A stretch of DNA of 64,000 nucleotides from Fibrobacter sp. (GTDB taxonomy: Bacteria > Fibrobacterota > Fibrobacteria > Fibrobacterales > Fibrobacteraceae). Under the pieces are notes generated by a model, which was given only the letters and a program-made list of their open reading frames with translations, was not told the DNA's origin and searched no databases. Position 1 is the stretch's first letter. Each line of letters starts with the position of its first letter. The position numbers were made by a program, and so were the translations under genes. The stretch lies in the NCBI GenBank assembly GCA_017412605.1, contig JAFPWY010000011.1, positions 186,001-250,000 of the forward strand, read 5' to 3'. Of the stretch, positions 1-64,000 are shown in pieces.

Positions 1-104
1 CTGCCCCCGCCGAAGAACGTGGCGAGTTCGCGGAAGACTTCGGAACTCTCGTCCAGTAGGGGCGAGAACTTCTTGATGAGGGCGTTGATTTCGTCCGGTG
101 CCAT
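1..104 (-). CDS. 5' end of an unidentified gene (partial)
   Basis: The first 34 codons of a minus-strand gene run off the left edge. The ATG is at 104-102 and the protein begins MAPDEINALIKKF, with an acidic amphipathic look (KKFSPLLDESSEVFRELATFF). A TATAATTG stretch lies just upstream on the minus strand, like other promoters here. Too little is present to name a family; no signal peptide is visible. Confidence 0.6.
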   Translation of the reverse strand, partial: MAPDEINALIKKFSPLLDESSEVFRELATFFGGG

Positions 105-148
105 ACTGCAATTATAGATAAAAAAGGGAAGATAATAAAAATGATGTC

Positions 149-164
149 TGTGCGAATTTGCACA
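149..164. promoter_or_regulatory. 16-bp near-perfect palindrome between divergent genes
   Basis: The sequence tgtgcgaatttgcaca pairs with itself at all positions if one G-T pair is allowed. It lies between the divergent starts at 104 (minus) and 241 (plus). The size and symmetry fit a dimeric repressor operator; no regulator is identified. Confidence 0.3.
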
Positions 165-214
165 AACATACATTATAAACATAAGTTTACTTTAGGGGGG
201 GGTAAGGGGTTTCC

Positions 215-222
215 TATATTTG
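215..222 (+). promoter_or_regulatory. TAnnTTTG promoter box (TATATTTG)
   Basis: An exact match to the Bacteroidota-type -7 consensus. It is followed by a short leader with GGAGG (231-235) before the ATG at 241. Confidence 0.55.
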
Positions 223-240
223 AATTATCAGGAGGTCAAG

Positions 241-1587
241 ATGAAAAAAATCCTTATAGCGTTAATTTCCCTTGCCGCGGCGGCCTTTGCCAATGTGCTG
301 ATTGAGGATTTCGAGAGAGATTCTTGGAACGAAACGAGGACTTCCCTTCTGGGGGACAATGACGTGTGGTTTTCTTTCTCAGATTCCGCTGATGTCGGGT
401 GTGCGACCATGTTGGACTGGGATGCTCTAGATTATGAAGACGAGGTTGTGTATATCCCTACGGAAGAAGCCTGCTCGGAGTTTTATTCACCCTGGGATAT
501 CCGATATCGTTGGACCTTTGAACCGCAGACTATATCCTACGAAAATGAGGATGGCGAAGTCGTTGATACTACTTTGTATTATGATTTAAGGAATGAAAGT
601 ATTTTTACTGACGAAGGTATTGAAGAAGTTAAAAAGGAAGATCCGGCCGATTACGTCTTCGTGCGTGAACTTGCGACCAATAATACTTGGGTGGGTGGAT
701 TCGAGTACCGACTCGGTAAAGCTCAGCTGATGTATGGACCGGGCGACGCCTATAATAAAGCGAATCCTCAATACTGGTTTGTTCCCTATGTGGCCTTTGG
801 AGTCAAGACTGCAGGTAATGGCATTGACTATGATTTGAGCAAATGTACCGGCATTCAATATTCATACGTAGGTGATGCTCACAAATTTCGAGCCGACATA
901 AGTACGGTGAAAGACGATAATTACCACTACAAGGTTGTGCAAAATTCTGAATCGTATGGCACGCTTTACTACGCTTATAGGGGATATAGCACGGTTAAGG
1001 TGTTGTGGTCACAACTGTCACAAGAAAGCTGGGGCGCAAAAAAAACTTTTGACGCTTCAAAAATCACACAGTTGGTTTGGGAATTGAAGGGAGGCAACGA
1101 AGAAAGCGTCTCAAAAAATTCTGCGGGACTTTTTGGACAGGTTGTTTCTGGAGTTTCAACAAAAGAAAAGGGATCGGGTTACTTGTTTATCGACGATGTC
1201 ACTTGCCTGACATCATTGGATTCCATCCCAGTCGGAGCCATCAGCAGTTCCTCGGCACCAAAGTCTTCGTCATCTAAAGCCAAGTCTTCTTCTTCCAAGG
1301 CTAAGTCTTCGTCCTCGAAAAAGAAGGATGACAAGGATGCTTTGCCGGGCAAGGTTGTCTATAGTCCCGCCTTGTCGATGCAGGTGCTTGCCGATGGAAT
1401 CTGGCTGAGGTCAGAATTGTCGACGGCGGTGGATTTCTTTGACCATGTGGGGCGCCAGGTGAACAAGACGGTTGCATTGCCTGCCGGCTCGCATTACGTG
1501 CCTTTCGGTAAGTTGACGAAGGGAATGTATATCGCCCGCATCCAGTACGGAAATGAATCCAGGACTGTAAAATTCCTGGCCCGATAA
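241..1587 (+). CDS. Secreted CBM11-like protein with Ser-rich linker and C-terminal sorting-like domain
   Basis: This 448-residue exported protein starts at ATG 241, because GGAGG lies 5 bases upstream and a typical signal peptide follows (KKILIALISLAAAAFA). The mature part opens with NVLIEDFERDSW and ends its first domain near GYLFIDDVTC. That layout (ED-FE start, W-rich strands, ID-D end) resembles the CBM11/CIA30 jelly-roll fold; this is inference. About residues 345-370 are a low-complexity linker of SSSSKAK units. The last 80 residues end in GMYIARIQYGNESRTVKFLAR-like strands that resemble type IX secretion C-terminal domains. No catalytic motif was found, so a binding or structural role at the cell surface is likely. 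The gene is apparently monocistronic. Confidence 0.75.
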   Translation: MKKILIALISLAAAAFANVLIEDFERDSWNETRTSLLGDNDVWFSFSDSADVGCATMLDWDALDYEDEVVYIPTEEACSEFYSPWDIRYRWTFEPQTISYENEDGEVVDTTLYYDLRNESIFTDEGIEEVKKEDPADYVFVRELATNNTWVGGFEYRLGKAQLMYGPGDAYNKANPQYWFVPYVAFGVKTAGNGIDYDLSKCTGIQYSYVGDAHKFRADISTVKDDNYHYKVVQNSESYGTLYYAYRGYSTVKVLWSQLSQESWGAKKTFDASKITQLVWELKGGNEESVSKNSAGLFGQVVSGVSTKEKGSGYLFIDDVTCLTSLDSIPVGAISSSSAPKSSSSKAKSSSSKAKSSSSKKKDDKDALPGKVVYSPALSMQVLADGIWLRSELSTAVDFFDHVGRQVNKTVALPAGSHYVPFGKLTKGMYIARIQYGNESRTVKFLAR

Positions 1588-1591
1588 CTTT

Positions 1592-2437
1592 CTATACGGT
1601 GTCCATGAAGGTGCGCTGGATCTTGTTGAACACAACGATGCCGAGCGCGAGGATGAACACGGCGAATCCGGCGGTGTAGCCGAGTGCGGCCCAGCTGAAC
1701 TCGCCTACGCCGAGCATGCCGAACTTGAACGTTTCCATGATGCTGGTAAGCGGGTTTGCCTGCATGAGCAGCTTGAGGCGCGGATCCTCGATGGTGCTGA
1801 GCGGGTAGATGACGGGGGTTGCGTACATCCACAGCTGAACGATGAAGCTCAGCAGGAATGTGAGGTCGCGGTACTTGGTGGTAAGGCTGCTGAACAGCAC
1901 GCCGAACCCGAGCGCGAGCGCCGCGATGAGCAATATAAGCACCGGCGTGAGCAGCAGGTAAATATTCGGGTGTACCGGGGCGGTAGTGAAGACAAGGTAA
2001 TATGCAAACATGAGCAGGAACAGCCCCATCTGTATGCCGAGGCGCACGAGGTTGCTCGTGACGGTCGCAAGCGGCACCACGAGGCGCGGGAAGTACACCT
2101 TGCCGAACATGTTCGCGTTCTCGATAAACGTTTTGCTCGTCTGGTTCAGGCATTCCGAAAAATACGTCCACAGGCAGATGCCCGCCAGGTAGAATAGCGG
2201 CTGCGGCAATCCGTCGGTCGAAATTTTCGCGATACCGCCGAACACGACCATGAACATGATGGTGGTCATGATGGGCTGGATAAAGAACCACAGCGGCCCG
2301 AGAATGGTTTGCTTGTACCAGGTGACAATGTCGCGCTTGACGAACATGCGGTACAAATCGCGGTACTGCCATATTTCGCCGAAGTCGACCGAGAAAAGGC
2401 TCGACTTTGGCTTGATGACTGTGGTCCACTCGCTCAT
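1592..2437 (-). CDS. ABC-2 type polysaccharide export permease (Wzm-like)
   Basis: The 281-residue inner-membrane protein has about six transmembrane segments and the ABC-2 polysaccharide exporter features: an N-terminal amphipathic stretch (YRDLYRMFVKRDIVTWYKQT), LGPLWFFIQP, and a C-terminal TPVIYP/NPLTSIMETF region. This family (Wzm, KpsM, TagG) moves lipid-linked O-antigen or teichoic-type glycans across the inner membrane with a separate Wzt/TagH ATPase. The ATG overlaps the stop of the upstream glycosyltransferase by one base (TAATG), so the two are translationally coupled. No ATPase partner is present in this window. The frame stays open far upstream, but that region belongs to the glycosyltransferase in another frame. 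Confidence 0.88.
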   Translation of the reverse strand: MSEWTTVIKPKSSLFSVDFGEIWQYRDLYRMFVKRDIVTWYKQTILGPLWFFIQPIMTTIMFMVVFGGIAKISTDGLPQPLFYLAGICLWTYFSECLNQTSKTFIENANMFGKVYFPRLVVPLATVTSNLVRLGIQMGLFLLMFAYYLVFTTAPVHPNIYLLLTPVLILLIAALALGFGVLFSSLTTKYRDLTFLLSFIVQLWMYATPVIYPLSTIEDPRLKLLMQANPLTSIMETFKFGMLGVGEFSWAALGYTAGFAVFILALGIVVFNKIQRTFMDTV

Positions 2438-3378
2438 TAGAACGTCCGTTCGCGCACCACGTATTGCGGCGACTGGTTGATGCTGATGTAGATGCGGCCC
2501 ACGTATTCGCCGATGAGCCCGAGCAGGAGCATGATCATGCCGCCGATAAAGAGCAGCGTGGCGAGCAGGCTCGTGTAGCCCACGGGGACTTCGGGGAACA
2601 TGAGCTTCTTGTAGATGACGAAGATGCCCGCGGCGAACCCGACGATGGCGCAGAGGAGGCCGAGGAAGGTCGCGGCGCGGAGCGGCTTGACGGAAAAGGC
2701 GGTAAAGCCGTTGACCCAGAGACCGAGGAGGCCCGCGATGGTGTAGCCCGAGCGGCCCTCGAAACGGCGGCGGTGCTGCACCTCGACGTTGCCCAGGTTC
2801 TTGGTCGCGCGGAAGACGAGCCCGCTGATATAGGCGAAGGGGTGGGGGTAGCGCACGATCTCTTCGACGATGAACTTGCGCATGATGAAGAAACTTGTGG
2901 TGCGCAGCGTCTTGGGCTGCCCGATGATGGCTTCGGCCATCTTCTTGTTGACCCAGCTGCCGAGGCGGCGGAACAGGTGCTGCTTGGCGTGCTCGTAGTA
3001 GCCGTACACCACGTCGTAGCCTTCTTCCAGCTTGTCGACCAGCTTGAATATCTCGGTGGCGGGGGTCTGTCCGTCGTCGTCGAGGCTTACCACGTAGTCG
3101 CCGGTGGTCTGGCCGTAGCCGGCCATGAGGGCGCTGTGCTGCCCGAAGTTCTTGGCGAGGCAGATTCCCTTGATGCGGGGGTCCTCGGCGGCGAGGCGCC
3201 TGATGACCTGCCACACGTTGTCGGGGCTGCAGTCGTTGACCAGCACGATTTCGTAGTCGGTGCCGGGGCGTGTGGCCACGGTGTCGCGGATTTCCTGCAC
3301 CACGGTCGCGATGGTGTTCTCGCTGCGGTAGCAGGGAATGACGAATGAAATCTTGGCTTTTGTCTGTTCGACGTTCAT
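2437..3378 (-). CDS. GT2 family glycosyltransferase, membrane anchored (GtrB/ArnC/DPM1-like)
   Basis: The 313-residue protein starts KISFVIPCYRSENTI and carries VLVNDCSPDN and SLDDDGQTP (the DXD metal site), typical of GT2 polyprenyl-phosphate sugar transferases such as GtrB and ArnC. Two C-terminal membrane segments (about residues 235-255 and 270-295) fit that subfamily. It probably puts a sugar on a lipid carrier at the cytoplasmic face for glycan assembly. The start is ATG 3378-3376; a TATATTCC box lies 5 bases upstream. It is the first gene of a two-gene unit with the ABC-2 permease and is divergent from the wecE-type gene. Confidence 0.88.
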   Translation of the reverse strand: MNVEQTKAKISFVIPCYRSENTIATVVQEIRDTVATRPGTDYEIVLVNDCSPDNVWQVIRRLAAEDPRIKGICLAKNFGQHSALMAGYGQTTGDYVVSLDDDGQTPATEIFKLVDKLEEGYDVVYGYYEHAKQHLFRRLGSWVNKKMAEAIIGQPKTLRTTSFFIMRKFIVEEIVRYPHPFAYISGLVFRATKNLGNVEVQHRRRFEGRSGYTIAGLLGLWVNGFTAFSVKPLRAATFLGLLCAIVGFAAGIFVIYKKLMFPEVPVGYTSLLATLLFIGGMIMLLLGLIGEYVGRIYISINQSPQYVVRERTF

Positions 3379-3383
3379 ATGGA

Positions 3384-3391
3384 GGAATATA
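3384..3391 (-). promoter_or_regulatory. TATATTCC box, 5 nt before start
   Basis: A minus-strand promoter-like box whose 3' end is 5 bases from the ATG at 3378, so the transcript would be nearly leaderless. Confidence 0.45.
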
Positions 3392-3435
3392 ATAAAGATT
3401 TGGCCCCCAGGTACGTTTTTATTTACATTTAGGCT

Positions 3436-4569
3436 ATGCGGATTCCTTTTAACCAGCCGCCCTTCGTGGGGCCGGAAATCGATTATGTGCGTGCTGCCGT
3501 CGAGAGCGGCCGCATTTGTGGTGACGGGCAGTTCAACCAGAAGTGCCACGCCTGGCTCGAGGCCCGGACGGGTTGCGCCCGTGCGTTGCTCACCACGAGC
3601 TGTACGCATGCGCTCGAGATGTCGGCACTGCTCTGTGGCATTGAACCCGGCGACGAAGTCATCATGCCGTCGTTCACGTTCGTCTCTACGGCCGATGCGT
3701 TTGCGATGCGCGGTGCCAAGTGCGTTTTCGTGGACATCCGCCCCGACACGATGAACATCGACGAGAAGCTTATCGAGGCTGCCATTACCGAAAAGACCCG
3801 TGTCATTGTGCCGGTACACTATGCGGGCGTGGCCTGCGAGATGGATACCATCAACGCGATTGCCAAGAAACATAATTTATTTGTAATCGAGGACTCCGCG
3901 CAGGGCATGATGTCCACCTACAAGGGGAGAAGCCTCGGTGCGCTCGGGGACTTTGGCTGTTACAGCTTCCACGAGACCAAGAACTACAGCATGGGGGAGG
4001 GCGGCGCCATCCTCATTGCCGACAAGAAGTACGCCGACCATGCCGAGATTATCCGCGAGAAGGGCACGAACCGCGTGCAGTTCCACAGAGGCGAAGTCGA
4101 CAAGTACACCTGGGTGGACCTGGGCTCGAGTTATTTGCCGAGCGAACTCAACGCTGCGTACCTTTACGCTGAACTCGAGAACGTACAGAAGATTTTTGAC
4201 AACCGCATGGCGAGCTGGAACGCTTACCGCGAAAACCTGCAGTGCCTCGCCGACGCGGGCGACTTGCAGCTGCCCTACATTCCTGCGGAATGCAGCCACA
4301 ACGCGCACATGTTCTACCTGAAGGTTGCTGACCTCAAGACACGTACCGCTCTTATTGCGCACCTTGTGAAAAACGGGATTCTTGCCGTGTTCCATTACGT
4401 CCCGCTGCACAGCGCCCCCGCGGGCAAACGCTTCGGCCGCTTCTTTGGCGAAGATGTGTACACCACCAAGGAAAGCGAACGCCTGCTGCGCCTGCCCATG
4501 TTCTACGGGCTCAAACCCGAAGATCTGGAATTCGTGTGCGGCAAGGTGAAGGAATTTTTTAGGGGCTAG
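3436..4569 (+). CDS. wecE: dTDP-4-amino-4,6-dideoxygalactose transaminase (WecE/RffA-like)
   Basis: A 377-residue PLP enzyme of the DegT/DnrJ/EryC1/StrS class. Visible signatures are the N-terminal IPFNQPPFVGPEIDYV, SFTFVSTADAFAMRGAKCVFVDI, the PLP-ring Asp in IEDSAQG (D153) and the Schiff-base Lys in FHETKNYSMGEGG (K182). WecE converts dTDP-4-keto-6-deoxyglucose to the 4-amino sugar used in surface polysaccharides, with glutamate as amino donor. Length matches E. coli WecE (376). It is followed after one base by the ATP-grasp gene, which suggests one pathway in which the amino sugar is further decorated. Substrate specificity is inferred from similarity only. Confidence 0.88.
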   Translation: MRIPFNQPPFVGPEIDYVRAAVESGRICGDGQFNQKCHAWLEARTGCARALLTTSCTHALEMSALLCGIEPGDEVIMPSFTFVSTADAFAMRGAKCVFVDIRPDTMNIDEKLIEAAITEKTRVIVPVHYAGVACEMDTINAIAKKHNLFVIEDSAQGMMSTYKGRSLGALGDFGCYSFHETKNYSMGEGGAILIADKKYADHAEIIREKGTNRVQFHRGEVDKYTWVDLGSSYLPSELNAAYLYAELENVQKIFDNRMASWNAYRENLQCLADAGDLQLPYIPAECSHNAHMFYLKVADLKTRTALIAHLVKNGILAVFHYVPLHSAPAGKRFGRFFGEDVYTTKESERLLRLPMFYGLKPEDLEFVCGKVKEFFRG

Positions 4570-4570
4570 G

Positions 4571-5767
4571 ATGTCAAATAGGAAACTGCTCCTCCTCGGT
4601 GGTAGCCATGCCGAAATCCCGCTGATCAAGGCCGCACAGGCGTTGGGCTGGTTCGTGATTACCACGGGCAACAATCGGGACGGCCTCGGGCACCCTTATG
4701 CCGATAAGACGGTGTTTGCGGACTTTAGCGACAAGGATGCGATGCTGGAACTGGCGCGGGCCGAGGGCGTCACGGCGGTGTGTTCCGGATGCAACGACTT
4801 TGCCCTGCTTTCGACGGTGTATGTCTGCGAAAGGCTAGGGTTGCCGGGCCACGACAGTTATGCGACGAGTCTCGAAATCCACCATAAAGACAAGTACCGT
4901 GCATTGGCTGCAAAGCTCGGCATCCCGACGCCGCGGGCGATGGTGGTGCGTAGCGCGCAGGAATTCGAAGCGGCTGTCGGCGGCCTCGTCTTCCCGATTA
5001 TCGTGAAACCGGTCGACCTCACGGGCGGCAAGGGTATCCACCGCGCGGCGAATGCCGACGAGGCCCGTGCGGCCTACCGCGACGCGGTGAGCCGCACACG
5101 CGAAGACCACGTGGTTGTCGAGGAATTCGTGCAGGGTACGAACCATGGATTCTCGGCCATGCTGGTGAAGGGCAAGGTGGCCTTCGCGTTCGCCGACAAC
5201 GAGCAGTATTATATCAACAAGTACATGGTGTCGGGCGCGAATACGCCGAGCACCACGTCCGCTTCGGGCCTTGCGAAGCTGCGCGACTACAGCGAGCGCA
5301 TTGCCCGCGAGCTCAACCTCGTCGACGGCATTCTGCACATCCAGTACATCGAGCGCGCGGACGGAACGCCCGTCATCATCGAGATTTGCCGTCGCCCTCC
5401 CGGCGACCTGTACATCAAATTTGTCCAGTATGCGACCGGTATTGATTACCCGAAGTTCATCGTGATGGCCGAGACGGGCATGGACATTGCTGCAATCCAG
5501 GATTTACCCACGCAGGGATTCTGGCTGCGCCACTGCGTCATGGCCGGGTCCGAAATCGCCGACGGCGCAACCGTTCGCGAAGTGACTTTCGCTCCCGAGA
5601 TCCAGGGGAACATCGTCGAGAAATTCCTGTGGTACAAGCCTGGCGATGTTATTACAGATAAACTCATATACAAGGCCGGAATCGTCTTCTTCAAGTTCGA
5701 CTCGCTCGAAGAAATGAACGACAAAACCGCCCGCATGACCGACCTCGTGAAGGTCGTCTCGACGTAA
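4571..5767 (+). CDS. ATP-grasp family ligase
   Basis: The 398-residue protein begins with a Rossmann-like preATP-grasp fold (KLLLLGGSHAEIPLIKAA). It then shows ATP-grasp features: FPIIVKPVDLTGGKGI as the glycine-rich phosphate loop, VVVEEFVQG, and the metal-binding end VIIEICRRPPGDLY. Enzymes of this type (PylC, BtrJ, carbamoyl-phosphate synthetase relatives) join a carboxylate to an amine using ATP. Because it starts one base after the sugar aminotransferase gene, a reasonable inference is that it acylates an amino sugar or builds an amino-acid decoration of the glycan. The true substrate cannot be read from the sequence. Confidence 0.8.
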   Translation: MSNRKLLLLGGSHAEIPLIKAAQALGWFVITTGNNRDGLGHPYADKTVFADFSDKDAMLELARAEGVTAVCSGCNDFALLSTVYVCERLGLPGHDSYATSLEIHHKDKYRALAAKLGIPTPRAMVVRSAQEFEAAVGGLVFPIIVKPVDLTGGKGIHRAANADEARAAYRDAVSRTREDHVVVEEFVQGTNHGFSAMLVKGKVAFAFADNEQYYINKYMVSGANTPSTTSASGLAKLRDYSERIARELNLVDGILHIQYIERADGTPVIIEICRRPPGDLYIKFVQYATGIDYPKFIVMAETGMDIAAIQDLPTQGFWLRHCVMAGSEIADGATVREVTFAPEIQGNIVEKFLWYKPGDVITDKLIYKAGIVFFKFDSLEEMNDKTARMTDLVKVVST

Positions 5768-5775
5768 CTCAAAAA

Positions 5776-5838
5776 GTTCCCTTCGGCAAGCTCAGGGAAC
5801 TTAGTTCTGCAAGCTCCCTGAGCCTGCCGAAGGGAGCT
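5776..5838. repeat. Inverted pair of a 26-bp dispersed repeat
   Basis: Two near-identical arms face each other. The left arm (5776-5801) contains cccttcggcaagctcaggg and the right arm (5812-5838) contains ccctgagcctgccgaaggg. Each arm is also palindromic at its ends (gttccc/gggaac and agctccct/agggagct). The pair can form a long hairpin but has no T run, so it does not look like a classic terminator. Confidence 0.75.
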
Positions 5839-5856
5839 TATTCAATGAACAAATAT

Positions 5857-5884
5857 GGATCCTAGCCTCTAGTCTCTATCCCCT
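5857..5884 (+). repeat. Dispersed repeat, copy 1 (ggatcctagcctctag type)
   Basis: ggatcctagcctctag followed by tctctatcccc. The first 16 bases recur exactly at 27123-27138, also in a short spacer just before a gene start. Confidence 0.65.
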
Positions 5885-5892
5885 TTTTAAGC

Positions 5893-5900
5893 TATATTCA
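5893..5900 (+). promoter_or_regulatory. TATATTCA box, 5 nt before start
   Basis: A promoter-like box ending 5 bases before the ATG at 5906; no Shine-Dalgarno sequence fits between them. Confidence 0.45.
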
Positions 5901-5905
5901 AAAAC

Positions 5906-7033
5906 ATGAAGAAGGAACCTTACCAGATAGCCTTTATCGGTGGCGGCATCAATTCGGCCATCGGCGAAGTCCACAAGGCCGCAAGCCAGATGGACGGGCA
6001 TTTTGAACTTGTGGCGGGCGCGTTCAGCACCCACGCCGAGACGAACCGGCAGACTGCCGAGGCCTGGGGAGTGGCCGCGGAACGCACCTACGCCAGTTAC
6101 AAAGAACTCCTTGAAGCCGAAAAGGGCAAGCTCGACGCCGTGGTGGTGCTTGCCCCGACAGACCTGCACAAGGATATCGTCATCGACGCGCTCAGGGCCG
6201 GTTTCCCCGTGATTTGCGAGAAGTCTCTTGCGACCAGCGTCGAGGAAGGCGAAGAAATCGCGAAAGTGGTCACCGAGACGAAGGGATTCTTCTGCACCAC
6301 CTACAACTACACCGGCTACCCGATGGTACGCGAACTCAAACAGTTCATTGCCGACGGCAAGCTGGGCAAGATCCAGCAGGTCCAGGTGGAAATGCCGCAG
6401 GAAGGCTTCATGCGCCTGGGTTCCCACAACGAGCCGCCCAAGCCGCAGGCTTGGCGCCTCAAGGATACCGTGATTCCCAAGATTTCCTTGGACCTCGGGA
6501 GCCACCTGCACAACATGATTTACTTTTTGACGGGCGAACGCCCGGAACGCATCGTCGCCGACCAGGCCACCTTCGGACTGTTCCCGCAAATTGTGGACAA
6601 CGTGGGCGCACTCGCTCAGTATACGAACAACATGCGCGCGCAGGTTTGGTTCAGCAAGACGGCGCTCGGCAACCGCAACGGGCTTCGCATCCGCGTGTAT
6701 GGCAGCGAGGGCAGCGCCGAATGGTTCCAGCTGGAACCCGAGACGCTCAAGACATGCGACTTGCGCGGCAACGTGAGCCTGCGCGACCGCACCGGCGACG
6801 TGAAGATTGCAAACCAGCAACGCTACAACCGCTTCAAGGCGGGACACCCCGCAGGCTTTATCGAGGCGTTCGCGAACTACTACAAGGACATCGCCGATTG
6901 TCTCGGGCAATACTTCGAGACCGGCAGCTTCAAGAGCCAGTATGTGTGCGGCATTCGCACTTCGCTCGAAGGGCTTTCCATGATGCAGGCCGCTGCGCGC
7001 TCCGCTCAGAGCAGCAAGTGGGAATCTGTGTAA
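5906..7033 (+). CDS. Gfo/Idh/MocA family NAD(P)-dependent sugar oxidoreductase
   Basis: The 375-residue protein has an N-terminal Rossmann fold (YQIAFIGGGINSAIGEVHKAA), VVVLAPTDLHKDIVIDAL, and the family Lys in PVICEKSLATS (the EKP-type motif, here EKS). The C-terminal alpha/beta domain carries SLDLGSHLHNMIYFLTGERP, with the conserved D and H of the active-site helix. Members oxidise or epimerise sugars, often UDP- or dTDP-sugars of surface glycans, which fits the preceding wecE/ATP-grasp genes; that link is inference. It has its own promoter-like box, so it may be a separate transcript. Confidence 0.85.
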   Translation: MKKEPYQIAFIGGGINSAIGEVHKAASQMDGHFELVAGAFSTHAETNRQTAEAWGVAAERTYASYKELLEAEKGKLDAVVVLAPTDLHKDIVIDALRAGFPVICEKSLATSVEEGEEIAKVVTETKGFFCTTYNYTGYPMVRELKQFIADGKLGKIQQVQVEMPQEGFMRLGSHNEPPKPQAWRLKDTVIPKISLDLGSHLHNMIYFLTGERPERIVADQATFGLFPQIVDNVGALAQYTNNMRAQVWFSKTALGNRNGLRIRVYGSEGSAEWFQLEPETLKTCDLRGNVSLRDRTGDVKIANQQRYNRFKAGHPAGFIEAFANYYKDIADCLGQYFETGSFKSQYVCGIRTSLEGLSMMQAAARSAQSSKWESV

Positions 7034-7071
7034 CGGGACTGCCTGTCCAAGTCCGATGCGAATAAAATTAC

Positions 7072-7079
7072 TATCTTTG
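7072..7079 (+). promoter_or_regulatory. TATCTTTG promoter box of the tRNA gene
   Basis: An exact TAnnTTTG match ending 5 bases before the first base of the tRNA. This spacing places the transcription start at or next to the mature tRNA end and calibrates the same spacing seen before many protein genes. Confidence 0.6.
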
Positions 7080-7084
7080 CCCCC

Positions 7085-7158
7085 GGAGCCTTAGCTCAAT
7101 CGGTTAGAGCGTCGGACTCATAACCCGTTGGTTCCCGGTTCAAGTCCGGGAGGCTCCA
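7085..7158 (+). tRNA. tRNA-Met-type, anticodon CAT
   Basis: A 74-base cloverleaf. The acceptor stem GGAGCCT/AGGCTCC pairs fully, the D stem is GCTC/GAGC, the anticodon loop is CTCATAA and the T arm is CCCGG-TTCAAGT-CCGGG. The discriminator base is A and CCA is not encoded. The first pair is G-C, so it is not an initiator (which has an unpaired position 1). The CAT anticodon fits elongator Met, or Ile if C34 is lysidinylated. The anticodon stem has only three central pairs, with T-T and A-C mismatches at its ends. Confidence 0.93.
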
Positions 7159-7162
7159 CGAC

Positions 7163-7190
7163 AAAGACCTCGACTCAGTCGAGGTCTTTT
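7163..7190 (+). terminator. Rho-independent terminator after the tRNA
   Basis: A 12-bp perfect stem (aaagacctcgac/gtcgaggtcttt) with loop tca, followed by T residues, directly behind the tRNA. Confidence 0.85.
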
Positions 7191-7216
7191 AGTTTATACA
7201 CTGTTTGTCGAAAAAA

Positions 7217-8644
7217 CTAGAGCCCGAGTTCGCCGAAGATGAGCAGGTACTTGCTGATCGTCTTGTCCCACTCGTAGTGGAATCCGCCGTAGGCGTTCAC
7301 GACGACCTTGTCCCAGTCGGCCGTATCGGTCTGGTACACGTTGAGGGCGTCCTTTACGCGGGGCAGCATCAGGTGCGGAGCGTTCGCGTCGTCGACGAGG
7401 AACGCGTTGGCTGCAGATGCCGTGTCGAAGGAGTAGTCGGTGAGCATGCTCGCGACACCGACGTTTCTGCCTGTTACGGGGATGCATCCGCAGGCGAGCG
7501 CCTTGAGCAAGATGGAGGTGGACGGTTCCCGCAGGTTCCCTGCGAATATAATGTCCGATGCGGCGAGGATGTTGCGCAGGTGCTCTACGTCGGAGAATGT
7601 CTCGTCGAATTCGATGACATGCAGCGATTTCGGGTCCTGCTTGGCACAGTCGTTATAGTAGGTCCAGTCCGGGTGGTTCTGCGAGCAGCCCACGAGTACG
7701 AACACGTCTTCCTTGATGACGTCGGCGAGGATGGTCGCAAGCGTCTCGGACGTGTTGCCCGCTTCGATGTCGAGGTGCACGTACATGAGCATCTTGTTGC
7801 CGAAATCGGCCCCGCATTTTTCAGCAAGTTCCTGGCGCGCCTTGGCCTTGGCCGCCTTGATAGGAAGCTTTTCCTTGTTGAAATCCCAGAACACGTAGCT
7901 GACGCCGAACTGGATGCCGATGAGCTTGTTCGCATTGTGGCTCAGGAATCCGCTCAGGCCTCCGGAGAGGTTCGTGTAGAGCATGGCGTCGCGGTAGCCC
8001 GGCGACGGGAAGATGACCTTGTGGGCGTAGCAGATGCCCGCCTTGAGAAGGCTGACCTTTCCCCAGAACTCGTAGCCGTCCATGTTGTAATCCTTGCGCG
8101 GAAGCCCGATGTTCTCGATTTCGCTGGACGAAACGTGGAAGTCGTACGTTATGTTGTGGACAAAGAAGAAGAACGGGACGTCTTCAAAATCGTCTTGGTA
8201 GATAGTGCTTGCCAGGGGGCCGACAAGCGCACCGCCCCATTCGTGGCCGATGATTGCCATGCACTTGAAGCGCACGGCGCTTGCGTAGGCGAGGGCGGAC
8301 GATGCCAGGAAAGCGAACCTGAGGTGGTTGTCGCCATAGGGGATATCGTCGGGTGGCCCGTACACGTAGGGTCTGCCAAAAAATTCTTCGTTATATATGT
8401 ATGTATGGAGCGGATCTTCCTTGGAACGGAAGACTTCGAACGAACGTCCGTGGAGCCATTCCTTGCCCTTGAACACGCATTCGTAGTTTTCGGGATTCTT
8501 GATTTTTGCCTTGTAGAACGGGGAGATCGTCAGCACTCTTACGCCAGCGCGCGAAAACGCGTCGGCCATGCGGTTGACCGCCGTTGCGAGGGAACTTGGG
8601 GATGTCCAGTTCCCTGCTTCTGGGCTAATTACAAGAATATCCAT
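7217..8644 (-). CDS. Glycogen/starch synthase-like GT-B glycosyltransferase (divergent GT5)
   Basis: The 475-residue protein starts MDILVISPEAGNW and has the two-Rossmann GT-B layout. The N-terminal half includes FFFFVHNITYDFH (the GT5 FTIHNL-type site). The C-terminal half has MLMYVHLDIEAG, FDETFSDVEHLRNILAASDI and REPSTSILLKALACGCIPV, the EPxG/S nucleotide-sugar site. The GT5 ADP-glucose motif KTGGLGDV is not present; the equivalent segment reads NWTSPSSLATAVNRMA. It could be a GlgA paralogue with another donor. It converges on the tRNA terminator. Confidence 0.75.
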   Translation of the reverse strand: MDILVISPEAGNWTSPSSLATAVNRMADAFSRAGVRVLTISPFYKAKIKNPENYECVFKGKEWLHGRSFEVFRSKEDPLHTYIYNEEFFGRPYVYGPPDDIPYGDNHLRFAFLASSALAYASAVRFKCMAIIGHEWGGALVGPLASTIYQDDFEDVPFFFFVHNITYDFHVSSSEIENIGLPRKDYNMDGYEFWGKVSLLKAGICYAHKVIFPSPGYRDAMLYTNLSGGLSGFLSHNANKLIGIQFGVSYVFWDFNKEKLPIKAAKAKARQELAEKCGADFGNKMLMYVHLDIEAGNTSETLATILADVIKEDVFVLVGCSQNHPDWTYYNDCAKQDPKSLHVIEFDETFSDVEHLRNILAASDIIFAGNLREPSTSILLKALACGCIPVTGRNVGVASMLTDYSFDTASAANAFLVDDANAPHLMLPRVKDALNVYQTDTADWDKVVVNAYGGFHYEWDKTISKYLLIFGELGL

Positions 8645-8733
8645 ATCCCTATCCGGTATACAAACAAATGTTTACAAAACATAATAAAAATTTACCTATA
8701 AAATTTAATTAGAGTTACATTAATTAGTTATTT

Positions 8734-8741
8734 TATATTTT
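8734..8741 (+). promoter_or_regulatory. TATATTTT promoter-like box
   Basis: It lies in an AT-rich 160-base spacer, with a leader of about 64 bases to the ATG at 8806 that includes gaaaggaag as ribosome-binding site. Confidence 0.4.
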
Positions 8742-8805
8742 AAAGGGTCTTTTTTTACATATTTATGACTCTTTTCGTGAACTTTCTACCCCGAAAGGAA
8801 GACTT

Positions 8806-9864
8806 ATGAAGAAAATCTTTCTCGTAGCCCTGGCTTCTGCCGTTGCTTTCACAATGGTCGGCTGTAAGGGAACTAACGAAAAGCGCGGTGACGAACACCT
8901 CAAGGAAGGTCGTTTCCGCAATGCTATCAACTCTTACATCGAAGCGAAGAAGAAGGGCAACATGTCCAGCGAATTCTTCGACAACTTCACCCTTGCGTTG
9001 GTCCGTGCTGCCGATGTCGAGGCCAAGAAGGATATCAACAGCGACCTTCTGAGCGGCTATTTCGACAAGGCTTCCGACAACCTCCCGGAAGTCAAGAACC
9101 AGGAAGTTCTCCAGGAATTTGCAACGACGATGGCTAACATCGGTAAGCTCCAGGCCTCCCAGGATGGCGTGGACTACGGCACCATCGTGAACGCCTTCGC
9201 GAAGATCGACTCCGCCTTGGCCATTGCCAAGCGCAGCGGTGTCGCTACGTCTTCTATCCAGAGCATCCGTACCGAAGCCGAAAACAACTACGTCGCCCGC
9301 AATCTGAGCGAAGCTGTTGGTGAATCGGACCCGGTCGTTAGCGAATACCAGATCTTGAAGATTGCCGAAATGGCTCCGAACAACGAGAAGGTCAAGGCTG
9401 CCTTGAACACGAGCCGCAAGGGCACTCGTGGTTACTTCCTCATCTTCGGTGAACAGATCGGTGAACCGGTCAGCCGCCGCGTTGACAAGTGGGGCTACGT
9501 GATGGCCTTCCCGACCATCAAGATGACTCCGACCTCCCTCGCTGGCGAACTCCAGTTCTGGGCCTCTACGGGTAACAACACGGAACTTGATCCGGCTGGT
9601 CTCAAGCTCGTTTCTACGACGGGTGAAGAAGTCGGTGCCAAGGCTGGCAGCGGCTGGTGCGAAGCCGAAGTGCTCGTTGGCAAGAAGGGTGACGAAAAGA
9701 TCGAGAAGAAGAAACAGTCCATCAAGCCGGGCACCAAGGGCAAGCTCATGAACGAGTTCCAGTGCTCCTTGAACGTGACGTTCAACTTCAGCAAGGGCTT
9801 TGTTCCGGACTACGTCGAATACAAGGACGAATTCGGTATCGGCCGCAAGTACCTCGGTCAGTAA
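8806..9864 (+). CDS. Lipoprotein with helical-repeat (TPR-like) N-terminal half
   Basis: The 352-residue protein has a lipoprotein signal (LASAVAFTMVGC, Cys at 20). Residues 28-60 (RGDEHLKEGRFRNAINSYIEAKKKG) look like a TPR hairpin and helices continue to about 200. The second half, from RGYFLIFGEQIG, is beta-rich and of unknown type. Codons are strongly biased to GGT, GCT and AAG, unlike the GC-ending codons next door, so high expression is likely. AAAGGAAG sits upstream of the ATG and a strong terminator follows. The gene is a single unit; function is unknown, probably envelope assembly or structure. Confidence 0.75.
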   Translation: MKKIFLVALASAVAFTMVGCKGTNEKRGDEHLKEGRFRNAINSYIEAKKKGNMSSEFFDNFTLALVRAADVEAKKDINSDLLSGYFDKASDNLPEVKNQEVLQEFATTMANIGKLQASQDGVDYGTIVNAFAKIDSALAIAKRSGVATSSIQSIRTEAENNYVARNLSEAVGESDPVVSEYQILKIAEMAPNNEKVKAALNTSRKGTRGYFLIFGEQIGEPVSRRVDKWGYVMAFPTIKMTPTSLAGELQFWASTGNNTELDPAGLKLVSTTGEEVGAKAGSGWCEAEVLVGKKGDEKIEKKKQSIKPGTKGKLMNEFQCSLNVTFNFSKGFVPDYVEYKDEFGIGRKYLGQ

Positions 9865-9890
9865 TCTCCTGAACTACAGGTTTTACGAAG

Positions 9891-9917
9891 ACGCTCCGCG
9901 ATGGCGGAGCGTTTTTG
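9891..9917 (+). terminator. Rho-independent terminator
   Basis: Stem acgctccgc/gcggagcgt with loop gatg, followed by TTTT, behind the lipoprotein gene. Confidence 0.85.
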
Positions 9918-10076
9918 TATATGGCAAGATGCACCGGAATTCCGGGATTGGCCTTTTACGTTTTCTTGAATGGTTTCGGAATTTGTAAACCGGCAGGCGA
10001 GGTTGGAACTGCTGGGAACGGTTTTGCTTGATTAGTTTGGCTTGATTAGTTTTGCTTGGGATGCCCGGCGCCCGGG

Positions 10077-11189
10077 TTATAGCCGGATGATGGCGTCGGC
10101 AGTGAACGGCAGGTCTTCGACCTGCGGCGTCGCGATGATGACTTGGCACCCTTTGTCGCGGATGAGCGACGCCACGGCATCGCGCCTGTTCGTGTCGAGT
10201 TCGGCAAAAATGTCGTCGAGTAGCAGGATCGGCTTGCAGACGTAGCGCGATGCCACGTCCACTGCCGCGAAACGCATGGCGACTGCTGCCGAGCGGCATT
10301 GCCCTTGCGACCCGACAGAACGCATTTCGTAGCCGGAGATTTTCAGGGCGAGGTCGTCCTTGTGCGGCCCGGCCATGGTGAGCCCGTTGATCTTCTCGAC
10401 AACTTCTAGCCCCTGGAGCTTGCGGAGGTAGACCTCCTGTAGCGCGGCCTCGGACGCCTCCGCACCCGACTCCGCTGCACCTTCAAGCTCGCTCAATATG
10501 GAACTCTTGTAGGCGCAGGTAATCTCGTCGACCCCGCCGGAGAGCTTGCGGTAGTAGCTTGTAATGATGGGCGAAAGTTCATTCACGAGTTCCAGGCGCA
10601 CGGCCCAGAGTTTTGCTCCGAGTTCCGCGAGCTGCTGCGTGAGCACATGGAACACTTCTTCGCCACCCACGGCGCCTCCGCTTTCTCCCTTGTTCTGCTT
10701 GAGCCACTGGTTGCGCTGCTGCAGGATGCGCTTGTAACGCCGGAGCGTGGTGGCGTTGGCTGCAGAGCGGAAGCAGAGAATTTCGTCGAGCCAGCGCCTG
10801 CGCGTCTCGGGGGCGCCTTTCAACAGCTCGATGTCCGAGGGTTGCATGATGACGGCGGGACACTTGCCGAAGAACTGCGCGGCGGAGCGCAGGGGCTCGC
10901 CGTTTTCGCGGGCTTCGGTGCCGCGCATGTGTATGCGCACGCCCCTGTTGCAGCTGATGCCGTCGTTGTCGAACGTTCCGCGGACGATGGCTTCGTCTTG
11001 CTTCCAGGTGATGAGTTCCTTGAGCTCGTGGGCGCGGAAGGAAAATCCCTGGCTCAGCAGGTACACCGCCTCGAGCAGTGTCGTCTTGCCGCTCCCGTTT
11101 GCACCGCACACGACGCTGATGCCGGGCCCGAAATCGTAGGCGTTCCCGGCGAGGCTACGCATGTGGCTGATGTCGATTCCCGAAATCAA
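10077..11189 (-). CDS. recF: DNA replication and repair protein RecF
   Basis: A 370-residue ABC-type ATPase that helps load RecA at gaps. Visible are the N-terminal ISGIDISHMRSLAG, Walker A GANGSGKTTLLEA, QGFSFR, MQPSDIELLKGAPETRRRWLD, the signature region GSQGQCRSAAVAMRFA and Walker B ILLLDDIFAELD. The start is taken as TTG 11189-11187, because it places the family N-terminus correctly and overlaps the TGA of the upstream gene (TTGA). The frame stays open far upstream, but that part is not RecF-like. It is the last gene of an envelope-protein operon, away from dnaA, dnaN or gyrB, which is unusual. Confidence 0.9.
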   Translation of the reverse strand: MISGIDISHMRSLAGNAYDFGPGISVVCGANGSGKTTLLEAVYLLSQGFSFRAHELKELITWKQDEAIVRGTFDNDGISCNRGVRIHMRGTEARENGEPLRSAAQFFGKCPAVIMQPSDIELLKGAPETRRRWLDEILCFRSAANATTLRRYKRILQQRNQWLKQNKGESGGAVGGEEVFHVLTQQLAELGAKLWAVRLELVNELSPIITSYYRKLSGGVDEITCAYKSSILSELEGAAESGAEASEAALQEVYLRKLQGLEVVEKINGLTMAGPHKDDLALKISGYEMRSVGSQGQCRSAAVAMRFAAVDVASRYVCKPILLLDDIFAELDTNRRDAVASLIRDKGCQVIIATPQVEDLPFTADAIIRL

Positions 11190-12229
11190 GGGATGAAGCC
11201 CCGCAGGCCGAAACTGAGCGGATTCCAGAGCCCGGCCTCGCTTTCGTAGAGCAGGGCGTAGTTGACGTCGAACAGGTACTTCTTCTTTCCGATGCGCACG
11301 TTGAACTTGTAGCCGAGACCGAACGTGAAGTCGAGATCGTCCATACCGACTCGCACCGTGCCGCCTTCGATGATGTCGCATTCGAAGCCGACGCGGCCTG
11401 TCCACACGTGGAGCTGCGGGTCGAATGCAAGCAGTGTGTCGGCCACCTGGTAGTCGATGGCTTCCATCCAGGCGTAGACTGGCTTGCCCATGATGTGCGA
11501 GCGGTAGCCGAGTCCGATCTGCAGGATCTTGGGACGCACGCCTTCGGTGGAAGGCAGCGAGTTGTCTGTGCTTGTGTTCCTGTCCCACTTGGCGGAAAGG
11601 TTTTCGCTGAAGCTCAAGTTGCGGATGACGACGGAGGTCGACCACTTGTTGTTCCACTGGCGCAACCAGCCCAAGTTGATTGTGACCGGGCTGCGGTAGT
11701 CGTCGACGACTTCGTACCCTTCGATGTGCTCGGAAACGTCGAGGTTGTCGTAGCTCATGGAGAGCGAGAGACCGAAGGCGTCCTGTCGCGTGGCGCGGTA
11801 GGCGAAGCCGAGGTACATCATCGTGAAGTACGGTGTCGCTGTGCCCATGGTCTCGTCGTCTTCGTTGATGACGTCGAACGCGAGGTCGCCGCGGTAGAGC
11901 ATGGCAAAGCCGACGCCCATGCGGTTGCCGACCTTGGTCTCGATGCCGGCGTTACCGCCCATACGGTCGAGGTCGCGCTTGTCGGCGTTCAGCGTGTAGT
12001 TCGTGTTCTGGCGGAATCCGAGAATGCCCGGGTTCCAGTAGGCGCCCGGCATGGAGGCGGTGTCGGCGGAGCCGGTGTTGCCGCGGCCCATTTCGCGCGT
12101 GCCTGCGCCCATGCGCTCGACAAATCCGTCAAAACCGCCGAGAGCGGCCTTGCGTTCGATGGCGTACACCTGCGTTGCCGCGGCCAGCGCGAGAGCGATA
12201 GAAAGCGATGTCTTGAGAAGATGCTTCAT
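11186..12229 (-). CDS. PorV/PorQ-like outer-membrane beta-barrel protein
   Basis: The 347-residue protein has a signal peptide (MKHLLKTSLSIALALAAATQVYA). The mature N-terminus FVERMGAGTREMGRGNTGSADTASMPGAYWNPG matches the hallmark of the PorV/PorQ/UPF0164 family (GAR-MG-G, then YWNPAG). Alternating strands follow to the end. PorV is the outer-membrane attachment factor for type IX secretion cargo. Here it sits between a FlgD-like beta-propeller gene and recF, with 1-base spacing upstream. Whether it truly serves type IX secretion is inference. Confidence 0.75.
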   Translation of the reverse strand: MKHLLKTSLSIALALAAATQVYAIERKAALGGFDGFVERMGAGTREMGRGNTGSADTASMPGAYWNPGILGFRQNTNYTLNADKRDLDRMGGNAGIETKVGNRMGVGFAMLYRGDLAFDVINEDDETMGTATPYFTMMYLGFAYRATRQDAFGLSLSMSYDNLDVSEHIEGYEVVDDYRSPVTINLGWLRQWNNKWSTSVVIRNLSFSENLSAKWDRNTSTDNSLPSTEGVRPKILQIGLGYRSHIMGKPVYAWMEAIDYQVADTLLAFDPQLHVWTGRVGFECDIIEGGTVRVGMDDLDFTFGLGYKFNVRIGKKKYLFDVNYALLYESEAGLWNPLSFGLRGFIP

Positions 12230-12230
12230 G

Positions 12231-13832
12231 TTAGCGCCCTCCCATCGTCATGACTTTGCCCCAGCCGATATTGCCGTGGTTGTCCTTGACGCGTACGTAG
12301 TAGATGCCCATGGTGCAGGCGCGTCCGTGGTCGTCCTTGCCGTCCCAGTAGTCTTCCTTGGGGTAGGTGCTGCGGGAGTTGTCCGCCTCGCGGGGCGCAT
12401 CCTTGACGATGGTGCGCACTTTGCGCATATCGTAGCTGAACACTTCGATGGTAATCTTGGAAGACCTGCTTACTTTGTACGATACGAGGGACTGTGCGCC
12501 GACTTCGGTTATCACGGAGGGGACCATGCGGATGGTGCCGAGGTTGTCGCTCAGCCTGGCGCGGTTCAGTATCGGTGTCCAGGTGGCTCCCGAGTCTGCC
12601 GAGACGGAGATGCCGTTCCCGTAGGTGCTCACGGCGATGCCTGTAATGTTCTTGGTCAGCGGGAAGGTCGTGATGGAGGTGATGATTTCGTCGCGGTCGA
12701 TGACGCCCCTTTCAAAGCCGTTCAGCCACTGGCTTCCGTCGTCCTCGTCGGTTTCCCAGGCGCGCACGCCTGCGGAGTCGAGCAGCAGGTAGCCGCTTTC
12801 CTTGCCGCCGGTGGAAGTTACGGCGATGTATGCCTTGTCGCCGAGGAATGCCACGTCGGAGACGGTGTAGCTGGAGTTCGCGAAGATGTCCTTCTTCTGC
12901 ACCTTGCCGGTGGTATCCAGGAAGTTGACCTTCTTGAACTTTGTGCCGTCGGTGCTGCGCATGAGGCTGCCCTGCACGCCGTCCTTGCCCGGCTTCGAGA
13001 CTTCGGCGATAATCTGGAACGGCTTGCCGCCCATCCAGATGCCGGTTACGCGCTTCGAGGTGTCGAGCGCCTTGAGCGACTTGGCTTCCGAGCCGTCGTA
13101 TATCCACACGCCCTTTTCGCTGGCGATCCACAGGTCGCCCGATTTCGGGTTGATGGCGACGTCCAGGATGGAGGCGTTCTTCGACTTCTTGTACTTATAG
13201 AGTTTTCCCGTCGGGATCTTTTCCAGTTTGGATTCCGTCTTGTTCAGGATGTAGTCCGTAATTTCCGGATGGTTCGGTCCCTTCGAAATATCGTATTTCG
13301 TGATGCCGGCCGCTCCTCGGGCAATCCAGAGAATGCTGGATGTAGAGTCGTAGGCAAATCCGGTGCTCGCGTACATCATGGCGGAGTCGAGGTCCTCGGC
13401 GAATCCGGGTGGATCGAGAGGGGTTTCCAAGGCGCGCTCTGCGCTGCGTACGGAGAAGAATCCTGCGGGCTCCAGGAAGGAACCGTTCTTGTCCGTGGTG
13501 TACATGGGGAGCACGAGCCCGAGTTCCCCGGCGGTCGCCGAAGGTGTCCGCCGGCGCTCTGCCCAGGAGTCCCTGAAGATTCCGTCGTGTACGGCGGTCA
13601 TGGAATCGCCGACGGATACTTGCTCCGACTTGTCGGCGGTGACGCCGTGAGCCGTGGACTTGAGTGTAATTTCGGTGACTCCGCTAACCACGTCGCCGCG
13701 CGAGAACACGTACAGCTTGCCTGTCTTGGTACCGGGCGCAACCTTGAATGTCCAGTTGCTGAACAGGGTCTCGGCCGCGAGTCCCTGTGATACCGCGACG
13801 GCGAGCAGTATGCCGCATTTGATAAAGTTCAT
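12231..13832 (-). CDS. Exported beta-propeller-like protein with C-terminal FlgD/Ig-like domain
   Basis: A 533-residue protein with a signal peptide (FIKCGILLAVAVSQGLAAE). The middle has repeated propeller-blade motifs such as ILWIARGAAGITKYD, GDLWIASEKGVWIYDGSEA and ITGIAVSTYGNGISVSADSG, like WD or two-component-regulator-type propellers. The last 90 residues (ITIEVFSYDMRKVRTIV then WDGKDDHGRACTMGIYYVRV) are a FlgD-type Ig domain, common at the end of FCB-group exported proteins. It sits 3 bases from lolA and 1 base from the PorV-like gene, so it belongs to one envelope operon. Confidence 0.72.
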   Translation of the reverse strand: MNFIKCGILLAVAVSQGLAAETLFSNWTFKVAPGTKTGKLYVFSRGDVVSGVTEITLKSTAHGVTADKSEQVSVGDSMTAVHDGIFRDSWAERRRTPSATAGELGLVLPMYTTDKNGSFLEPAGFFSVRSAERALETPLDPPGFAEDLDSAMMYASTGFAYDSTSSILWIARGAAGITKYDISKGPNHPEITDYILNKTESKLEKIPTGKLYKYKKSKNASILDVAINPKSGDLWIASEKGVWIYDGSEAKSLKALDTSKRVTGIWMGGKPFQIIAEVSKPGKDGVQGSLMRSTDGTKFKKVNFLDTTGKVQKKDIFANSSYTVSDVAFLGDKAYIAVTSTGGKESGYLLLDSAGVRAWETDEDDGSQWLNGFERGVIDRDEIITSITTFPLTKNITGIAVSTYGNGISVSADSGATWTPILNRARLSDNLGTIRMVPSVITEVGAQSLVSYKVSRSSKITIEVFSYDMRKVRTIVKDAPREADNSRSTYPKEDYWDGKDDHGRACTMGIYYVRVKDNHGNIGWGKVMTMGGR

Positions 13833-13835
13833 CAG

Positions 13836-14474
13836 TTACCTCATGTCGATTTCGTCGACGTTCTTTTGGCTCTTGTATTTAAAATCGTCGTTGGAAACTT
13901 TCTGCATCACTTTCAGGTTGATGATGTTGTACCACGAGACATTCTTTTCCGGGTCTACGGTCTGCAGCCTTACGGGTGAGAAGTCCTTCTTGCTCAGCCA
14001 CACTTCCATCTCGGTGAACTGGCCCTTGTACTTGGACGGGTCCAGCTTCAAGACCCAGAGTTTCTGGTTGTTGAATTCCCCTTCCGAAAGCTTGAGCGCC
14101 TTGCAGTTGAGGTACTTGAACAGGAGTTCCGAGGGGTGGAGGGCGGAGGACAGGTCTTCCACCGCCTTGATGAGCACCTGGTTCTGTTCGACGTTCCACT
14201 GCCACAGGCTCTGCCCATCGCTGTAGAAGCGGATGCCCATCATGTCGAGCTTGAAACGGTCGCCGTCGGCAACAAGCAGCTTGCCCGTGCTTGTGTTGAT
14301 GTCCGGCGAGTCCGCGTAGAACACCTGCACCCTGAAGTCGAGGCTCCACGCCTTGCCTGACTTGAACCAGGCTTTGGACTTGTTCAGCGCCTCGTCGGCG
14401 GTCATGGCGAACGCGTGTTGCGCGGCGAGGAATGCGACCAGTATGGTGGTGGCCGCGAGCCTAAGTGCAGTCAT
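13836..14474 (-). CDS. LolA-like outer-membrane lipoprotein carrier
   Basis: The 212-residue periplasmic protein starts with a signal peptide (ALRLAATTILVAFLAAQHAFA). It has the LolA pattern: short helix EALNKSKAWFKSG, then DFRVQVFY, KLLVADGDRFKLDMMGIRFYSDGQSLWQWNVEQNQVLI and later WVLKLDP, MEVWLSKKDFSPVRLQ. LolA carries lipoproteins to the outer membrane. It is the first gene of the minus operon that ends with recF. A TAAATTTG promoter box and an AAAGGA ribosome site lie upstream. Confidence 0.8.
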   Translation of the reverse strand: MTALRLAATTILVAFLAAQHAFAMTADEALNKSKAWFKSGKAWSLDFRVQVFYADSPDINTSTGKLLVADGDRFKLDMMGIRFYSDGQSLWQWNVEQNQVLIKAVEDLSSALHPSELLFKYLNCKALKLSEGEFNNQKLWVLKLDPSKYKGQFTEMEVWLSKKDFSPVRLQTVDPEKNVSWYNIINLKVMQKVSNDDFKYKSQKNVDEIDMR

Positions 14475-14506
14475 AGTTGTCCTTTTATTCGGTTGTCAAT
14501 TCCATC

Positions 14507-14514
14507 CAAATTTA
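14507..14514 (-). promoter_or_regulatory. TAAATTTG promoter box for the lolA operon
   Basis: An exact TAnnTTTG match on the minus strand, with a 32-base leader that includes aaaggacaact before ATG 14474. Confidence 0.55.
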
Positions 14515-14579
14515 CAAAAACGGCCCAATCTAAGGTACTTTTGTATCCTGTTTCGTTGGGTTTTGGGCGGATATATTTC

Positions 14580-14587
14580 TATCTTTA
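14580..14587 (+). promoter_or_regulatory. TATCTTTA promoter-like box
   Basis: It lies 26 bases before ATG 14614; the leader contains tggaagg as ribosome-binding site. Confidence 0.4.
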
Positions 14588-14613
14588 CACCGAAACTTTT
14601 TTGGAAGGATTTT

Positions 14614-15729
14614 ATGCGTCAATTTATATTGCCCGTTGTTCTTGGTGCCGCTTTCGTCGCTAATGCTGCCGAAGTCGAGATTCATGGTAGCCTCAATATG
14701 GACTACGCTAGCTATTTCGATAGCGACTTTGATCCGACGAACGCCGCCAACCAGGATATCGACCTTTCTGCAACGGCCAAGCTCGATGAAAACGTGTCGG
14801 CTACGGTGAGAACGACCACCCATAGCACCTATGTGGGCGCAGACAGCTCTGTCCGCGAGTCCGAGATTCGTCACGGTCTGGCCCGTTCCACGGCGATGGG
14901 CGAAGATGGCCGCCACAACGCCTTTGAATTTGACGGTGCCGAAATCCGCTGGTCGGTGACCCATTCCGTCGACCTCATCTTTGGCGACATGACCTATAGC
15001 GCCGGTGCATTCAATTACTACTTCTGGCGCGACCCGGCCCGCTACGCCGTGATTACCCGCGAAGAAAGCCTCCGCGGTTTCGGTGGCGAGTTCGGTAACG
15101 AGAAGTACGGCATGGGTAAGATCTACTTCGGTGCTTCCGAGAATGCGGAGAGCACGATGGGCCTCTTCGGTACCTACGCCTGGCCGCTCTTGAACCACGT
15201 GGACGAACACTTGGTCATCACTCCGAGCATCGACTGGATGTTCGGTACCCATATCGGCCGCCCCAACACCTATTCTCTCGGTGTCGAGGTCGACTACTCC
15301 AAGAGCCTGGGCATGATCAACTACGGCACCTACGCCGTGTGGGGCATGCATCCGTACAAGGGCAAGGGAGTCCACTCCTTCCTTATCGAGCCCAGCCTCA
15401 ACATCGCCCTCTTCAACTTGGGGTTCACCTACTTCTACGCGATTGTTGACGAGGAATACCCCGTCGCCGACCAGATCTTCACCGATGACCAGATGCTCTT
15501 TGCCGTCGAGCCGAGCGTCGACATCAACAAGAAGTTCTCCATGGGTATCTCTTACGAATACCACGACCTCGACGTGAATGCGGACAAGGACGAGTACAGC
15601 TTCCTCGGCATGAACTTCTACTTGTATCCGACCATGCGCACCGAGGTGGTCTTCTGGTTCGGTTACAACTTCAAGGACGTTGTCGATACCGACTTTGCCC
15701 TTGGCATCAGCGGCCGTGCTGACTTCTAA
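14614..15729 (+). CDS. Outer-membrane porin-like beta-barrel protein
   Basis: The start at 14614 gives a clean signal peptide (MRQFILPVVLGAAFVANAAE) and a 371-residue protein; the frame is open further upstream but without a signal sequence. The mature protein opens EVEIHGSLNMDYASYFDSD, is rich in alternating strands (VDLIFGDMTYSAGAFNYYFW, MGISYEYHDLDV) and ends in F, the usual outer-membrane insertion signal. No family is certain. The opgC-like gene starts 2 bases after its stop. Confidence 0.7.
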   Translation: MRQFILPVVLGAAFVANAAEVEIHGSLNMDYASYFDSDFDPTNAANQDIDLSATAKLDENVSATVRTTTHSTYVGADSSVRESEIRHGLARSTAMGEDGRHNAFEFDGAEIRWSVTHSVDLIFGDMTYSAGAFNYYFWRDPARYAVITREESLRGFGGEFGNEKYGMGKIYFGASENAESTMGLFGTYAWPLLNHVDEHLVITPSIDWMFGTHIGRPNTYSLGVEVDYSKSLGMINYGTYAVWGMHPYKGKGVHSFLIEPSLNIALFNLGFTYFYAIVDEEYPVADQIFTDDQMLFAVEPSVDINKKFSMGISYEYHDLDVNADKDEYSFLGMNFYLYPTMRTEVVFWFGYNFKDVVDTDFALGISGRADF

Positions 15730-15731
15730 CC

Positions 15732-16781
15732 GTGAGAATTAGGGCTCTAGATTCCATTCGGGGGTTCCTGCTGCTGCAGATGACCCTCGACCATTTTGGT
15801 CGGCCCATATCATATTATCTATACCAGTGCTTCGGCTTCTTCAGTGCGGCCGAAGGCTTTTTCTTTTTGTCCGGCTTCGTGGGCATGATTGCTGCGACCA
15901 GCAAGGCTGCAAAGGATCCTTCGCAGGGCTGGATGCGTCGCCGTGCCGTGCGCATCTGGGTGTACCACATGCTGACGATGGCGGTGCTCTCGGCACTTGC
16001 GCTCCTGTGCATTCCCGGACTGGTTCCGTATTTCAAGGCGCTCTTCGAACACCCGGTGCAGGCCTCGTTCTGGGGTGCGCTTTTGGTCTACACGCCCATG
16101 TGGCTCGACGTGCTGCCGCTCTACGTAGTCTTTTTGCTGGTGGGTTCCTTTGTGTTCCCGCTGCTTGTGAAGGCTAAAAGTGCGCGGACGGTTGTGCTCC
16201 TCTGGCTGCCTTCGGTTGCCTTGTGGATTGCGACGCAGTATGGCTTGCGCGATGCGGTGAATTCGCTTTTCCCGGCATGGATCCATCATGGGTCGTTTGA
16301 CCCGTTCGGCTGGCAGTTCTCCTACTTTACCGGGGCTGCGACTTACGCTTGGTGGAACCGGGTCAAGGCCGGTGATGCTGCCCGCATCGTGAATGCGCTC
16401 ACGCCCTTCCTGTTCGCCGTGCTCGTGTTCTGCTTCCTGTGGTCGCACCAGTTCATCGGGCTTTCGCTGCCGTCTGAATTCTGGATAAGCAAGGACCATC
16501 TCGGCATCTTCCGCTTCTTCAACTTCTACGTGTTCATGCTGCTGATCTGTTGGGTCGTGCGTGTCCGCCAGGGACTGCTGGATTTCCGCCCGCTCAATAC
16601 GGTCGGCAGGCACAGCCTGGACGTGTACACGGCGCACATCGTGCTCATCTACATGTGGTTCACCGTTGTGCCGAAGGACGTCCGCTACCACCTGCCGTGG
16701 GACGTCGTGCTGCCGCTTCTGGCATGCTGCCTGCTGTGGGGCCTCGCCAAGTTGCGCGAGCCCAAGCCGCGCATCCAATAA
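15732..16781 (+). CDS. OpgC-like membrane acyltransferase
   Basis: The 349-residue protein starts at GTG 15732, two bases after the previous stop, so translation is coupled. It shows the OpgC pattern: RALDSIRGFLLLQMTLDHFG, FFSAAEGFFFLSGFVGMIA, then about ten membrane helices. OpgC succinylates osmoregulated periplasmic glucans in proteobacteria; the wider family transfers acyl groups to glycans at the outer face of the inner membrane. No glucan synthesis genes (opgG/H) are nearby, so the substrate here is open. Confidence 0.8.
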   Translation: MRIRALDSIRGFLLLQMTLDHFGRPISYYLYQCFGFFSAAEGFFFLSGFVGMIAATSKAAKDPSQGWMRRRAVRIWVYHMLTMAVLSALALLCIPGLVPYFKALFEHPVQASFWGALLVYTPMWLDVLPLYVVFLLVGSFVFPLLVKAKSARTVVLLWLPSVALWIATQYGLRDAVNSLFPAWIHHGSFDPFGWQFSYFTGAATYAWWNRVKAGDAARIVNALTPFLFAVLVFCFLWSHQFIGLSLPSEFWISKDHLGIFRFFNFYVFMLLICWVVRVRQGLLDFRPLNTVGRHSLDVYTAHIVLIYMWFTVVPKDVRYHLPWDVVLPLLACCLLWGLAKLREPKPRIQ

Positions 16782-16804
16782 AAAAACCGTGGCGTTTGCC
16801 ACGG
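16780..16804 (-). terminator. Rho-independent terminator of mscL
   Basis: Stem ccgtggc/gccacgg with loop gttt. The seven A residues on its left become the T run on the minus strand, so it serves the minus-strand mscL. Confidence 0.75.
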
Positions 16805-16849
16805 CTGTTCGGCTGTTCCGGACGGTTGTCCGCGGAACGCCGGTAATCA

Positions 16850-17293
16850 TTACTTCTTGAGCAGGTCGCGGATTTCCGTGAGGAGCTTTTCTTCGGCGGT
16901 CGGCTCTGGAGGTGCCGGAGGTGCTGCGGGGGCTTCTTCTTCCTTCTTGCGCATGTTCTGCATGAAGCCGAGGAACTTCTTCATGACGAGGAAGACCACG
17001 ATAGCGACGATGAGGAAGTCGAGGATGCCGCCGATGAAGCTGCCGTAGGGGATGGTCACGCCTTCGGCGGTGGTGAATGCGAGGGCCTTGAGTCCTTCGC
17101 CTGCGTCCTTTGCGCCGCACATGGCGATGATGGCGGTGACGCTGGGCATCACGATGTCGCTGACGAAACTGGAGACGATTTTACCGAACGCGCCGCCGAT
17201 GATAACACCGATGGCCATGTCGACGATGTTTCCCTTGAACGCGAAGGCCTTGAACTCTTCGAGCAGGGATGATGCTTTTCCTTTGATACCCAT
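16850..17293 (-). CDS. mscL: Large-conductance mechanosensitive channel MscL
   Basis: The 147-residue inner-membrane protein is a clear Msc[42 protein letters not shown] forms the N-terminal helix and the glycine-rich pore helix TM1. TM2 is [21 protein letters not shown], and the C-terminal bundle ends [13 protein letters not shown]. It opens under membrane tension to release solutes after osmotic downshock. An Ala-Pro-rich insert ([18 protein letters not shown]) precedes the last helix. The ribosome site is AAAGGAG. It neighbours an opgC-like gene, another osmotic-type function. Confidence 0.95.
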
Positions 17294-17361
17294 GAAGGCT
17301 CCTTTGTTTAGTGTTGTGATAAAAAAATAGCATAACTGCCCTGCGTGGCAACTCAGTTTTC

Positions 17362-17369
17362 TAAATTTG
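17362..17369 (+). promoter_or_regulatory. TAAATTTG box, 7 nt before start
   Basis: An exact TAnnTTTG match only 7 bases before ATG 17377. Confidence 0.5.
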
Positions 17370-17376
17370 GCGCGCT

Positions 17377-18246
17377 ATGTCATGGTTGATTCTGGCTCTG
17401 GCTTCGGCCATTTTTCTGGGTTTTTACGACCTTTCCAAGAAGGCTTCGGTCCAAGGTAACGCTGTCCGTCCGGTACTTTTTGCCTGCAGCGCCTTCTATG
17501 CTCTCTTCATGTGTCCTCTGCTTGTGGGCGGCGCCTGCGAAAGTGTCTCCCCGCAGGGACACCTGTTCCTGATAGGCAAGGCGCTCATTGTCGGCGGGAG
17601 CTGGATCCTTACGTACAACGCGCTTGCGCACCTGCCGCTGAGCATTGCCACCACCATCCGTGCGTGCGCCCCCGTCTTTACGGTTCTTATCGCCGTGAGT
17701 TTCATGGGGGAACGTCCGATGGCGCTGCAGTGGCTGGGCGTGGCGATCTGCATCTGCTCTTACATCGCATTGAGCCTTGCCGGCCGCAAGGAAATGGGGC
17801 ACTTCTTCAGCAACGGCTGGGTCGTGATGATGGTGTTCGGTACGCTCCTTGCTGCCTGTAGCGGTGTGTACGACAAGTTCATCTTCCAGCGGATGGATTT
17901 TGACCCGCTGGTCGTGCAGGCCTGGTTCAGCGTGTACATGGCTGCGTTCCAGTTTGTCATCTGCGCCGTGACGTGGTTCCCGCACCGCAAGCAGACGACG
18001 CCCTTCCGGTTCCGCTGGACGTTCATCCTGGTCGCCGTCCTCCTTATCGTGGCCGACCGCTGCTATTTCCTCGCTGTGAGCGACAAGGACGCCCTGATAT
18101 CGATTATTACCGTTTTTAGGCGCTCCAGCGTGCTTGTGGGCTTTGTTGCGGGCCTGCTCATATACAAGGAACGCAAAAGCAGGCTCAAATGGCTTGCTTT
18201 ATTTGGAATTATTTTGGGAATTTGCTTGATTGCGCTCGGAAAATAG
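17377..18246 (+). CDS. DMT/EamA-type transporter
   Basis: The 289-residue protein has ten predicted helices in two five-helix halves, the EamA duplication. The first half runs SWLILALASAIFLGFYDLSKKASVQG to AICICSYIALSLAGRK and the second VMMVFGTLLAACSGVYDKF to the end. The GFYDLSKK and GVYDKF stretches mark equivalent positions in the halves. Substrate is unknown; relatives export metabolites or take up sugars. coaE follows after 14 bases. Confidence 0.82.
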   Translation: MSWLILALASAIFLGFYDLSKKASVQGNAVRPVLFACSAFYALFMCPLLVGGACESVSPQGHLFLIGKALIVGGSWILTYNALAHLPLSIATTIRACAPVFTVLIAVSFMGERPMALQWLGVAICICSYIALSLAGRKEMGHFFSNGWVVMMVFGTLLAACSGVYDKFIFQRMDFDPLVVQAWFSVYMAAFQFVICAVTWFPHRKQTTPFRFRWTFILVAVLLIVADRCYFLAVSDKDALISIITVFRRSSVLVGFVAGLLIYKERKSRLKWLALFGIILGICLIALGK

Positions 18247-18260
18247 TATAGTTTAATGGT

Positions 18261-18848
18261 ATGCGTAAGATTGGTATCGTTGGTTCTATCGGATCGGGCA
18301 AGTCGTTCGTGGGTTCGCTGTTGCGTGACCGCGGTTTCCGATTCATGGATGCCGACGATGTGGTGCACGAGCTCTACCGCACGTCGACCGACCTGCGCTC
18401 CGTGATCCGCTGCGCGTTCGGCCCCTACTGCCTGACGCAGGACGGCGTGAACCGCGAGTTCTTCGCCGACCTCATCTTCAAGGACCACGATGCCCGCCGC
18501 CGTCTGGAATCGCTGGTTTACCCTTACTTGACCCAGGCCGTACTCGACTTTTTCGAGGAACCGGAACGCCCCAGCGAGCGCGGTGTGCGCTTCTTTGCCG
18601 CCGCCCTGATGGACAAGGTTCCCGAGATTGTCAAGGTCCTTGACGAGGTCTGGGTTGTCACGGCTCCCGAGGATGTCCGCCTGCAGCGCCTTGTCGCCCG
18701 CGGCCTTGCCGAAGACGATGCCCGCCGCCGCATGGAAACACAGCGCACGAATACCTTGCCCTCGCACCCGAATATCCGCGTCATCGAAAATGTGGGCGAC
18801 GAGGCCTCCCTCCTGGCCCGTATTGCGGAATTTTTGGGCAATGTGTGA
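18261..18848 (+). CDS. coaE: Dephospho-CoA kinase
   Basis: The 195-residue enzyme phosphorylates the 3'-hydroxyl of dephospho-CoA, the last step of CoA synthesis. The P-loop is GSIGSGKS (residues 8-15), followed by the family marks DADDVVHELY, the LESLVYPYL helix, VWVVTAPEDVRLQRLVARG and the RRRMETQ lid. Length is normal (about 200). It lies 14 bases after the DMT transporter and probably shares its transcript, although a TATAGTTT box precedes it. Confidence 0.92.
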   Translation: MRKIGIVGSIGSGKSFVGSLLRDRGFRFMDADDVVHELYRTSTDLRSVIRCAFGPYCLTQDGVNREFFADLIFKDHDARRRLESLVYPYLTQAVLDFFEEPERPSERGVRFFAAALMDKVPEIVKVLDEVWVVTAPEDVRLQRLVARGLAEDDARRRMETQRTNTLPSHPNIRVIENVGDEASLLARIAEFLGNV

Positions 18849-18997
18849 TGTAGATTAAACTTTTTCTTTCGAAAAGTTAAGCTAAATCACGTGTTTAATA
18901 CATGTCAACGCTTTTTTGCCCGTCCGGCGCCTTCTTCCGGTGTGGGTATGTATTTTGATAGGGAACAGAAGTGTCTCCTCCAAAAAGGCGGTTGGCT

Positions 18998-19084
18998 ATG
19001 GATTCAAGAAAAAAGATAGTGCTCGTTAAACAGATCGTTTTCTTGGCTGTGCTTGCGGCTGTTCTCGGGTTTATATATGGTTAA
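18998..19084 (+). CDS. 28-residue single-span membrane peptide
   Basis: ATG 18998 opens a frame coding MDSRKKIVLVKQ followed by a hydrophobic span (IVFLAVLAAVLGFIYG) and TAA. The layout is a basic N-terminus plus one membrane helix. A TATTTTGA box lies at 18951-18958, about 40 bases upstream, and a strong terminator starts 28 bases after the stop, so this looks like a complete tiny transcription unit. The ribosome site is weak (aaaggcgg). It is too short for homology by eye. Alternative: a leader or non-coding RNA with a chance frame. Confidence 0.5.
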   Translation: MDSRKKIVLVKQIVFLAVLAAVLGFIYG

Positions 19085-19111
19085 GATCTGAGACTCCGTA
19101 GGAAACGAGAG

Positions 19112-19160
19112 AGAATCCGGTAAAGGTCCCTGGTGGCTTTTACCGGATTCTTTATTTTAT
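19112..19160 (+). terminator. Rho-independent terminator
   Basis: A 13-bp perfect stem (agaatccggtaaa/tttaccggattct) with a 14-base loop, followed by TTATTTTAT, behind the small peptide gene. Confidence 0.8.
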
Positions 19161-19230
19161 GTGTAAATATCTCTCTCCAAAAAAGATGTATATTATTGAA
19201 TGGTGTTTGGGTTATGGGAAAAAGAAAGGA

Positions 19231-20265
19231 ATGATGAAGATGCCTGCTGAATCCAAAATACTCGAACGAGCGGAACAGTATATACGTAAACTCTCCATCG
19301 GAGTGAATCCCTTAAGCGAAGAGACTTTGCCGGAAGGCGACACCTGCAGGCAGGAACGGATTAGCAAGTGCCTTGCCTATGTGGCGGATTACTTGCAGCA
19401 GAAAATTGCCCCCAATCGGGAACCGCAGCCGCAAAAGAAGAAATCCAAGCGCGAACCCAAACAGCCCAAGAAGTTTGCGACAGCCGAACTTGTTTTTACC
19501 CCCGAAGTGCTGGGGCGTTACGAGGTGACCGAGGAACCGGTTTCTATGTCCGGCGTTGTCCGCAGGCTCAATGCGCTGCTCCCCGAGGGCAGCGGCATGA
19601 TGCCGTTGATCTATTCCGATGTGGCTGAAATCCTGACCCGCGAAGGTATTCTCTTGAAGGAAGCCGGCGAAAAGGGGAAGGACATGAATCTTCCTTCTCC
19701 GCATGGCGAAGAAATGGGCTTTATGCGGGCCGAGGCCGATATTCGTGGGCACCATTCAGTGTTCACGAAGTGCAACGCTGCCGCGCAGAAGTTCATTCTC
19801 GAGAAGATCCAGGACTGCGTAGCCTTGGCGAACGAGCGCTTCGCAAAGTACCAGGCTCAGGATGCCGCGCGGGAAAATGCCGGAGAGGCTGCTGGCGATA
19901 AGGGCTCCCGTTCGGTCAAGGAACGTTTTCATTTGACAGATGCGGAACTGGCTAAGTATCCGACTGACGAGGCTCCCGTGCCCGTCAGCGAGATTGCCCG
20001 CCGCCTGAACGACTTGCTTGCTCCGGATGCCAATATCGAAAAGCTCTATTTCAAGAGCGTCCTCGACTGGTTCGTTGCGCAAGGACTCCTCGAGTCGAAA
20101 ACGGATGCTGTCGGCAAGACGATTTTTTACCCGACAGAAGCGGGATTTGCCGCGGGTATTGTCACGGAACAGCGCATTGGCAAGAACGGCAAGAGCTTTG
20201 ACGCAGTGCTCTATGGCCCCGCTGCACAGAAGCTCGTCCTCGAACACGTAAACGAATTGGGTTAG
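19231..20265 (+). CDS. Unknown cytoplasmic protein with an internally duplicated domain
   Basis: The start at 19231 follows AAAGGA and gives 344 residues. Residues 1-60 (ERAEQYIRKLSIGVNPLSEETLPEGD then RISKCLAYVADYLQ) form a helical domain. Two copies of one 110-residue domain follow. Matching positions are LGRYEVTEEPVSMSGVVRRLN and LAKYPTDEAPVPVSEIARRLN, and the ends AAQKFILEKI and AAQKLVLEHV. Each copy has a helix-turn-helix or winged-helix feel. A basic linker (QPQKKKSKREPKQPKK) may bind nucleic acid. Function is not recognised. A bidirectional terminator follows. Confidence 0.6.
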   Translation: MMKMPAESKILERAEQYIRKLSIGVNPLSEETLPEGDTCRQERISKCLAYVADYLQQKIAPNREPQPQKKKSKREPKQPKKFATAELVFTPEVLGRYEVTEEPVSMSGVVRRLNALLPEGSGMMPLIYSDVAEILTREGILLKEAGEKGKDMNLPSPHGEEMGFMRAEADIRGHHSVFTKCNAAAQKFILEKIQDCVALANERFAKYQAQDAARENAGEAAGDKGSRSVKERFHLTDAELAKYPTDEAPVPVSEIARRLNDLLAPDANIEKLYFKSVLDWFVAQGLLESKTDAVGKTIFYPTEAGFAAGIVTEQRIGKNGKSFDAVLYGPAAQKLVLEHVNELG

Positions 20266-20313
20266 TCCCGGATTATCCCGGAACGGGTCTGGGAACGGCC
20301 CGCGGCGTATATG

Positions 20314-20350
20314 AAAAAAGGAACTCCATAAAGGAGTTCCTTTTTATTTT
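20314..20350. terminator. Bidirectional terminator
   Basis: Stem aaaaaggaactcc/ggagttccttttt with A residues on the left and T residues on the right. It serves both convergent genes. Confidence 0.85.
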
Positions 20351-20370
20351 AGGAGAGAGGATGTATTAAA

Positions 20371-21846
20371 CTACTTGATGCTGATCGTCTTGGCCTTGTT
20401 GCCGATACGCACGATGTACACACCCTTGGCGCCGGAGTACACCTTCTGCAGGCAGCCGATGCCCTTGGTGGTGCGGACGACGTGGCCGAGGCTGTTGAAC
20501 ACGGTGATGTTCTGGCCCTGGGCGTTGATGACCGTGATGAAGCCGCTGGCGTCGACGTATGCCGAAGCGGGGTTGGCGTCAAACTTGTTCGATTCCAGTG
20601 CGGCGAACGGAGAACCGATAGAGCTGCTGGAGCCATTAACTGCGAAGGCGGACGGCTGCGAAGAAGAAGACTGGTTTGCCGGACCGGCGCTGGAAGAGGA
20701 GGAATGTCCCCAGTTGGGGAATCCCCTGTGGCTAGAAGAAGACAAGGCCGGACCTGGCTGAGACGAAGTCGGTGCCGAGGAGGTCGGATTGGAGATGGAG
20801 GAAGAAGACTGGTTGCTTCCCGAGGATGCAGGCGGCTGGTCGCCACCACCGTCGCCCGAGATCACGATGTCGCCACCATTGGGAACAGCGTCGAAGTAAA
20901 TGTAACCGCCGTCAATCTTGGATTCGAGAGTGGCGGATCCCTGCTTGACTGTCGCCTTGGAAAGGCTGCTCTTGACGCGCAGCGAAAGCGGGTAGTCGTA
21001 ATCGGAGACGTTGTCCTTGATGCTGTGGGTGAGTTTGACTGTGATGGTGCCGCTGCCGCTGGCTTCAACCTTGGCGGCCTTGCGTTCCTTGATGTACATG
21101 GCGACATGGCCCATTGGAGCTACCCAAATGTCCTTGTCGTTCTGCTGGGCCCACTTGAGGCCGTCTTCAATGGAGCCGATCGGCGTGGGCGAGTAGGTGG
21201 CGGAACCGTTGTTCTTGCCCTCGAAACCGTGGGTGAGGAATGCGATCCAGCCGCCCTGCTGTACGGCCTTCTGCATGTTGCCCTTGAAGTCGTTCGTGCC
21301 GGTGGAACCAGTCATGATGGCGGAAGCCATTGCCCAGTCGCTAGGACCGTCCTTGCCCATCATGTCGGGCTGGCTCTGCCAGGAACCGTTACAGATACGG
21401 CCAATGATGTAGTTCTGCAAGACTGCGCTCTTGTTCGGCACATTGCAGTTCGGATAGGCGACCGTGATGATGCCGTACTTCTGCTGGATTTTGCCCGCGA
21501 TAGCCTGCTTCGAAGAAGCTTCTTCGCCGCTCATGTTCTGGCCGTGGTTAACGCTATGGCTTGCGATTTCGTGACCGTTCTTTGCCATGTTGCCGAAACC
21601 GTTCCAGTCGGGGTTCCAGCTGGTGACCACGTTGAATGTGGCCTTGTAACCATATTTGTCGAACAGCGGACCGCCGTCACTCACGTGGCTCGGTGCGCCG
21701 TCATCAAATGTAAAGGATGCGGCGCCCTTGCGGAAGCCTGCCCAGGTACCGATTTCAACATCCTGTGCGAAAACGGATGCCGTGGCGAACAGGCCAAAAG
21801 CGCTTATCGCTAGTACCGGAGAAAGTGCAAATTTTTTCATATCCAT
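20371..21846 (-). CDS. Secreted polysaccharide deacetylase (CE4-like) with Ser-rich linker and sorting-like tail
   Basis: The start at 21846 (AAAGG six bases upstream) gives 491 residues with a signal peptide ending VFAQ. The catalytic domain has the NodB/CE4 marks SFTFDDG and EIASHSVNHG (metal-binding D, H and H), and AFLTHGFEG late. CE4 enzymes remove acetyl groups from xylan, chitin or peptidoglycan. A beta domain (about residues 255-335) follows. Then comes an 80-residue linker rich in SSSS, and a tail ending GVYIVRIGNKAKTISIK like type IX secretion tails. A xylan esterase role fits a fibre degrader, by inference. Confidence 0.8.
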   Translation of the reverse strand: MDMKKFALSPVLAISAFGLFATASVFAQDVEIGTWAGFRKGAASFTFDDGAPSHVSDGGPLFDKYGYKATFNVVTSWNPDWNGFGNMAKNGHEIASHSVNHGQNMSGEEASSKQAIAGKIQQKYGIITVAYPNCNVPNKSAVLQNYIIGRICNGSWQSQPDMMGKDGPSDWAMASAIMTGSTGTNDFKGNMQKAVQQGGWIAFLTHGFEGKNNGSATYSPTPIGSIEDGLKWAQQNDKDIWVAPMGHVAMYIKERKAAKVEASGSGTITVKLTHSIKDNVSDYDYPLSLRVKSSLSKATVKQGSATLESKIDGGYIYFDAVPNGGDIVISGDGGGDQPPASSGSNQSSSSISNPTSSAPTSSQPGPALSSSSHRGFPNWGHSSSSSAGPANQSSSSQPSAFAVNGSSSSIGSPFAALESNKFDANPASAYVDASGFITVINAQGQNITVFNSLGHVVRTTKGIGCLQKVYSGAKGVYIVRIGNKAKTISIK

Positions 21847-22105
21847 ACCATACCTTTGTTTCACCGAAATTTGTGCAATTTCGGCTGCTGTGCTGTTTCA
21901 TAATATATTTCTAATATATTTCATATGCCGTTGTAGTGTTCTCAATCCGTTGTAGTATGGTGCAACATCTGTAAAAAAACGAAAAAAAGATGGGGAAAAA
22001 ATGAGAAAAATTAGGAGAAATTGTTTATATAATTTTACAAAGTGAAAAAATGTGTTCGGCGAGGCAGAAAAAACGTCGTGTCGGATGCAAAAATAGCCCG
22101 TTGAC

Positions 22106-22113
22106 TATATTTG
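22106..22113 (+). promoter_or_regulatory. TATATTTG box, 5 nt before start
   Basis: An exact TAnnTTTG match ending 5 bases before GTG 22119. The fixed spacing is the main reason for choosing that start. Confidence 0.55.
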
Positions 22114-22118
22114 CGGTT

Positions 22119-23252
22119 GTGAAATCAAGAGCGCTTTTTAATTCCCTGGTAAATCCGATTGTCGATTCGGTTTATACGTCGGATGAGTATCCTGCTTTAG
22201 CCCTGTACGAACACGAATGGGCGCAGACGCAACCTTTTGACGGTTTGCGGGTGCTGGCAGCGACGCCGGTCTTTAGGAATACGCTCTTGCAGTACCGGGC
22301 CCTTATTGCGGGCGGTGCAGACCTTGTCGTGGGAATCGGTGGGGCAGAAAACGGCGCGACGATGCCTTGCGACGATGGCGTGGTGCGCCTGTTGCGCGAA
22401 AGCGGGATCCCTGTAATAGGGTTACAAGATGCACTTGACGCGGAAGCGGAGGGGCACGGCTTTGATTTGATTCTCGACTGTGCGGGCCAGTTTTCGGCTT
22501 GCCATCCGCGGTTCGGGTTCGTGGAACTCACGCGGAGCGGAGTGCAGTTTTACGAGAAGTGCGAGCATCCGGTTTATGTGGCTGACAGCGGAATCGTAAA
22601 GCGCATCGAGACTTGCCTCGGGACGGGGGAAGGCTACGTGCGGGCGCTGGCCCAGCTCGGGTACGATTTCGGTTCAGATGCCGGTAAAAAGTTTGTCGTG
22701 TTCGGGAGCGGAAAAGTGGGGCAGGGAATCGTGCTGCAACTTTTGCGCTCCGGTGCTAGCGTGCAAGTGGTGACGGATTGTTCGCGTGGCTCGAATCCGT
22801 TCCTCGACGCAAACGATGTGTCGGTTACAGATTGTAACGACCTTGATGCTGTTGCCGCACTTGTGCGCGATGCCGATTTCGTGGTGACGGCAACCGGCGT
22901 GAAGGGTGCTCTTGACCGCCCGCAGGTGGTGGATGCCTTGCTCGCCTCGAATGCCGTGCTTGCCAACATGGGCGTGGAAGACGAATATGGGCCAAGTATC
23001 CCGGCAACCCGCGTGCTCGCCGAAAAGAAACCGCTGAATTTTATCCTCGAAGAACCGACACACCTCAAGTATATCGACGCGTCGCTCGCGCTGCATGCGG
23101 CGCTCGGGGAACAGCTCTTGCGGGAAGCCGCGGGCGCGAATAAAAACGCGGGCCCTTTAGACCCGCCAAGTGAATTGGAACAGCGCATCCTCTCGATGAC
23201 CATGCAAGATGGCCTCATCGGCCCCGAAATCGCCGAGATGATGGGGTGGTAA
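22119..23252 (+). CDS. Adenosylhomocysteinase-like NAD-binding protein
   Basis: GTG 22119 gives 377 residues. The order resembles S-adenosylhomocysteine hydrolase: an N-terminal part with FDGLRVLAATPVFRNTLL and GIPVIGL, DLILDCAG, GFVELTRSGV, then a NAD domain VVFGSGKVGQGIVLQLL. After that come FVVTATGVKGAL and AVLANMGVEDEYGP, matching the VTATGN and NIGHFD positions of the hydrolase. It is shorter than true enzymes (about 430-480), and the HDK-type substrate residues are not evident, so the exact reaction is unsure. It may be a diverged paralogue. Convergent with the AGCS symporter. Confidence 0.6.
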   Translation: MKSRALFNSLVNPIVDSVYTSDEYPALALYEHEWAQTQPFDGLRVLAATPVFRNTLLQYRALIAGGADLVVGIGGAENGATMPCDDGVVRLLRESGIPVIGLQDALDAEAEGHGFDLILDCAGQFSACHPRFGFVELTRSGVQFYEKCEHPVYVADSGIVKRIETCLGTGEGYVRALAQLGYDFGSDAGKKFVVFGSGKVGQGIVLQLLRSGASVQVVTDCSRGSNPFLDANDVSVTDCNDLDAVAALVRDADFVVTATGVKGALDRPQVVDALLASNAVLANMGVEDEYGPSIPATRVLAEKKPLNFILEEPTHLKYIDASLALHAALGEQLLREAAGANKNAGPLDPPSELEQRILSMTMQDGLIGPEIAEMMGW

Positions 23253-23262
23253 TTTTGTATTA

Positions 23263-24696
23263 CTAATTTTTTTCGCTTTCGAGCTTGACGAAGAACTTCT
23301 TCGTCTCGCGGGCGACAATTCCACTTAGCAGAATGAGTGCCACGAGGTTCGGGAAAGCCATGAGCCCGTTGAAGATGTCGGCACTGGTCCACACTGCACT
23401 TACGGTGAGATAGGGGCCGATGAACACGGCGGTCACGTACACCCAGCGGTAGGCGAGGATAGCCTTTTTCTTGCCGCGGCCAATGAGGTATTCCAGGCAG
23501 CGCTCGGAATAGTAGGCCCAGCCGAGAATCGTCGTGAACGCGAAGAACACGAGAGCGACCGTGAGGATGACCGGCGCGAAGGAGGCGCCTGCCGGGAGGA
23601 TCGAAAGTCCGCGGGTGAAAGCTTCCATGGTGATGTTCACTCCCTGGAGCCCAAGTTGTGGGTCCCATGCTCCCGTCACCACGATGGCGAGGCCCGTCAT
23701 GGAGCAGATGATGATCGTGTCGATGAACGTGCCTGTCATGCACACAAGGCCCTGACGCACAGGTTCCTTGGTCTTGGCGGCGGCAGCGGCGATGGGGGCC
23801 GAACCGAGGCCGGCCTCGTTGCTGAAGATGCCGCGGGCGATACCCTTCTGCATGGCAATGAAGATCGTGCCGACCACGCCGCCCGTGACGGCGCTCGGGT
23901 TGAATGCCGCGCGGATGATGACTTCGATGGCGCCAGAAAGTCTAGAGAAATTGAAACCGAGAATGAGCAAGCAGAAGAGGATGTAGAAAATGGCCATGAA
24001 CGGCACAATGTACAACGAAACTTTCGCGATGCGCTTGAGCCCGCCAATGATGACGCAGGCCGTGAATGCCGCGCAGAGCAGGCCCGCAATAGCGGTGGAA
24101 TACGAGACGGAGTTCCCGCCCAAGTTTATGAATTCACCCGTGGGGATGACCGTTGCAACAGCTGAGGTGATGCCGTTGACCTGCGTGATGGTGCCGATGC
24201 CGAGCAGACCCGCGAGCACGCCGAAGCAGGCGAACAGAATGGCGAGCCATTTGAAGTTGAGCCCGAAGCGTTCCTTGATACCCGTTTCGATGTAGTAGAA
24301 GGGACCGCCCAAAACCTTGCCGTCGGTATCGACCTTGCGGTACTTGACCGCGAGCAGGCCTTCGGCGTACTTGGTGGCCATGCCGAAGAAGGCGGCGACT
24401 TCCATCCAGAAGAGGGCTCCCGGACCGCCCGTGCCGATGGCGGTCGCGACACCCACGATGTTACCCGTACCGACGGTGGCCGCGAGTGCGGTGCAGAGCG
24501 CGGCAAAGCTCGAGACTTCGCCTTCGCCTTCCTTTTCGCTGTGGAGCATGTAGCGCAGCGCGTTGCCGAGATTTGTTACCTGCAAAACGCCGAGACGGCT
24601 CGTGAGCAGGATGCCCACGAAGAGGATGACGACAATCAGGGGGACTCCCCACACGTAGCCATCAATTGCATCAAGAATGGAATTTAAAGTTTCCAT
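23263..24696 (-). CDS. Sodium:alanine/glycine symporter (AGCS family)
   Basis: The 477-residue inner-membrane protein has about eleven helices and clear AGCS signatures: [18 protein letters not shown] at the start, [38 protein letters not shown], and [24 protein letters not shown]. Relatives (AlsT, DagA, AgcS) take up alanine or glycine with sodium. GGAG lies upstream of the ATG. It is likely a single-gene unit, divergent from the thioesterase gene. Confidence 0.93.
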
Positions 24697-24774
24697 GCAA
24701 AGCTCCTAAAATGGTTGGCGGTTTTAACTGACTGAATAAAGATAAAAATTTATATGAAAGGTCATGAAAAAACT

Positions 24775-24782
24775 TATATTGA
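24775..24782 (+). promoter_or_regulatory. TATATTGA box, 4 nt before start
   Basis: It lies 4 bases before ATG 24787, the spacing seen for other genes here. It favours that start over the ATG at 24754. Confidence 0.4.
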
Positions 24783-24786
24783 AAGT

Positions 24787-25542
24787 ATGATTGATATTTA
24801 TGCTTTGGCTAAAAATCCGCTTGTATTCCAAAAACAGAGGACCATCACCTCGGCTTACATCGATGTGTCCGGCAAAATGGGACTTGCGCAGACCGTGCTC
24901 ATGGTCCAAGACAATATTACCGAAAATTTCGGTTCCCTCAAGATGGACAATTTCGCGGTGAAGGAAAAGGGAGGCTTTTGGGTCGTCACCAAGACGAAAA
25001 TCAAGTTTCTCAAGCGCCCGTACTGGCGCGACAAGGTCGTGACCACGTCGTTCCCGGCGGATAACCAGCTCATCCGTCTCAACGAGAATACGGCCATCAC
25101 CACTGTCGAAGGCGAACCCATCATTTTGGCCAAGCAGGAAATGTGCTGCCTAAGTTTCGATCGCCACCGCCCGATGCGCCTCTCGTCGGTAGACTTCCCG
25201 GCAGAAGGTTTCCCGGAAGCGCTCATGACCGGCGAATTCGACCGCTTCAACGTAAAGCCCGAAGAGTATGTGGAGATATACCAGCAGAAGGTGCTGCCGC
25301 AGCATATCGACATGTCGCACCACATGAACAACATCGAGTATGTGAAACTCGCGTTGAATGTGTTCAGCGCTTCGGATTTGGAACTCTGCATTCCCTCGGC
25401 ACTCGAAATCCATTACCTGGGCGAATCGAAGGAAGGCCAGATTATGAAGGTGTTCCGCGCGAACCATAACGGAGCGACGTACATGCGGATTCTCGACGAA
25501 ACCGACCGCCCCGTATTCGAAATGAAATTACGCATGATGTAA
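24787..25542 (+). CDS. Acyl-ACP thioesterase (FatA/FatB-like)
   Basis: The 251-residue protein is a double-hotdog acyl-ACP thioesterase. The first half has RTITSAYIDVSGKMGLAQTV and FWVVTKTKIKFLKRPYWRD. The second half has QQKVLPQHIDMSHHMNNIEYVKLAL, with the H-D-N type catalytic motif (HHMNN-YV), and ALEIHYLGESKEGQ. It releases free fatty acids from acyl-ACP. An alternative ATG at 24754 would add 11 residues; the later one was chosen because a TATATTGA box sits 4 bases before it. A terminator follows directly. Confidence 0.88.
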   Translation: MIDIYALAKNPLVFQKQRTITSAYIDVSGKMGLAQTVLMVQDNITENFGSLKMDNFAVKEKGGFWVVTKTKIKFLKRPYWRDKVVTTSFPADNQLIRLNENTAITTVEGEPIILAKQEMCCLSFDRHRPMRLSSVDFPAEGFPEALMTGEFDRFNVKPEEYVEIYQQKVLPQHIDMSHHMNNIEYVKLALNVFSASDLELCIPSALEIHYLGESKEGQIMKVFRANHNGATYMRILDETDRPVFEMKLRMM

Positions 25543-25560
25543 GACCCTATGGACAAAGAA

Positions 25561-25586
25561 ACGGCGAGCTTCCTCGCCGTTTTTTC
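25561..25586 (+). terminator. Rho-independent terminator
   Basis: Stem acggcgag/ctcgccgt with loop cttc and six T residues, behind the thioesterase gene. Confidence 0.88.
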
Positions 25587-25594
25587 TATATTTA
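25587..25594 (+). promoter_or_regulatory. TATATTTA promoter-like box for gltX
   Basis: It directly abuts an ATG (25595) that is out of pattern. The favoured ATG at 25640 leaves a 45-base leader with aaaaagga. Confidence 0.45.
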
Positions 25595-25639
25595 ATGACG
25601 GAAATTGACCAAAATTTTAAAAAAGGACAAAATAATATC

Positions 25640-27115
25640 ATGTGTGAAAATTGCAATTCCGCCAAGTCTCCCGTTCGCGTCCGTTTTGCCCCGAGCCCTA
25701 CGGGCTACTTGCATGTGGGCGGTGCGCGTACGGCTATCTACAACTACTTTTTTGCCAAGCACATGGGCGGTACGTTCTATCTGCGTATCGAAGATACCGA
25801 CCGCAAGCGCTATAACGAGACTGCACTGCACGACTTGATGCGCGACCTCAAGTGGCTGGGTCTGCAGTGGGACGAAGGTCCGGGTTGCGAAGGCGACTGT
25901 GGCCCGTACTTCCAGAGCGAACGTCTGGACATTTACCACCGTGAAATCAAGAAGCTTTTGGATGCCGGTTATGCCTACTACTGCTTCTGCACCGAAGAAC
26001 GTTTGCAGGAAGTTCGTGCCGAACAGGAAAAGTCCCACGTGCCGGTCACGGGTTATGACCGCCACTGCCGCAATATTTCCCGCGAAGAAGCTGAAGCCCG
26101 CATTGCTGCCGGCGAAAAGGCCGTGATCCGCTTCAAGGTACCCGAAACGGGCGTCACCGAATTCGATGACATGATCCGCGGCCACATCAGCTACCAGAAC
26201 GAACTTTTGGACGACCTCGTGCTCATCAAGCGCGACGGTTACCCGACCTACCACTTTGCAAGCGTTGTCGATGACCACTTGATGGGCACGACGCACGTGC
26301 TCCGCGGCGACGAATGGATCAGCTCTACGCCGAAGCATGAACTGTTGTACAAAGCTTTTGGCTGGCAGCCGCCTGTGTGGTGCCACCTGCCGGTGATTCT
26401 CGACAAGAACGGCGGTAAGCTCAGTAAGCGCAAGGGTGCCGCTTCCGTGGGTGACTTCCGCGACCTTGGTTACTTGCCCGAAACGCTCGTGAACTACCTC
26501 GCTCTCCTCGGCTGGAACCCGGGCGACGACCGCGAAGTCATGACCATCAAGGAAATGGTCGAAAGCTTTACGCTCGAACGCATCAACCCGAAGTCCGCAA
26601 GCTTCGACGAGAAAAAGTTGCAGTGGATGAACGGCCAGCACATTCACATGTGCGACGACGCGTTCCTCAAGGGAATCATGAAGGAAGGCCTTGCTGCGAA
26701 GGGCATCGACCTCTCCAACGAACCGGAAACACGCCTCGACGAAATCGTGAAGCAGCTCAAGCCGCGCGCCCACTTTGTGCAGGACTTGGCCGACATGGCT
26801 GTGTACTTCTTTGTGGCACCGACCACTTACGATGAAAAGGGTGCCAAGAAGCACTTTGGCGAAGGCTCCAAGGAAGTCGCCACGCTCGTGCGCGACATGC
26901 TCGCTTCTATCGAAGATTTCAAGACTCCGGTAATCGAGAAGGGTTTCTATGACCTCGCCGAACGTTGCGGCCACAAGGTCGGTGAACTCGTCGGTGCCCC
27001 GCGTCTCGCTGTTTCCGGCGTTACCGCTGGCCCCGGCCTTTGGGAAATGTTCGAAATCATCGGTAAGGAAGAAGTCCTCCGCCGCATCGACGTGGCAATG
27101 CCCTTGATGAAATAG
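25640..27115 (+). CDS. gltX: Glutamyl-tRNA synthetase
   Basis: The 491-residue class I enzyme charges tRNA-Glu. The HIGH-type site is APSPTGYLHVGGART (residues 17-31) and the KMSKS-type loop is GGKLSKRKG. A zinc-site pattern is visible as CFC with YDRHC. The start at 25640 (MCENCNSAK) is preferred over 25595 because the earlier ATG touches the promoter box. The C-terminal anticodon-binding domain is complete. A second, shorter synthetase-like gene (gluQ) lies at 55283-56185. Confidence 0.95.
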   Translation: MCENCNSAKSPVRVRFAPSPTGYLHVGGARTAIYNYFFAKHMGGTFYLRIEDTDRKRYNETALHDLMRDLKWLGLQWDEGPGCEGDCGPYFQSERLDIYHREIKKLLDAGYAYYCFCTEERLQEVRAEQEKSHVPVTGYDRHCRNISREEAEARIAAGEKAVIRFKVPETGVTEFDDMIRGHISYQNELLDDLVLIKRDGYPTYHFASVVDDHLMGTTHVLRGDEWISSTPKHELLYKAFGWQPPVWCHLPVILDKNGGKLSKRKGAASVGDFRDLGYLPETLVNYLALLGWNPGDDREVMTIKEMVESFTLERINPKSASFDEKKLQWMNGQHIHMCDDAFLKGIMKEGLAAKGIDLSNEPETRLDEIVKQLKPRAHFVQDLADMAVYFFVAPTTYDEKGAKKHFGEGSKEVATLVRDMLASIEDFKTPVIEKGFYDLAERCGHKVGELVGAPRLAVSGVTAGPGLWEMFEIIGKEEVLRRIDVAMPLMK

Positions 27116-27122
27116 TTTCCCT

Positions 27123-27150
27123 GGATCCTAGCCTCTAGATTCTAGCCCCT
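27123..27150 (+). repeat. Dispersed repeat, copy 2 (ggatcctagcctctag type)
   Basis: It shares its first 16 bases exactly with 5857-5872, then attctagcccc against tctctatcccc. It fills most of the 42-base gap between gltX and the next gene. Confidence 0.65.
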
Positions 27151-27157
27151 AATTTCC

Positions 27158-28408
27158 ATGCGTTCCCAGTTTCCCCATAGGCTCTACACTTTGCCGCTCT
27201 TCTGCCGGCGCTGCCAGCGCGTGGTCGAGCACGGCGTTTTCGCCAGGGAAGCTTATTCGACCTATGGGGGCATGAATTCGGGTATTCCCCTGCTCTGTTG
27301 TTGCGAACAGTGCCAGTCCGTGTTCATTGCCTTTTCGCAGGAATTTTCGTTCTGCAGCGACAAGACGAGGAATGGCGACTACACCAAAATTTATGGGCGG
27401 AACAGGGTTGCCCCGGGGAACTGGCTGTATTTCAAGGGGAAGGCGAAGCCGGGTTTCGTGAAGAGCTATTTCCAGACTTCGGAAAAGGAAATCATCGTGC
27501 TGAGTTACGATGGCGGCCCCGACCAGAAGGTGGAATGCCCGAACGTCGTCATCAACGAGGAAGAATCTCCTGACGGATATCGCTTGCTGCCGGCGCAGAG
27601 TGCGCAGACGCTTATCGGCGACCATGTCTACCACGCCATCCGCAACGCTTTCGGCGTGGCTGTCGGCCTAGTGAACGATGGCGAAAAAGACCTGCTTGCC
27701 GTTTTGCTGGATGACGGGACCATCCTTTTCCTTGCGCTGCCGGTGACTTCGCAGAACTTGCCGAATCCCAAACTCGCGGAAAATGTGCGTAACAGGCTGA
27801 ACCAGCTTTTCCCCGATGACGCACGACGCATTTCGGTAAACGTGGGGCAGGGAGTGGTCTACTTGGACGGCCTGGTACGCAACCTCTCGGTAAAGCGGGC
27901 GCTCAAGGGCTGTGTCGAGGCGCTTCCGAAAGTGCGTGGCTGTGTCGACTTTATGAGGGTCGCAACAAGCAGCTTCGTTTCGGATTCAGTGATGGAGAGC
28001 GATGTCCTGTCGATTCTCGAGACGCCCGGCGTGCGCGTTTTTGATTACAGCGTGAAAGTTGAGCAGGGTAAAGTGTCGGTTTCTGCGTCTTACTTCGAGG
28101 ATTACGACTTGAAGGAACTGGAACACCGCATTACGGATTACCCCGGCGTGCAGGAACTGGTTTTTGCGCTGAACCCAATTCCCTCGGATGCGATGCCTAA
28201 CCGGGAACTGTGCGAAGAAATCGAAAGGTCTATGGAATCGAGCTCGCTTCTGTCGGGAGCGAGAATTAAGGTTTCGTTTGTTCGGAATAAATTTTTGCTG
28301 GAAGGTCGCGTGTCTTCCAACTTCCAAAAACAGCTTGCGTTTCTTTCGACCATGAGGGCGACCAAGTCGCCGTCGGTAGAAAACAAGCTGAGAGTCATTT
28401 TAAAATAA
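27158..28408 (+). CDS. Zinc-ribbon protein with three BON-like domains
   Basis: The 416-residue protein has no signal peptide. Residues 16-55 hold two Cys pairs (CRRC and CCCEQC), a likely zinc ribbon. The C-terminal half has three consecutive BON-like units: RISVNVGQGVVYLDGLVRNL with VRGCVDFM; a second around VFDYSVKVEQGKVSVSASYF with PGVQELVF; and a third, RIKVSFVRNKFLLEGRVSS. BON domains usually bind phospholipid or are periplasmic, so a cytoplasmic protein with a zinc ribbon is odd. A WYL regulator and queA follow closely. Function is unknown. Confidence 0.65.
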   Translation: MRSQFPHRLYTLPLFCRRCQRVVEHGVFAREAYSTYGGMNSGIPLLCCCEQCQSVFIAFSQEFSFCSDKTRNGDYTKIYGRNRVAPGNWLYFKGKAKPGFVKSYFQTSEKEIIVLSYDGGPDQKVECPNVVINEEESPDGYRLLPAQSAQTLIGDHVYHAIRNAFGVAVGLVNDGEKDLLAVLLDDGTILFLALPVTSQNLPNPKLAENVRNRLNQLFPDDARRISVNVGQGVVYLDGLVRNLSVKRALKGCVEALPKVRGCVDFMRVATSSFVSDSVMESDVLSILETPGVRVFDYSVKVEQGKVSVSASYFEDYDLKELEHRITDYPGVQELVFALNPIPSDAMPNRELCEEIERSMESSSLLSGARIKVSFVRNKFLLEGRVSSNFQKQLAFLSTMRATKSPSVENKLRVILK

Positions 28409-28418
28409 AGGAGTCGTT

Positions 28419-29402
28419 ATGGCTACGGGTTACGAAAAGATAAATAACATCAAGAATATTCTTTGCAAGCCGATGACAGTCGAAAGTTTGGCCATCTCGC
28501 TCAATTGCAAGCCCCGCACGATTTATCGCCATATCCAGCAACTCGAAAAGGAAAACTGTGGCCTGCACAAGTTCAAGCAGGACGGGCAGACATTCTATGT
28601 CATCCAGCCCGAAGAAAAGACGGACTTCAACCAGGATCTCGTGAAAAAGCTGGAGAAGCTTCGCAAGTCGTTTGAAAGCGATTCTCCGACTGGCGTGAAG
28701 AACCTGAAAATCATCGACAACCTGATTAATTCCCTGAGCGTGACCGACCCGGATTCCTTCAAGGTGGATCCCATTTCGGTGGACCCCGATTTCGAACTCG
28801 ATTACGGCCCCTTCTGCGACCATAACTTGAAGAAGAAGGATGCTATCCTTTCCAAGATTCTCAAGGCCATTCACGACGGCGTGAAAGTCAATATCACCTA
28901 CCGCAGTTCCACGCACGAGGAAGAACAGACGACCGTTATGGTGAGCCCGGTCAAGCTCGTGCTCCGCGTGGATACGCTCTACCTGATTGCTGCCGACGAT
29001 GAATTCGAGGAAACCCAGATTTTCAAGAACTATGTTGTTGAAAATATTGTCAACATGACGACGACGAATATTCCCGTCGTAAAGCTGGCGTTTGATTCCA
29101 AGATTCATTACAAGTATGCATTCGGCAAGTGGACTGATGCTAGTCTCCCGCCACAGGATATTTCACTTGTGGTCAAGTCCAAGTGGCTGCAGAGCCAGTT
29201 CAAGAAATCCAACTTTGTCCCGGCGGTGAACATTAAAGAAACCAAGTCCCGCTTTGTCGTGGATTTGAAGCTTCGCGTCACTCCGGATTTCAGGTCTTGG
29301 CTTTTGGGCGTGTTGCCGGATGTCGAGATCTTGAAGCCGGCGAGCCTTAAGGCCGAAATGAAGAACCTCGTCAAGGAAGCAATGAAATCTCTCCAGGGTT
29401 AA
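28419..29402 (+). CDS. HTH-WYL domain transcriptional regulator
   Basis: The 327-residue protein starts with a helix-turn-helix (MTVESLAISLNCKPRTIYRHIQQLEKEN). A WYL-type domain follows (about residues 140-240: ILKAIHDGVKVNITYRSS, VSPVKLVLRVDTLYLIAA, NYVVENIVNM) and a WCX-like C-terminal part. WYL regulators often sense nucleic acids or ligands and act in DNA damage or phage defence. The ribosome site is AAAGGAG. queA begins one base after its stop, so the two are probably co-transcribed; the target is not evident. Confidence 0.85.
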   Translation: MATGYEKINNIKNILCKPMTVESLAISLNCKPRTIYRHIQQLEKENCGLHKFKQDGQTFYVIQPEEKTDFNQDLVKKLEKLRKSFESDSPTGVKNLKIIDNLINSLSVTDPDSFKVDPISVDPDFELDYGPFCDHNLKKKDAILSKILKAIHDGVKVNITYRSSTHEEEQTTVMVSPVKLVLRVDTLYLIAADDEFEETQIFKNYVVENIVNMTTTNIPVVKLAFDSKIHYKYAFGKWTDASLPPQDISLVVKSKWLQSQFKKSNFVPAVNIKETKSRFVVDLKLRVTPDFRSWLLGVLPDVEILKPASLKAEMKNLVKEAMKSLQG

Positions 29403-29403
29403 G

Positions 29404-30447
29404 ATGGAACACAGGCTTTCTGATTACAATTTTGAATTTCCGCCAGAACTGATTGCAACCCGTACGGCGGGCAAGGGCAAAACGCGCATTTTGCACTGCC
29501 CCAAGGATGGCGGCGAGCGCCATATAATGAAGGCTCCGGAAATTGTGGATCTGTTCAGGCCGGGCGATTGCCTGGTGGTGAACAATACCAAGGTGATTCC
29601 CGCGAGGCTGTACGGTCACACGTTGCATGGTGGCGAGGTCGAAACGCTTTTGGTGCAGTCGCTGATTCCCGCCGAAGACGGCTCCGCCCGCTACGAGGCG
29701 CAGGTGCGCCCGGGCAAGGCTTTCAAAATCGGCCGCGAACTCGAAATCGCGGGTGTGAAGACGGTCGTCGAAGACGTCCGTGAAGACGGGGCCCGCGTGC
29801 TGCGCTTTGCGGTGACTCCGGTGGAACTCGAGTCGGTGATGAACCGTGAAGGACACGTCCCGCTGCCGCCGTACATCAACCGCCCCGACGACGAAGACGA
29901 CAAGAAGGCTTACCAGACGATTTTCGCGAAGTATTCCGGCGCGGTGGCCGCCCCGACGGCGAGCTTGCACTTTAGCGAGCAAATGCTCGAAGACCTCAAG
30001 GCAAGGGGCGTGTACGTGGCCGAAGTGACTCTGCACGTGGGCCCCGGCACCTTCCAGAACATCTCGGTCGAAGATTTTACCCAGCACAAGATGCACGGCG
30101 AACATTACGAGCTCACGCCCGAAAATGCCGACATCATCAACAAGGCGAAGCGCGAAGGCGGCCGCATCGTGACGGTCGGGACGACGAGTACTCGCGTTAT
30201 CGAGACGATTGCCGACGCAAACGGATTCCTGAAACCGCAAAAGGGCGTGACGCACGCGTTCTTCTATCCCGGCTACCGCTACAAGATTGTGGACGGGCTC
30301 CTCACCAATTTCCATTGGCCCAAGAGCTCGCTTATCTTGCTCGTGTCCGCATTCTACGGACGCGAAAACACGCTGGCCGCGTACAAGATGGCCGTCGAGA
30401 ACAAGCTGAAGCTGTTCAGCTACGGCGACGGAATGCTGATATTGTAA
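29404..30447 (+). CDS. queA: S-adenosylmethionine:tRNA ribosyltransferase-isomerase
   Basis: The 347-residue enzyme makes epoxyqueuosine at the wobble base of tRNAs. Family marks are LSDYNFEFPPELIATRTAGKG (start), GDCLVVNNTKVIPARLYG, PLPPYINRP, YAAPTASLHF-type (VAAPTASLHFSEQML), EVTLHVGPGTFQ and VGTTSTRVIET. Length matches the family (about 350). It lies one base after the WYL regulator. It ends next to a short islet with a direct repeat (30453). Confidence 0.95.
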   Translation: MEHRLSDYNFEFPPELIATRTAGKGKTRILHCPKDGGERHIMKAPEIVDLFRPGDCLVVNNTKVIPARLYGHTLHGGEVETLLVQSLIPAEDGSARYEAQVRPGKAFKIGRELEIAGVKTVVEDVREDGARVLRFAVTPVELESVMNREGHVPLPPYINRPDDEDDKKAYQTIFAKYSGAVAAPTASLHFSEQMLEDLKARGVYVAEVTLHVGPGTFQNISVEDFTQHKMHGEHYELTPENADIINKAKREGGRIVTVGTTSTRVIETIADANGFLKPQKGVTHAFFYPGYRYKIVDGLLTNFHWPKSSLILLVSAFYGRENTLAAYKMAVENKLKLFSYGDGMLIL

Positions 30448-30452
30448 CTGGG

Positions 30453-30474
30453 GTTAGTTGTTCCCGCCCTGGTC
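30453..30474 (-). repeat. Direct repeat copy 1: duplicated gene tail
   Basis: Shares 19 of its bases with 31282-31300 (TTAGTT-CCCGCCCTGGTCG, here with an extra GTT). Read on the minus strand it codes the last residues DQGGNN-stop, matching the DQGGN-stop tail of the gene at 31282-31779. Confidence 0.7.
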
Positions 30475-30494
30475 GACATAATAGTAGACCAGGG
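30467..30494. repeat. 8-bp perfect inverted repeat at islet edge
   Basis: ccctggtc and gaccaggg are separated by 12 AT-rich bases. The left arm is part of the duplicated gene tail. No T run follows. Confidence 0.6.
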
Positions 30495-30503
30495 TGTGAC
30501 TTG

Positions 30504-31121
30504 TCATCTCCTGCTATCCTTTTCGTAGCAGAATTCTTTTTCGGTCATGGGCAATGTGGTAACGCAATACCCCTCGAAGCAGCCCATTCGTTTTGACATG
30601 TCAGAAGAGTGAAGAGTGACATCTATAGGGTTCTCGTCATAGCTAAACCATTTGGTTGTATCTTGTTCGGGAACGATGTTAATGCGTGTCCTGCCCGTAG
30701 TGATTAAACCTGTTTTTATATGTGTTGTTGTGTCATTGGAAAAAATTTGTATTCCCAATTCGTTAGAATTAGGTTTAACATCATCAAAGGGTGTAATCCC
30801 GCATAAAAAAACATTCCATATGGGGTATGATTCGGAAACAACGCAATGATCGGAAATCTTTTGTGATGTTGGTTGAATATAGACGGGGGCTCGTTTTGTC
30901 GAATCGTTGCACAAGATAATTTTTTGGCTTGCGTTGGTTTGCCCTTGGCAAACATATTGTTCGTTTAAGTAAAATTGGACACTATCAATATTAGCTGTGG
31001 TAATGAGTCTTATTGATAAAAAATCATCAGAATCAAAGCATTCTGTTTCTGATGGATCCTCATAAGGGGCGCATCCTAAAAGAACAATGAATAAAGAAAA
31101 ATAAATAAAGCGGGAAAACAT
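30504..31121 (-). CDS. Small lipoprotein of an AT-rich islet
   Basis: The 205-residue protein has a lipoprotein signal (FIYFSLFIVLLGC, Cys 17). The mature part holds at least seven more Cys residues (CFDSDD, YVCQGQ, LCNDST, HCVV, LCGI, MGCFEGYC), so disulphides are likely. Base composition is clearly AT-richer than queA or the minus-strand genes on its right, which suggests recent arrival. It lies inside a segment bounded by a duplicated gene tail. No family is recognised. Confidence 0.65.
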   Translation of the reverse strand: MFSRFIYFSLFIVLLGCAPYEDPSETECFDSDDFLSIRLITTANIDSVQFYLNEQYVCQGQTNASQKIILCNDSTKRAPVYIQPTSQKISDHCVVSESYPIWNVFLCGITPFDDVKPNSNELGIQIFSNDTTTHIKTGLITTGRTRINIVPEQDTTKWFSYDENPIDVTLHSSDMSKRMGCFEGYCVTTLPMTEKEFCYEKDSRR

Positions 31122-31132
31122 AGATTGCCGTC

Positions 31133-31279
31133 CTAGAAAACAACAGAATACCGTGAAGGTTCGTGGTTGTCAATAGAACCATAGAAATTTTTTCCGGCCT
31201 GTCCAACAACGACTTCTGTATTCGGTGCTACAATCGTTCCCGCAAAGTCGGTTTGCGCATGAATCCCGTCCGCATTCGG
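31133..31279 (-). pseudogene. 3' fragment of a surface-protein gene
   Basis: On the minus strand a 48-codon frame ending in TAG codes a polished protein end: NADGIHAQTDFAGTIVAPN, then TEVVVGQAGKNFYGSID. It has no start codon of its own and begins just behind the stop of the gene at 31282. The text resembles the end of choice-of-anchor A type surface proteins (APN-VVGQAGK-FYGSI); this is recalled similarity, not a search. It looks like a leftover tail of a longer gene. Confidence 0.45.
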
Positions 31280-31281
31280 GA

Positions 31282-31300
31282 TTAGTTCCCGCCCTGGTCG
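31282..31300 (-). repeat. Direct repeat copy 2: native gene tail
   Basis: This is the 3' end of the gene 31282-31779 (codons for DQGGN-stop). It is the partner of 30453-30474 and marks the right boundary of the AT-rich islet. Confidence 0.7.
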
Positions 31301-31779
31301 CCGCCTTCGGCTTCCAGCGTCGGGATGTTCTTTTCTTCGTTGCAGAGGTTTTCTTCGCGGATCTTGAACGTGAAGTCCACGAGGTTGTTCTCAAACATCT
31401 TCTGGTATGGCTTCTTCATCTGCACGCCTTCGAGGGCGCAGGTACAGTAGTTCACGCGCTGCACGAGCTTGGAACCATTGCCGGGAGTTCCCTTGGCAAA
31501 GACGCATTCGTGCATGATGGCGTATTCGAGGGCTCGGTCGTAGCGGAACTTGCACTTGTTCTTCGCGTCGGGGAGGGCGGCCACTTTCTCGATGATGCCT
31601 TCGTTCGGGACGCTGTTCATGAAACTGCAAGTCATGAAGCCAAGGATGTAAATAAACAGGGCTACTGCGCCAACGATAATCAAACGCTTCGAACGGGGCA
31701 ACTTGCTGAACTTGTTACCTAGTGCCGCGAACGTCTGCGTGGCGTGGAGCTTAACGTCGTCTGAATCATTCTGTGCCAT
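31282..31779 (-). CDS. Single-span membrane protein of unknown function
   Basis: ATG 31779 gives 165 residues; a TTG further up would run into the promoter box. The N-terminal 30 residues are cytoplasmic, then a membrane helix (RLIIVGAVALFIYILGFMTCSFM). The outer part has Cys residues in KCKFRY, HECVFAK, NYCTCALEG and NLCNEEK that could pair. It lies 14 bases after hpt on the same strand, third in a unit with a GH57 gene. Its last codons are duplicated at 30453. No family recognised. Confidence 0.6.
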   Translation of the reverse strand: MAQNDSDDVKLHATQTFAALGNKFSKLPRSKRLIIVGAVALFIYILGFMTCSFMNSVPNEGIIEKVAALPDAKNKCKFRYDRALEYAIMHECVFAKGTPGNGSKLVQRVNYCTCALEGVQMKKPYQKMFENNLVDFTFKIREENLCNEEKNIPTLEAEGGDQGGN

Positions 31780-31784
31780 ATTGT

Positions 31785-31792
31785 CCAATATA
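31785..31792 (-). promoter_or_regulatory. TATATTGG box, 5 nt before start
   Basis: It ends 5 bases before ATG 31779 and overlaps the last bases of the hpt spacer, so this gene may also be transcribed separately. Confidence 0.4.
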
Positions 31793-31793
31793 G

Positions 31794-32321
31794 TTATTGT
31801 TTTTCTTCTAGCGTCCAGACATCTGGAAAAGTACGGTATTCGTCCGCAAAATCGAGCCCGTAACCCACAACGAAGGCGTTCGGGATTTCAAAACCCACGT
31901 AATCGGCCGTTATGGGCACTTCGCGCCGCTCGGGCTTGTTGAGGAAAACGCAGGTCCTGATTTCCTTGGCCCCCATTGCGGAGAGTTCCTTGACGAGAGC
32001 TTGCATCGTGTGCCCGGTGTCCAAAATGTCGTCCACCAGCAGCAGGCGCGCGCCTTCTATCTTGGCGGTGTCGAGTCCGCTTATCTTCACTTTGTGCGAA
32101 GATTCCGTGGAGTCCCCGTAGCTCGAGGCCTTGATGAACTTGATCTGCGCATTCTTCTTGGGCATGGCGCGGCAGAGGTCGGCCACGAAAATGAACGCTC
32201 CCGTCATGACCCCGACGATGATGTCGAAGTCGTATTCCTCGCCGATCTGCTTGCCAAGTTCGCCGATACGTTCGGCAATTTTTTGGGCGTCGATCAGCGG
32301 GGCGGGGGAGAGGCTAAGCAT
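31794..32321 (-). CDS. hpt: Hypoxanthine phosphoribosyltransferase
   Basis: The 175-residue purine-salvage enzyme joins hypoxanthine (or guanine) to PRPP. The PRPP loop is LLLVDDILDTGHTM, with GVMTGAFIFVADL near the N-terminus, IKASSYGDSTESS as the flexible loop, and VGYGLDFADEYRTFPDVW at the end. All are typical of bacterial Hpt. Its ATG overlaps the end of the GH57 gene by 8 bases, so it is coupled to it, which is an unexpected pairing. Confidence 0.95.
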   Translation of the reverse strand: MLSLSPAPLIDAQKIAERIGELGKQIGEEYDFDIIVGVMTGAFIFVADLCRAMPKKNAQIKFIKASSYGDSTESSHKVKISGLDTAKIEGARLLLVDDILDTGHTMQALVKELSAMGAKEIRTCVFLNKPERREVPITADYVGFEIPNAFVVGYGLDFADEYRTFPDVWTLEEKQ

Positions 32322-34740
32322 TGGGCCCCTCGAAGTTCAGCCAGTCGAACATCGGCTTGAGCGCGGCCAGCTTGCCGTTGGGATCTTCCATGAACTTCTT
32401 GTAGATGGGGAAGACCTTGTTTTCGAGCGTGGTCTTGTCGATATAGAGCTCCAGCCAGTCCGCGACGGTGATGAGTCCCGTGATGTGCCTGACGGAGGAT
32501 TCGTCCTGGTTACGTTCGACATTCTCGATGAGTCCCATCAACTTCCTGTGGAACATGCGGCCCGTGCCGCCGAACGAGAACGTGGTGTCCAGCGCCTTCG
32601 CTTCGTCGATGAGCTCGTGGATTTTCGCGAAATCCTCGTCGCTCGGCTTGTCAAGATACGTGAGCGCAAGGTGGTGGATTTTCGCATTGATTTCAAGCGA
32701 GAGAATCTTGCGCATGGTGTCGGGCAGCGTGTGGTCCGGGTCGGCCAGGCAGTCGATAGGAATGGCGTGGTCCAAAGCGAACTTGGAGAAGGTCTTGGTG
32801 ACTTCTGTCAGGTGGCGCTGCGTCGAAAGCTGGTTGATGCGCTTGAGCGAATCGCTCATCAGGTCGCGCATGCGGACAACGTATGCCTCGGGGAATGCCG
32901 CCTTGAGTTCTTCGGTGGACATGTTCGGGTCTTCGACAAACGAGAGATTGCATTCCTTGGGGTCTCCATTGCAGACGACCAAGTTGACTCTCCCGAGGGC
33001 ATCGTTAAGCACGAGGATGGTCGATGCGTGATGCTCGTCGATAGTCGAGTCGTTGTAAGTGGTATAAACTATGGTCTGGCGGCGGCGCGACGAAATTTTT
33101 GAGGCCGTGAGGCGATAGTCCTTGTTCAGGTAGTCGTCTTCGAGTCCGAGGTGGTAAATGGCGGCGCGTTCGGCCATCTGCTTGACGAAGGCGGGGACGT
33201 CTTCTTCGGCGGACTTCTTGAACACTTCCGCTCCGCTCCACTTGTGCTCATTGCTCGTGGCCTTCGCGAGGATTTCGAGGACTTCGGCCTTGATGTCGCG
33301 GCCTTCGGGGAGGAACGGCTTGAGCAGTTCCATGGCGCGCAGCGCATAGCGCATGTTCTGTACGGGTTCCAGGCCTTCGATGTCGTTGAAGAACCAGCCG
33401 CAGCTTGTAAAGCTGAACATGCAGAATTTCTGGATTTCGAGTAAACGCACTGCCTTGGCACACTCATCCGGGTCGTGCGGGTGCAGAAGCGTGGCGTTGA
33501 GGAAACTCTTCAGGCGGTAGCTGTCGCCGGGGGCGATGAGAACGTCGACGTACTTGTTGCGGACATCCCACGGGTCCATTGCCGTGAGGTGCTGGAGTTC
33601 GTTTATAAAGATTTCGTCGGCAAGGGCCTTCAGGTGGTTGAAGGCGTCGCGCAGGGGGCCGCGCCATTTCTGGTTCCAGTCCGGCCCGCCGCCCGTGGAG
33701 CATCCGCAGTCGCGGTACCAGCGGCCGACCCCGTGGGCGCAACTCCATGCACAGCCTTCGCCGTGGAAGTTCTTCAAGAGGACTTCGTGCTGTGGCGGAA
33801 ATTTCTCGAGATACCAGCCGTAGTTCACCGGCACCATGTTGTGCTGGGGGGCGTAGCGGTTGTAGAGCCAGGCCGCGCACATGTCGCCGAACGGTTCGTG
33901 GTGTCCGTAGCTTTCGCCGTCGGTACCGATGCTCACCAGTTGCGGGTCTTCGCGGTTTGCGTCCCAGGCGTCGCGGATGCGTCCGCCGAAGGTGTCTGCA
34001 TTGCGGAGCAGGTGCTCGAACCCCACGGCCGAAGAAAGCCAGGGATTGTAGAAAAACACATCGAGGTAACCGTCACAGACAAGGTTGCCTTCCTTGTCGC
34101 GCGGGAAAATGCGGTAGGGGCGCGTGGTATCGATATCTGTATTGGCGCATCCCTTCCATTCGCTGTCGCCGAGCTTGCGGAAACTGTCGGCCTGCGTCGG
34201 CGAGAGGATGGTGAACTTGATGCCGGCCTTGATGAGTTCCACGACGGTGTCCAGGTTGATGGCTGTTTCGGCAAGCCACATGGCCTCGGGCATGCGGCCG
34301 AAATGGAACTTGAAATCTTCGATACCCCAGTGGATTTGCGTGCGCTTGTCCTGTTCGCTTGCAAGCGGCATGATGACATGGTTGTACACCTGGGCGATGG
34401 CGTTGCCGTGGCCGTTCAGGCGTTCGCGGCTGCGCTTGTCCGCTTCCTGGATTCGCTTGTATGTTTCCGGGGTGTTCGTGCGGATCCAACTCATCAAGGT
34501 CGGACCCATATTGAAACTCATGAAGTCGTAGTTGTTGACAATATCGACAATGTGCCCGTGCTCGCTCAAAATGCGGCTTGCGGAGTTCGGGCTGTAACAT
34601 TCACTTGCAATGCGGTCGTTCCAGTCGTGGAAGGGCCTTGCGCTAGGTTGATTCTCAATGACGCCCGTCCAGGGGTTTTCCCGGGGCGGTTGGTAAAAAT
34701 GTCCGTGGATCGTAAAATAAAGGGGGTGCTTGTCGCTCAT
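32314..34740 (-). CDS. GH57/DUF3536-type glycoside hydrolase
   Basis: The 808-residue protein has no signal peptide, so it acts in the cytoplasm. It opens LYFTIHGHFYQPPRENPW (the GH57 HGHFYQPPREN motif), and has MPEAMWLAETAINLDTV and GTDGESYGHHEPFGD. GH57 members include alpha-amylases, 4-alpha-glucanotransferases and branching enzymes; DUF3536-type proteins are long like this one. A role in glycogen-type alpha-glucan turnover is likely but not shown. ATG 34740 is chosen; a TATATTGC box is 5 bases upstream. Confidence 0.83.
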   Translation of the reverse strand: MSDKHPLYFTIHGHFYQPPRENPWTGVIENQPSARPFHDWNDRIASECYSPNSASRILSEHGHIVDIVNNYDFMSFNMGPTLMSWIRTNTPETYKRIQEADKRSRERLNGHGNAIAQVYNHVIMPLASEQDKRTQIHWGIEDFKFHFGRMPEAMWLAETAINLDTVVELIKAGIKFTILSPTQADSFRKLGDSEWKGCANTDIDTTRPYRIFPRDKEGNLVCDGYLDVFFYNPWLSSAVGFEHLLRNADTFGGRIRDAWDANREDPQLVSIGTDGESYGHHEPFGDMCAAWLYNRYAPQHNMVPVNYGWYLEKFPPQHEVLLKNFHGEGCAWSCAHGVGRWYRDCGCSTGGGPDWNQKWRGPLRDAFNHLKALADEIFINELQHLTAMDPWDVRNKYVDVLIAPGDSYRLKSFLNATLLHPHDPDECAKAVRLLEIQKFCMFSFTSCGWFFNDIEGLEPVQNMRYALRAMELLKPFLPEGRDIKAEVLEILAKATSNEHKWSGAEVFKKSAEEDVPAFVKQMAERAAIYHLGLEDDYLNKDYRLTASKISSRRRQTIVYTTYNDSTIDEHHASTILVLNDALGRVNLVVCNGDPKECNLSFVEDPNMSTEELKAAFPEAYVVRMRDLMSDSLKRINQLSTQRHLTEVTKTFSKFALDHAIPIDCLADPDHTLPDTMRKILSLEINAKIHHLALTYLDKPSDEDFAKIHELIDEAKALDTTFSFGGTGRMFHRKLMGLIENVERNQDESSVRHITGLITVADWLELYIDKTTLENKVFPIYKKFMEDPNGKLAALKPMFDWLNFEGPNA

Positions 34741-34745
34741 GGCCT

Positions 34746-34753
34746 GCAATATA
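34746..34753 (-). promoter_or_regulatory. TATATTGC box, 5 nt before start
   Basis: A minus-strand box ending 5 bases before ATG 34740, again too close for a leader. Confidence 0.42.
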
Positions 34754-34755
34754 GG

Positions 34756-34783
34756 TAAAAAAAAGGCGGCCTTGTTGGCCGCC
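34756..34783 (-). terminator. Rho-independent terminator of the GH5-type gene
   Basis: Stem ggcggcc/ggccgcc with an A run on the left that becomes a T run on the minus strand. Confidence 0.8.
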
Positions 34784-34798
34784 GGGTTTTCGTCGACT

Positions 34799-36673
34799 CT
34801 ACTTCAACCGAATCGGCTGCGTGGCTGCGATTCCGGTACCCTTGATGCGTAGGAGGTAGTGCCCGCTCCGGATTCCGGTGAGGCTGAATGTGTGGTTGCC
34901 GGCTGCTGTTGCTCCCCTGTGCAGGGTGGCGACGTGCTGGCCGTTCATGCCGAAAATATCCACGTTCAGTATCCCTGCCGTACTTGTGACAAGGGAGATT
35001 GTGTTGGCGTTGACTTTGACGGAGGAATGAATGTTGTTCGCAATACGGAAATATCGTGTTGTTCCGCTTTCGTAAGTGTCGTCGTAGACAATTTTGATTT
35101 CGGGAATCATTTCTTCGGTGTTTTCGAAACCGCGGCTAAATGCGTCGTACTTGTCGGCATTGAAATTCCAAAGTGTGTCCGTACCGGCGACAAAGTTGTC
35201 GTAAAGAATGGTGCCTGTGTAACCCGCTGCGTAGTTTGCGATGACCGTACTCAAAGTCTTGTTGCGGTCGGCGTGGCTCGAAATATCGAATGTACAGGTC
35301 TTCTTTTCTCCGGCGGGTACTTCGCAGGGGCCTTCGACTTCGGTCCATGTCCATGCATCCGTGAGCTTGAAAATCAGGTTCAGCTGGGCGGCTGTGGCTC
35401 CGTTATTCTTTGCTTCAAAAGACAGCGTGTTGGCCTTGCTCAGGTCGAATGTTTTCTGGTATTCGATTTGCGCATTGTCGCCTCCGTAGGTTACGGCCAT
35501 CTTGCCGTCGCCGGTGGCATTGTCAATCGTTGCATCTTTAATCTTGATACTCGCTTCTTCGGTAGCGGCGAGAGCCGTCATCGCTTTAAGAGCCGGGTCG
35601 ATTGTGTAAGTGTAACCGCCGAAATTCGCTTCGGTCTTGTCGCCTATATACTGCCATGCGAGAGCGCCTGCGTAGCCACCGTCAAATGCTTTGCGGTAAC
35701 ATTCTTCTGTCGTAATCTGCGTCTTGGCGGCAAAAGTGGATTTGTAGGTTTCGCCAGCCCAGCCGCTTGCCGGGAACTCGCCGATAATCATCGGTTTGTT
35801 GTCGTAGCCATACTTGGTCGCCATCTGCGCAGCCGTATTTACGAACGGCGAGACGGCATCATCCTGGTAATACGGATAATAGTGTGTCTGGAAAAAGTCA
35901 AGGGTGCCGTTTGCTTCTCCACCGGCTGCGACGAGGGCTGCATCGTTCCACCAGGCCTGATATTTGATATTGACGCTACCTGTCGAAACGAGAAGTTCCG
36001 GGTTTGTTGTGTGGATAGCTGCCGCAACCTTGTTTGTAAACTTCTGAAGTGTAGCTTTGTCGAGTTTCTTGGTTGTCCAACCTTCACTGGTCATGCCTTC
36101 GGGCTCATTGAAAACTTCCCATGTCATGAGCGCCTTGTGGTTGCCAATCGCTTTCACCACCGGGATGAGCGCATTGTCGATGAATGCTTTGGTGCCCGCA
36201 TCTTCGAACAGTTGCGTGTTCGCGGTGATGTCGAGCTTTTCGTTGTAAAGTCCCCATTGGTTCGGTTCCATCAGGTTGTGGCTGAAAAGGCACATCGAAA
36301 CCATCACGCCGTATTCTTCGGCGATGTCGAGGGCTTTTTTCATATTGTTGATGGTGTTCGCCTTGAGGCCCGAAACCAGGTGGGTCGTCTGGTCGATTTC
36401 CGGGCTTTGGCTCATGTTATTGAAAAGCCACCAACGGATAGCGTTGCCGCCCGCGGCGCGGGTGCCTTCGACGGCCTTGCGCCAGGCGTTTTCGTTCAGT
36501 GGGGAATCGCCCACGTCGGAGTTGTAGTCACTCCAGGCGAGATTCGCTCCCGAAAAGAAGATTTTTTTCCCGTTGTATTGTAGTTCTGTACCCTTTACGG
36601 TCAGTCCTGGTGCGGCAATTGCCGTACTGCAAAACGCAAGCGCACACAGTATTTTGAACTTGATGTTTTTCAT
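34799..36673 (-). CDS. Secreted GH5-like endo-glycanase (possible beta-mannanase) with carbohydrate-binding and tail domains
   Basis: Start at 36673 (GGAG upstream) gives 624 residues and a signal peptide ending STAIAAPG. The clan GH-A barrel (about residues 25-370) shows the acid/base Glu in TWEVFNEPEG and a candidate nucleophile Glu in PMIIGEFPASG; WWLF-N near the N-terminus and WQYIGDKTE late agree with GH5-type mannanases. A jelly-roll domain follows (residues 375-510, SIKIKDATIDNATGDGK to ILYDNF). The end (LNVDIFGMNGQHVATL, GHYLLRIKG) resembles a type IX secretion tail. It likely cuts plant-wall mannan or another beta-glycan outside the cell. Confidence 0.8.
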   Translation of the reverse strand: MKNIKFKILCALAFCSTAIAAPGLTVKGTELQYNGKKIFFSGANLAWSDYNSDVGDSPLNENAWRKAVEGTRAAGGNAIRWWLFNNMSQSPEIDQTTHLVSGLKANTINNMKKALDIAEEYGVMVSMCLFSHNLMEPNQWGLYNEKLDITANTQLFEDAGTKAFIDNALIPVVKAIGNHKALMTWEVFNEPEGMTSEGWTTKKLDKATLQKFTNKVAAAIHTTNPELLVSTGSVNIKYQAWWNDAALVAAGGEANGTLDFFQTHYYPYYQDDAVSPFVNTAAQMATKYGYDNKPMIIGEFPASGWAGETYKSTFAAKTQITTEECYRKAFDGGYAGALAWQYIGDKTEANFGGYTYTIDPALKAMTALAATEEASIKIKDATIDNATGDGKMAVTYGGDNAQIEYQKTFDLSKANTLSFEAKNNGATAAQLNLIFKLTDAWTWTEVEGPCEVPAGEKKTCTFDISSHADRNKTLSTVIANYAAGYTGTILYDNFVAGTDTLWNFNADKYDAFSRGFENTEEMIPEIKIVYDDTYESGTTRYFRIANNIHSSVKVNANTISLVTSTAGILNVDIFGMNGQHVATLHRGATAAGNHTFSLTGIRSGHYLLRIKGTGIAATQPIRLK

Positions 36674-36713
36674 CCTGTTCTCCATAATTATAAATTACCC
36701 CGCCTCAAAATAA

Positions 36714-36737
36714 ATAAAAACCCGTAAAAACGGGTTT
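36714..36737 (-). terminator. Terminator of the aldose-epimerase gene
   Basis: Stem aaacccg/cgggttt with loop taaaa. On the minus strand it is followed by TTTTATTT. Confidence 0.65.
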
Positions 36738-36806
36738 GCATTCGCTTGCGGCTGTGGACATTTATCTTTGAAAATGTCCACGGCTTTTCTTGAAAAAAAG
36801 GAGTTT

Positions 36807-37775
36807 TTACTTCTTTTTGAATGTCGCGCCAAAACGGAACGTGCGCTGTTCGCCTGCCGGGATGACGATAAGTCCACGGTGATGGTTCAGGGCGTCGGGC
36901 TCGGCGGTCATGGGCTCGATGGCGATGCTGTCGCGTGTGGGCGGGGTGTAAATCTGGATGGCGTTGTACTGCCCGTCGCCTGCATTCTGCCAAATATCGA
37001 GAGTGCCTATAGAACCTTCGAGAACGGCTCGCGCACACTGCGGAATGGGGGCTTCCAGGCAGAAACAGTCGTTGATAAAGTCTGCCCCGATTTTGCGACC
37101 GCTGGTAAAGCGCGTGTCGTCGAGGAGGTTCCCGGTCGGAATGTCGGCCTGGTCGAGCTCGCTCCGTTTTGTCGGGGGGAGAGTCATGACGAGGTTGTCA
37201 ATCTTTTCGCCGAGCATAAAGTACGGGTGCCAACCTTCGGAATAGGGCATGTCCGTTTTCCCGAGGTTTTCGACCGTCGATTCCACGGTAAAGGTTTCGC
37301 CTGTGAAAATTATTTTGTTCGTGGCACGGAATGGGAAGGGAAATCCGGTAAAGGCTCCTGCCCAGTCGCAAGTGAATTCGGCGATACATTTTTCGCTGTC
37401 GGCCTCAAAACTCTTGAAAGCCCACTCTGCATTCTGCAAGAATCCGTGGAGTGCGTGCGGAGCCCAACTTACGTTGTTTACAAGCTGGTAGTCTTTCCCT
37501 TGCCAGTTGAACTTTGCATAGGCAACGCGGCCCGGGAACGGGGCGAGGCGGCAACCGGCGTTTGTGTCCGGACCCATTTTGTAGATGTCATCGCCCGGCC
37601 GGTAACCGAACAGAAGTTCGGCGGCTTGGCTGTCGGTCTTTTTAAGAGGAACGCGCCAGGCGTTGAGGCCTGCACCGTAGCCCGAAAGGATTTCAAATTC
37701 AGCGCCGTCGTCGCGCTGGAGGACGAAACACTGCACCGTGCCAATCGGCCGGGAAATAATCGAAAAACTTCTCAT
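36807..37775 (-). CDS. Aldose 1-epimerase (galactose mutarotase) family
   Basis: The 322-residue cytoplasmic protein has GalM-type marks: GAEFEILSGYGAGLNAWRVP, NAGCRLAPFPGRVAYAKFNWQGKDYQL, HALHGFLQNAEW (catalytic His) and YSEGWHPYF-ML. A Glu near the C-terminus (IAIEPMTAEPDALN) fits the catalytic base. It interconverts alpha and beta anomers of hexoses before further metabolism. ATG 37775 is chosen because a TATCTTGA box is 5 bases upstream. It probably supports sugar use downstream of the neighbouring secreted glycanase. Confidence 0.88.
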   Translation of the reverse strand: MRSFSIISRPIGTVQCFVLQRDDGAEFEILSGYGAGLNAWRVPLKKTDSQAAELLFGYRPGDDIYKMGPDTNAGCRLAPFPGRVAYAKFNWQGKDYQLVNNVSWAPHALHGFLQNAEWAFKSFEADSEKCIAEFTCDWAGAFTGFPFPFRATNKIIFTGETFTVESTVENLGKTDMPYSEGWHPYFMLGEKIDNLVMTLPPTKRSELDQADIPTGNLLDDTRFTSGRKIGADFINDCFCLEAPIPQCARAVLEGSIGTLDIWQNAGDGQYNAIQIYTPPTRDSIAIEPMTAEPDALNHHRGLIVIPAGEQRTFRFGATFKKK

Positions 37776-37780
37776 GATAC

Positions 37781-37788
37781 TCAAGATA
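37781..37788 (-). promoter_or_regulatory. TATCTTGA box, 5 nt before start
   Basis: Minus strand, 5 bases before ATG 37775. Confidence 0.4.
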
Positions 37789-37949
37789 GCAAAAAAGTGG
37801 AGAAGGTGCCTTTTTGTGATATAGGATTTGGAGGAAAAGATGTTGTGAAGTGCATGAAAAAGTCAAGTAGTTTGGTGCCATGTCTTAATTTTTTTTGGCG
37901 TTATGATTTTTTTTAATCTTTTTATGTTATATTCAATAAGAGGTTTACG

Positions 37950-38393
37950 ATGAAAATAAAATCTGCAATTGTTTTTGTTGCCACATTGTTTAGCGTTATG
38001 GTAATCTGTTCCTGTTCCGGTGATGCTAGCACAAACCATTCGTCAGAAGTTGCCTACAACGAGCCGCTTCTTCAGCTAGATTCCTTGTCGCCCTGTGCAA
38101 CCAACGATCAACTGGATAGCATAGAAAATGTGGATACTCTTTTTATCGTTAGCAAAGATGGCAAGACCTCATTTGTTTTCCCTGCACAAATAAGTTGGAG
38201 CCGAGATTCCATAGAGTCTATTGGGGTAGAAAGCAGGGGCGACACCTTAGTAGCGAAACTTCTCATCAAGGAAAATACGCCTGCCATGCCATTAGATTGT
38301 CCGCTTTGGGTATATTCCACCGTGAAGGGAACTATCGACGAGCATTACGCAATCACTCCCGTAGGCCCTGTACATACGCTAATAAAGAAGTAA
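37950..38393 (+). CDS. Small lipoprotein of unknown function
   Basis: The 147-residue protein has a lipoprotein signal (AIVFVATLFSVMVICSC) with Cys in CSCSGD. The mature part is acidic and beta-rich, with LDSLSPCATNDQLDSIENVD and LVAKLLIKENTPAMPLDCP. The gene and the 160 bases before it are AT-richer than the surroundings. GAGG lies ahead of the ATG. No family is recognised. mnmE follows after 49 bases. Confidence 0.6.
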   Translation: MKIKSAIVFVATLFSVMVICSCSGDASTNHSSEVAYNEPLLQLDSLSPCATNDQLDSIENVDTLFIVSKDGKTSFVFPAQISWSRDSIESIGVESRGDTLVAKLLIKENTPAMPLDCPLWVYSTVKGTIDEHYAITPVGPVHTLIKK

Positions 38394-38430
38394 CAAAAGA
38401 AAAACCGACAAGTTCGGGAATCCTATTTAC

Positions 38431-38438
38431 TATTTTTG
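38431..38438 (+). promoter_or_regulatory. TATTTTTG box, 4 nt before start
   Basis: An exact TAnnTTTG match 4 bases before ATG 38443 of mnmE. Confidence 0.5.
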
Positions 38439-38442
38439 CGAT

Positions 38443-39885
38443 ATGGATTCCCGGACTATTGTAGCCCCGATGACCCCTGCCGGCGTGAGTGCCGTGGCCG
38501 CCGTCCGCGTGAGCGGGCCGGAGGTTCGCGACGTGGTGCGCGCTTTGTTCGGGGATGCGGCTCTTGCAACAATCAAGCCGCGCGAAGTCCGTCTCGGGAC
38601 TGCCCGCTACCCGCGCCCGGCTGACGCCGGGGAAGGCGAATGCCTTACGGCGGCCCCCGCCATCGACAGCCTCGTCTACGTCTTTTTCGAAGGCCCGAAT
38701 TCCTATACGGGCGAAGATGTGCTGGAACTTTACCCGCACGGCAACCCGCTCATTGTGCGCGAACTGATCCGCGCTATTCGCGAAATCGGCAGCGTGCGGC
38801 TCGCCGAGCCGGGCGAGTTCACTCGCCGCGCGTTCCTCAACGGGAAAATGGACCTTGCCCAGGCGGAATCCGTTGCCGACGTGATTCACAGTGCGAACCT
38901 CTCTGAACTGCGGAACGCCCACCGCCTGCTGGGCGGCGCTCTGTCAAAACGCGTTGTGTCTCTTGCCGAACAAGTCAAGGACATTTCGGCACGTCTTGAA
39001 CTCGATGTGGATTTTGCCGAAGAAGAAGCGGACCCGGACTATGCTGCCTGGGGCGATAAAATTGCGGCGATTCGTTCAAATGTCGTCGCCATGCTCAAAA
39101 CCTTCAAGGGCGCTGCCGTGCGTCGCTTGCCGCTGGTGGTTTTGTACGGTGCCCCGAATGCGGGCAAGTCGAGCCTCGCCAACGCGCTCCTCGGCGAAGA
39201 CCGCATTCTGGTGAGCGATATTCCCGGAACAACTCGTGATTTTGTGGAAGTGCGCCTGTTCCTCGACGGCGGTGAAATTCGCCTGGTCGACACGGCGGGC
39301 ATTGCGGCGCAGGCGACCGACAAGCTGGATGCGCTCAGCATGGAAAAGAGCCGGGAAATTCTGGAAGAAGCGGACTTGAAAATTCTCGTGGATGCAGGGG
39401 AAGATGAGGTTCGAGGTACGATGCCCGAGGTTCGGGGCTCGATGCCCGAGGCTCGGGGCTCGTCTTGCTCCGCCTCGCGTGTCATTGCGAGGGAACGAAG
39501 TGACCGTGGCAATCCCGATTTCATCGTACACTCCAAGAGCGACTTGCGCGCTGCCTCATGCCCGAATGATGCCAATTCCCTTCGCGTCTCTTCCAAGACA
39601 GGCGAGGGCCTTGACGAACTCAAGCGCATGATGAACGAGGCTTTGTTCAAGAACGACGATGCCTCGGAAGATTTCTGGATTACGAGCGAACGCGAAAAGG
39701 CGTGCCTCGAGGATGCCCTCGCCGGCATCGACCGCGCCCTCGAACTCATCCGCACGAATCCGGCGGTCGAACTGCTCGCCTTCGAGATGCAGCTTGTGCG
39801 CCGTGCGCTCCAGAGCATAGTGGGCGAGATTTCGTCCGAAGACATTTTACAATCTATTTTCGCGGGGTTCTGCATTGGCAAGTAG
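38443..39885 (+). CDS. mnmE: tRNA modification GTPase MnmE with repeat-derived insertion
   Basis: The 480-residue GTPase works with MnmG to modify the wobble uridine of tRNAs. Visible are the N-terminal folate-binding domain (TIVAPMTPAGVSAVAAVRVSG, FEGPNSYTGEDVLELYPHG), G1 GAPNAGKSSLANAL, G2/G3 IPGTTRDFVEV and DTAG, and the C-terminal FCIGK box. Length exceeds the usual 450-460. The excess lies at residues 321-360, just before G4, and is made of three 21-bp units plus a 35-bp palindrome-type repeat, all in frame. G4 reads HSKSDL in place of NKxD. It overlaps the next gene by 11 bases. Confidence 0.93.
   Translation: MDSRTIVAPMTPAGVSAVAAVRVSGPEVRDVVRALFGDAALATIKPREVRLGTARYPRPADAGEGECLTAAPAIDSLVYVFFEGPNSYTGEDVLELYPHGNPLIVRELIRAIREIGSVRLAEPGEFTRRAFLNGKMDLAQAESVADVIHSANLSELRNAHRLLGGALSKRVVSLAEQVKDISARLELDVDFAEEEADPDYAAWGDKIAAIRSNVVAMLKTFKGAAVRRLPLVVLYGAPNAGKSSLANALLGEDRILVSDIPGTTRDFVEVRLFLDGGEIRLVDTAGIAAQATDKLDALSMEKSREILEEADLKILVDAGEDEVRGTMPEVRGSMPEARGSSCSASRVIARERSDRGNPDFIVHSKSDLRAASCPNDANSLRVSSKTGEGLDELKRMMNEALFKNDDASEDFWITSEREKACLEDALAGIDRALELIRTNPAVELLAFEMQLVRRALQSIVGEISSEDILQSIFAGFCIGK
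39406..39468 (+). repeat. Three tandem 21-bp units inside mnmE
   Basis: Units start at 39406, 39427 and 39448 with the theme gaggttcggggctcgatgccc. They code VRGTMPE, VRGSMPE and ARGSSCS-type peptide repeats in frame. Confidence 0.85.
39481..39515 (+). repeat. 35-bp palindromic-type dispersed repeat inside mnmE
   Basis: The motif starts gtcattgcgaggg and ends ccgtggcaatcc. A relative in reverse orientation lies at 57456-57493. Translated in frame it gives VIARERSDRGNP. Confidence 0.75.
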
Positions 39886-40738
39886 CGTTCTCAGCATCAT
39901 CGGCGTCTTGATGGGCATATTCGCCTTCGGAACCTACATGATTCCGCTCAAGAAATATCCGCACTATTCGTCCTGGGCGTTCATCGCCGTCATGTCGATG
40001 GGTGCGTTGCTTTGCTCGTCGGTTATCGCGACCGTTACGGGACAGTTCAACTTGCAGCCGGTCGGCGTTGCCTGCGGCTTGCTCTGGGTTGTTGGCGGTG
40101 CGCTGTGTTTCTGGGCTGTGCAGGCGGAAGCGGATTTGGCGGGTGCCGGTCTGCGCTCCATGAGCGTGAGCATCCTGCTTTCGTTCATCACGGGTGTCAC
40201 TCTTTTTGCCGAACACACCCTGCTCTATTTCTCGATTCCTGCCATCGTGTGCATGCTTGTGGGTATCTGGATTCCGGCTGGCAAGATGCAGCACATTTGG
40301 AAAAACTGGCGTTCGCTCCTTTCGGGGGCCGTATTCGGTTCGTACCTGATTCCGTACAAACTCAGCAACCTCGGAGACATGGAATTCCTTTTCCCGTTCT
40401 CGGTGGGTGTTTGCATCGGAAGCATTGTCCTGTTCTTGTTGATTACCTTGAAGCGTGGCAAACGCTTTGACATGCCCTTGGTCCCGTCGCTGTTTGCCTT
40501 TTTTGCCGGCTCGCTCTGGATGCTCGGGACGCTTGCCATTTTCTGGGCGATTGCCGACGATGGCCTGTTCGGTTATGCAGTAGGTTACCCGCTTTTGCAG
40601 CTCAACCTTGTCGTGAACCAGCTCTGGGGCGTTTTTGCCTTCGGCGAATATGCGACGCGCCACGAACGTGTAAAACTGGCCGCGTCCACGGTGGTCATCC
40701 TGGCGGGTGCCGTGCTGCTGACTTTGTCTAAAATGTAG
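39875..40738 (+). CDS. Ten-helix sugar/glucose-uptake type transporter (GRP/DMT)
   Basis: The 287-residue protein starts at TTG 39875, inside the end of mnmE, which gives a full first helix (VLSIIGVLMGIFAFGTYMIPLKKYP). An ATG at 39911 is an alternative that would cut it. Ten helices in two halves, with MIPLKK and YLIPYKLSNLG at equivalent sites, match the glucose/ribose porter family of the DMT superfamily (GlcU-like). It probably brings sugars in by proton symport; the sugar is not known. It overlaps mnmE by 11 bases. Confidence 0.72.
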   Translation: MASSVLSIIGVLMGIFAFGTYMIPLKKYPHYSSWAFIAVMSMGALLCSSVIATVTGQFNLQPVGVACGLLWVVGGALCFWAVQAEADLAGAGLRSMSVSILLSFITGVTLFAEHTLLYFSIPAIVCMLVGIWIPAGKMQHIWKNWRSLLSGAVFGSYLIPYKLSNLGDMEFLFPFSVGVCIGSIVLFLLITLKRGKRFDMPLVPSLFAFFAGSLWMLGTLAIFWAIADDGLFGYAVGYPLLQLNLVVNQLWGVFAFGEYATRHERVKLAASTVVILAGAVLLTLSKM

Positions 40739-40743
40739 GTGGC

Positions 40744-41646
40744 CTAGATGCCCTTGATTTCGGCATCCAGCAGTTCTGCGGATTTAGTGTCTTCGTTGTA
40801 GATGGCATTTATTTTCTTGCAACTCAGCTCGAGCAGCTTGCGCGCATCTTGGTCGTCGCTCCGCTTGCGCAACTTCTGGATGGCCAGGTCCACGCGAGAA
40901 ATGTCTTCCTGCTGCGGGTAGTCCTTCATGAAGTTGTAGAACAGCGCAATCTGGCTTTGGTAATCGTTGTCGGTCTCGCAGGCGAGCAAAAACGGAATGA
41001 CGCGAACGTTCAGCAGGTTGTTCAGGTCGCCGACGAACGTGTTCAGCGAGGCCCCTTCCGGGAAGAGCTCCGCCGTTTCCTTCTGGATGTCGTCGTTGTC
41101 CATGATGTCGCCCGCCTCGAACTGCGATAGAATGCCGTTCAGCAGCGCCATTTCCTCGACCTTCGTCTGCTCGCGGTAACGTGCCTGGTAGTAGATGGGC
41201 AATGTCGTGAGGCAGAAGTGCGCCTGGTTCGCGCCGATGAACTCGCCGACGTAGTAGATGTCGGCATCTTCGTTCAGGATGTCCTCTTCGTTCGAGAAGT
41301 TCCCGATGCGTGCCGGGATGGGAATGACTTCCATGTTGGAAAGTTCATGGAGGCGGTCGCGCAAGGTATCCACGTCGAGGTTTTCCGGCAGTTCCACGCC
41401 GTTTTCCTGCATGGATTCCAGCAGGTTGTTCAGCTTGTCGTCCATGACCTTCTTGCGCTGGCTAGGGGTCGGGACTGTCGGGTTGAATGTGCGGAAATCG
41501 CCTTCGATAGTCAGGAGCCCGTTCTGGATCATGTCATCAAAAGGAGAATCGCCGTCGCTGTCGGGCGTAGGCAAAATCCTTGCGTAGGCAATCAACCTGC
41601 CGCAAAGCTTTTCGTCGTTTCCTTTTTTCTGTACAATGCCGAGCAT
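40744..41646 (-). CDS. Unknown cytoplasmic protein, acidic and helical
   Basis: Start ATG 41646 (MLGIVQKKGND) gives 300 residues; the frame stays open upstream only because it runs through a dispersed repeat. A TATATTAT box is 4 bases upstream. The sequence is acidic and mostly helical, with DDKLNNLLESMQENGVELPEN and ISRVDLAIQKLRKRSDDQDA, and a central part EDADIYYVGEFIGANQAHF. No membrane segment or catalytic motif is seen, and no family is recognised. It converges on the sugar transporter. Confidence 0.6.
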   Translation of the reverse strand: MLGIVQKKGNDEKLCGRLIAYARILPTPDSDGDSPFDDMIQNGLLTIEGDFRTFNPTVPTPSQRKKVMDDKLNNLLESMQENGVELPENLDVDTLRDRLHELSNMEVIPIPARIGNFSNEEDILNEDADIYYVGEFIGANQAHFCLTTLPIYYQARYREQTKVEEMALLNGILSQFEAGDIMDNDDIQKETAELFPEGASLNTFVGDLNNLLNVRVIPFLLACETDNDYQSQIALFYNFMKDYPQQEDISRVDLAIQKLRKRSDDQDARKLLELSCKKINAIYNEDTKSAELLDAEIKGI

Positions 41647-41650
41647 GAGT

Positions 41651-41658
41651 ATAATATA
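41651..41658 (-). promoter_or_regulatory. TATATTAT box, 4 nt before start
   Basis: Minus strand, 4 bases before ATG 41646. Confidence 0.35.
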
Positions 41659-41670
41659 GTAAATAGTGGC

Positions 41671-41815
41671 GATGAGGGATGAGCTATGAGGCCGCTCCCT
41701 TCGGTCGCTTTGAGGTATGAGGAAAAACCAATCCTCATACCTCATCGCTTATTGCTCATCGCTCACTGCTCACCGCTCACCGCTCACTGCTCGTGCCTCG
41801 AGCCTCTCGCCTTTT
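41671..41815. repeat. Dispersed TGAGC-word repeat cluster, copy A
   Basis: A 145-base stretch built from short words: gatgagggatgagctatgagg, then a core cgctcccttcggtcgc, then tttgaggtatgagg facing cctcatacctcat, then many copies of gctcatcgctcactgctcac. It lies between divergent genes, directly before the promoter box at 41818. Related stretches are at 42131-42216 and 57388-57637. Confidence 0.8.
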
Positions 41816-41817
41816 TC

Positions 41818-41825
41818 TATCTTTC
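41818..41825 (+). promoter_or_regulatory. TATCTTTC box, 5 nt before start
   Basis: It ends 5 bases before ATG 41831, and follows the repeat cluster immediately. Confidence 0.4.
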
Positions 41826-41830
41826 CCCTC

Positions 41831-42703
41831 ATGGACGCTTCTACGTGGCAAAAGATTCTCGACCTGTGCAACAAGCTCTCGAACGTGACATACGAGAACC
41901 TCACGAAGATTATCCGCCTGGAACAGACGGGGAGCGCCACGGGAGCGCGCAACCTGGATGATAGTGACCAGAACGATGTCGATACGTGGATGGGCGGCGG
42001 CACGTGCTTCAGCATGACGTGGCACCTGTACCAGAGCCTGCGCGATATGGGGCTGAATCCGCGGCTCGTCATGGGCCACAAGCGCAAGGAGCGCAACATC
42101 CACTGCGCCCTGATCCTCCCGAACGTCCTTCTTGACTCCACCTCTCTTTCATCTCGAACTTCGAACCTTGAGCCTCTTTCCTCATCGCTCATTGCTCATC
42201 ACTCACTGCTGACACCTGTTTCGACGGACTACCTCTTCGATCCTGGCTACCTCATTTTCGACCCGCTGCCGATTCCGCCTGCTCCGCCTTTCGGGACGGG
42301 TGATGCCGTGTTCCCGTTGGTGCCGAACAGCGTGCGCCTGGTGCGTCCGGTCCAGGACCGCATGGAACTTTGGACGGGGGGTGCTCTCGGCGACCGTGGC
42401 TTGGCCGGTGCCCAGATGAAGCTCCGTTTCGAGTACCCGCTGGACGGTGTCAGTGTCGAGGAGTTCAAACAGCACTGGGTAGAAAGCTTTTATCGCGAGA
42501 TGATGACGTACCCAGTGTTGAACCGCCTGGACCGTGAACGGGGCATCCAATATTATTATCAGAAGGGCAACCTCGTGACCCGCGATGCGAACGGTAGCCG
42601 TATGGAACGTCTGGACGAAGGATGCCGCGTGGAAAAATTGAGCGAGATTTTCAAACTTTCGCCCGATTTGATTCAGAAAGCGCTAGGAATTTTGTCAAAA
42701 TAG
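41831..42703 (+). CDS. Transglutaminase/arylamine N-acetyltransferase-like thiol enzyme with repeat-derived insertion
   Basis: ATG 41831 gives 290 residues; the frame runs upstream through repeats only. A Cys-His-Asp triad is visible: GGGTCFSMTWHLYQ (C59), RNIHCALIL (H91) and YLFDPGYLIFDP (D137), the order used by arylamine N-acetyltransferases and transglutaminase-fold enzymes. Residues 101-129 (TSLSSRTSNLEPLSSSLIAHH and on) are coded by the same dispersed repeat as the upstream spacer and sit between catalytic His and Asp. The tail YREMMTYPVLNRLDRERGIQ is helical. Substrate unknown. Confidence 0.65.
   Translation: MDASTWQKILDLCNKLSNVTYENLTKIIRLEQTGSATGARNLDDSDQNDVDTWMGGGTCFSMTWHLYQSLRDMGLNPRLVMGHKRKERNIHCALILPNVLLDSTSLSSRTSNLEPLSSSLIAHHSLLTPVSTDYLFDPGYLIFDPLPIPPAPPFGTGDAVFPLVPNSVRLVRPVQDRMELWTGGALGDRGLAGAQMKLRFEYPLDGVSVEEFKQHWVESFYREMMTYPVLNRLDRERGIQYYYQKGNLVTRDANGSRMERLDEGCRVEKLSEIFKLSPDLIQKALGILSK
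42131..42216 (+). repeat. Dispersed repeat copy B, inside the NAT-like gene
   Basis: Bases 42181-42210 match 41741-41770 at 28 of 30 positions (ctcatcgct-attgctcatc-ctcactgct). It is read in frame as LIAHHSLLT-type peptide. Confidence 0.8.
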
Positions 42704-42742
42704 TATATATTTTTTTGTGGACTACTTAACAGGAGACCCCTC

Positions 42743-43228
42743 ATGAAAAAAATGCTTCTATCGCTCCTCGCCGTCTTGTCCCTCGCCCTGATGGCTTGCG
42801 GCCCCTCCAAAGTCGATATGCAGGTAATGTCCTCTGAATGCGACATTATCATCGAGGTTCGCCAGGTGCTGAATGATTCCATTAGCCTTTTCGTGGGGAA
42901 CACGCTTTACCTGAACAGCAAGCAGGCTGTTGCTGCCGACCTGTTCCCGATGCTGGTGAGTGTCCGTGACCCGATGGAAATCGAGAAATTGACGGCGACC
43001 GATGTCGTGGGCGGCGGCGATGAATTTATCGCATACCTCCGTAAGGTGGCCCCGGATATGATCCGTTTTGGCCTGGTCATTGGCGAGACGGCCTACAGCG
43101 AAATTGGCTTCGACGAAAATGCGATTGTCGAAAAGATCAAGAACGTGCTGCAGTCGGTCGAGGGCGGCTCCCTGATTCTCTTTCACGAGAAGGGTGGCGA
43201 ACTCGTCTCCGCGAAAAAGCTTTATTAA
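42743..43228 (+). CDS. Small lipoprotein of unknown function
   Basis: The 161-residue protein has a lipoprotein signal (LLSLLAVLSLALMACGPS, Cys 19). The mature part is mixed alpha/beta with no Cys pairs besides CDII, and includes SISLFVGNTLYLNSKQAVAADLFPM and IVEKIKNVLQSVEGGSLILF. CAGGAGA precedes the ATG. Its stop overlaps that of the convergent MATE gene by 3 bases. No family recognised. Confidence 0.65.
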   Translation: MKKMLLSLLAVLSLALMACGPSKVDMQVMSSECDIIIEVRQVLNDSISLFVGNTLYLNSKQAVAADLFPMLVSVRDPMEIEKLTATDVVGGGDEFIAYLRKVAPDMIRFGLVIGETAYSEIGFDENAIVEKIKNVLQSVEGGSLILFHEKGGELVSAKKLY

Positions 43229-44655
43229 TTGGAAACCGTTTCCGTGTCGTCATCCCGCATATCCGTATGCGGGATTTTTTTGAGTTCCATGCGCAACATG
43301 GTGACCGCGATAATGCATGCGCCCACGTCGGCGATGGGCTGCGCCATGAAGACTCCGCGGAGTTCGAAGAACCGGGGCATGATGATGACGAACGGAATCA
43401 GGAGAATCAGCTGGCGGCAGGCGTTGAAGAACATGGACTGCCACGGCTTGCCGATACCCTGGAAAAAGTTGCCCGAAACCATGCCTATCGGAACAAACGG
43501 GAGCATGATGAGGAAGGTGCGCATTCCCCAGGTGGCGAGCTCCTGCATGTTCACGTCGTTCGGGGCGAAGGGCGCGACAAAGGTGCGCGTGAACGTCATG
43601 ACGATTATCCAGGAGAGGAGAATAAAGCCGGTCGCGTAAATCATGGTGAACTTGAGCGCCCCGCGGACGCGGGTGAACTTCTTGGCTCCGTAGTTGTAGC
43701 CGATGATGGGCTGGCTCCCGTTCACAAACCCGAGGAGCGGGAGGATAATGATGGAGACGATACTGTTGATGATGCCGAACGCGGCAATCGCCTGGTCTCC
43801 GCCGGCCATGCCGTTCACGTTCTGGAGGCTCTTGTTCCCGTAATGGGTGAGGCTCCAGGCGAGGATGGCATTCAAGAGGCTGTTCGTTATCTGCATTACG
43901 CTGGGCGGGAGGCCCAGGATGAAAATCTTGCGCACGTAGGCGGCCCGGAGCTTCATGAGGCGGCGGTTGATCTTGATGGGCGTGCTCTTTTTGACAAAGA
44001 ACTGCATCACCGCGATTCCGCCGATGAGCTGGCTCGTGACGGTGGCCCATGCTGCGCCTTCGATGCCCCAGCCGAACTTCATGATAAACAGCCAGTCGAG
44101 AATCACGTTGCTGCCGGCGCCAATCATGACGCGGGTCATGGCCGTCTTGGGGTGGCCCATGCTGCGGATGAAGTGGTTCATCCCGGGGACGATGGTCTGG
44201 AAAATCGCACCCATTAATATAATGCGCATGTAGCTCTTGGCTACGGGCAAAAGTTGGTCGCTTGCACCGAAGAGCTTGAGAAGCGGGGTCATGAACGTCT
44301 GGCCCAGCGTGAAGGCCGCCACGGCCATGATGACCAGCAGCAGGAACGAGTTGTTGAGGATGATGGCTGCCTGCTGGTATTTCTTTTCGCCGAGACGGAT
44401 GGCGAAAATCGTATTGCCGCCGACTCCCACGATCATCGACATGGCCATGATGAACAGGGCGATGGGGAAGCATATCGTGATGCCCCCGATGCCGAGGCTG
44501 CCCACGCCCTGCCCCACGAAGTAGCGGTCTACGATGTTGTAGAGCGCCTCGATCAGCATGCTGATGATGGCGGGTACCGAGAACTGCAGGATTATCTTGG
44601 GGATGCTGGCCGTCCCCATCGCGTTCAATTTCTTATTTTCGAGCGTATTCTCCAT
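43225..44655 (-). CDS. MATE family multidrug/toxin efflux transporter
   Basis: The 476-residue inner-membrane protein has twelve helices in two halves. Marks are ASIPKIILQFSVPAIISMLIEALYNIVDRYFVGQGVG in the first half and a matching FILGLPPSVMQITNSLLN in the second, with PIIGYNYGAKKFTRVRGAL. MATE pumps export drugs or metabolites using sodium or protons. ATG 44655 is chosen; a TAAATTTG box is 9 bases upstream, and an in-frame TTG inside that box was discarded. Confidence 0.92.
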   Translation of the reverse strand: MENTLENKKLNAMGTASIPKIILQFSVPAIISMLIEALYNIVDRYFVGQGVGSLGIGGITICFPIALFIMAMSMIVGVGGNTIFAIRLGEKKYQQAAIILNNSFLLLVIMAVAAFTLGQTFMTPLLKLFGASDQLLPVAKSYMRIILMGAIFQTIVPGMNHFIRSMGHPKTAMTRVMIGAGSNVILDWLFIMKFGWGIEGAAWATVTSQLIGGIAVMQFFVKKSTPIKINRRLMKLRAAYVRKIFILGLPPSVMQITNSLLNAILAWSLTHYGNKSLQNVNGMAGGDQAIAAFGIINSIVSIIILPLLGFVNGSQPIIGYNYGAKKFTRVRGALKFTMIYATGFILLSWIIVMTFTRTFVAPFAPNDVNMQELATWGMRTFLIMLPFVPIGMVSGNFFQGIGKPWQSMFFNACRQLILLIPFVIIMPRFFELRGVFMAQPIADVGACIIAVTMLRMELKKIPHTDMRDDDTETVSN

Positions 44656-44664
44656 TTCGGGGCG

Positions 44665-44672
44665 CAAATTTA
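44665..44672 (-). promoter_or_regulatory. TAAATTTG box, 9 nt before start
   Basis: An exact TAnnTTTG match on the minus strand ahead of the MATE gene. Confidence 0.5.
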
Positions 44673-44679
44673 GAAAAAT

Positions 44680-45564
44680 TTACGCGGAGGCGACTTGGTT
44701 GCGGCCGTCTTCCTTGGCGATATAGAGGTATTTGTCGCTTTCGGCGATGAGTTCTTCGATCTTTCCGATGAATTCCCCCTGCTTGCTGGCTAGCCCGAGG
44801 GAGATGGTGACGGGGATTATCGCGTCGTCCCATGAAAAACGGTGGCTCTCGACGGCTGCGCGGAGGCGTTCTGCGCTCTTTTTCGCGTCTTCGGGGCCGA
44901 TGCCGCACTGGAGCAGCACGAATTCCTCGCCGCCGTAGCGGGCGAGCAAGTCGGATTCCCGTTTTTCTTCTTTGAGTATCTTGGCGACTTCCTTGAGCAC
45001 CAGGTCTCCGCACTGGTGGCCCCACGTGTCGTTCACGCGCTTGAAGTGGTCCACGTCGACCATGATGCAGTGCACGTAGTAGTTGTTGCGCCGGGCGAGC
45101 GCCAGTTCGCCGAGACTCCTATCCATGAACGTGCGGCGGTTCGCGATCTTGGTGAGCGCATCCGTCGTCGCCGCTTCGAAAAGTTCGCGGGCGATGGCCT
45201 CTTCGGTGGCGTCCTTGAATTCCACCTTCAGGATCATCGTGCCAAGTTGCAGGCGGTTGTCGGGCCCGAGCGGGGCGCTGGTGATGGGGTTGCCGTCGAC
45301 ATAGGTCCCGTTGGTGCTGCCGAGGTCTTCCACGGTGATGCGGGTGCCGTCAAAGGTGAGCTTGCAGTGCTTGCGGCTCACGAGTTCGTCGTCCAGGTGG
45401 ATGTCGGCGTCTTGCCCGCGTCCGAGGATGACGCTCCCTACGGAAAGGGGAATCTGCTTAAATTGGGTCTGAGGGTACAGCACGATGAGATGCGGGCGGA
45501 CTTCGCTCGGTCGAAATCGAATCGTCTTATTTCCTGTGACGATAGTTTGGTCTAAATCCTTCAT
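44680..45564 (-). CDS. FHA-GGDEF protein (diguanylate cyclase)
   Basis: The 294-residue cytoplasmic protein joins an FHA domain (residues 40-110: SVILGRGQDADIHLDDELVSRKHCKL, DLGSTNGTYVDG) to a GGDEF domain (residues 130-290: DALTKIANRRTF, VDVDHFKRVNDTWGHQCGD, ARYGGEEFVL). The active site is GGEEF, so cyclase activity is expected. An RxxD inhibitory site (RESD) lies five residues before it. FHA binds phosphothreonine, so a Ser/Thr kinase may steer c-di-GMP synthesis. ATG 45564 follows GAGAGG and a TATATTGG box. Confidence 0.92.
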   Translation of the reverse strand: MKDLDQTIVTGNKTIRFRPSEVRPHLIVLYPQTQFKQIPLSVGSVILGRGQDADIHLDDELVSRKHCKLTFDGTRITVEDLGSTNGTYVDGNPITSAPLGPDNRLQLGTMILKVEFKDATEEAIARELFEAATTDALTKIANRRTFMDRSLGELALARRNNYYVHCIMVDVDHFKRVNDTWGHQCGDLVLKEVAKILKEEKRESDLLARYGGEEFVLLQCGIGPEDAKKSAERLRAAVESHRFSWDDAIIPVTISLGLASKQGEFIGKIEELIAESDKYLYIAKEDGRNQVASA

Positions 45565-45920
45565 CGGGTCCTCTCTTTTTCCAATATACAAAATGTAGCT
45601 TTTTTTGGGTGGCGAGAAGGGCTTGTTGGGGAGTGTAATTGACGGACTGCAAAGGGGTGGATTGTATGTTTGTAAAAGTTTGATTACAAAAGCGAGGGGC
45701 GATTGGCCGGGGGCTTTTTTTTCGCGTGCATGAATTGTGTGATTTATAAACATATTTTTGCAAATCAACCCTTTGTAAACACTTTTTTGTGTTGTTTTGC
45801 AAAAAAACACTTCTTTTTTTCCATAAAAAGGATAGATTTTAGGGCGGTGTAGCATAACAAGAACCGCGTGTTTTTGGTATTGCTGTATTGGTCGGAGAAC
45901 CTAAATTGGAAAAGAAGATT
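45565..45920. other. 356-base AT-rich intergenic region with divergent promoters
   Basis: On the minus strand a TATATTGG box at 45581-45588 serves the FHA-GGDEF gene. On the plus strand TAGATTTT at 45833-45840 could start the fibro-slime transcript with a leader of about 80 bases. The middle has runs of A and T and recurring tttgcaaa and acactttttt words near 45750-45815, and no convincing gene. The long leader could hold regulation, but no known riboswitch is seen. Confidence 0.45.
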
Positions 45921-48900
45921 ATGAAAAAACAATATAACGCCTTAAAAAAATTGGTGTTTGCATTAGTTCTTCTCTTTGCAGGGGTGCAAGGGGTGTATGC
46001 AGCGCTAGCGTGCGAAGGCACGATCTATTTGAAGCTGCCCAGTGGATGGACTACTGCCTATACAGTAGCTGGAGGTCAATTTATTGCCTTCAAGAAAAGT
46101 AGTCAATTTGCGGGATGGGTGGAACTCTCTGCAGAATCGGTCGGTGGAACGAACGATGCAACAGAATTCTTCATTTCAAGCCGTGCGAACGACTATGGCC
46201 AGTATCCGTCTATAACTCCGAAGATTATTACTACGGATGGTGAACAGGTCCAGTTCAAAGATGGTTCGGGCTTCAATTGTAGAGCCTTTGGCAAAAATGG
46301 AGAACTCTGGATTCAGCCGGATCCGTCCGATCCGACCAAGCCGTATATTTCTGATGGCGCAGCCGACGTGAAGTACTTCCGTATCATGCTGCCTGAAGAT
46401 GTCAAGTGGAAGAGTGCTATTCCGCTGATGAGTGTCGGTGGTGCCGCAGGAAAGCCCATGGACGCCGACCCCGATAGGTGTGGTTGGTATTTCTGGCGCT
46501 TTGTCGACGAGGAACCCCCTACCGAAGTTCTTATCTATCGTGATGACGATGAAAAGATGGAAGAAGCCATCGGTATGGAAGGTGACTGGGGTGTTGGTAA
46601 GCCGACCGCCATCGACCTGTCTTCGATGTTCGCGTTCTTGGGTTCCGATGAAATCTTCTTTATTGCGGCCAACGAGTTCGCCGATAAGACTAATCCTGCC
46701 ATGGCTGGTTGGAGTGCAACGGATCCGTATAAACAAGGTGCTTGCGGATATGACCTTGCTGCATACATTTACGATACCGATGCTAGCTTGCATGGTGCTT
46801 TTACTTGCAGCCATTATGAACAGCAATGCGAAGGCAATCCGGATGTTTGTAAGAACAACTCCTGCTACTATCCCAATGCTCCTTATAACGTTGTAAGCTC
46901 TGCTACTGCGGTTGTTCCCTGTATCGGTGTTACTCCAGGTATGGTGACCGATGTTCTGGATGCAACCACGAAAAAGCCGGCGTTGACAGATAAAGGTCGT
47001 TCATGCTTCGGTAGCCAAGCTGACGAGGCCTTTACTGCCATGTTCAACCCGACTCCGGGCGTGAACCAAGCTTTCTGTTTCAACATGCCGTTCAAGCAGA
47101 CGGATGACGGTAAGTACGAGTTCGATTCTGACAACTACCAGGGTCCTCCGGGAGCAGAATATCCTGCTCCGGGTGGTTTCTACCCGGCTGAAAAGACTCC
47201 GACGGATTTGTTGACTGAACGTATCCCTGCTGCTGAAAACAAGCGCTTGGCCGAAGGTCCGGTGTTCTTGTGCACGAACGGTCAGTTTGGTGATGGCCTC
47301 CGCGCAATTAACCCCCAGGAAGGCGTTCCGGAAATCGACCTGCTCTGCAGTGGTCCGGGCTGGAAAGGTGGTATAGATTGCACAGAAAAGTTTGCTAACG
47401 GTGGTGAATGGAAAGAATCCATTCGAGTTGGCAACAGAACGATCAGCTTCGACGGCGATGGCTGGGGCTGGGGCTGTCCGCAGGATGCTCCTGTTGGTTG
47501 GACCTTCTATTCTGCGGGTGAAAAGATTAGTGGCACGAAGGTCTCGAAGAACCAGAATCCTGAGGGCAATGCCCGCTGGACTTCGGGTGATCCGGATACC
47601 GAATATGGCGATGTCCTTAAGAATGCCGGTCGTAACCAGCACTTCTGCTTCGAATCTCATGCGAACTTCCGTTACAAGAAGGGCCTGCGCTTCAGCTTCC
47701 GTGGCGATGACGACATTTGGGTCTATATCGACAACAAGCTGGCCGTGGACCTCGGTGGTACTCACCTTGCCGCTCCGGGCTACGTAGACTTGGATAATTT
47801 CAAGGGCGCCTCGGGCGAACTCAAGATTGGTCAGGAATATGACATCGATATCTTCTTCTGCGACCGCCGTACGACGATGAGTAACGTTCGTATCAAGACG
47901 AACATGTTCATCAAGCAGCAGACCGGTCTTAACAAGACCCAGACAAACGATGGTAAGGGCGGTGTCGGTGAATACGAAGTTTGCTGGTCTGTTTCGAGTG
48001 ACGGCTCCTGTGGCGGTGGCTCTGGAGGAACTCTCTGTGGCCCGGCCTTGTGCAAGTATCTGGAAGAAAACAATATGAGCATCGATTACTCTCTCAAGAC
48101 CGACAAGGGTGATGTCATTTTGACTCCGGATTCGCTTGCTGCGAATAAAGTCTATAAGGGCGGCATTGACTTGACTCAGCGTTGCAACCCGGTTATCAGT
48201 AGAGGCCTTATCGAAAAGCTTTCTGCAGGTAACTATTCTCTCGTCGCCAACATTGGCAATGGCGAAGAATCCTGGGGCTTCGTTGTTGAAGGTGACCTTG
48301 AAGTCGTGAACGAAAATACGGCCACGGAAGATATCAACGGTCTCCCGGTTCAGTACAATGTGGTCCAGTCTGCCTTGGCCAGCTCGGATGATAATCCGTC
48401 CAGAGTTCCGATTTACATTACGTCGGTCCTGCCTGCAGGCGAAGACCTCGATCTTGACTTTGAAGGCGCTGCCGGTGAGTCTTATACCCTTAGCGTTACG
48501 GATGTCACGGGTGCTGCTGCGGGTGCCGTCCAGCTCGAATACAAGGATGCTGACGGAACCTTCAAGACGTGGAATGGTAAGACCCCGCGTAAGATTGGTG
48601 AATCGGGTATCGATACCATTTACGCCTCGCTCAGCATGGCATTCATGAACGCTGAACAGGAAACGTACATCTTCAGTGTAAGTGGCGGTAGCCTCACTCT
48701 GCCGGTCGTCTTCTACGTCCCGAAGCTGGTCTTTGTGGAATCGGATTCGAGCTTTGCTGCGATTACGGGTGACCCGGCTGATTACGAAAGATTCGTCGGT
48801 CCGGTGTACACGTTCTACGTCTTGGCCTTGGCTCCTTCCATGACGAATCCGGGCTCTTATGAAGAATGTGGCACACGTTGTAACTTCCGCCTGTACCTCG

Positions 48901-50561
48901 GGTCCACGACCTCTTCGGGTATTGCAATCACCGATTCCCTTATTATGGTGAATGGCCGCGCAACGGTTAACATCTACTCGACTAAGGAATACCGTGTTGC
49001 CGGTGATGGCGAACTGGATAACCCGGCTTTGCTCAGCATTACCGGTCCTAAGGCAACCTTGATTAACGCGATCTATCAGCCGCTCCACTTCAAGAAGCCG
49101 CCTGTACCGTACCCGGTATTTGCTGACATGTTCGATTCTCGAGGCAAGAAGTCGAGTGTTGAACTGAATATGAAGGAACCGTACTTCCAGATGGCCCAGG
49201 ATTACCTCGATGGTATTGCAGACTCCCTGGTTATCTACTATAACCGTCCGTTCTACAACCATCCGGACTCCTTGCCGAACAGAATTGTCGTGTTCTGGGA
49301 TGACGAAGACTCTGTCGTTGTTCAGAAGGAAGCCTTCGCTTCTAGCATTAAGTGCGGTGCTGCAGCCAAGGTTGCTGATACGCTTTGCGAACAGCGCGTC
49401 GTGGTTAGCGGTATCGACTTCTCTAAGGACATTAAGACGACAAGCCCGTCGGCAAACCTGAAGTCCTACGCTCGCTATAGCGACCGTGGTAAAGTTAAGG
49501 AAGATCCGTTCCCGGGTATTATTAAGGACCGTGTCGCTCCGATTATCAAGTCTGCTGACGTCCGTAACAGAGACGAACAGATGGATGTTATGACACTGAC
49601 ACTTTCCGAACCGGTTCGCTGGCTTGACCAGAGCTTCGAAAAGGCCGCCTTCACGGTGTACTTGAACTCTGCTTCCAACTTGAAGACTCCGGAACAGAAG
49701 TATGTCGTGGGTGTCCAGTCTAAGGGCGCTGCCACGATCGGTGGTGACAAGGTGACTATTATCTATGCTAGCTCCGATGCTAATCCGACTCCGCATACGG
49801 GTGACTACATCCGTTTCCGCACGGATACTCCGATTTGGGCTGATACGGCTACCATTGCGGTTCCGGGTGATACCCTCCGTAATATGCTTACGCCGGCGGA
49901 TAATCCTGCGCTTAACTGGAACTCTCCGACGTCTTACGATTCCAAGGAACGTCTGCCGTCTCCGTGGGCCTCGGTTACCGGTGAAGCTGAAGTTGGCGTG
50001 AAGTCCATCACGTACACCATGGTGTCTCCGGATATCGTGAACAAGGTGGACAAGAAGGATATCAAGATTACCTCTGTGAAGCCCTACGATGTCACGGTTG
50101 ACTACGATGAAGTTGTCGCTGACAATCCGGGTAAGCTCGGTTACTTCTTGAAGTCCGACATGAACTCGCTGATCTACTCCGACACCGTTATTTCGAAGTG
50201 GTTCACCGATCCGAACAATAAGGGCGACATTGCAAATGTGTACCTTGAAGTTCAGATGGATCTCTTCTCGAACCTCGGTAACTTCGTTGCTCACGATGTC
50301 GTGAAGATTAAGTGCGACGACAAGGATATCTATGGTGAAGGTCATACTTGCTTGGATACCCAGCGTAACTTCTTCATCTCCTGGAACCTCGTGTCTGCTG
50401 AAAAGCGTCTCGTGGGTACCGGTGCCTACGTCTCGAAGATGATGACCTCTGTTCACTTGTCCAAGTTCGGCAAGAAGAACAAGATGGACGAAACTCAGAT
50501 GTGGGGTGTCCGCCGCACCAAGAAAGCCAAGAAGATGACTGCGGAAATCGTGAACGAATAG
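45921..50561 (+). CDS. Giant secreted fibro-slime domain protein
   Basis: ATG 45921 gives 1546 residues with a signal peptide (LVFALVLLFAGVQGVYA). The fibro-slime domain is around residues 500-680 and is marked by HFCFESHANFRYKKGLRFSF, GDDDIWVYIDNKLAVDLGG and DIDIFFCDRRTTMSN, a PA14-like sugar-binding fold. A Cys-rich insert lies at residues 300-345. The rest is long beta-type segments, and the end (RNFFISWNLVSAEKRLVGTGAY then WGVRRTKKAKK) is typical of Fibrobacter slime proteins. Codons are biased to GGT and GCT, so expression is probably high. It likely coats the cell or attaches to fibre. A strong terminator follows. Confidence 0.9.
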   Translation: MKKQYNALKKLVFALVLLFAGVQGVYAALACEGTIYLKLPSGWTTAYTVAGGQFIAFKKSSQFAGWVELSAESVGGTNDATEFFISSRANDYGQYPSITPKIITTDGEQVQFKDGSGFNCRAFGKNGELWIQPDPSDPTKPYISDGAADVKYFRIMLPEDVKWKSAIPLMSVGGAAGKPMDADPDRCGWYFWRFVDEEPPTEVLIYRDDDEKMEEAIGMEGDWGVGKPTAIDLSSMFAFLGSDEIFFIAANEFADKTNPAMAGWSATDPYKQGACGYDLAAYIYDTDASLHGAFTCSHYEQQCEGNPDVCKNNSCYYPNAPYNVVSSATAVVPCIGVTPGMVTDVLDATTKKPALTDKGRSCFGSQADEAFTAMFNPTPGVNQAFCFNMPFKQTDDGKYEFDSDNYQGPPGAEYPAPGGFYPAEKTPTDLLTERIPAAENKRLAEGPVFLCTNGQFGDGLRAINPQEGVPEIDLLCSGPGWKGGIDCTEKFANGGEWKESIRVGNRTISFDGDGWGWGCPQDAPVGWTFYSAGEKISGTKVSKNQNPEGNARWTSGDPDTEYGDVLKNAGRNQHFCFESHANFRYKKGLRFSFRGDDDIWVYIDNKLAVDLGGTHLAAPGYVDLDNFKGASGELKIGQEYDIDIFFCDRRTTMSNVRIKTNMFIKQQTGLNKTQTNDGKGGVGEYEVCWSVSSDGSCGGGSGGTLCGPALCKYLEENNMSIDYSLKTDKGDVILTPDSLAANKVYKGGIDLTQRCNPVISRGLIEKLSAGNYSLVANIGNGEESWGFVVEGDLEVVNENTATEDINGLPVQYNVVQSALASSDDNPSRVPIYITSVLPAGEDLDLDFEGAAGESYTLSVTDVTGAAAGAVQLEYKDADGTFKTWNGKTPRKIGESGIDTIYASLSMAFMNAEQETYIFSVSGGSLTLPVVFYVPKLVFVESDSSFAAITGDPADYERFVGPVYTFYVLALAPSMTNPGSYEECGTRCNFRLYLGSTTSSGIAITDSLIMVNGRATVNIYSTKEYRVAGDGELDNPALLSITGPKATLINAIYQPLHFKKPPVPYPVFADMFDSRGKKSSVELNMKEPYFQMAQDYLDGIADSLVIYYNRPFYNHPDSLPNRIVVFWDDEDSVVVQKEAFASSIKCGAAAKVADTLCEQRVVVSGIDFSKDIKTTSPSANLKSYARYSDRGKVKEDPFPGIIKDRVAPIIKSADVRNRDEQMDVMTLTLSEPVRWLDQSFEKAAFTVYLNSASNLKTPEQKYVVGVQSKGAATIGGDKVTIIYASSDANPTPHTGDYIRFRTDTPIWADTATIAVPGDTLRNMLTPADNPALNWNSPTSYDSKERLPSPWASVTGEAEVGVKSITYTMVSPDIVNKVDKKDIKITSVKPYDVTVDYDEVVADNPGKLGYFLKSDMNSLIYSDTVISKWFTDPNNKGDIANVYLEVQMDLFSNLGNFVAHDVVKIKCDDKDIYGEGHTCLDTQRNFFISWNLVSAEKRLVGTGAYVSKMMTSVHLSKFGKKNKMDETQMWGVRRTKKAKKMTAEIVNE

Positions 50562-50585
50562 TTCCGAAGAACATTCATCCAGTTT

Positions 50586-50617
50586 AAAAAGTCCCCCCGT
50601 GCGGGGGACTTTTTTTG
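50586..50617 (+). terminator. Rho-independent terminator of the fibro-slime gene
   Basis: Stem aaaaagtcccccc/gggggactttttt with loop gtgc and a seven-T run. Confidence 0.92.
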
Positions 50618-50650
50618 CATTCGGGCCATTTTTACTATTATTGTTATGGT

Positions 50651-51064
50651 ATGAGAAATTTATTGATTGCATTGATTCTTTGCTCTATAGGGGCCTTTGC
50701 AGTCCAGCCGGGGCAGCCGACGGACTTGGATTCCCTTTTCCGCGGACGTGAATATAAGCCGCAGTTGAATTCCTCCTTGCGCGACACCACCAAGATGAAC
50801 GATGTTTCCTCGAAGTCGGTCAAGGGCGGGAAGTCCTCTGACGGGTACTACATGCTTCAGTTCGAGGCTGTCGGTGATTTTGATGCTGCCCAGCGTCGTC
50901 GTGCGCAGATTGCCGCCAGTACGGGCTTTGCAATCCAGGTCGTGTTCGATACGCCGTTCTACAAGCTGCGTGGCGGTGGATGGACGTCCAAGAAGGCTGC
51001 CGAAGACAAGGCGCGTGAACTGTCTGCCTACAATATCAATGCCTTCGTAGTGAAGGTCCGGTAG
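50651..51064 (+). CDS. Exported SPOR-domain protein
   Basis: ATG 50651 gives 137 residues with a signal peptide (MRNLLIALILCSIGAFA). The second half is a SPOR domain: YYMLQFEAVGDFDAAQRRRAQ, FAIQVVFDTPFYKLRGGGW, KKAAEDKARELSAYNINAFVVKVR. SPOR domains bind denuded glycan strands of septal peptidoglycan. A TATTATTG box lies 7 bases upstream. The gene sits between two terminators, so it is a single-gene unit. Confidence 0.83.
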   Translation: MRNLLIALILCSIGAFAVQPGQPTDLDSLFRGREYKPQLNSSLRDTTKMNDVSSKSVKGGKSSDGYYMLQFEAVGDFDAAQRRRAQIAASTGFAIQVVFDTPFYKLRGGGWTSKKAAEDKARELSAYNINAFVVKVR

Positions 51065-51089
51065 ATTTGGTAAATCCAAAAAATTTTAC

Positions 51090-51122
51090 GGGCTCAGGTT
51101 TGTATACCTGAGCCCTGTTTGT
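51090..51122 (+). terminator. Rho-independent terminator of the SPOR gene
   Basis: A 10-bp perfect stem gggctcaggt/acctgagccc with loop ttgtat and a TGTTTGTATTT tail. Confidence 0.75.
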
Positions 51123-51144
51123 ATTTGTCCAAATTACCTGGAGC

Positions 51145-54100
51145 CTATTCCAGCAGGCCGAGAGTCTGCTTTATTGTGAACTCGTCCATCGATGACGGCA
51201 AGAGCGCGCGCTCTTCCGGGGCGACGTAGGCGAACTTGCGCTCGAACTCGCTGCACTGCGACCTGTCGCGGGGCTTCAGTTCGAGCGGCTTGGTGCTGTA
51301 GAAGAACGTTCCCGTCTTGATGAACTTCTTTGACTGCAGTCCCTGGTTGATGGCCTCGGTGAGCGCCTTCTGGATCATGGGGCCTTCGCGGTCGACGTGG
51401 TGGAGTTCCATGAGCCTGTGACGCAGCAGTTCCTCGTGGATGGGCGCCTCGTGGTCGACATAGAATTTCAGCTGCGTGATGAGCGATGCTGCCGGCAGTT
51501 CCGGGATGGGCTTGTCGTGCGCAGTTCCCTCGATGTTCGGGTGTGTGCACTTGTACGGGACCACCTCGATGCTGTAGGCGTCGTCCTCGGCGCTGCCGGG
51601 TTCGCCGTTCTCGCCGGAGTCTTCCTGTGGTGGCGGGGCAACGCTCTGTTCGATGGCGATGGTTGCGAGCAGGTGGGATTCCTCGTCCTTGCGGGACATG
51701 AACCAGAAGGGCAGCCAGATATTGATGACCTTCCAGCCGAGCTGTCGCAGCGTGATGGGCCGGACATATTCCGTGTCCTCGATGGATTCGCGGAATCGTT
51801 CCCTGGTGCAGTCGTCTTCGATAAGCGCAAGGAAACGCTTCGGGTTGTTCGCATCGACCACGACCGGTCCGACGGCGATGTTGCCCGTCTCGAAAATGGG
51901 CTCGACCTTTATGTCGTTGGCGGAGAGCGCCTCGACGATGTCCTTGCGCATGCGGGATTCCCCACAGTGCGGGGCTGTCGGCTTGAACTCGAGTTCGCGT
52001 TTCAGGTAACTGATCCAGTCCCAGAACAGCGTCAACTTGGGATTCGCATGCTTGGCGATGTCCGCATTGGAAATGTATACGCGCATTTCCTGCTTGGCGA
52101 GCGTCGTGCATACGGCAAGCTTGTTCGCCGATGCGGCCTCGGGTTCGGCGCATATCAGGATGACGTCACGGTACTTGTCGGTGGCCCTTTCGGGGGTCTT
52201 GACGTAGTAGCGGATGAGCGGGTTCTCCTGGTTGAAGAACTTTTCGGCTGCCGAGCCTTTCTCAACGAGCGCCCTGATGGCTTCCTCGATTTCTATACAG
52301 CTGGATTGGTGGAATGCGATGATTCCGAGCGTCTGTGCCGGATGCTTCTGGGCGTGATGTACGGCAGCGTTGGCAATTGCGATAATCTTGTCGTCGACGA
52401 CCGAGAGCGACTCGACGTTGTTCTTCTCGCGGAAGGGCCGCGGGAATTGCCTTATGCCCTGGTTGTAAATCTTGTTGTTCGCGAAGCAGACCAGCTTCAT
52501 GTCGACATACTGGCCGGCAAGCCAGAGTTCGCGCGTCGGGATTCCCCTGCGCAGGGACTCGGCCAGGAGGGACTCCTGGAAGTAGGCGGTGTGCCTCGGC
52601 AGGACGTCGTTGTAGGCGTCGTTCGGCAAATTCTCGATGGCGGGCGAATGCGGGTTGCCCATCAGCACGACTCTCTGCGAGCTGAGCAGAGCAGGCAGGG
52701 ATTCCACAATCGTGGTGCAGTCGGCGTCGAGGAAAATGACGATGTCGAAATTTTCCTTGCCGGTAAATTCAAAGGTGTCGTCGAGGGATGCCAGCGTAAG
52801 TAGTTCGGGGTTCGCTTCGACGGCGGCGTGCACAAAGCGGAAGTTTGCCTTGCAGAACTGGTCGTACAAGTTGCGGAAATCGCGGCTCTTGATACAACGT
52901 TCCTTAGGCGAGAGCGTGAACAGTTCGGGATTCTTGGTGCCGAGCTGCTGGATTTGCGAGCGTGCCCAGAAATTCCGGTAGGCTTGGGCAAATTCGTTGC
53001 TTACCTTGTCCGCATTCTGCAGGTAGACAAGCATCGGGCGCAGGTCGTATTGCGAGAGGTCCTTGAACAGGCGCGTGAGCCCTGTGTGGATGTCGAGGTT
53101 GTCCCAGTTTGCGTTCCAGGACTTGATCTTGCCCTCCCACTTCTCGATGGAAAGACTTTCAAGCGGGGTCTCGAGGTCGAGTTCCTTGCCAATCTTGCGG
53201 ATGGCATCTTGCAGGGCCTTGACCGAATTTGCGTAGTTGTTGAAATTCGAGAGCTGCGGCTTGATTTCGTGCCAGTGTTCTAGGATTTGCAACATGAAGT
53301 CGAGCTTGGGATCGGCCTCGTGCTTGTCGCGGAAGTTGAAAAGATACTTTATCTTCGTGTTGAGCTCGAACCAGTTGGACTTTTCGTATTTCCAGTCCTT
53401 GCCGAGCAGGTGGTTCCCGAGTACGGCGGTGTCCTTGTAGGCTCGCTTGTTCTCCTGCAGTTCGAGCAGGGTGTCGATCAGGTCGAGCAGTTCCGCATCG
53501 GAAGATACGGACTTGGGCTTGCGGAGGACTTTCAGGAGTGCGCGGCGCGAGCTGCGGTAACGGTCGGAGAGCCCCTTTAGCGTGACATTCAGGCTGTCTA
53601 CGAATTCTTCACGGGCCGCGAGCACGTTCTCGTCGACGGCGTCGTCGGTGTAGATATCCGATGTCTGGCGGCGGTACCTGACCCAGTTGTCGCCGGCTTC
53701 GGGCAGCGCCTTGAGTGAGTCGTGGTAGGCGACCCAGTTGTTGGAGCGGAGTTCCCAGTCCTCGTAGACCGGGGTGTTCTCGTCGAACGTGTTGAGTATA
53801 AGATCGATGGTCTCGGCAAGGCTTGATATGAAGATGCCGGTGGGGAAGAGCGATGCTTCCTTGAAAATATCGATGATCGGCTGGAGCTCCTTGACTTTGT
53901 TGACCGCCTGCTCAAGCTGTACAGAGATGGTGTTCTTTTCCTCGGTGGTGAGGTTCGGAACCTTGATTCCTTGGAACGCCAGTCGCGCCGAAACGCCCTG
54001 CTTGTTGAAATACAGGTCCATCGCCTGTTCCACGATGGTCTTGACGCGGTTGTACGTGGCGAAGTCAAGTTTGTCTACACCGTCGAATATGGATTCCGAG

Positions 54101-55248
54101 AACTTGGCCTTTGTCGCCGGGGCGAGCGCAAATTCCGTAAGCAGGTCAGAAAGCGGAGCGCCGGCCGGCAGGATGTTCTCGTTGACCGTCTTGTAGTATT
54201 CGATGAATGACTTGCGGGACTTGATGAAGTCCGGGTCGATGATATCGCGGTCCGGGCCCTGGAACGACTTGAAGGGGGGCTTCCAGGCGTTTTCGAATGT
54301 CTGCCGGGTCACGGCCCTCCTGGAGACGACCAGGATCTTCTTTCCGTTCGCTACGGATTCGGCGACGATGTTCGCCGCAACCTTGTCCTTCGCGGTTCCC
54401 GGCAATGTCTGGATGGCAAAGGCGGACTTGTCGTCCAGCAAGGATTCCATCACGGACTTCGTGGTGTGGGAATCCAGCGGGTAGGGAAAATGGTGGTCTA
54501 CCGGGTTGAACAGCTCATCGAACGGAGCCTCGTCGAAGTAGGAATTCTGCATCTGGAATCCGTCTTCGCCGAATAGCGCTTGGAGGACTGGACGGTCATC
54601 AACAATCTTTTCTTCCCAGATGTCGGATTCAAAGTGCTTTTTGAGCCTGAGGCGATCCCCGTTTGCAAACGAGAGGCAAAGGCCATGGCGCGTGAATTTC
54701 CATTTCTTCTCTTTAAGGACAGCCTTTTCAAAAAGTGAAAAGTAGAGAAGGATGCTGAATTGCCCGTTGATGCTTGCGTCCTCGACTCTAGGCAGGTCAA
54801 CGACGTCCTTGAGTCTTTCCCTGAGGATGACGTTCTCGATGGCGGGACGCTTGGAGAGGGACAGCTTGCTGGTCTTCGGGTCAAAATCTACGGGCACGAG
54901 AAGTGACGGCGCGAGCGCGTTGCCGTCCCACTTGAGGAAACCGAGAATGAGGTAGAGGTCGGACTTGCCGAAGTCTTCATTCTTTTGCCGCAGCACAGAA
55001 AGCATCTGTGCTTCCGTCGTCACCTTTTGCTGTGCGGTGAAGTTTGCGGAAACGGGCAGGAAAGTGTCTAGCGAGATGGCTTCGCCGGACTGGGCCCACT
55101 TTTCGTAGAACAGGTCACCCGCTTCCAGAATCAGGGGGCTTTGCAGCACGCCCTTCGTCGAAAAATTCAGAAAACGATCCTTGGAATCAAAAAGCGCCGC
55201 TTCTTGACGGATTTTCGTAATCATGGATGACGGTAACACTCGAGCCAT
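51145..55248 (-). CDS. Large helicase/Vsr-nuclease/DUF3320-like protein with eroded helicase motifs
   Basis: The 1367-residue cytoplasmic protein follows the order of DUF4011-SF1 helicase-Vsr-like nuclease-DUF3320 proteins. Walker A is degenerate (QTLPGTAKDK, residues 280-289; expected GPPGTGKS/T). Walker B is FDIVIFLDAD (about 834; expected DEAS). Motif III is VVLMGNPHSP, and the HYRS site is lost before LVCFANNKIYNQG. The nuclease-like part keeps an E and D (LIEDDC, about 1138) and LGWKVINIWLPFWF (about 1170). The DUF3320-like end is YVDHEAPIHEELLRHRLMEL with KALTEAINQGLQ. Relatives occur in phage defence; here ATPase activity is doubtful. It stands alone, with a TATATTCT box 4 bases upstream. 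Confidence 0.7.
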   Translation of the reverse strand: MARVLPSSMITKIRQEAALFDSKDRFLNFSTKGVLQSPLILEAGDLFYEKWAQSGEAISLDTFLPVSANFTAQQKVTTEAQMLSVLRQKNEDFGKSDLYLILGFLKWDGNALAPSLLVPVDFDPKTSKLSLSKRPAIENVILRERLKDVVDLPRVEDASINGQFSILLYFSLFEKAVLKEKKWKFTRHGLCLSFANGDRLRLKKHFESDIWEEKIVDDRPVLQALFGEDGFQMQNSYFDEAPFDELFNPVDHHFPYPLDSHTTKSVMESLLDDKSAFAIQTLPGTAKDKVAANIVAESVANGKKILVVSRRAVTRQTFENAWKPPFKSFQGPDRDIIDPDFIKSRKSFIEYYKTVNENILPAGAPLSDLLTEFALAPATKAKFSESIFDGVDKLDFATYNRVKTIVEQAMDLYFNKQGVSARLAFQGIKVPNLTTEEKNTISVQLEQAVNKVKELQPIIDIFKEASLFPTGIFISSLAETIDLILNTFDENTPVYEDWELRSNNWVAYHDSLKALPEAGDNWVRYRRQTSDIYTDDAVDENVLAAREEFVDSLNVTLKGLSDRYRSSRRALLKVLRKPKSVSSDAELLDLIDTLLELQENKRAYKDTAVLGNHLLGKDWKYEKSNWFELNTKIKYLFNFRDKHEADPKLDFMLQILEHWHEIKPQLSNFNNYANSVKALQDAIRKIGKELDLETPLESLSIEKWEGKIKSWNANWDNLDIHTGLTRLFKDLSQYDLRPMLVYLQNADKVSNEFAQAYRNFWARSQIQQLGTKNPELFTLSPKERCIKSRDFRNLYDQFCKANFRFVHAAVEANPELLTLASLDDTFEFTGKENFDIVIFLDADCTTIVESLPALLSSQRVVLMGNPHSPAIENLPNDAYNDVLPRHTAYFQESLLAESLRRGIPTRELWLAGQYVDMKLVCFANNKIYNQGIRQFPRPFREKNNVESLSVVDDKIIAIANAAVHHAQKHPAQTLGIIAFHQSSCIEIEEAIRALVEKGSAAEKFFNQENPLIRYYVKTPERATDKYRDVILICAEPEAASANKLAVCTTLAKQEMRVYISNADIAKHANPKLTLFWDWISYLKRELEFKPTAPHCGESRMRKDIVEALSANDIKVEPIFETGNIAVGPVVVDANNPKRFLALIEDDCTRERFRESIEDTEYVRPITLRQLGWKVINIWLPFWFMSRKDEESHLLATIAIEQSVAPPPQEDSGENGEPGSAEDDAYSIEVVPYKCTHPNIEGTAHDKPIPELPAASLITQLKFYVDHEAPIHEELLRHRLMELHHVDREGPMIQKALTEAINQGLQSKKFIKTGTFFYSTKPLELKPRDRSQCSEFERKFAYVAPEERALLPSSMDEFTIKQTLGLLE

Positions 55249-55252
55249 ACCG

Positions 55253-55260
55253 AGAATATA
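55253..55260 (-). promoter_or_regulatory. TATATTCT box, 4 nt before start
   Basis: Minus strand, 4 bases before ATG 55248 of the large helicase-like gene. Confidence 0.4.
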
Positions 55261-55282
55261 ACTTTTTTTAGGCAGTGGTGGC

Positions 55283-56185
55283 CTATATGCAAGTTTCTAT
55301 TAGTAAAATAGCTCGGTCTAGCGAAAGCGGGGCCGGAGTTTCCTGTAATTTGGCTTTGAAGCATACTCTTCCGAGCAGAGTTTCGGGGGTTACGCCGGCT
55401 TCGCGTTCTTGCCGGAGGCTATAGGCCAGTTCCCTTTTGGACAGTTTTTTCCCGGAACTGTCGGATATCAATGCGTGGTGCAGGTAGATGGGGTGTTCCT
55501 TTACGCCCAAAGCCTCACGCAGGGCTATCTGGCGTGCCGTGGAACTGCGGATGTCCTCGCCGCGGACAATGTGCGTGATGCCTTCGTCGATGTCGTCGAC
55601 GCAGACGGCGAACTGGTAGGTCCATTGGCCTTCGCGGTCGCGGATGGGGAAGTCCCCACACTGGAGTTTCGGGTTTTCGGCGAAGTCGCCCAGCCGCAAA
55701 TCGTGCCACTTGATTACTTTGTCTGGAACAACGAATCTGAGGTTGTGCGGTTCCATCTCGTGCCGCAAATCTTGTGCCTCCTCCTCGAACCACGAGCCTT
55801 GCGCCTCGTGCCTTGCCAAGCACTTCCCCTGATACACGATTTCACCGGTCTCGCTCTTGGGGTTTTCGGCCTCGAGCTGCTTGCGGCTGCAATAGCACGG
55901 GTACACGAGCTGCTGCTCTTCCAGCCGTGCAAGGGCTTGCTCGTAGAGGGGCCAGCGCTTGCTCTGGATGCTCTCGCTGTCGTAATGGAAGCCGAACCAT
56001 GCGAGGTCTTCGTAGATGCCCTCGACGTAGGCGGGGCGCATCCGGCTCTGGTCGTGGTCCTCGATACGCAGATGAATCTTGAGGTCCCACTTTCGTGCGG
56101 CAGCCCAGACGTAGAGCGCGGAGAGCAGGTGCCCTTCGTGCAGGAATCCCGTGGGGCTTGGCGCGAAACGTATTTTGCCGGACAT
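55283..56185 (-). CDS. gluQ: Glutamyl-Q tRNA(Asp) synthetase
   Basis: The 300-residue protein is a shortened glutamyl-tRNA synthetase lacking the anticodon-binding domain. HIGH is present as FAPSPTGFLHEGHLLSAL, KMSKS as GKKLSKRELAYSLR, and a Cys pair in YPCYCSRKQLEAE fits the zinc site. GluQ attaches glutamate to queuosine of tRNA-Asp, which agrees with queA being in the same window. A TAAATTTG box is 5 bases before ATG 56185. An unlinked full gltX is at 25640. Confidence 0.92.
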   Translation of the reverse strand: MSGKIRFAPSPTGFLHEGHLLSALYVWAAARKWDLKIHLRIEDHDQSRMRPAYVEGIYEDLAWFGFHYDSESIQSKRWPLYEQALARLEEQQLVYPCYCSRKQLEAENPKSETGEIVYQGKCLARHEAQGSWFEEEAQDLRHEMEPHNLRFVVPDKVIKWHDLRLGDFAENPKLQCGDFPIRDREGQWTYQFAVCVDDIDEGITHIVRGEDIRSSTARQIALREALGVKEHPIYLHHALISDSSGKKLSKRELAYSLRQEREAGVTPETLLGRVCFKAKLQETPAPLSLDRAILLIETCI

Positions 56186-56190
56186 GTCTC

Positions 56191-56198
56191 CAAATTTA
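56191..56198 (-). promoter_or_regulatory. TAAATTTG box, 5 nt before start
   Basis: An exact TAnnTTTG match on the minus strand ahead of gluQ. Confidence 0.55.
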
Positions 56199-56242
56199 AT
56201 TCTTTTTTTTATTATTTAAAGCAGATTCAATGCAGGAGCATT

Positions 56243-56824
56243 ATGCGTAAAATTTTCTATTTGATAGGTTTGGTTGCGTTCTTTGCAATGACATCGGTTG
56301 CGCTCGCCGAAGACATCATCGCGAAGACGTCGAACGGTTCCGTGGTCTTGCTCCACGATAACGGACGCTGGGAGTATTACCAGAACAACGCACAGATCCG
56401 AGACATCCGTCCTTCCGCGATTCCCGAAGACGCCAAGTTCGAGGTGAGCGTGCTGTACGAATCCCCGGACAAGATAAAGAAGAACGTGCGCATGGCTCTC
56501 GAAGCGGACTTTGCGACGGAAGAAGAGATCAAGGACAGCCTGCGCAAGGTGCCGAAGGGCGGCGTCATCTATTTCCAGGTGCCGACCAAGCAGATTAAAA
56601 AAGGCTTTTCTCGCGAGCTGACCTATTCGATTTACGACAAGGGCTCGGCTCCGATATTCACGAAGACGGTGCGCGATACCGAGGCGACCCCCAGCGAAGA
56701 TCACGGGATTTCCAACCTGCTTGTGGTGCCGGTTTATGGCCGCCCGCAGACAAGTATGCTCAAGGCCCGTGTCGAGAACCGCGAAGGGAAGCAGACCCTC
56801 GACATTGATATACCGCTAAAGTAG
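56243..56824 (+). CDS. Exported protein of unknown function
   Basis: ATG 56243, after CAGGAG, gives 193 residues with a signal peptide (KIFYLIGLVAFFAMTSVALA). The mature start EDIIAKTSNGSVVLLHDNGRWEYY resembles a short beta-motif seen in small exported proteins (a DG-W-Y type strand pair). The rest, from FEVSVLYESPDKIKKNVRMALEADF, is mixed. It has no Cys and no known catalytic motif. The exonuclease gene follows after 5 bases, so they may be co-transcribed. Confidence 0.65.
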   Translation: MRKIFYLIGLVAFFAMTSVALAEDIIAKTSNGSVVLLHDNGRWEYYQNNAQIRDIRPSAIPEDAKFEVSVLYESPDKIKKNVRMALEADFATEEEIKDSLRKVPKGGVIYFQVPTKQIKKGFSRELTYSIYDKGSAPIFTKTVRDTEATPSEDHGISNLLVVPVYGRPQTSMLKARVENREGKQTLDIDIPLK

Positions 56825-56829
56825 GCCGG

Positions 56830-57390
56830 ATGCGTTTTGCTGTTGTAGACCTGGAGACGACCGGAGGCAATCCCGTCGAAAGCAGGATTATGGAAATGGG
56901 AATCGTCCTGATGGACGGCTGCGAGGTGGTGGACACCTACCAGACTCTGCTTGACCCTGGCCAACAGATTCCGCCGTTTATCCGTAATCTCACCGGGATT
57001 ACCGAGGAAATGGTTTCGGGGCAACCGCAGTTTTCCAGTGTCGCCGAACATGTCGTCGAATTGCTAAAAGACCGCATATTCGTTGCGCACAACGTGCTTT
57101 TTGATTGCAAGTTCATGCGGGCCGAAATGAAACGGGCCGCCATCAAGTACGACCCGCCGAGACTTTGTACGGTAAAGCTCTCGCGCCGCGTATTTCCGGG
57201 CTTTCCGAGCTATAGCTTGCACAAGTTGACGGAATCCCTGGGGCTTTCGGACTTTAGGCACCACCGGGCTTTAGACGATGCCATGGCTGCCGCCGAAATT
57301 TTGAAACTTGCGATTGCGAAAGTGGGCGAGGCCGCTGTTTTCAAAGAAGTCAAGAATTTGTCGAACCCAAAGAAGGCGAAAGTGCTTTGA
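56830..57390 (+). CDS. DnaQ-type 3'-5' exonuclease (DEDDh)
   Basis: The 186-residue protein has the full DEDDh set: FAVVDLETTGG (Exo I), IFVAHNVLFDCKFM (Exo II) and HHRALDDAMAAAEIL (Exo III with the H). NLTGITEEMVSGQPQF is typical of the PolC/epsilon-like branch. It trims 3' ends and may proofread or act in repair. Its TGA stop is the first part of a TGAGC-word repeat cluster, so the repeat supplies the stop. Confidence 0.9.
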   Translation: MRFAVVDLETTGGNPVESRIMEMGIVLMDGCEVVDTYQTLLDPGQQIPPFIRNLTGITEEMVSGQPQFSSVAEHVVELLKDRIFVAHNVLFDCKFMRAEMKRAAIKYDPPRLCTVKLSRRVFPGFPSYSLHKLTESLGLSDFRHHRALDDAMAAAEILKLAIAKVGEAAVFKEVKNLSNPKKAKVL

Positions 57391-57447
57391 GCGGTGAGCA
57401 ATGAGCTGTGAGCGATGAGGTGTGAGCGATGAGCAATGAGCTGTGAG
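57388..57447 (+). repeat. Dispersed TGAGC-word repeat, copy D (part 1)
   Basis: Tandem words such as gagcaatgagctgtgagcgatgagg. The reverse complement shares gctcattgctcatcgctcac with copy A at 41741-41790 except for one base. It begins at the stop codon of the exonuclease gene. Confidence 0.8.
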
Positions 57448-57455
57448 GATTCAGG

Positions 57456-57493
57456 CACGGAGATTGCTTCAGGGCTATGTCCTTCGCAATGAC
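57456..57493 (-). repeat. Palindromic-type dispersed repeat (relative of the mnmE insert)
   Basis: Reading the minus strand it begins gtcattgcgaagg and includes gcaatc, like the 39481-39515 element inside mnmE. Confidence 0.65.
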
Positions 57494-57509
57494 AACCAAG
57501 GCGAATGCT

Positions 57510-57535
57510 ATGCCAAAACGCTTGCGTTTCGGCAT
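57510..57535. repeat. 12-bp inverted repeat between repeat elements
   Basis: Arms atgccaaaacgc and gcgtttcggcat differ at one position and are separated by two bases. It lies inside the repeat-only spacer between two convergent genes. Confidence 0.6.
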
Positions 57536-57587
57536 GGCTGAGCCGACGAGTCATGCGCCTGCGAATGACAAATCCACTTCCTACTTG

Positions 57588-57637
57588 CCTCATACCTCAA
57601 AGGGAGCGTAAGCGACCGACCTCATAGCTCATAGCTC
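57588..57637 (-). repeat. Dispersed repeat, copy D (part 2), crosses the GH3 stop codon
   Basis: Its flanks (cctcatacctcaaa and cctcatagctc) match the reverse complement of 41680-41722. The inner 20 bases carry the same two words, gggagcg and agcgacc, in swapped order. The last codons of the GH3 gene (E-L-stop) are coded by gagctatga of the repeat. Confidence 0.75.
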
Positions 57638-58765
57638 CAACAGCCCCGCCTTGTACTTCATCTTGAGGATTCTCGCTGCGGATTCTTCGATGCGCTTGCG
57701 GTAGGTCGAGTTGTACTTGGCGAGCCTTTCCAGGTAATTCACCATTTCCTCGGCTTTCTTGGGATAGGTAATCATGAACATGTCGTTGCCCGCCATGACA
57801 GCGATGCGGATAAGCTTCTTGAAGTCCTTGGTCGGGTAGGTCTTGCCTGTGGCGCGGTCCATGCCGCTAATCCAGGCGCGGAGACTCACTCCCCACAGGT
57901 CGTCGGTGAGGATGACGGTTTCGGGCGACATTTCCCTTGCCATCCGGACGATCCTCGAATCGAATACGGCGGGGCGGTTCGAAATGCGGATAAAGCGTAC
58001 GCTGCTCATCATGGTGACGGGGATGATGTCGCTCTGGGCCTTGAACAGCCCGACATTACGCTGGATTTTGGGGAGCGGGCTTGCGCTGATGGCAATCTGG
58101 TGGTCGCTGTTGGTCCAGGAGTCATAACCGGGGAAGTGCTTTGCAGCGCAGGCAATTCCGTTGTCCTTCATCCCTTGGACAAAGGCGGCGACTTTTTCGC
58201 CACTGGAGCTGTCCTTGTCCCAAGAGCGGTGGCTTTCTTCTATGAACGATTTCTTGTTGCGGTGATCGAGGGCCGGGTCGAGTACGGGTGCAAGGTTCAG
58301 GTTGATGCCCAGTGCTTTGAGTTCGCTGCCGATGCTGCTTGCGATGGCTCTCACGGAGTCCGGCTCCATGTCGCGCATTTCGTAGGCGCTCGGGGCGTGC
58401 TTCCATTTTTCGGAGATGCCGCCGATGCGGTTTACGCGGCCGCCTTCCTGGTCGCTTGCCACGAGGAGCGGAATGCGGAGCTCGGCGTTGGCCTGGGTGA
58501 GGTTGTGGATAAAGTTGTCCTTCTTGTTCAGGTGCGACTTCATCACGAGTACGCCGCCGAACTCGTTCTTGACCAGGAACTCGGCGGGGGACATGTAGAC
58601 CATGATGAGCTGGGCAGCTTTCTGCCTGATGGAAAGCGAATCCCACAGCGGCATGAGCTCGTCAGGGAGCCCGTAGGGGTTCTCGGTCCGGGCGCCCTGT
58701 GCAAAAGACATCGCCGCACAAAGGAGGGCGGCGATAATCCAGGTCGTCCATCGTCGAGTCAGCAT
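57629..58765 (-). CDS. GH3 family beta-N-acetylhexosaminidase-like (NagZ type)
   Basis: The 378-residue protein has a signal peptide (WIIAALLCAAMSFAQ), so it acts outside the cytoplasm. GH3/NagZ marks are GGVLVMKSHLN, IPLLVASDQEGGRVNRI, the catalytic-region CAAKHFPGYDSWTNSDHQIAIS and VILTDDLWG with the nucleophile Asp. NagZ enzymes cut N-acetylglucosamine from peptidoglycan fragments. Normal NagZ is cytoplasmic, so export is unusual but known in FCB bacteria. AAGGA precedes the ATG. It is last in a GT2-topB-GH3 group; its stop lies in a dispersed repeat. Confidence 0.87.
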   Translation of the reverse strand: MLTRRWTTWIIAALLCAAMSFAQGARTENPYGLPDELMPLWDSLSIRQKAAQLIMVYMSPAEFLVKNEFGGVLVMKSHLNKKDNFIHNLTQANAELRIPLLVASDQEGGRVNRIGGISEKWKHAPSAYEMRDMEPDSVRAIASSIGSELKALGINLNLAPVLDPALDHRNKKSFIEESHRSWDKDSSSGEKVAAFVQGMKDNGIACAAKHFPGYDSWTNSDHQIAISASPLPKIQRNVGLFKAQSDIIPVTMMSSVRFIRISNRPAVFDSRIVRMAREMSPETVILTDDLWGVSLRAWISGMDRATGKTYPTKDFKKLIRIAVMAGNDMFMITYPKKAEEMVNYLERLAKYNSTYRKRIEESAARILKMKYKAGLLEL

Positions 58766-58797
58766 AGGGAGTCCTTCCTGCGCAGGGCTCTGCCGTG

Positions 58798-61332
58798 CTA
58801 CCCTTCGGCCTTGGCCGCGGGCTTTTTCGTGAATCGCTTTGCCGTGAACGTGCGCGGCGGGAAATCGAACTTGAGCTTGCCCGACTTGTCGAGGTAGAGG
58901 AACGCATCGAACAGGCGGTGCGTCTTGTTGCTGCGGAATCCCTTGATGAGCGAGGTCTTTTCGCTGTTGAGCAGCTTTTGGATTTCGTCAATCGGGAGTT
59001 CCTTGCCGAGCATCACCTTGGGAAGCTGGATGCCGCTCGGTTCCTTGTCGATATAGCTCTGGCTCACGTAGCCGGTGAGCGTCTCGAACACGTCGGAACC
59101 GTCGATGGGGGACTTGCCCACTTTCTCGCCGATCTCGATTTCTTCGGGCTTCTCGTCGAATACGAATTCAATCTTGTTCTGGTCGTTGATGGTGAGCACC
59201 GCCGAGAATTCGGCTCCCTTCTTGCTGCGGAAGCCCGTGAGCGGACCGATTTTCCGCTTGGTCAGGAGCTCCACGATTTCTTCTTCGGTCAGGTGCTTGC
59301 CGCCGATAATCTTGCGGATGACGATGCCGTCCTCGGTGGTGTAGCGGCTCACGGTCTCGAAGACCTTCTTGCCGTTCACCGGGCTGAACTTTGCTTCGCC
59401 GGTGGTGCTTTCTTCCTTGAATCCCTTGATGTTCTTCACCATGGTCTTCGTCATTTCGACGATGCCTTGCATGAAGTTTTCGCGGGATTCCTTGCCCTTG
59501 GAAATCAGGTCCATCTTGTATTCCCACTCGCCGGTGAGCTCCGGGCTCGTGAGGGCGTCGCAGTTCATGGCCGAGAGCACCTTGATGAGGTCGAACGCCT
59601 TGGCTGTCGGGATCATTTCCTTGCCGTCACGGACAACGTACTTGTCGCTCACGAGCTTTTCGATGATGGCGGCTCGCGTTGCTGGCGTACCAAGCCCGCG
59701 CTCCTTCATGGCGTCGCGCAGCTCGTCGTCGTCGACGAGCTTGCCCGCGCTCTCCATCATGGAAAGCAACGTGCTTTCCGTGTAGTGCGCGGGCGGCTTG
59801 GTAAAGTCCTCGTCTGCACGGATGTCGAGCGTCTTGGCTGCCGAACCCTTGAGCTGCGGGATGTTCGACTCGTCGTCGCTGTCCTTGCCGTACACGGCCT
59901 TGAAGCCCGGGTCCACGAGAATCTTGCCTTCGGTGATGAAGGTTTCACCCTCGACGGTGGTGATGCGGGTCGTGTTCAGGTACTGCGCTGGCGGGAAGAA
60001 CACCGCGATAAAGCGCTGGCAGATCATCGTGTAAATCTTTTCTTCGGCCTCGGAGAGTCCCTTCGGGGTGACTCCCGTGGGGATGATGGCGAAGTGGTCC
60101 GAAATCTTCGAGTTGTCGAACACCTTCGGGGTGCGCTTCACATAGCTGTTGTCAAGCGCTTCCAGGGCGAACTTCCTGAGCGGGCCTTCAATCTTGCCGA
60201 GGGTCGCCTTGACGGTCGTTACGTAGTCTTCGGGCAGGCAGCGGCTGTCGGTACGCGGGTAGGTGGTCGCCTTGTAATGTTCGTAAAGGCTCTGTGCAAT
60301 CGAGAGCGTTGTCTTGGCGCTGAACCCGAACCGGTTGTTCGCCTCGCGCTGCAACGTGGTGAGGTCGTAGAGCTGGCCGCATTTCTGCTGGCTGGGGGCG
60401 GTGGTCTCCTCGATCTTGCCCGGCTTGCCCTTGCACTTTGTGAGGACTTCCTCGGCCTTCTTTTCGTCAAAAATCTGCTTCTGGCGTTCCTTGCCATCTC
60501 CGGTGAACCACTTGCCCAGGTAGGCGCTGCCGCCGTTGTCGAAATCGGCCTCGACGGTCCAGAACTTCTGCGGCACGAACTTGAGGCGTTCCTCTTCGCG
60601 CTTGACGATGATGGCAAGCGTCGGGGTCTGCACACGGCCGCACGGCGTAATCTGGAACCCGCCCATGGAACTGTTGTAGGCGGTGAGGCCGCGGCTGCCG
60701 TTCATGCCCACGAGCCAGTCGGCTTCGCTGCGGCAGAGGGCGGCGTCTTTGAGGTTTTCCATCTCCTCGGCGGTACGCAGGTGCTCGAAAGCGTCCTTGA
60801 TGGCGGCAGGAGTCATGCTCTGCATCCACAGGCGCTTGATGGTCTTGCCCGAGAACTTGCCCTTGAGCACGTAGTCCAGGATGTAGAAGAATATCAGTTC
60901 ACCTTCGCGGCCCGCATCGCATGCGTTCACGATGGTCGTCACGTCCTTCCTCTTGATGAGCTTGCCTACGATGGAAAGCTGCGACTTGGTGGCGGGGGTC
61001 GCGACCAGCGGGAACTTCTCGGGCAGCATCGGGAGCGTCTTCATGTCCCAGGCCTTGTAGCGTTCGTCGATGTCCTTGGGGTCGGCGATGGTCACGAGGT
61101 GGCCGATGGCGTGGCTTATGATGGTCGTTTCGCTTTCGTAGTAGCCGTTGTTCTTTGTGAAGGTCTTTGCTCCGAGGACCTTGACCAGGTCGCTGGCGAC
61201 GCTAGGCTTTTCCGCGATGATGAGCGTCTTGCCGACAGCGGGGGCCTTTGCAGTCTTGGCCGTCTTGGCGGTCTTTGCCTTGGTTGCCGCAGTCTTGGTC
61301 GTCTTAGTCGTTGCTTTGGTAGTCGTTGCCAT
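58798..61332 (-). CDS. topB: DNA topoisomerase III
   Basis: The 844-residue type IA topoisomerase has a TOPRIM start (KTLIIAEKPSVASDLVKVLG), the acidic NACDAGREGELIF, and the catalytic Tyr in TTYPRTDSRCLP. GRVQTPTLAIIV and KERGLGTPATRAAIIEKL are also typical. The first 35 residues are a Thr-Lys-Ala low-complexity tail that is not part of the fold. The C-terminus carries two TopC-like repeats (GFRSKKGAEFSAVL and GFRSNKTHRLFDAFLYL) in place of zinc fingers. It decatenates and relaxes negative supercoils. It starts 3 bases after the GT2 gene. Confidence 0.94.
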   Translation of the reverse strand: MATTTKATTKTTKTAATKAKTAKTAKTAKAPAVGKTLIIAEKPSVASDLVKVLGAKTFTKNNGYYESETTIISHAIGHLVTIADPKDIDERYKAWDMKTLPMLPEKFPLVATPATKSQLSIVGKLIKRKDVTTIVNACDAGREGELIFFYILDYVLKGKFSGKTIKRLWMQSMTPAAIKDAFEHLRTAEEMENLKDAALCRSEADWLVGMNGSRGLTAYNSSMGGFQITPCGRVQTPTLAIIVKREEERLKFVPQKFWTVEADFDNGGSAYLGKWFTGDGKERQKQIFDEKKAEEVLTKCKGKPGKIEETTAPSQQKCGQLYDLTTLQREANNRFGFSAKTTLSIAQSLYEHYKATTYPRTDSRCLPEDYVTTVKATLGKIEGPLRKFALEALDNSYVKRTPKVFDNSKISDHFAIIPTGVTPKGLSEAEEKIYTMICQRFIAVFFPPAQYLNTTRITTVEGETFITEGKILVDPGFKAVYGKDSDDESNIPQLKGSAAKTLDIRADEDFTKPPAHYTESTLLSMMESAGKLVDDDELRDAMKERGLGTPATRAAIIEKLVSDKYVVRDGKEMIPTAKAFDLIKVLSAMNCDALTSPELTGEWEYKMDLISKGKESRENFMQGIVEMTKTMVKNIKGFKEESTTGEAKFSPVNGKKVFETVSRYTTEDGIVIRKIIGGKHLTEEEIVELLTKRKIGPLTGFRSKKGAEFSAVLTINDQNKIEFVFDEKPEEIEIGEKVGKSPIDGSDVFETLTGYVSQSYIDKEPSGIQLPKVMLGKELPIDEIQKLLNSEKTSLIKGFRSNKTHRLFDAFLYLDKSGKLKFDFPPRTFTAKRFTKKPAAKAEG

Positions 61333-61335
61333 TGA

Positions 61336-62469
61336 TTATTTCCATTTGAATCGCCCGAACAGGCCGAACAGGACGGCCAGAACGGTAAAGGGGGCGTGGA
61401 TGATTTCGACCGGGATGCACCATTTCAATAGGTGCTCCTGCCTGAATATCCTGAGCCCACGAAGTATTAAAACAAGGTCGCCTATGCACTTGGCCACGAA
61501 GGTGGCGGCAAAGGCTATGAGAATTCCTATGCTGAACGGCGAAAGAAGTGCCGCGACGCACTGCATGACGAGGAACAGGAATACCATGCTGAGCACGAAC
61601 ACGATTTTCGGCGTATAGTATATAGTCTTGGATGCCCAGCGTTTGCGCTGTTCCCAGAGTTCCTTGAGGGTTTCCTTGCCGTTTGTGGTGACAAATGTGT
61701 TGGGGGCGATGCAGTAGCGCATGGCCCAAGGGCGGTCCGTCGCGAGTTTCTGCATCAAAAGGTCGTCGTCGCCGCTCTGGATCTTGAGCACGTTCTCGAA
61801 CCCGTTCACGCTCTTGAAGAAGCTCTTGCGGTAGGCGAGGTTGTTGCCCGTGCTGGTGAGCGGGAGGTGCATGGCAAGTCCGGCTGTCCCCGCCACCCTG
61901 TAGATGAGGGTCTCCACCGCCTGCATGCAGATAAGGACGCTTGACTTGCCGGGGGTGGTCGGAATGTACGAATGCCCGGCCACGAGCTCGATTCCCGGTT
62001 CGAACTCCGCCACGATGCCCTCGATCCAGCTGGGCTGCACGATACAGTCGGCGTCCGTGAGGCAGAGAATTTCGCCATCGCAGGCCTCGATGAGGCGGCT
62101 CAGGGCGTGCTTCTTGGGGCTGACCCCCTCGGGAATCTCCTCGATGCTGAGAACATGGAGCCTCGGTTCGCGGGATGCGTATTCCTCCAGGATTTCGGGG
62201 GTGTCGTCGGTGCTGCGGTCGTCGGCCACCCAGACATCCCATTCGCCGTCGTAGTCCTGCGCAAGGACGGAGTCGAGCGTAGCGCGGATGCCGGCCGACT
62301 CGTTGCGGGCGGCGATCAGGATGCTCACGTGCGGTTTGGGTTCAACGTCGGATGTTCCCGTGCGCACGGAACCTAGGGCCCGGAAGAACCGGATCTCTAG
62401 GACTATATAGAATAGCCCAAATACGGCCAATAGACCGATGACTAGGTATGTGAGCACCGTGATAAACAT
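61336..62469 (-). CDS. Membrane GT2 glycosyltransferase (processive type)
   Basis: The 377-residue protein has an N-terminal membrane helix, then GT2 marks: HVSILIAARNESAGIRATLDSVLAQ, VWVADDRSTDDTP (D,D), CLTDADCIVQPSW (DXD), GDDDLLMQ and the QRKRW (QxxRW) motif near residue 272. Three or four membrane helices follow. This pattern is that of processive beta-glycan or hyaluronan-like synthases and glycolipid transferases. Substrate unknown. It heads the GT2-topB-GH3 group. Confidence 0.88.
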   Translation of the reverse strand: MFITVLTYLVIGLLAVFGLFYIVLEIRFFRALGSVRTGTSDVEPKPHVSILIAARNESAGIRATLDSVLAQDYDGEWDVWVADDRSTDDTPEILEEYASREPRLHVLSIEEIPEGVSPKKHALSRLIEACDGEILCLTDADCIVQPSWIEGIVAEFEPGIELVAGHSYIPTTPGKSSVLICMQAVETLIYRVAGTAGLAMHLPLTSTGNNLAYRKSFFKSVNGFENVLKIQSGDDDLLMQKLATDRPWAMRYCIAPNTFVTTNGKETLKELWEQRKRWASKTIYYTPKIVFVLSMVFLFLVMQCVAALLSPFSIGILIAFAATFVAKCIGDLVLILRGLRIFRQEHLLKWCIPVEIIHAPFTVLAVLFGLFGRFKWK

Positions 62470-62580
62470 TTTCCGCGCAAAATTTAGTTCATCGAAAAGA
62501 TTTTCCGAGCGCCGTCCGGCGGAAAAATACCCGAATTTTTTTGCACATGCCGTTTTTGGGCGAATTTCGCAGGTGCGACA

Positions 62581-62610
62581 CTATATATATATGTGTGACT
62601 ATATATATAG
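62581..62610. promoter_or_regulatory. Two direct CTATATATATA blocks 18 bases apart
   Basis: Blocks start at 62581 and 62599; the second (CTATATATATAG) is a perfect 12-bp palindrome. They lie in the 261-base spacer between divergent genes and could be a promoter or an easily melted binding site. Confidence 0.4.
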
Positions 62611-62730
62611 GTGATAATACGTGCGGTGGCTTGTGCTTGGCTGGGGCAGGAACCGGCCGAAACTTTCTATTTTCTGTTTATTCTTATATATGGCTTTGAA
62701 TCTATCGAATCCCATCGCGCAGGAGGAATA

Positions 62731-63897
62731 ATGCGTTTTGAACACTTTGGCCTGACCAAGATGCTGGTCGTTCTAGCCACGTTTACCCTAGCTTTGAGCC
62801 TTGCTGGCTGTGGAGACGATAGCAGCACTGCCGCCGACGGGAGTTCCGACGATCAGGAGAATTCCGCTATCGACTCTAGCGACACGGACGGTTCTTCCAG
62901 TTCCTCCAAAGGGGACGGCTCTAGCGACGAGGACGGTTCCTCCAGTTCTTCCAAGAAAGACGGCTCTAGCGGCAAGGACGGTTCCTCCAGTTCCTCCAAG
63001 AAGGACAGCTCTAGCGGCAAGGACGGTTCCTCCAGTTCCTCCAAAAAGAACGGCTCTAGCTACAAGGGACACTTCGACAACGTGAACGTGCCCGATGTCA
63101 AGATAGGGGAGTGCAACATCAAGGAAGACGACGGGGTATGGGCCTATGCCTTTACTGAAACTGAAGATGAAGACTCTTTGACGGCCTTCTGTTTCACTTT
63201 CTTTGATGGCGAGAATATCAAGGATTCCTTGTATAGAGTCATCAGTGGGCCCGAGGCTGCCAAAGCGTGCAAACAGATGAATGGCAAGCAAAGGGAGGTA
63301 GATGAACTCTTTGGCATGACAATAACCTCTACAAGGTGGTGCAAAGACGAAGTCATGTATATAATCGAGGTTATGACTATTGGGGGAATGAATGATGTGT
63401 CCCGCAAAGAACTTTTTGAAACGGCCAAGGAAGAGTGCGCAAAATACAACGAGGAAAATGCTAATTCTTCTTCGAGTAGTGATGGCCAGTCTTCGTCCAG
63501 CAGCGAGGAAGAAGAGGAGTCTTCGTCCAGCAGCGATGCCGAAGAAGCCGAGTCTTCGTCTAGTAGCGAGGAAGAAGATGAGTCTTCCAGCAGTGCCGGG
63601 GAATCGGCAAGCGGTTCTACCTGCGATTTTGAGAAGGATGATGACGTATGGGTAATGGACCTAGTCGGTGTGGGCCGGACGACTCTCACGTGGAGTGGGA
63701 ATAGCTATACCGCTGTTGCCGAAATGAGTCTGAAATTTGCGGATGAGGCCTCCTGTGAGGCTTCGCTGGAAAATGCCGATCCGGATGCGCACGCCTACTG
63801 TGAAGGTAGCGTATATAAATCAAGAGTTGAAAGGGTTGTAGACGATGCGGACCGGGATGAAGTCTACGAGGCTTCGATGGCGGCGTGCGCTTTGTAA
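62731..63897 (+). CDS. Lipoprotein with Ser-Lys and Ser-Glu repeats and two related domains
   Basis: ATG 62731, after AGGAGG, gives 388 residues with a lipoprotein signal (LVVLATFTLALSLAGC). Residues 53-112 are a 15-residue repeat (DGSSGKDGSSSSSKK) coded by 45-bp units. A globular domain follows (CNIKEDDGVWAYAF to ECAKYNEE), then a second linker of SSSSS with Glu-rich blocks, then a domain starting CDFEKDDDVWVMDL. The two domains begin alike and are probably duplicates. The linkers switch from Lys-rich (positive) to Glu-rich (negative). It may be surface exposed. A terminator follows. Confidence 0.72.
   Translation: MRFEHFGLTKMLVVLATFTLALSLAGCGDDSSTAADGSSDDQENSAIDSSDTDGSSSSSKGDGSSDEDGSSSSSKKDGSSGKDGSSSSSKKDSSSGKDGSSSSSKKNGSSYKGHFDNVNVPDVKIGECNIKEDDGVWAYAFTETEDEDSLTAFCFTFFDGENIKDSLYRVISGPEAAKACKQMNGKQREVDELFGMTITSTRWCKDEVMYIIEVMTIGGMNDVSRKELFETAKEECAKYNEENANSSSSSDGQSSSSSEEEEESSSSSDAEEAESSSSSEEEDESSSSAGESASGSTCDFEKDDDVWVMDLVGVGRTTLTWSGNSYTAVAEMSLKFADEASCEASLENADPDAHAYCEGSVYKSRVERVVDDADRDEVYEASMAACAL
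62887..63066 (+). repeat. In-frame 45-bp tandem repeat array
   Basis: Full units start near 62914, 62959 and 63004, flanked by partial units. Each unit codes the 15-residue theme DGSSGKDGSSSSSKK. Units differ by a few bases only, so copy number may vary between strains. Confidence 0.85.
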
Positions 63898-63922
63898 TTC
63901 TTTGTGAACAAAGTGAAAAATT

Positions 63923-63944
63923 GGGCCCTGCGGGGCCCTTTTTT
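63923..63944 (+). terminator. Rho-independent terminator
   Basis: Stem gggccc/gggccc with loop tgcg and six T residues, behind the Ser-repeat lipoprotein gene. Confidence 0.85.
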
Positions 63945-63977
63945 GTATATTCCCCACAACATGTACAAGGAGGAAGC

Positions 63978-64000
63978 ATGCATATTGGAAATTTCGGCCT
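63978..64000 (+). CDS. 5' end of a further gene (partial)
   Basis: AGGAGG (63968-63973) and ATG 63978 open a frame MHIGNFG that runs off the right edge. A TATATTCC box lies upstream at 63946-63953. The start MHIGNFGL-like text resembles MRFEHFGL of the lipoprotein before it, so a tandem paralogue is possible, but seven codons are too few to tell. Confidence 0.5.

What the first reader, a model, noticed from the sequence alone, without database searches (positions are those of the whole stretch)
30453..31300. AT-rich islet bounded by a duplicated gene tail
The last codons of the gene at 31282-31779 (DQGGN-stop) occur again at 30453-30474, 830 bases away, in the same orientation. Between the copies lie an AT-rich Cys-rich lipoprotein gene and a start-less 3' gene fragment. 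The outer copy carries an 8-bp inverted repeat. This looks like a cassette inserted at a gene end that restored the tail, or a duplication followed by replacement.
Basis: partly seen in the sequence, partly recalled or inferred. Interest (0 to 1): 0.62.

Follow-up and report, generated by a model that had tools for sequence, protein, structure and literature searches.

The report
Inserted adhesin-tail and lipoprotein cassette
A small foreign-looking cassette, the cut-off end of a large surface adhesin gene plus its lipoprotein partner gene, was dropped between two housekeeping genes of a Fibrobacter genome, and the repeated gene tail beside it is most likely a scar of that recombination.

Summary
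A 16-bp word of the gene tail (DQGGN-stop) occurs exactly twice in the 3.53-Mb genome, around an 809-bp islet that holds the lowest-GC 800-bp stretch of the window. Close relatives settle insertion: of seven genomes, four have an empty site (6 bp between the two stop codons) and three, the window's included, are filled with one, one and two units. The 'gene fragment' is the 3' end of a ~1,100-1,200-aa adhesin-like gene, which elsewhere in the genus sits directly in front of the same lipoprotein family. Cut-off adhesin 3' ends followed by a secreted partner gene recur: 25 of 28 distinct fragments examined, against 22 of 147 control genes. Tandem units share 97-98% identical tip and signal-peptide DNA, then diverge abruptly. 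The layout resembles orphan CDI/Rhs modules, but no toxin domain was found and tip and partner do not covary, so it is not filed there. The doubled tail is not intrinsic to the insertion: the other two filled genomes lack it. It is best read as the recipient's own tail, kept when a filled allele recombined into an empty one. What the lipoprotein does is unproven.

The parts
29404..30447 (+). queA (Queuosine_synth), left host flank, convergent
   Evidence: Pfam PF02547 E 3.6e-112
30454..30475 (-). outer tail copy, DQGGNN-stop; identical 16-bp word at 30460-30475; same context as the tail in empty-site genomes G067/G063
30467..30494 (.). 8-bp inverted repeat CCCTGGTC/GACCAGGG, loop 12; one arm in the tail copy, one in the adhesin-like remnant; no T-run
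30478..30501 (-). remnant of the start of a next adhesin-tip unit (..SHTLVYYY..), joined to the tail copy
   Evidence: window islet 761-865 is 81% identical to the G012 unit-1/unit-2 junction; sequences side by side; VYYYG motif of full adhesins
30504..31121 (-). Cys-rich lipoprotein (partner) gene, 205 aa
   Evidence: predicted beta-rich fold, pLDDT 82.8
31133..31282 (-). start-less adhesin 3' fragment (tip), 49 codons plus stop; internally deleted relative to the G087 copy
31282..31300 (-). inner tail copy, DQGGN-stop, the present end of the host gene
31282..31779 (-). host gene: 165-aa protein, no Pfam family; present in 78 of 80 genus genomes

Best explanation
The islet is one orphan unit of a Fibrobacter two-gene surface system: the 3' end of a large adhesin-like gene plus the gene of its small secreted partner, here a Cys-rich lipoprotein. 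SHOWN: the site is empty in four and filled in three of seven closely related genomes (the window's included); the fragment is homologous to the C-terminus of ~1,100-1,200-aa adhesins directly followed by this lipoprotein family; units occur in tandem, with near-identical tip and signal-peptide DNA and diverged partner bodies. INFERRED: the conserved tip and signal-peptide DNA is the homology by which units are copied, exchanged and displaced. A filled allele (inner junction as in G087/G012, at least two units as in G012) recombined into a genome with an empty site. On the queA side the join fell inside the VYYY-coding part of the next unit and just before the recipient's own gene tail, so that tail stayed as the outer copy. 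The lipoprotein gene now lies downstream of, and in line with, a housekeeping gene and could be expressed by read-through; the tip fragment has no start codon and is probably not made. Its most likely role is that of a variable partner in a surface adhesin complex.
For: Empty sites G067, G063, G017, G046 with 6 bp between the two stop codons, against 834, 899 and 1,635 bp in G000, G087, G012. Adhesin plus abutting lipoprotein in G063 (two loci), G041, G071. Lipoprotein family in 27 of 80 genus genomes, patchy. Tip matches: 99 in 47 of 80 genomes. An ORF with a signal-peptide-like start within 120 nt follows 34 of 46 long or 5'-open adhesin ends and 27 of 30 fragments (25 of 28 without two places counted twice), control 22 of 147. 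Abrupt divergence after tip and signal peptide. G087 and G012 are filled but have one tail only; the window's outer tail has the CCCCAG spacer of empty G063/G067, and its first 300 bp of queA are 94.3-95.0% like G067/G063/G017 and 89.7-91.0% like G087/G012/G046.
Against: The gene side of the window is not clearly donor-like (last bin of that flank: 96.0% to G087, 93.8-95.0% to the other five), so the two-allele recombination is only moderately supported. An original duplication with later loss in the G087/G012 lineage is not excluded. At least G012 and G063 are metagenome assemblies. Tip similarity does not predict partner similarity (Spearman 0.07, Mantel p 0.16), so no tip-specific pairing is shown. 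The linked tip+partner model has pTM 0.50 with the adhesin tail disordered: no docking shown.
Confidence: 0.6

Rival explanations
1. Site-specific or transposition-like insertion that made a target duplication of about 16 bp; G087/G012 later lost the outer copy.
For: Exact 16-bp direct repeats flank the window islet, and joining the flanks at the repeat gives an empty-site-like sequence. All three filled genomes share the inner junction.
Against: Two of three filled genomes have no outer copy. The two copies differ by an AAC codon and in what follows the stop. The outer unit end is an adhesin remnant that in G012 continues into a second unit. No recombinase-size ORF lies in the 809 bp.
Confidence: 0.2
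2. The filled state is ancestral and the empty sites are deletions between the repeats.
For: Recombination between the 16-bp repeats would give an empty-site-like sequence.
Against: G046, closest to the filled G087/G012 in both flanks, is empty with DQSGNN-stop; such a deletion needs two tail copies, which G087/G012 lack. The islet is AT-rich, and its units vary.
Confidence: 0.12
3. The lipoproteins are immunity-like proteins and the arrays are orphan or polyimmunity-type loci of an undescribed contact-dependent antagonism system whose carrier is the adhesin.
For: Layout matches orphan CdiA-CT/CdiI and Rhs modules (PMC3150448, passages) and tandem polyimmunity loci (PMC3482391, passages): start-less 3' fragments with intact downstream genes, and an adhesin-free array of at least six lipoprotein genes in G044:C9.
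Against: No toxin domain at the adhesin C-terminus; tip and partner do not covary; no PADLOC match at E 0.01.
Confidence: 0.2
4. Chance repeat beside an ordinary native lipoprotein gene.
For: A shared word of 16 bp is short.
Against: The word is found only twice in 3.5 Mb, both at this locus; empty sites exist.
Confidence: 0.01

Closest known systems
Orphan cdiA-CT/cdiI and rhs-CT/rhsI modules (PMC3150448, passages read)
   Same: Start-less 3' fragments of a large surface-protein gene, each with an intact small downstream gene, in tandem; conserved tag sequence followed by abrupt divergence.
   Different: Here the repeated part is a conserved adhesive tip, not a toxin; the partner is exported (lipoprotein or signal peptide); the divergence starts inside the partner gene after its signal peptide; no tip-partner covariation.
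Polyimmunity loci (PMC3482391, passages read)
   Same: Tandem, same-strand, closely spaced diverged paralogues (G044:C9 array).
   Different: The lipoproteins scanned match no Pfam or NCBIfam family at their cut-offs; function unknown.
pAdhesive_15 / DUF7305 ice-binding-like adhesive proteins (Pfam PF20597, PF23981)
   Same: Three of the four full-length adhesins scanned match one of the two above its cut-off.
   Different: The window holds only a 49-codon tip, below both cut-offs.

Membership tests
CDI/Rhs-type polymorphic toxin, orphan module | 3' fragment lacking a start, with an intact downstream gene | tested here: met
   Window fragment has no start and the partner is intact; 25 of 28 distinct fragments are followed by a secreted ORF
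CDI/Rhs-type polymorphic toxin, orphan module | Polymorphic C-terminal toxin domain on the carrier | tested here: not met
   Pfam on four full-length adhesins: the C-terminal matches are to pAdhesive_15/DUF7305; the tip is well conserved across them
CDI/Rhs-type polymorphic toxin, orphan module | Cognate tip-partner pairing | tested here: not met
   Spearman 0.07, Mantel p 0.16 over 34 loci; partner follows the mid-adhesin region instead (0.48)
CDI/Rhs-type polymorphic toxin, orphan module | Downstream gene gives immunity | not testable with these tools
   needs co-culture assays
Insertion element or cassette with target duplication | Direct repeats flank every insertion | tested here: not met
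   One of three filled genomes has both copies
Insertion element or cassette with target duplication | Recombinase or attachment site encoded nearby | tested here: inconclusive
   No recombinase-size ORF in the 809 bp; an integrase acting from elsewhere was not searched
pAdhesive_15/DUF7305 adhesin family | Domain match above the curated cut-off | tested here: not met
   Window fragment 15.5 bits against 23.8 and 13.3 against 27; full-length homologues L089, L090, L091 pass

The most novel reading that the evidence does not exclude
Fibrobacter carries a genus-wide, combinatorial surface system: large adhesins paired with fast-diverging secreted partners, whose spare tip-plus-partner units are stored in tandem, shuffled by recombination through the conserved tip and signal-peptide DNA, and sometimes exported to unrelated loci such as this one, to vary adhesion or self/non-self recognition.
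Probability: 0.35. Interest if true: 0.72.

Novelty: new variant of a known kind. Interest (0 to 1): 0.52.

Why it matters
If right, a fibre-degrading gut genus varies its surface by storing and swapping spare 3' units of adhesin operons, a layout so far described for toxin/immunity systems. It would make testable how Fibrobacter strains vary adhesion or tell kin from non-kin, and it would turn many start-less fragments with small secreted genes into one system. The scar shows how such a unit can land beside a housekeeping gene without destroying it.

Tried and rejected
Adhesin C-terminal tail docking into the lipoprotein: tip and partner were linked by reading one stop codon as Gly and folded. 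pTM 0.50, tail residues 172-188 under pLDDT 50: not supported. Known fold for the partner: Foldseek found nothing at E <= 0.001; VIA-align best Z 4.9, a tie that includes Mfa3 and a Bacteroides fragilis putative adhesion protein besides an unrelated transporter: too weak to use. PDB sequence profiles of A2 and A1: nothing meaningful. Linked model against PDB: nothing at E <= 0.001. PADLOC at E 0.01: no match. Tip-partner covariation: negative. Terminator role for the 8-bp inverted repeat: no T-run and no terminator-like hit there.

Paper searches: Fibrobacter with adhesin, lipoprotein and orphan gave 2 papers, neither on this by its title; Fibrobacter with polymorphic toxin gave 7, listing seen, one of them read in passages; a cassette/surface-protein/recombination search of which 10 of 69 were listed; a Fibrobacter fibro-slime/adhesion search of which 12 of 50 were listed, one read in passages (PMC4668043; 'lipoprotein' and 'ice-binding' not in its text). 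None showed this arrangement in title, start of abstract or the passages seen. This is no proof that it is not in print. A search on homology-facilitated recombination gave nothing used.

Limits: the survey used 68 loci: 60 stretches chosen from the 99 matches, plus eight fetched earlier; most weak matches were not fetched. Two fragment places were counted twice (L121 and L128 overlap); I give both counts. Some 'fragments' may be full genes broken by a stop. The signal-peptide test is a crude hydropathy rule, and the control ORFs are mechanical ORFs of at least 250 aa, not curated genes. In one search three loci without a long ORF met a stale result file; by the printed list I believe none of them entered the 34.

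Full report
OBSERVATION. The tail repeat, the AT-rich lipoprotein gene, the start-less fragment and the 8-bp inverted repeat are all present at about the stated places. The exact repeat is 16 bp, 30460-30475 and 31285-31300, and the word occurs nowhere else in the 3,534,652-bp genome. The islet (30476-31284) has 40.0% GC; the window has 55.0%, and the lowest-GC 800-bp stretch starts at 30401.

INSERTION TEST. The host gene (31282-31779) is found in 78 of 80 genomes of the genus, and six besides the window's own have at least 96% identical copies. In G067, G063, G017 and G046 it ends in DQGGNN or DQSGNN and queA ends 6 bp beyond its stop; in G000 (the window), G087 and G012 the distance is 834, 899 and 1,635 bp. 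So there are empty and filled sites. The three filled sites share the inner junction: DQGGN-stop, then (A/T)CCCGAATGCG.

WHAT THE FRAGMENT IS. The 49-codon frame (31136-31282) matches the C-terminus of 1,095-1,207-aa proteins in G063, G041 and G071 at E 4e-13 to 6e-11. Three of four full-length homologues scanned match the ice-binding-like adhesive domains pAdhesive_15 or DUF7305 above their cut-offs, near the C-terminus. In G063 (two loci), G041 and G071 a lipoprotein gene starts within about 20 nt of the adhesin stop. Searches show that these lipoproteins and the window's belong to one diverged family, found in 27 of 80 genomes. The window fragment lacks a stretch that is present in the G087 copy, so it is a decayed tip.

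UNITS. G012 carries two tip-plus-lipoprotein units in tandem at this site. G087 carries a second locus between gh5 and galM with a shortened adhesin end, a lipoprotein, a near-identical adhesin-end stub and a second lipoprotein. The full adhesin of G063:C1, a few genes away from its own empty site, is followed by a lipoprotein and another tip stub near the contig end. Pairwise profiles show 97-98% identity over tip and signal peptide and then an abrupt fall: G087 unit 1 against unit 2, and the window against G012 unit 2. G012 unit 1 against unit 2 does not show this (72% falling to 47-77%). G087 against G012 unit 2 has a 97-100% identical partner body but tips that differ by an indel. Thus tip and partner appear to be exchanged in pieces.

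GENUS-WIDE. The tip profile gave 99 matches in 47 of 80 genomes. In 68 fetched loci I found 76 adhesin 3' ends. Of 46 long or 5'-open ones, 34 are followed within 120 nt by an ORF with a signal-peptide-like start. Of 30 fragments (under 400 aa with an upstream stop), 27 are; without two places counted twice, 25 of 28. The same rule applied to other ORFs of nearly the same loci gives 22 of 147. Many partners are not lipoproteins but have ordinary signal peptides.

THE DOUBLED TAIL. G087 and G012 have no outer tail copy; behind their lipoprotein gene the sequence runs into TTACAATATC, the queA end, by another junction. The window's outer copy reads DQGGNN-stop-CCCCAG-TTACAATATC, as in the empty G063 and G067. 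The first 300 bp of queA in the window are 94.3-95.0% like the empty genomes G067/G063/G017 and 89.7-91.0% like G087/G012/G046. Just inside the outer copy lies ..SHTLVYYYV, the text that in G012 opens unit 2 (..GHIMVYYYGTNKVF). The simplest reading is a filled allele recombined into an empty one, with a join inside the second unit that left the recipient's tail in place. On the other side the signal is weak: in the last alignment bin the window is 96.0% like G087 and 93.8-95.0% like the other five. A target duplication with later loss is not excluded. The 8-bp inverted repeat straddles this join, one arm in each partner of the fusion, and may be fortuitous (inference).

WHAT IT MAY DO. The lipoprotein is predicted as a beta-rich domain at pLDDT 82.8 with no PDB match at E <= 0.001. 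Layout suggests orphan CDI/Rhs modules (PMC3150448, passages) and, for the G044:C9 array, polyimmunity loci (PMC3482391, passages). Against membership: no toxin domain at the adhesin end, no tip-partner covariation (Spearman 0.07, Mantel p 0.16; the partner follows the mid-adhesin region at 0.48), and no docking in the linked model (pTM 0.50). I therefore favour an adhesive surface complex with variable partners and keep the antagonism reading as a rival.

CAVEATS. At least G012 and G063 are metagenome-assembled genomes. Boundaries of the adhesin-like remnants are inferred from short matches. The inner junction's adhesin source allele was not found in the full-length genes compared. That the organism is Fibrobacter rests on the titles of records matching genomes of its genus (contig lengths equal to those of G063, G012 and G007) and is not printed for the window itself.

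Noticed in passing
L093 (G044:C9:70000-86000) 6065-10515: Tandem same-strand array of at least six genes of the window's lipoprotein family with near-identical signal peptides and diverged bodies, without adhesin fragments between them.
   Followed up: partly
L128 (G087:C19:28000-47000) 11699-13493: Two tandem adhesin-tip plus lipoprotein units between gh5 and galM; the matching place in the window (around 36685-36810) has none. In G063 a full adhesin follows the GH57 gene instead.
   Followed up: partly
L092 (G007:C2:62000-72000) 2556-5279: Adhesin homologue with an internal papain-like Peptidase_C39_2 match (E 2.2e-5) and two tandem partner genes with the same signal peptide and near-identical C-terminus but different middles.
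   Followed up: no
L187 (G052:C91:11500-17500) 1886-3374: Tandem adhesin-tip stubs, one split by a stop, with signal-peptide partner genes: another orphan array of a different partner class.
   Followed up: no
L192 (G000:C7:120000-129000) 4402-7740: The window's own genome holds a full-length adhesin (1,113 aa) of another class with a signal-peptide partner directly downstream.
   Followed up: no

What the first reader, a model, noticed from the sequence alone, without database searches (positions are those of the whole stretch)
51145..55248. A 1367-residue defence-type helicase/nuclease protein with a broken ATPase core
Region order matches DUF4011-SF1 helicase-Vsr-like nuclease-DUF3320 proteins, several of which act in phage defence. 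Nearly every ATPase motif is altered: TLPGTAKDK for GPPGTGKS/T, FLDAD for DEAS, MGNPHSP for GDPxQ, HYRS lost. The nuclease-like part keeps an E and a D, and DUF3320 is clear. This may be a pseudo-helicase kept as scaffold, sensor or inhibitor-type partner. It stands alone with its own promoter box.
Basis: partly seen in the sequence, partly recalled or inferred. Interest (0 to 1): 0.78.

Follow-up and report, generated by a model that had tools for sequence, protein, structure and literature searches.

The report
Conserved dead helicase-nuclease of Fibrobacteraceae
This gene makes a large protein descended from a bacterial anti-virus helicase-nuclease whose motor and cutting sites have both been lost, yet almost every Fibrobacter genome keeps it intact in the same chromosomal place, so it probably does a non-enzymatic housekeeping job.

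Summary
Window 51145-55248 (minus strand) encodes a 1367-aa protein that aligns over its whole length with ProA/Hhe/PDC-S37 anti-phage helicase-nucleases (hhalign probability 100, E 1.4e-83). The degenerate motifs are not decay: in 75 aligned orthologues, down to about 30% identity and across seven genera, every ATPase motif is broken (GK[ST] never intact, DEAS to LDA[DE], HYRS and QGDE lost, motif VI Arg to Leu/His). The nuclease also looks dead (metal Asp lost in 73/73, RDRDR lost; only E-x-D remains). Orthologues occur in 78/80 Fibrobacter genomes and six sister genera, at one locus directly downstream of gluQ (rare exceptions), under strong purifying selection (dN/dS 0.03-0.09). A TATATT box sits 5-9 nt before the start codon in 74/74, as in a leaderless promoter. 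Intact ProA-like genes are rare in the genus (3-4 of 80) and unlinked. Best reading: a domesticated pseudohelicase/pseudonuclease kept as a core scaffold or nucleic-acid-binding protein. Retained defence is possible but less likely; RecC/AddB replacement, decay and inhibitor pairing are disfavoured. Biochemical function is not shown. New variant of a known kind.

The parts
51145..55248 (-). Whole gene: 1367-aa pseudohelicase/pseudonuclease, Fibrobacteraceae core protein related to ProA/Hhe/PDC-S37
55255..55260 (-). TATATT -10-like box ending 6 nt before the ATG (leaderless-type promoter, inferred)
   Evidence: box 5-9 nt before the start codon in 74/74 orthologues, exactly 6 nt in 64; spacing enriched genome-wide
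54619..55176 (-). DUF4011 region, residues 25-210
   Evidence: Pfam (residues 84-146); 12 of 15 orthologues match
54382..54408 (-). Degenerate motif I (Walker A) TLPGTAKDK, residues 281-289
52849..54303 (-). Long helical insertion between motifs Ia and II, residues 316-800; its core (497-640) is more conserved here than in catalytic relatives
   Evidence: PDC-S37 stretch 343-803
52717..52737 (-). Degenerate motif II IFLDADC, residues 838-844 (DEASQ in catalytic relatives)
52639..52665 (-). Degenerate motif III LMGNPHSPA, residues 862-870
52039..52608 (-). RecA2-like domain, residues 881-1070, HYRS lost at 911-914
52093..52188 (-). Degenerate motifs V and VI, residues 1021-1052 (QGDE lost, RD kept; motif VI Arg to Leu1050)
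51634..51960 (-). MTES_1575/Vsr-type nuclease fold, residues 1097-1205; metal Asp and RDRDR lost, E1144-x-D1146 and GW/W residues kept
51295..51543 (-). DUF3320 region, residues 1236-1318
51148..51294 (-). Conserved C-terminal tail, residues 1319-1367 (RDRS...ERK..YV.PEERALLPSS), about as conserved as DUF3320
55283..56185 (-). gluQ (tRNA glutamyl-Q(34) synthetase), near-constant upstream neighbour; context, not claimed to be a functional partner
51090..51115 (.). Palindromic terminator-like hairpin GGGCTCAGGTTTGTATACCTGAGCCC between this gene and the convergent SPOR-like gene
   Evidence: consensus scan; the number of hits in the region is no greater than chance

Best explanation
The gene encodes a domesticated pseudoenzyme. 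An ancestor of the ProA/Hhe/PDC-S37 type (DUF4011, Upf1-like SF1B motor, Vsr/MTES_1575 nuclease, DUF3320) was captured by the Fibrobacteraceae lineage, lost ATPase and nuclease catalysis once before the sampled genera diverged, and became a vertically inherited core gene next to gluQ. It most likely works without hydrolysing ATP or cutting DNA: the two RecA-like halves and the dead nuclease form a platform that binds a nucleic acid and/or a partner protein, and the surfaces now under strongest selection are the helical insertion core, the DUF3320 domain and the C-terminal tail. It is probably transcribed from its own -10 box as a leaderless or nearly leaderless mRNA. Shown by sequence: homology, motif loss, conservation, synteny, purifying selection, conserved box. 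Inferred: loss of catalysis, a single ancient inactivation, scaffold or nucleic-acid-binding role, housekeeping rather than defence, leaderless transcription.
For: Full-length profile-profile match to catalytic relatives; PADLOC and NCBIfam hits. All ATPase motifs broken in 75/75 orthologues and nuclease Asp lost in 73/73, while eight catalytic relatives keep the motor motifs. Orthologue in 78/80 Fibrobacter genomes (the two without one are 65% and 71% complete) and in 15 genomes of g28, g29, g30, g32, g33, g34. Same locus, gluQ usually 7-71 nt upstream on the same strand. dN/dS 0.03-0.09, mostly below gluQ in the same genome pairs, and distances correlate with gluQ (r = 0.80; highest of 500 permutations 0.29), as expected for vertical descent. 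Conservation moved away from the motifs (0.80-1.00 in catalytic relatives, 0.38-0.71 here) to the insertion core, DUF3320 and C-tail (0.61-0.68 here against 0.38-0.41). TATATT box in 74/74. Intact ProA-like genes in the genus are rare and lie elsewhere in the genome. RecA2 domain matches UPF1/Aquarius/SLFN/IGHMBP2 structures. Precedent: D. radiodurans PriA lacks ATPase and helicase activity but binds DNA and interacts with DnaB (PMC4504706).
Against: No biochemical, expression or genetic data. Walker A Lys is kept in 59/75 and an acidic residue persists in LDA[DE], so weak nucleotide binding cannot be excluded. E1144 and D1146 are invariant, so metal binding is conceivable. AlphaFold models are weak (pLDDT 54 and 52), so the claim that the fold is intact rests mainly on sequence. 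No nucleic-acid or protein partner was identified. The gene was not found in g25, g26, g27, g31 and one g34 genome, so it is not needed in the whole family.
Confidence: 0.72

Rival explanations
1. It is still a phage-defence protein: an ATP-independent sensor that binds phage DNA, RNA or a phage protein and acts by sequestration or by recruiting another effector.
For: Its closest relatives are anti-phage proteins; E-x-D and the nuclease core are kept.
Against: Fixed at one syntenic locus in 78/80 genomes with vertical descent and dN/dS of 0.03-0.09, unlike sporadic, island-borne defence genes; no effector gene recognised beside it; recognisable neighbours are housekeeping genes.
Confidence: 0.2
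2. It is a catalytically active but highly diverged ATPase or nuclease that uses non-canonical residues (K287, D841, D/E843; E1144, D1146, D1132).
For: K287 in 59/75; D841 in 75/75 and acidic 843 in 74/75; E1144 and D1146 in 73/73, D1132 in 72/73.
Against: The Gly before K, the Ser/Thr after it, motif IV Arg, motif VI Arg, the DE pair, the metal Asp and RDRDR are lost together; K287 is W, A, G, L, V, R or N in 16 orthologues.
Confidence: 0.1
3. Recent pseudogenisation: a decaying copy of a helicase gene.
For: One orthologue has an internal TAG (G027) and one is split in two frames (G058).
Against: Nearly all other orthologues are open end to end, share the same broken motifs, and show dN/dS of 0.03-0.09.
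Confidence: 0.01
4. It is the RecC/AddB-like dead subunit of a RecBCD/AddAB-type exonuclease in a lineage lacking that subunit.
For: RecC and AddB are known dead helicase-type scaffolds (own knowledge).
Against: The same genome encodes a three-gene RecC-, RecB- and RecD-like cluster (1227, 1251 and 636 aa; identified by size, order, UvrD-helicase profile hits to the RecB- and RecD-like frames and reading of motifs) on another contig.
Confidence: 0.03
5. It is an inhibitor or regulatory partner of an intact ProA/Hhe-type homologue in the same cell.
For: Dead paralogues can act as dominant-negative partners (general knowledge).
Against: G000 has no second homologue and only 3-4 of 80 genus genomes carry an intact one, unlinked.
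Confidence: 0.03

Closest known systems
ProA anti-phage protein (NCBIfam NF058533) / PDC-S37 (PADLOC PDLC05009)
   Same: Same order DUF4011, SF1B motor with long helical insertion, MTES_1575 nuclease, DUF3320; full-length profile alignment
   Different: All catalytic motifs lost, score far below the equivalog cut-off (233 against 1500 bits), core gene rather than accessory, about 200 aa shorter than its 1534-1566-aa relatives
Hhe (DUF4011 anti-phage protein, NCBIfam NF042953)
   Same: Shares DUF4011, motor and nuclease stretches (73.5 bits)
   Different: Hhe is about 1800-1915 aa with intact motifs; score 73.5 against a cut-off of 2000
Deinococcus radiodurans PriA pseudohelicase (PMC4504706)
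   Same: Lineage-wide loss of helicase motifs in a kept bacterial helicase; non-catalytic role retained
   Different: Different helicase family; PriA is a replication-restart protein, whereas this derives from a defence-type family and has lost a nuclease too
Yeast Utp25 pseudohelicase (PMC9539457)
   Same: Helicase fold with dispensable motifs in an assembly factor
   Different: DEAD-box type, eukaryotic ribosome assembly, no nuclease part
RecC/AddB dead helicase-type subunits (own knowledge)
   Same: Helicase/nuclease-type fold used without motor catalysis
   Different: Different SF1 family; the genome has its own RecBCD-like cluster

Membership tests
ProA/PDC-S37 anti-phage helicase-nuclease | Full-length homology to family members | tested here: met
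   hhalign probability 100, E 1.4e-83, 1320 columns; PDC-S37 3.6e-106
ProA/PDC-S37 anti-phage helicase-nuclease | Score above the NCBIfam equivalog cut-off | tested here: not met
   233 against 1500 bits; two intact relatives also fall somewhat short (1241 and 1391 bits)
ProA/PDC-S37 anti-phage helicase-nuclease | Intact SF1 ATPase motifs | tested here: not met
   Broken in 75/75 orthologues, intact in 8/8 reference relatives
ProA/PDC-S37 anti-phage helicase-nuclease | Intact MTES_1575/Vsr-type nuclease residues | tested here: not met
   Metal Asp lost 73/73, RDRDR lost, E-x-D kept
ProA/PDC-S37 anti-phage helicase-nuclease | Anti-phage activity | not testable with these tools
   Needs phage challenge
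ProA/PDC-S37 anti-phage helicase-nuclease | Sporadic, defence-island distribution | tested here: not met
   78/80 genus genomes, fixed locus
Hhe | Score above the equivalog cut-off and intact motifs | tested here: not met
   73.5 against 2000 bits; motifs broken
Pseudohelicase (functional class) | Helicase homology with catalytic motifs lost while the gene is kept by selection | tested here: met
Pseudohelicase (functional class) | Biochemical lack of ATPase and unwinding with a retained function | not testable with these tools
   No biochemistry here
Upf1-like SF1B fold | RecA2 domain superposes on SF1B helicases | tested here: met
   Residues 940-1067, Z 10-13.5; best trimmed rows about 108-121 residues at 2.1-3.7 A against Aquarius, UPF1 and SLFN14. 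RecA1 is low-confidence and was not tested alone

The most novel reading that the evidence does not exclude
A whole bacterial family has turned an anti-phage helicase-nuclease into a fixed, non-catalytic core protein with a new housekeeping function (for example an RNA or DNA scaffold, or a partner of replication, translation or tRNA machinery), i.e. domestication of an immune effector by loss of both enzyme activities.
Probability: 0.6. Interest if true: 0.75.

Novelty: new variant of a known kind. Interest (0 to 1): 0.6.

Why it matters
Domesticated, catalytically dead derivatives of defence systems in bacterial core genomes seem hardly documented; I found no paper on this protein in the few searches made. 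It gives a clean natural experiment: which surfaces of a DUF4011/DUF3320 helicase-nuclease stay under selection when motor and nuclease are dead. Those surfaces (insertion core, DUF3320, C-tail) may point to the partner-binding or sensing parts of the active anti-phage relatives, whose mechanism I did not find described in the library searched.

Tried and rejected
Pfam alone gives no helicase model and would have misled. PDB sequence search gave nothing. AlphaFold on two fragments with ten sequences was poor (pLDDT 54 and 52); only the RecA2 part was usable, and the long-range alignments with rmsd near 20 A were ignored. An obligatory pair with gluQ: rejected, because G052 keeps the gene with gluQ elsewhere and in G160 only a GltX-type homologue was found, and because the gene has its own conserved box. 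RecC/AddB substitute: rejected, a RecBCD-like cluster is present. Decay: rejected. The sigma-70 scan found no promoter, yet the TATATT box is conserved in 74/74. The gluQ tree was too weak to say whether g27 lost the gene or never had it; the missing copy in G165 (g34) looks like a loss or an assembly gap. Literature: nothing found on this protein or on ProA under the terms tried. No further genome-contig scan was available to look for dead DUF4011 proteins in other phyla.
Full report
What is there. The minus strand of 51145-55248 encodes one 1367-aa protein with an ATG start. Upstream on the same strand, 34 nt away, is gluQ (tRNA glutamyl-Q(34) synthetase, just below the family cut-offs). Downstream and convergent is a small SPOR-like gene (named by reading; no NCBIfam match). 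The genome has 3.53 Mb in 15 contigs and holds no second copy.

Family. Pfam finds only MTES_1575 REase, DUF3320 and DUF4011, each slightly below its gathering score; 15, 11 and 12 of 15 orthologues match them. PADLOC PDC-S37 (3.6e-106) and NCBIfam ProA (4.5e-69) and Hhe (6.6e-21) cover the motor. Profile-profile comparison of 15 orthologues with eight catalytic relatives gives probability 100, E 1.4e-83 over 1320 columns. So it is a full-length relative of DUF4011 anti-phage helicase-nucleases. The structural evidence is limited to the RecA2-like domain (940-1067), which superposes on Aquarius, UPF1, SLFN14 and related SF1 proteins (Z 10-13.5, about 3 A over about 115 residues), within a low-confidence model.

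Broken motifs are conserved. In 75 orthologues aligned with eight intact relatives: motif I GPPGTGKS became xLPG[TS]xKx, with the Gly before Lys lost in 75/75, the Ser/Thr after it lost in 72/75, and Lys kept in 59/75; motif II DEAS became LDA[DE] (75/75 have no DE pair); the motif III glutamine column is mostly His, Cys or Lys; HYRS is absent in 75/75; motif V QGDE is lost with RD kept; the motif VI Arg is Leu or His in 74/74. In the nuclease block the metal-binding Asp is lost in 73/73, RDRDR is replaced by an ED..Y.R block, and E1144 and D1146 are kept in 73/73. Orthologues of 29-38% identity from genera g28, g29, g30, g32, g33 and g34 show the same state. The simplest reading is one inactivation before these genera split.

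Not decaying. Synonymous and non-synonymous distances for 15 close pairs give dN/dS of 0.03-0.09, mostly lower than gluQ in the same pairs (0.06-0.19); pairwise distances correlate with gluQ (r 0.80, highest of 500 permutations 0.29), as expected for vertical descent. Two of about 93 orthologues are interrupted (G027, one TAG; G058, frame split). Conservation has moved: motif columns average 0.80-1.00 in catalytic relatives but 0.38-0.71 here, while the insertion core, DUF3320 and C-tail average 0.61-0.68 here against 0.38-0.41 in the relatives, at similar overall conservation (0.52 and 0.49).

Core gene at a fixed locus. An orthologue is found in 78 of 80 Fibrobacter genomes, the two without one being 65% and 71% complete, and in 15 genomes of six other genera; none was found outside the family among 168 phylum genomes (a short G122 fragment scores better with the catalytic family). 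It sits directly behind gluQ in nearly all, usually followed by the convergent SPOR-like gene. In G052 gluQ lies elsewhere, and in G160 only a GltX-type homologue was found, so the pair is not obligatory. Intact ProA-like genes occur in only three Fibrobacter genomes with full matches (G006, G032, G046) and perhaps G048, at other places.

Own promoter-like box. TATATT lies 5-9 nt before the start codon in 74/74 orthologues, exactly 6 nt in 64. At that spacing a -10 box would place the RNA start at or next to the ATG, which suggests a leaderless message. The same spacing is enriched genome-wide: 100 TATATT-N6-ATG against 15 for the reversed control and 30 at a spacing of 13.

Mechanism. Most likely a non-catalytic platform: a dead motor and dead nuclease that keep their fold and bind a nucleic acid and/or partner protein. 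Precedents are D. radiodurans PriA, which lost ATPase and unwinding but binds DNA and interacts with DnaB (PMC4504706), and yeast Utp25 (PMC9539457). A RecC/AddB-like role is unlikely because a RecC-RecB-RecD-like cluster exists. An ATP-independent defence role remains possible but fits poorly with a fixed core locus and strong purifying selection. A P. aeruginosa study notes that a DUF4011 gene is also a core gene there, at the edge of a defence hotspot (PMC10250203); whether its motifs are intact was not tested.

What is not shown. No activity, expression, structure of the whole protein or partner. Whether g25, g26, g27 and g31 lost the gene or never had it is unresolved.

Noticed in passing
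window 55255-55260 and genome-wide (one search list): TATATT exactly 6 nt before ATG is strongly enriched in this genome (100 against 15 for the reversed pattern and 30 at spacing 13), and at 6-7 nt in held loci: suggests that many Fibrobacter genes have leaderless mRNAs.
   Followed up: partly
L069:4734-9338, L070:5131-10998, L071:4008-9956: Rare intact ProA/Hhe-like helicase-nucleases (1534, 1955 and 1982 aa) in three Fibrobacter genomes, with full motor motifs, at unrelated loci.
   Followed up: partly
L179:2975-12239: RecC-, RecB- and RecD-like three-gene cluster; the PDDEXK_1 profile finds no match in the genome although a RecB-sized protein is present.
   Followed up: no
L140 and L139: DUF3320 helicase-nucleases on Vibrio and Hymenobacter plasmids beside uncharacterised genes (DUF262 protein; DUF4236 protein), possible defence islands.
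   Followed up: no
window 45888-50561: Large probably secreted protein (1557-aa ORF) with a region that reads like a fibro-slime/PA14-type domain; relatives lie beyond the SPOR-like gene at most orthologous loci.
   Followed up: no
window 47001-50672 (-): 1223-aa open frame antisense to the large secreted-protein gene; most likely a composition effect, not a gene.
   Followed up: no
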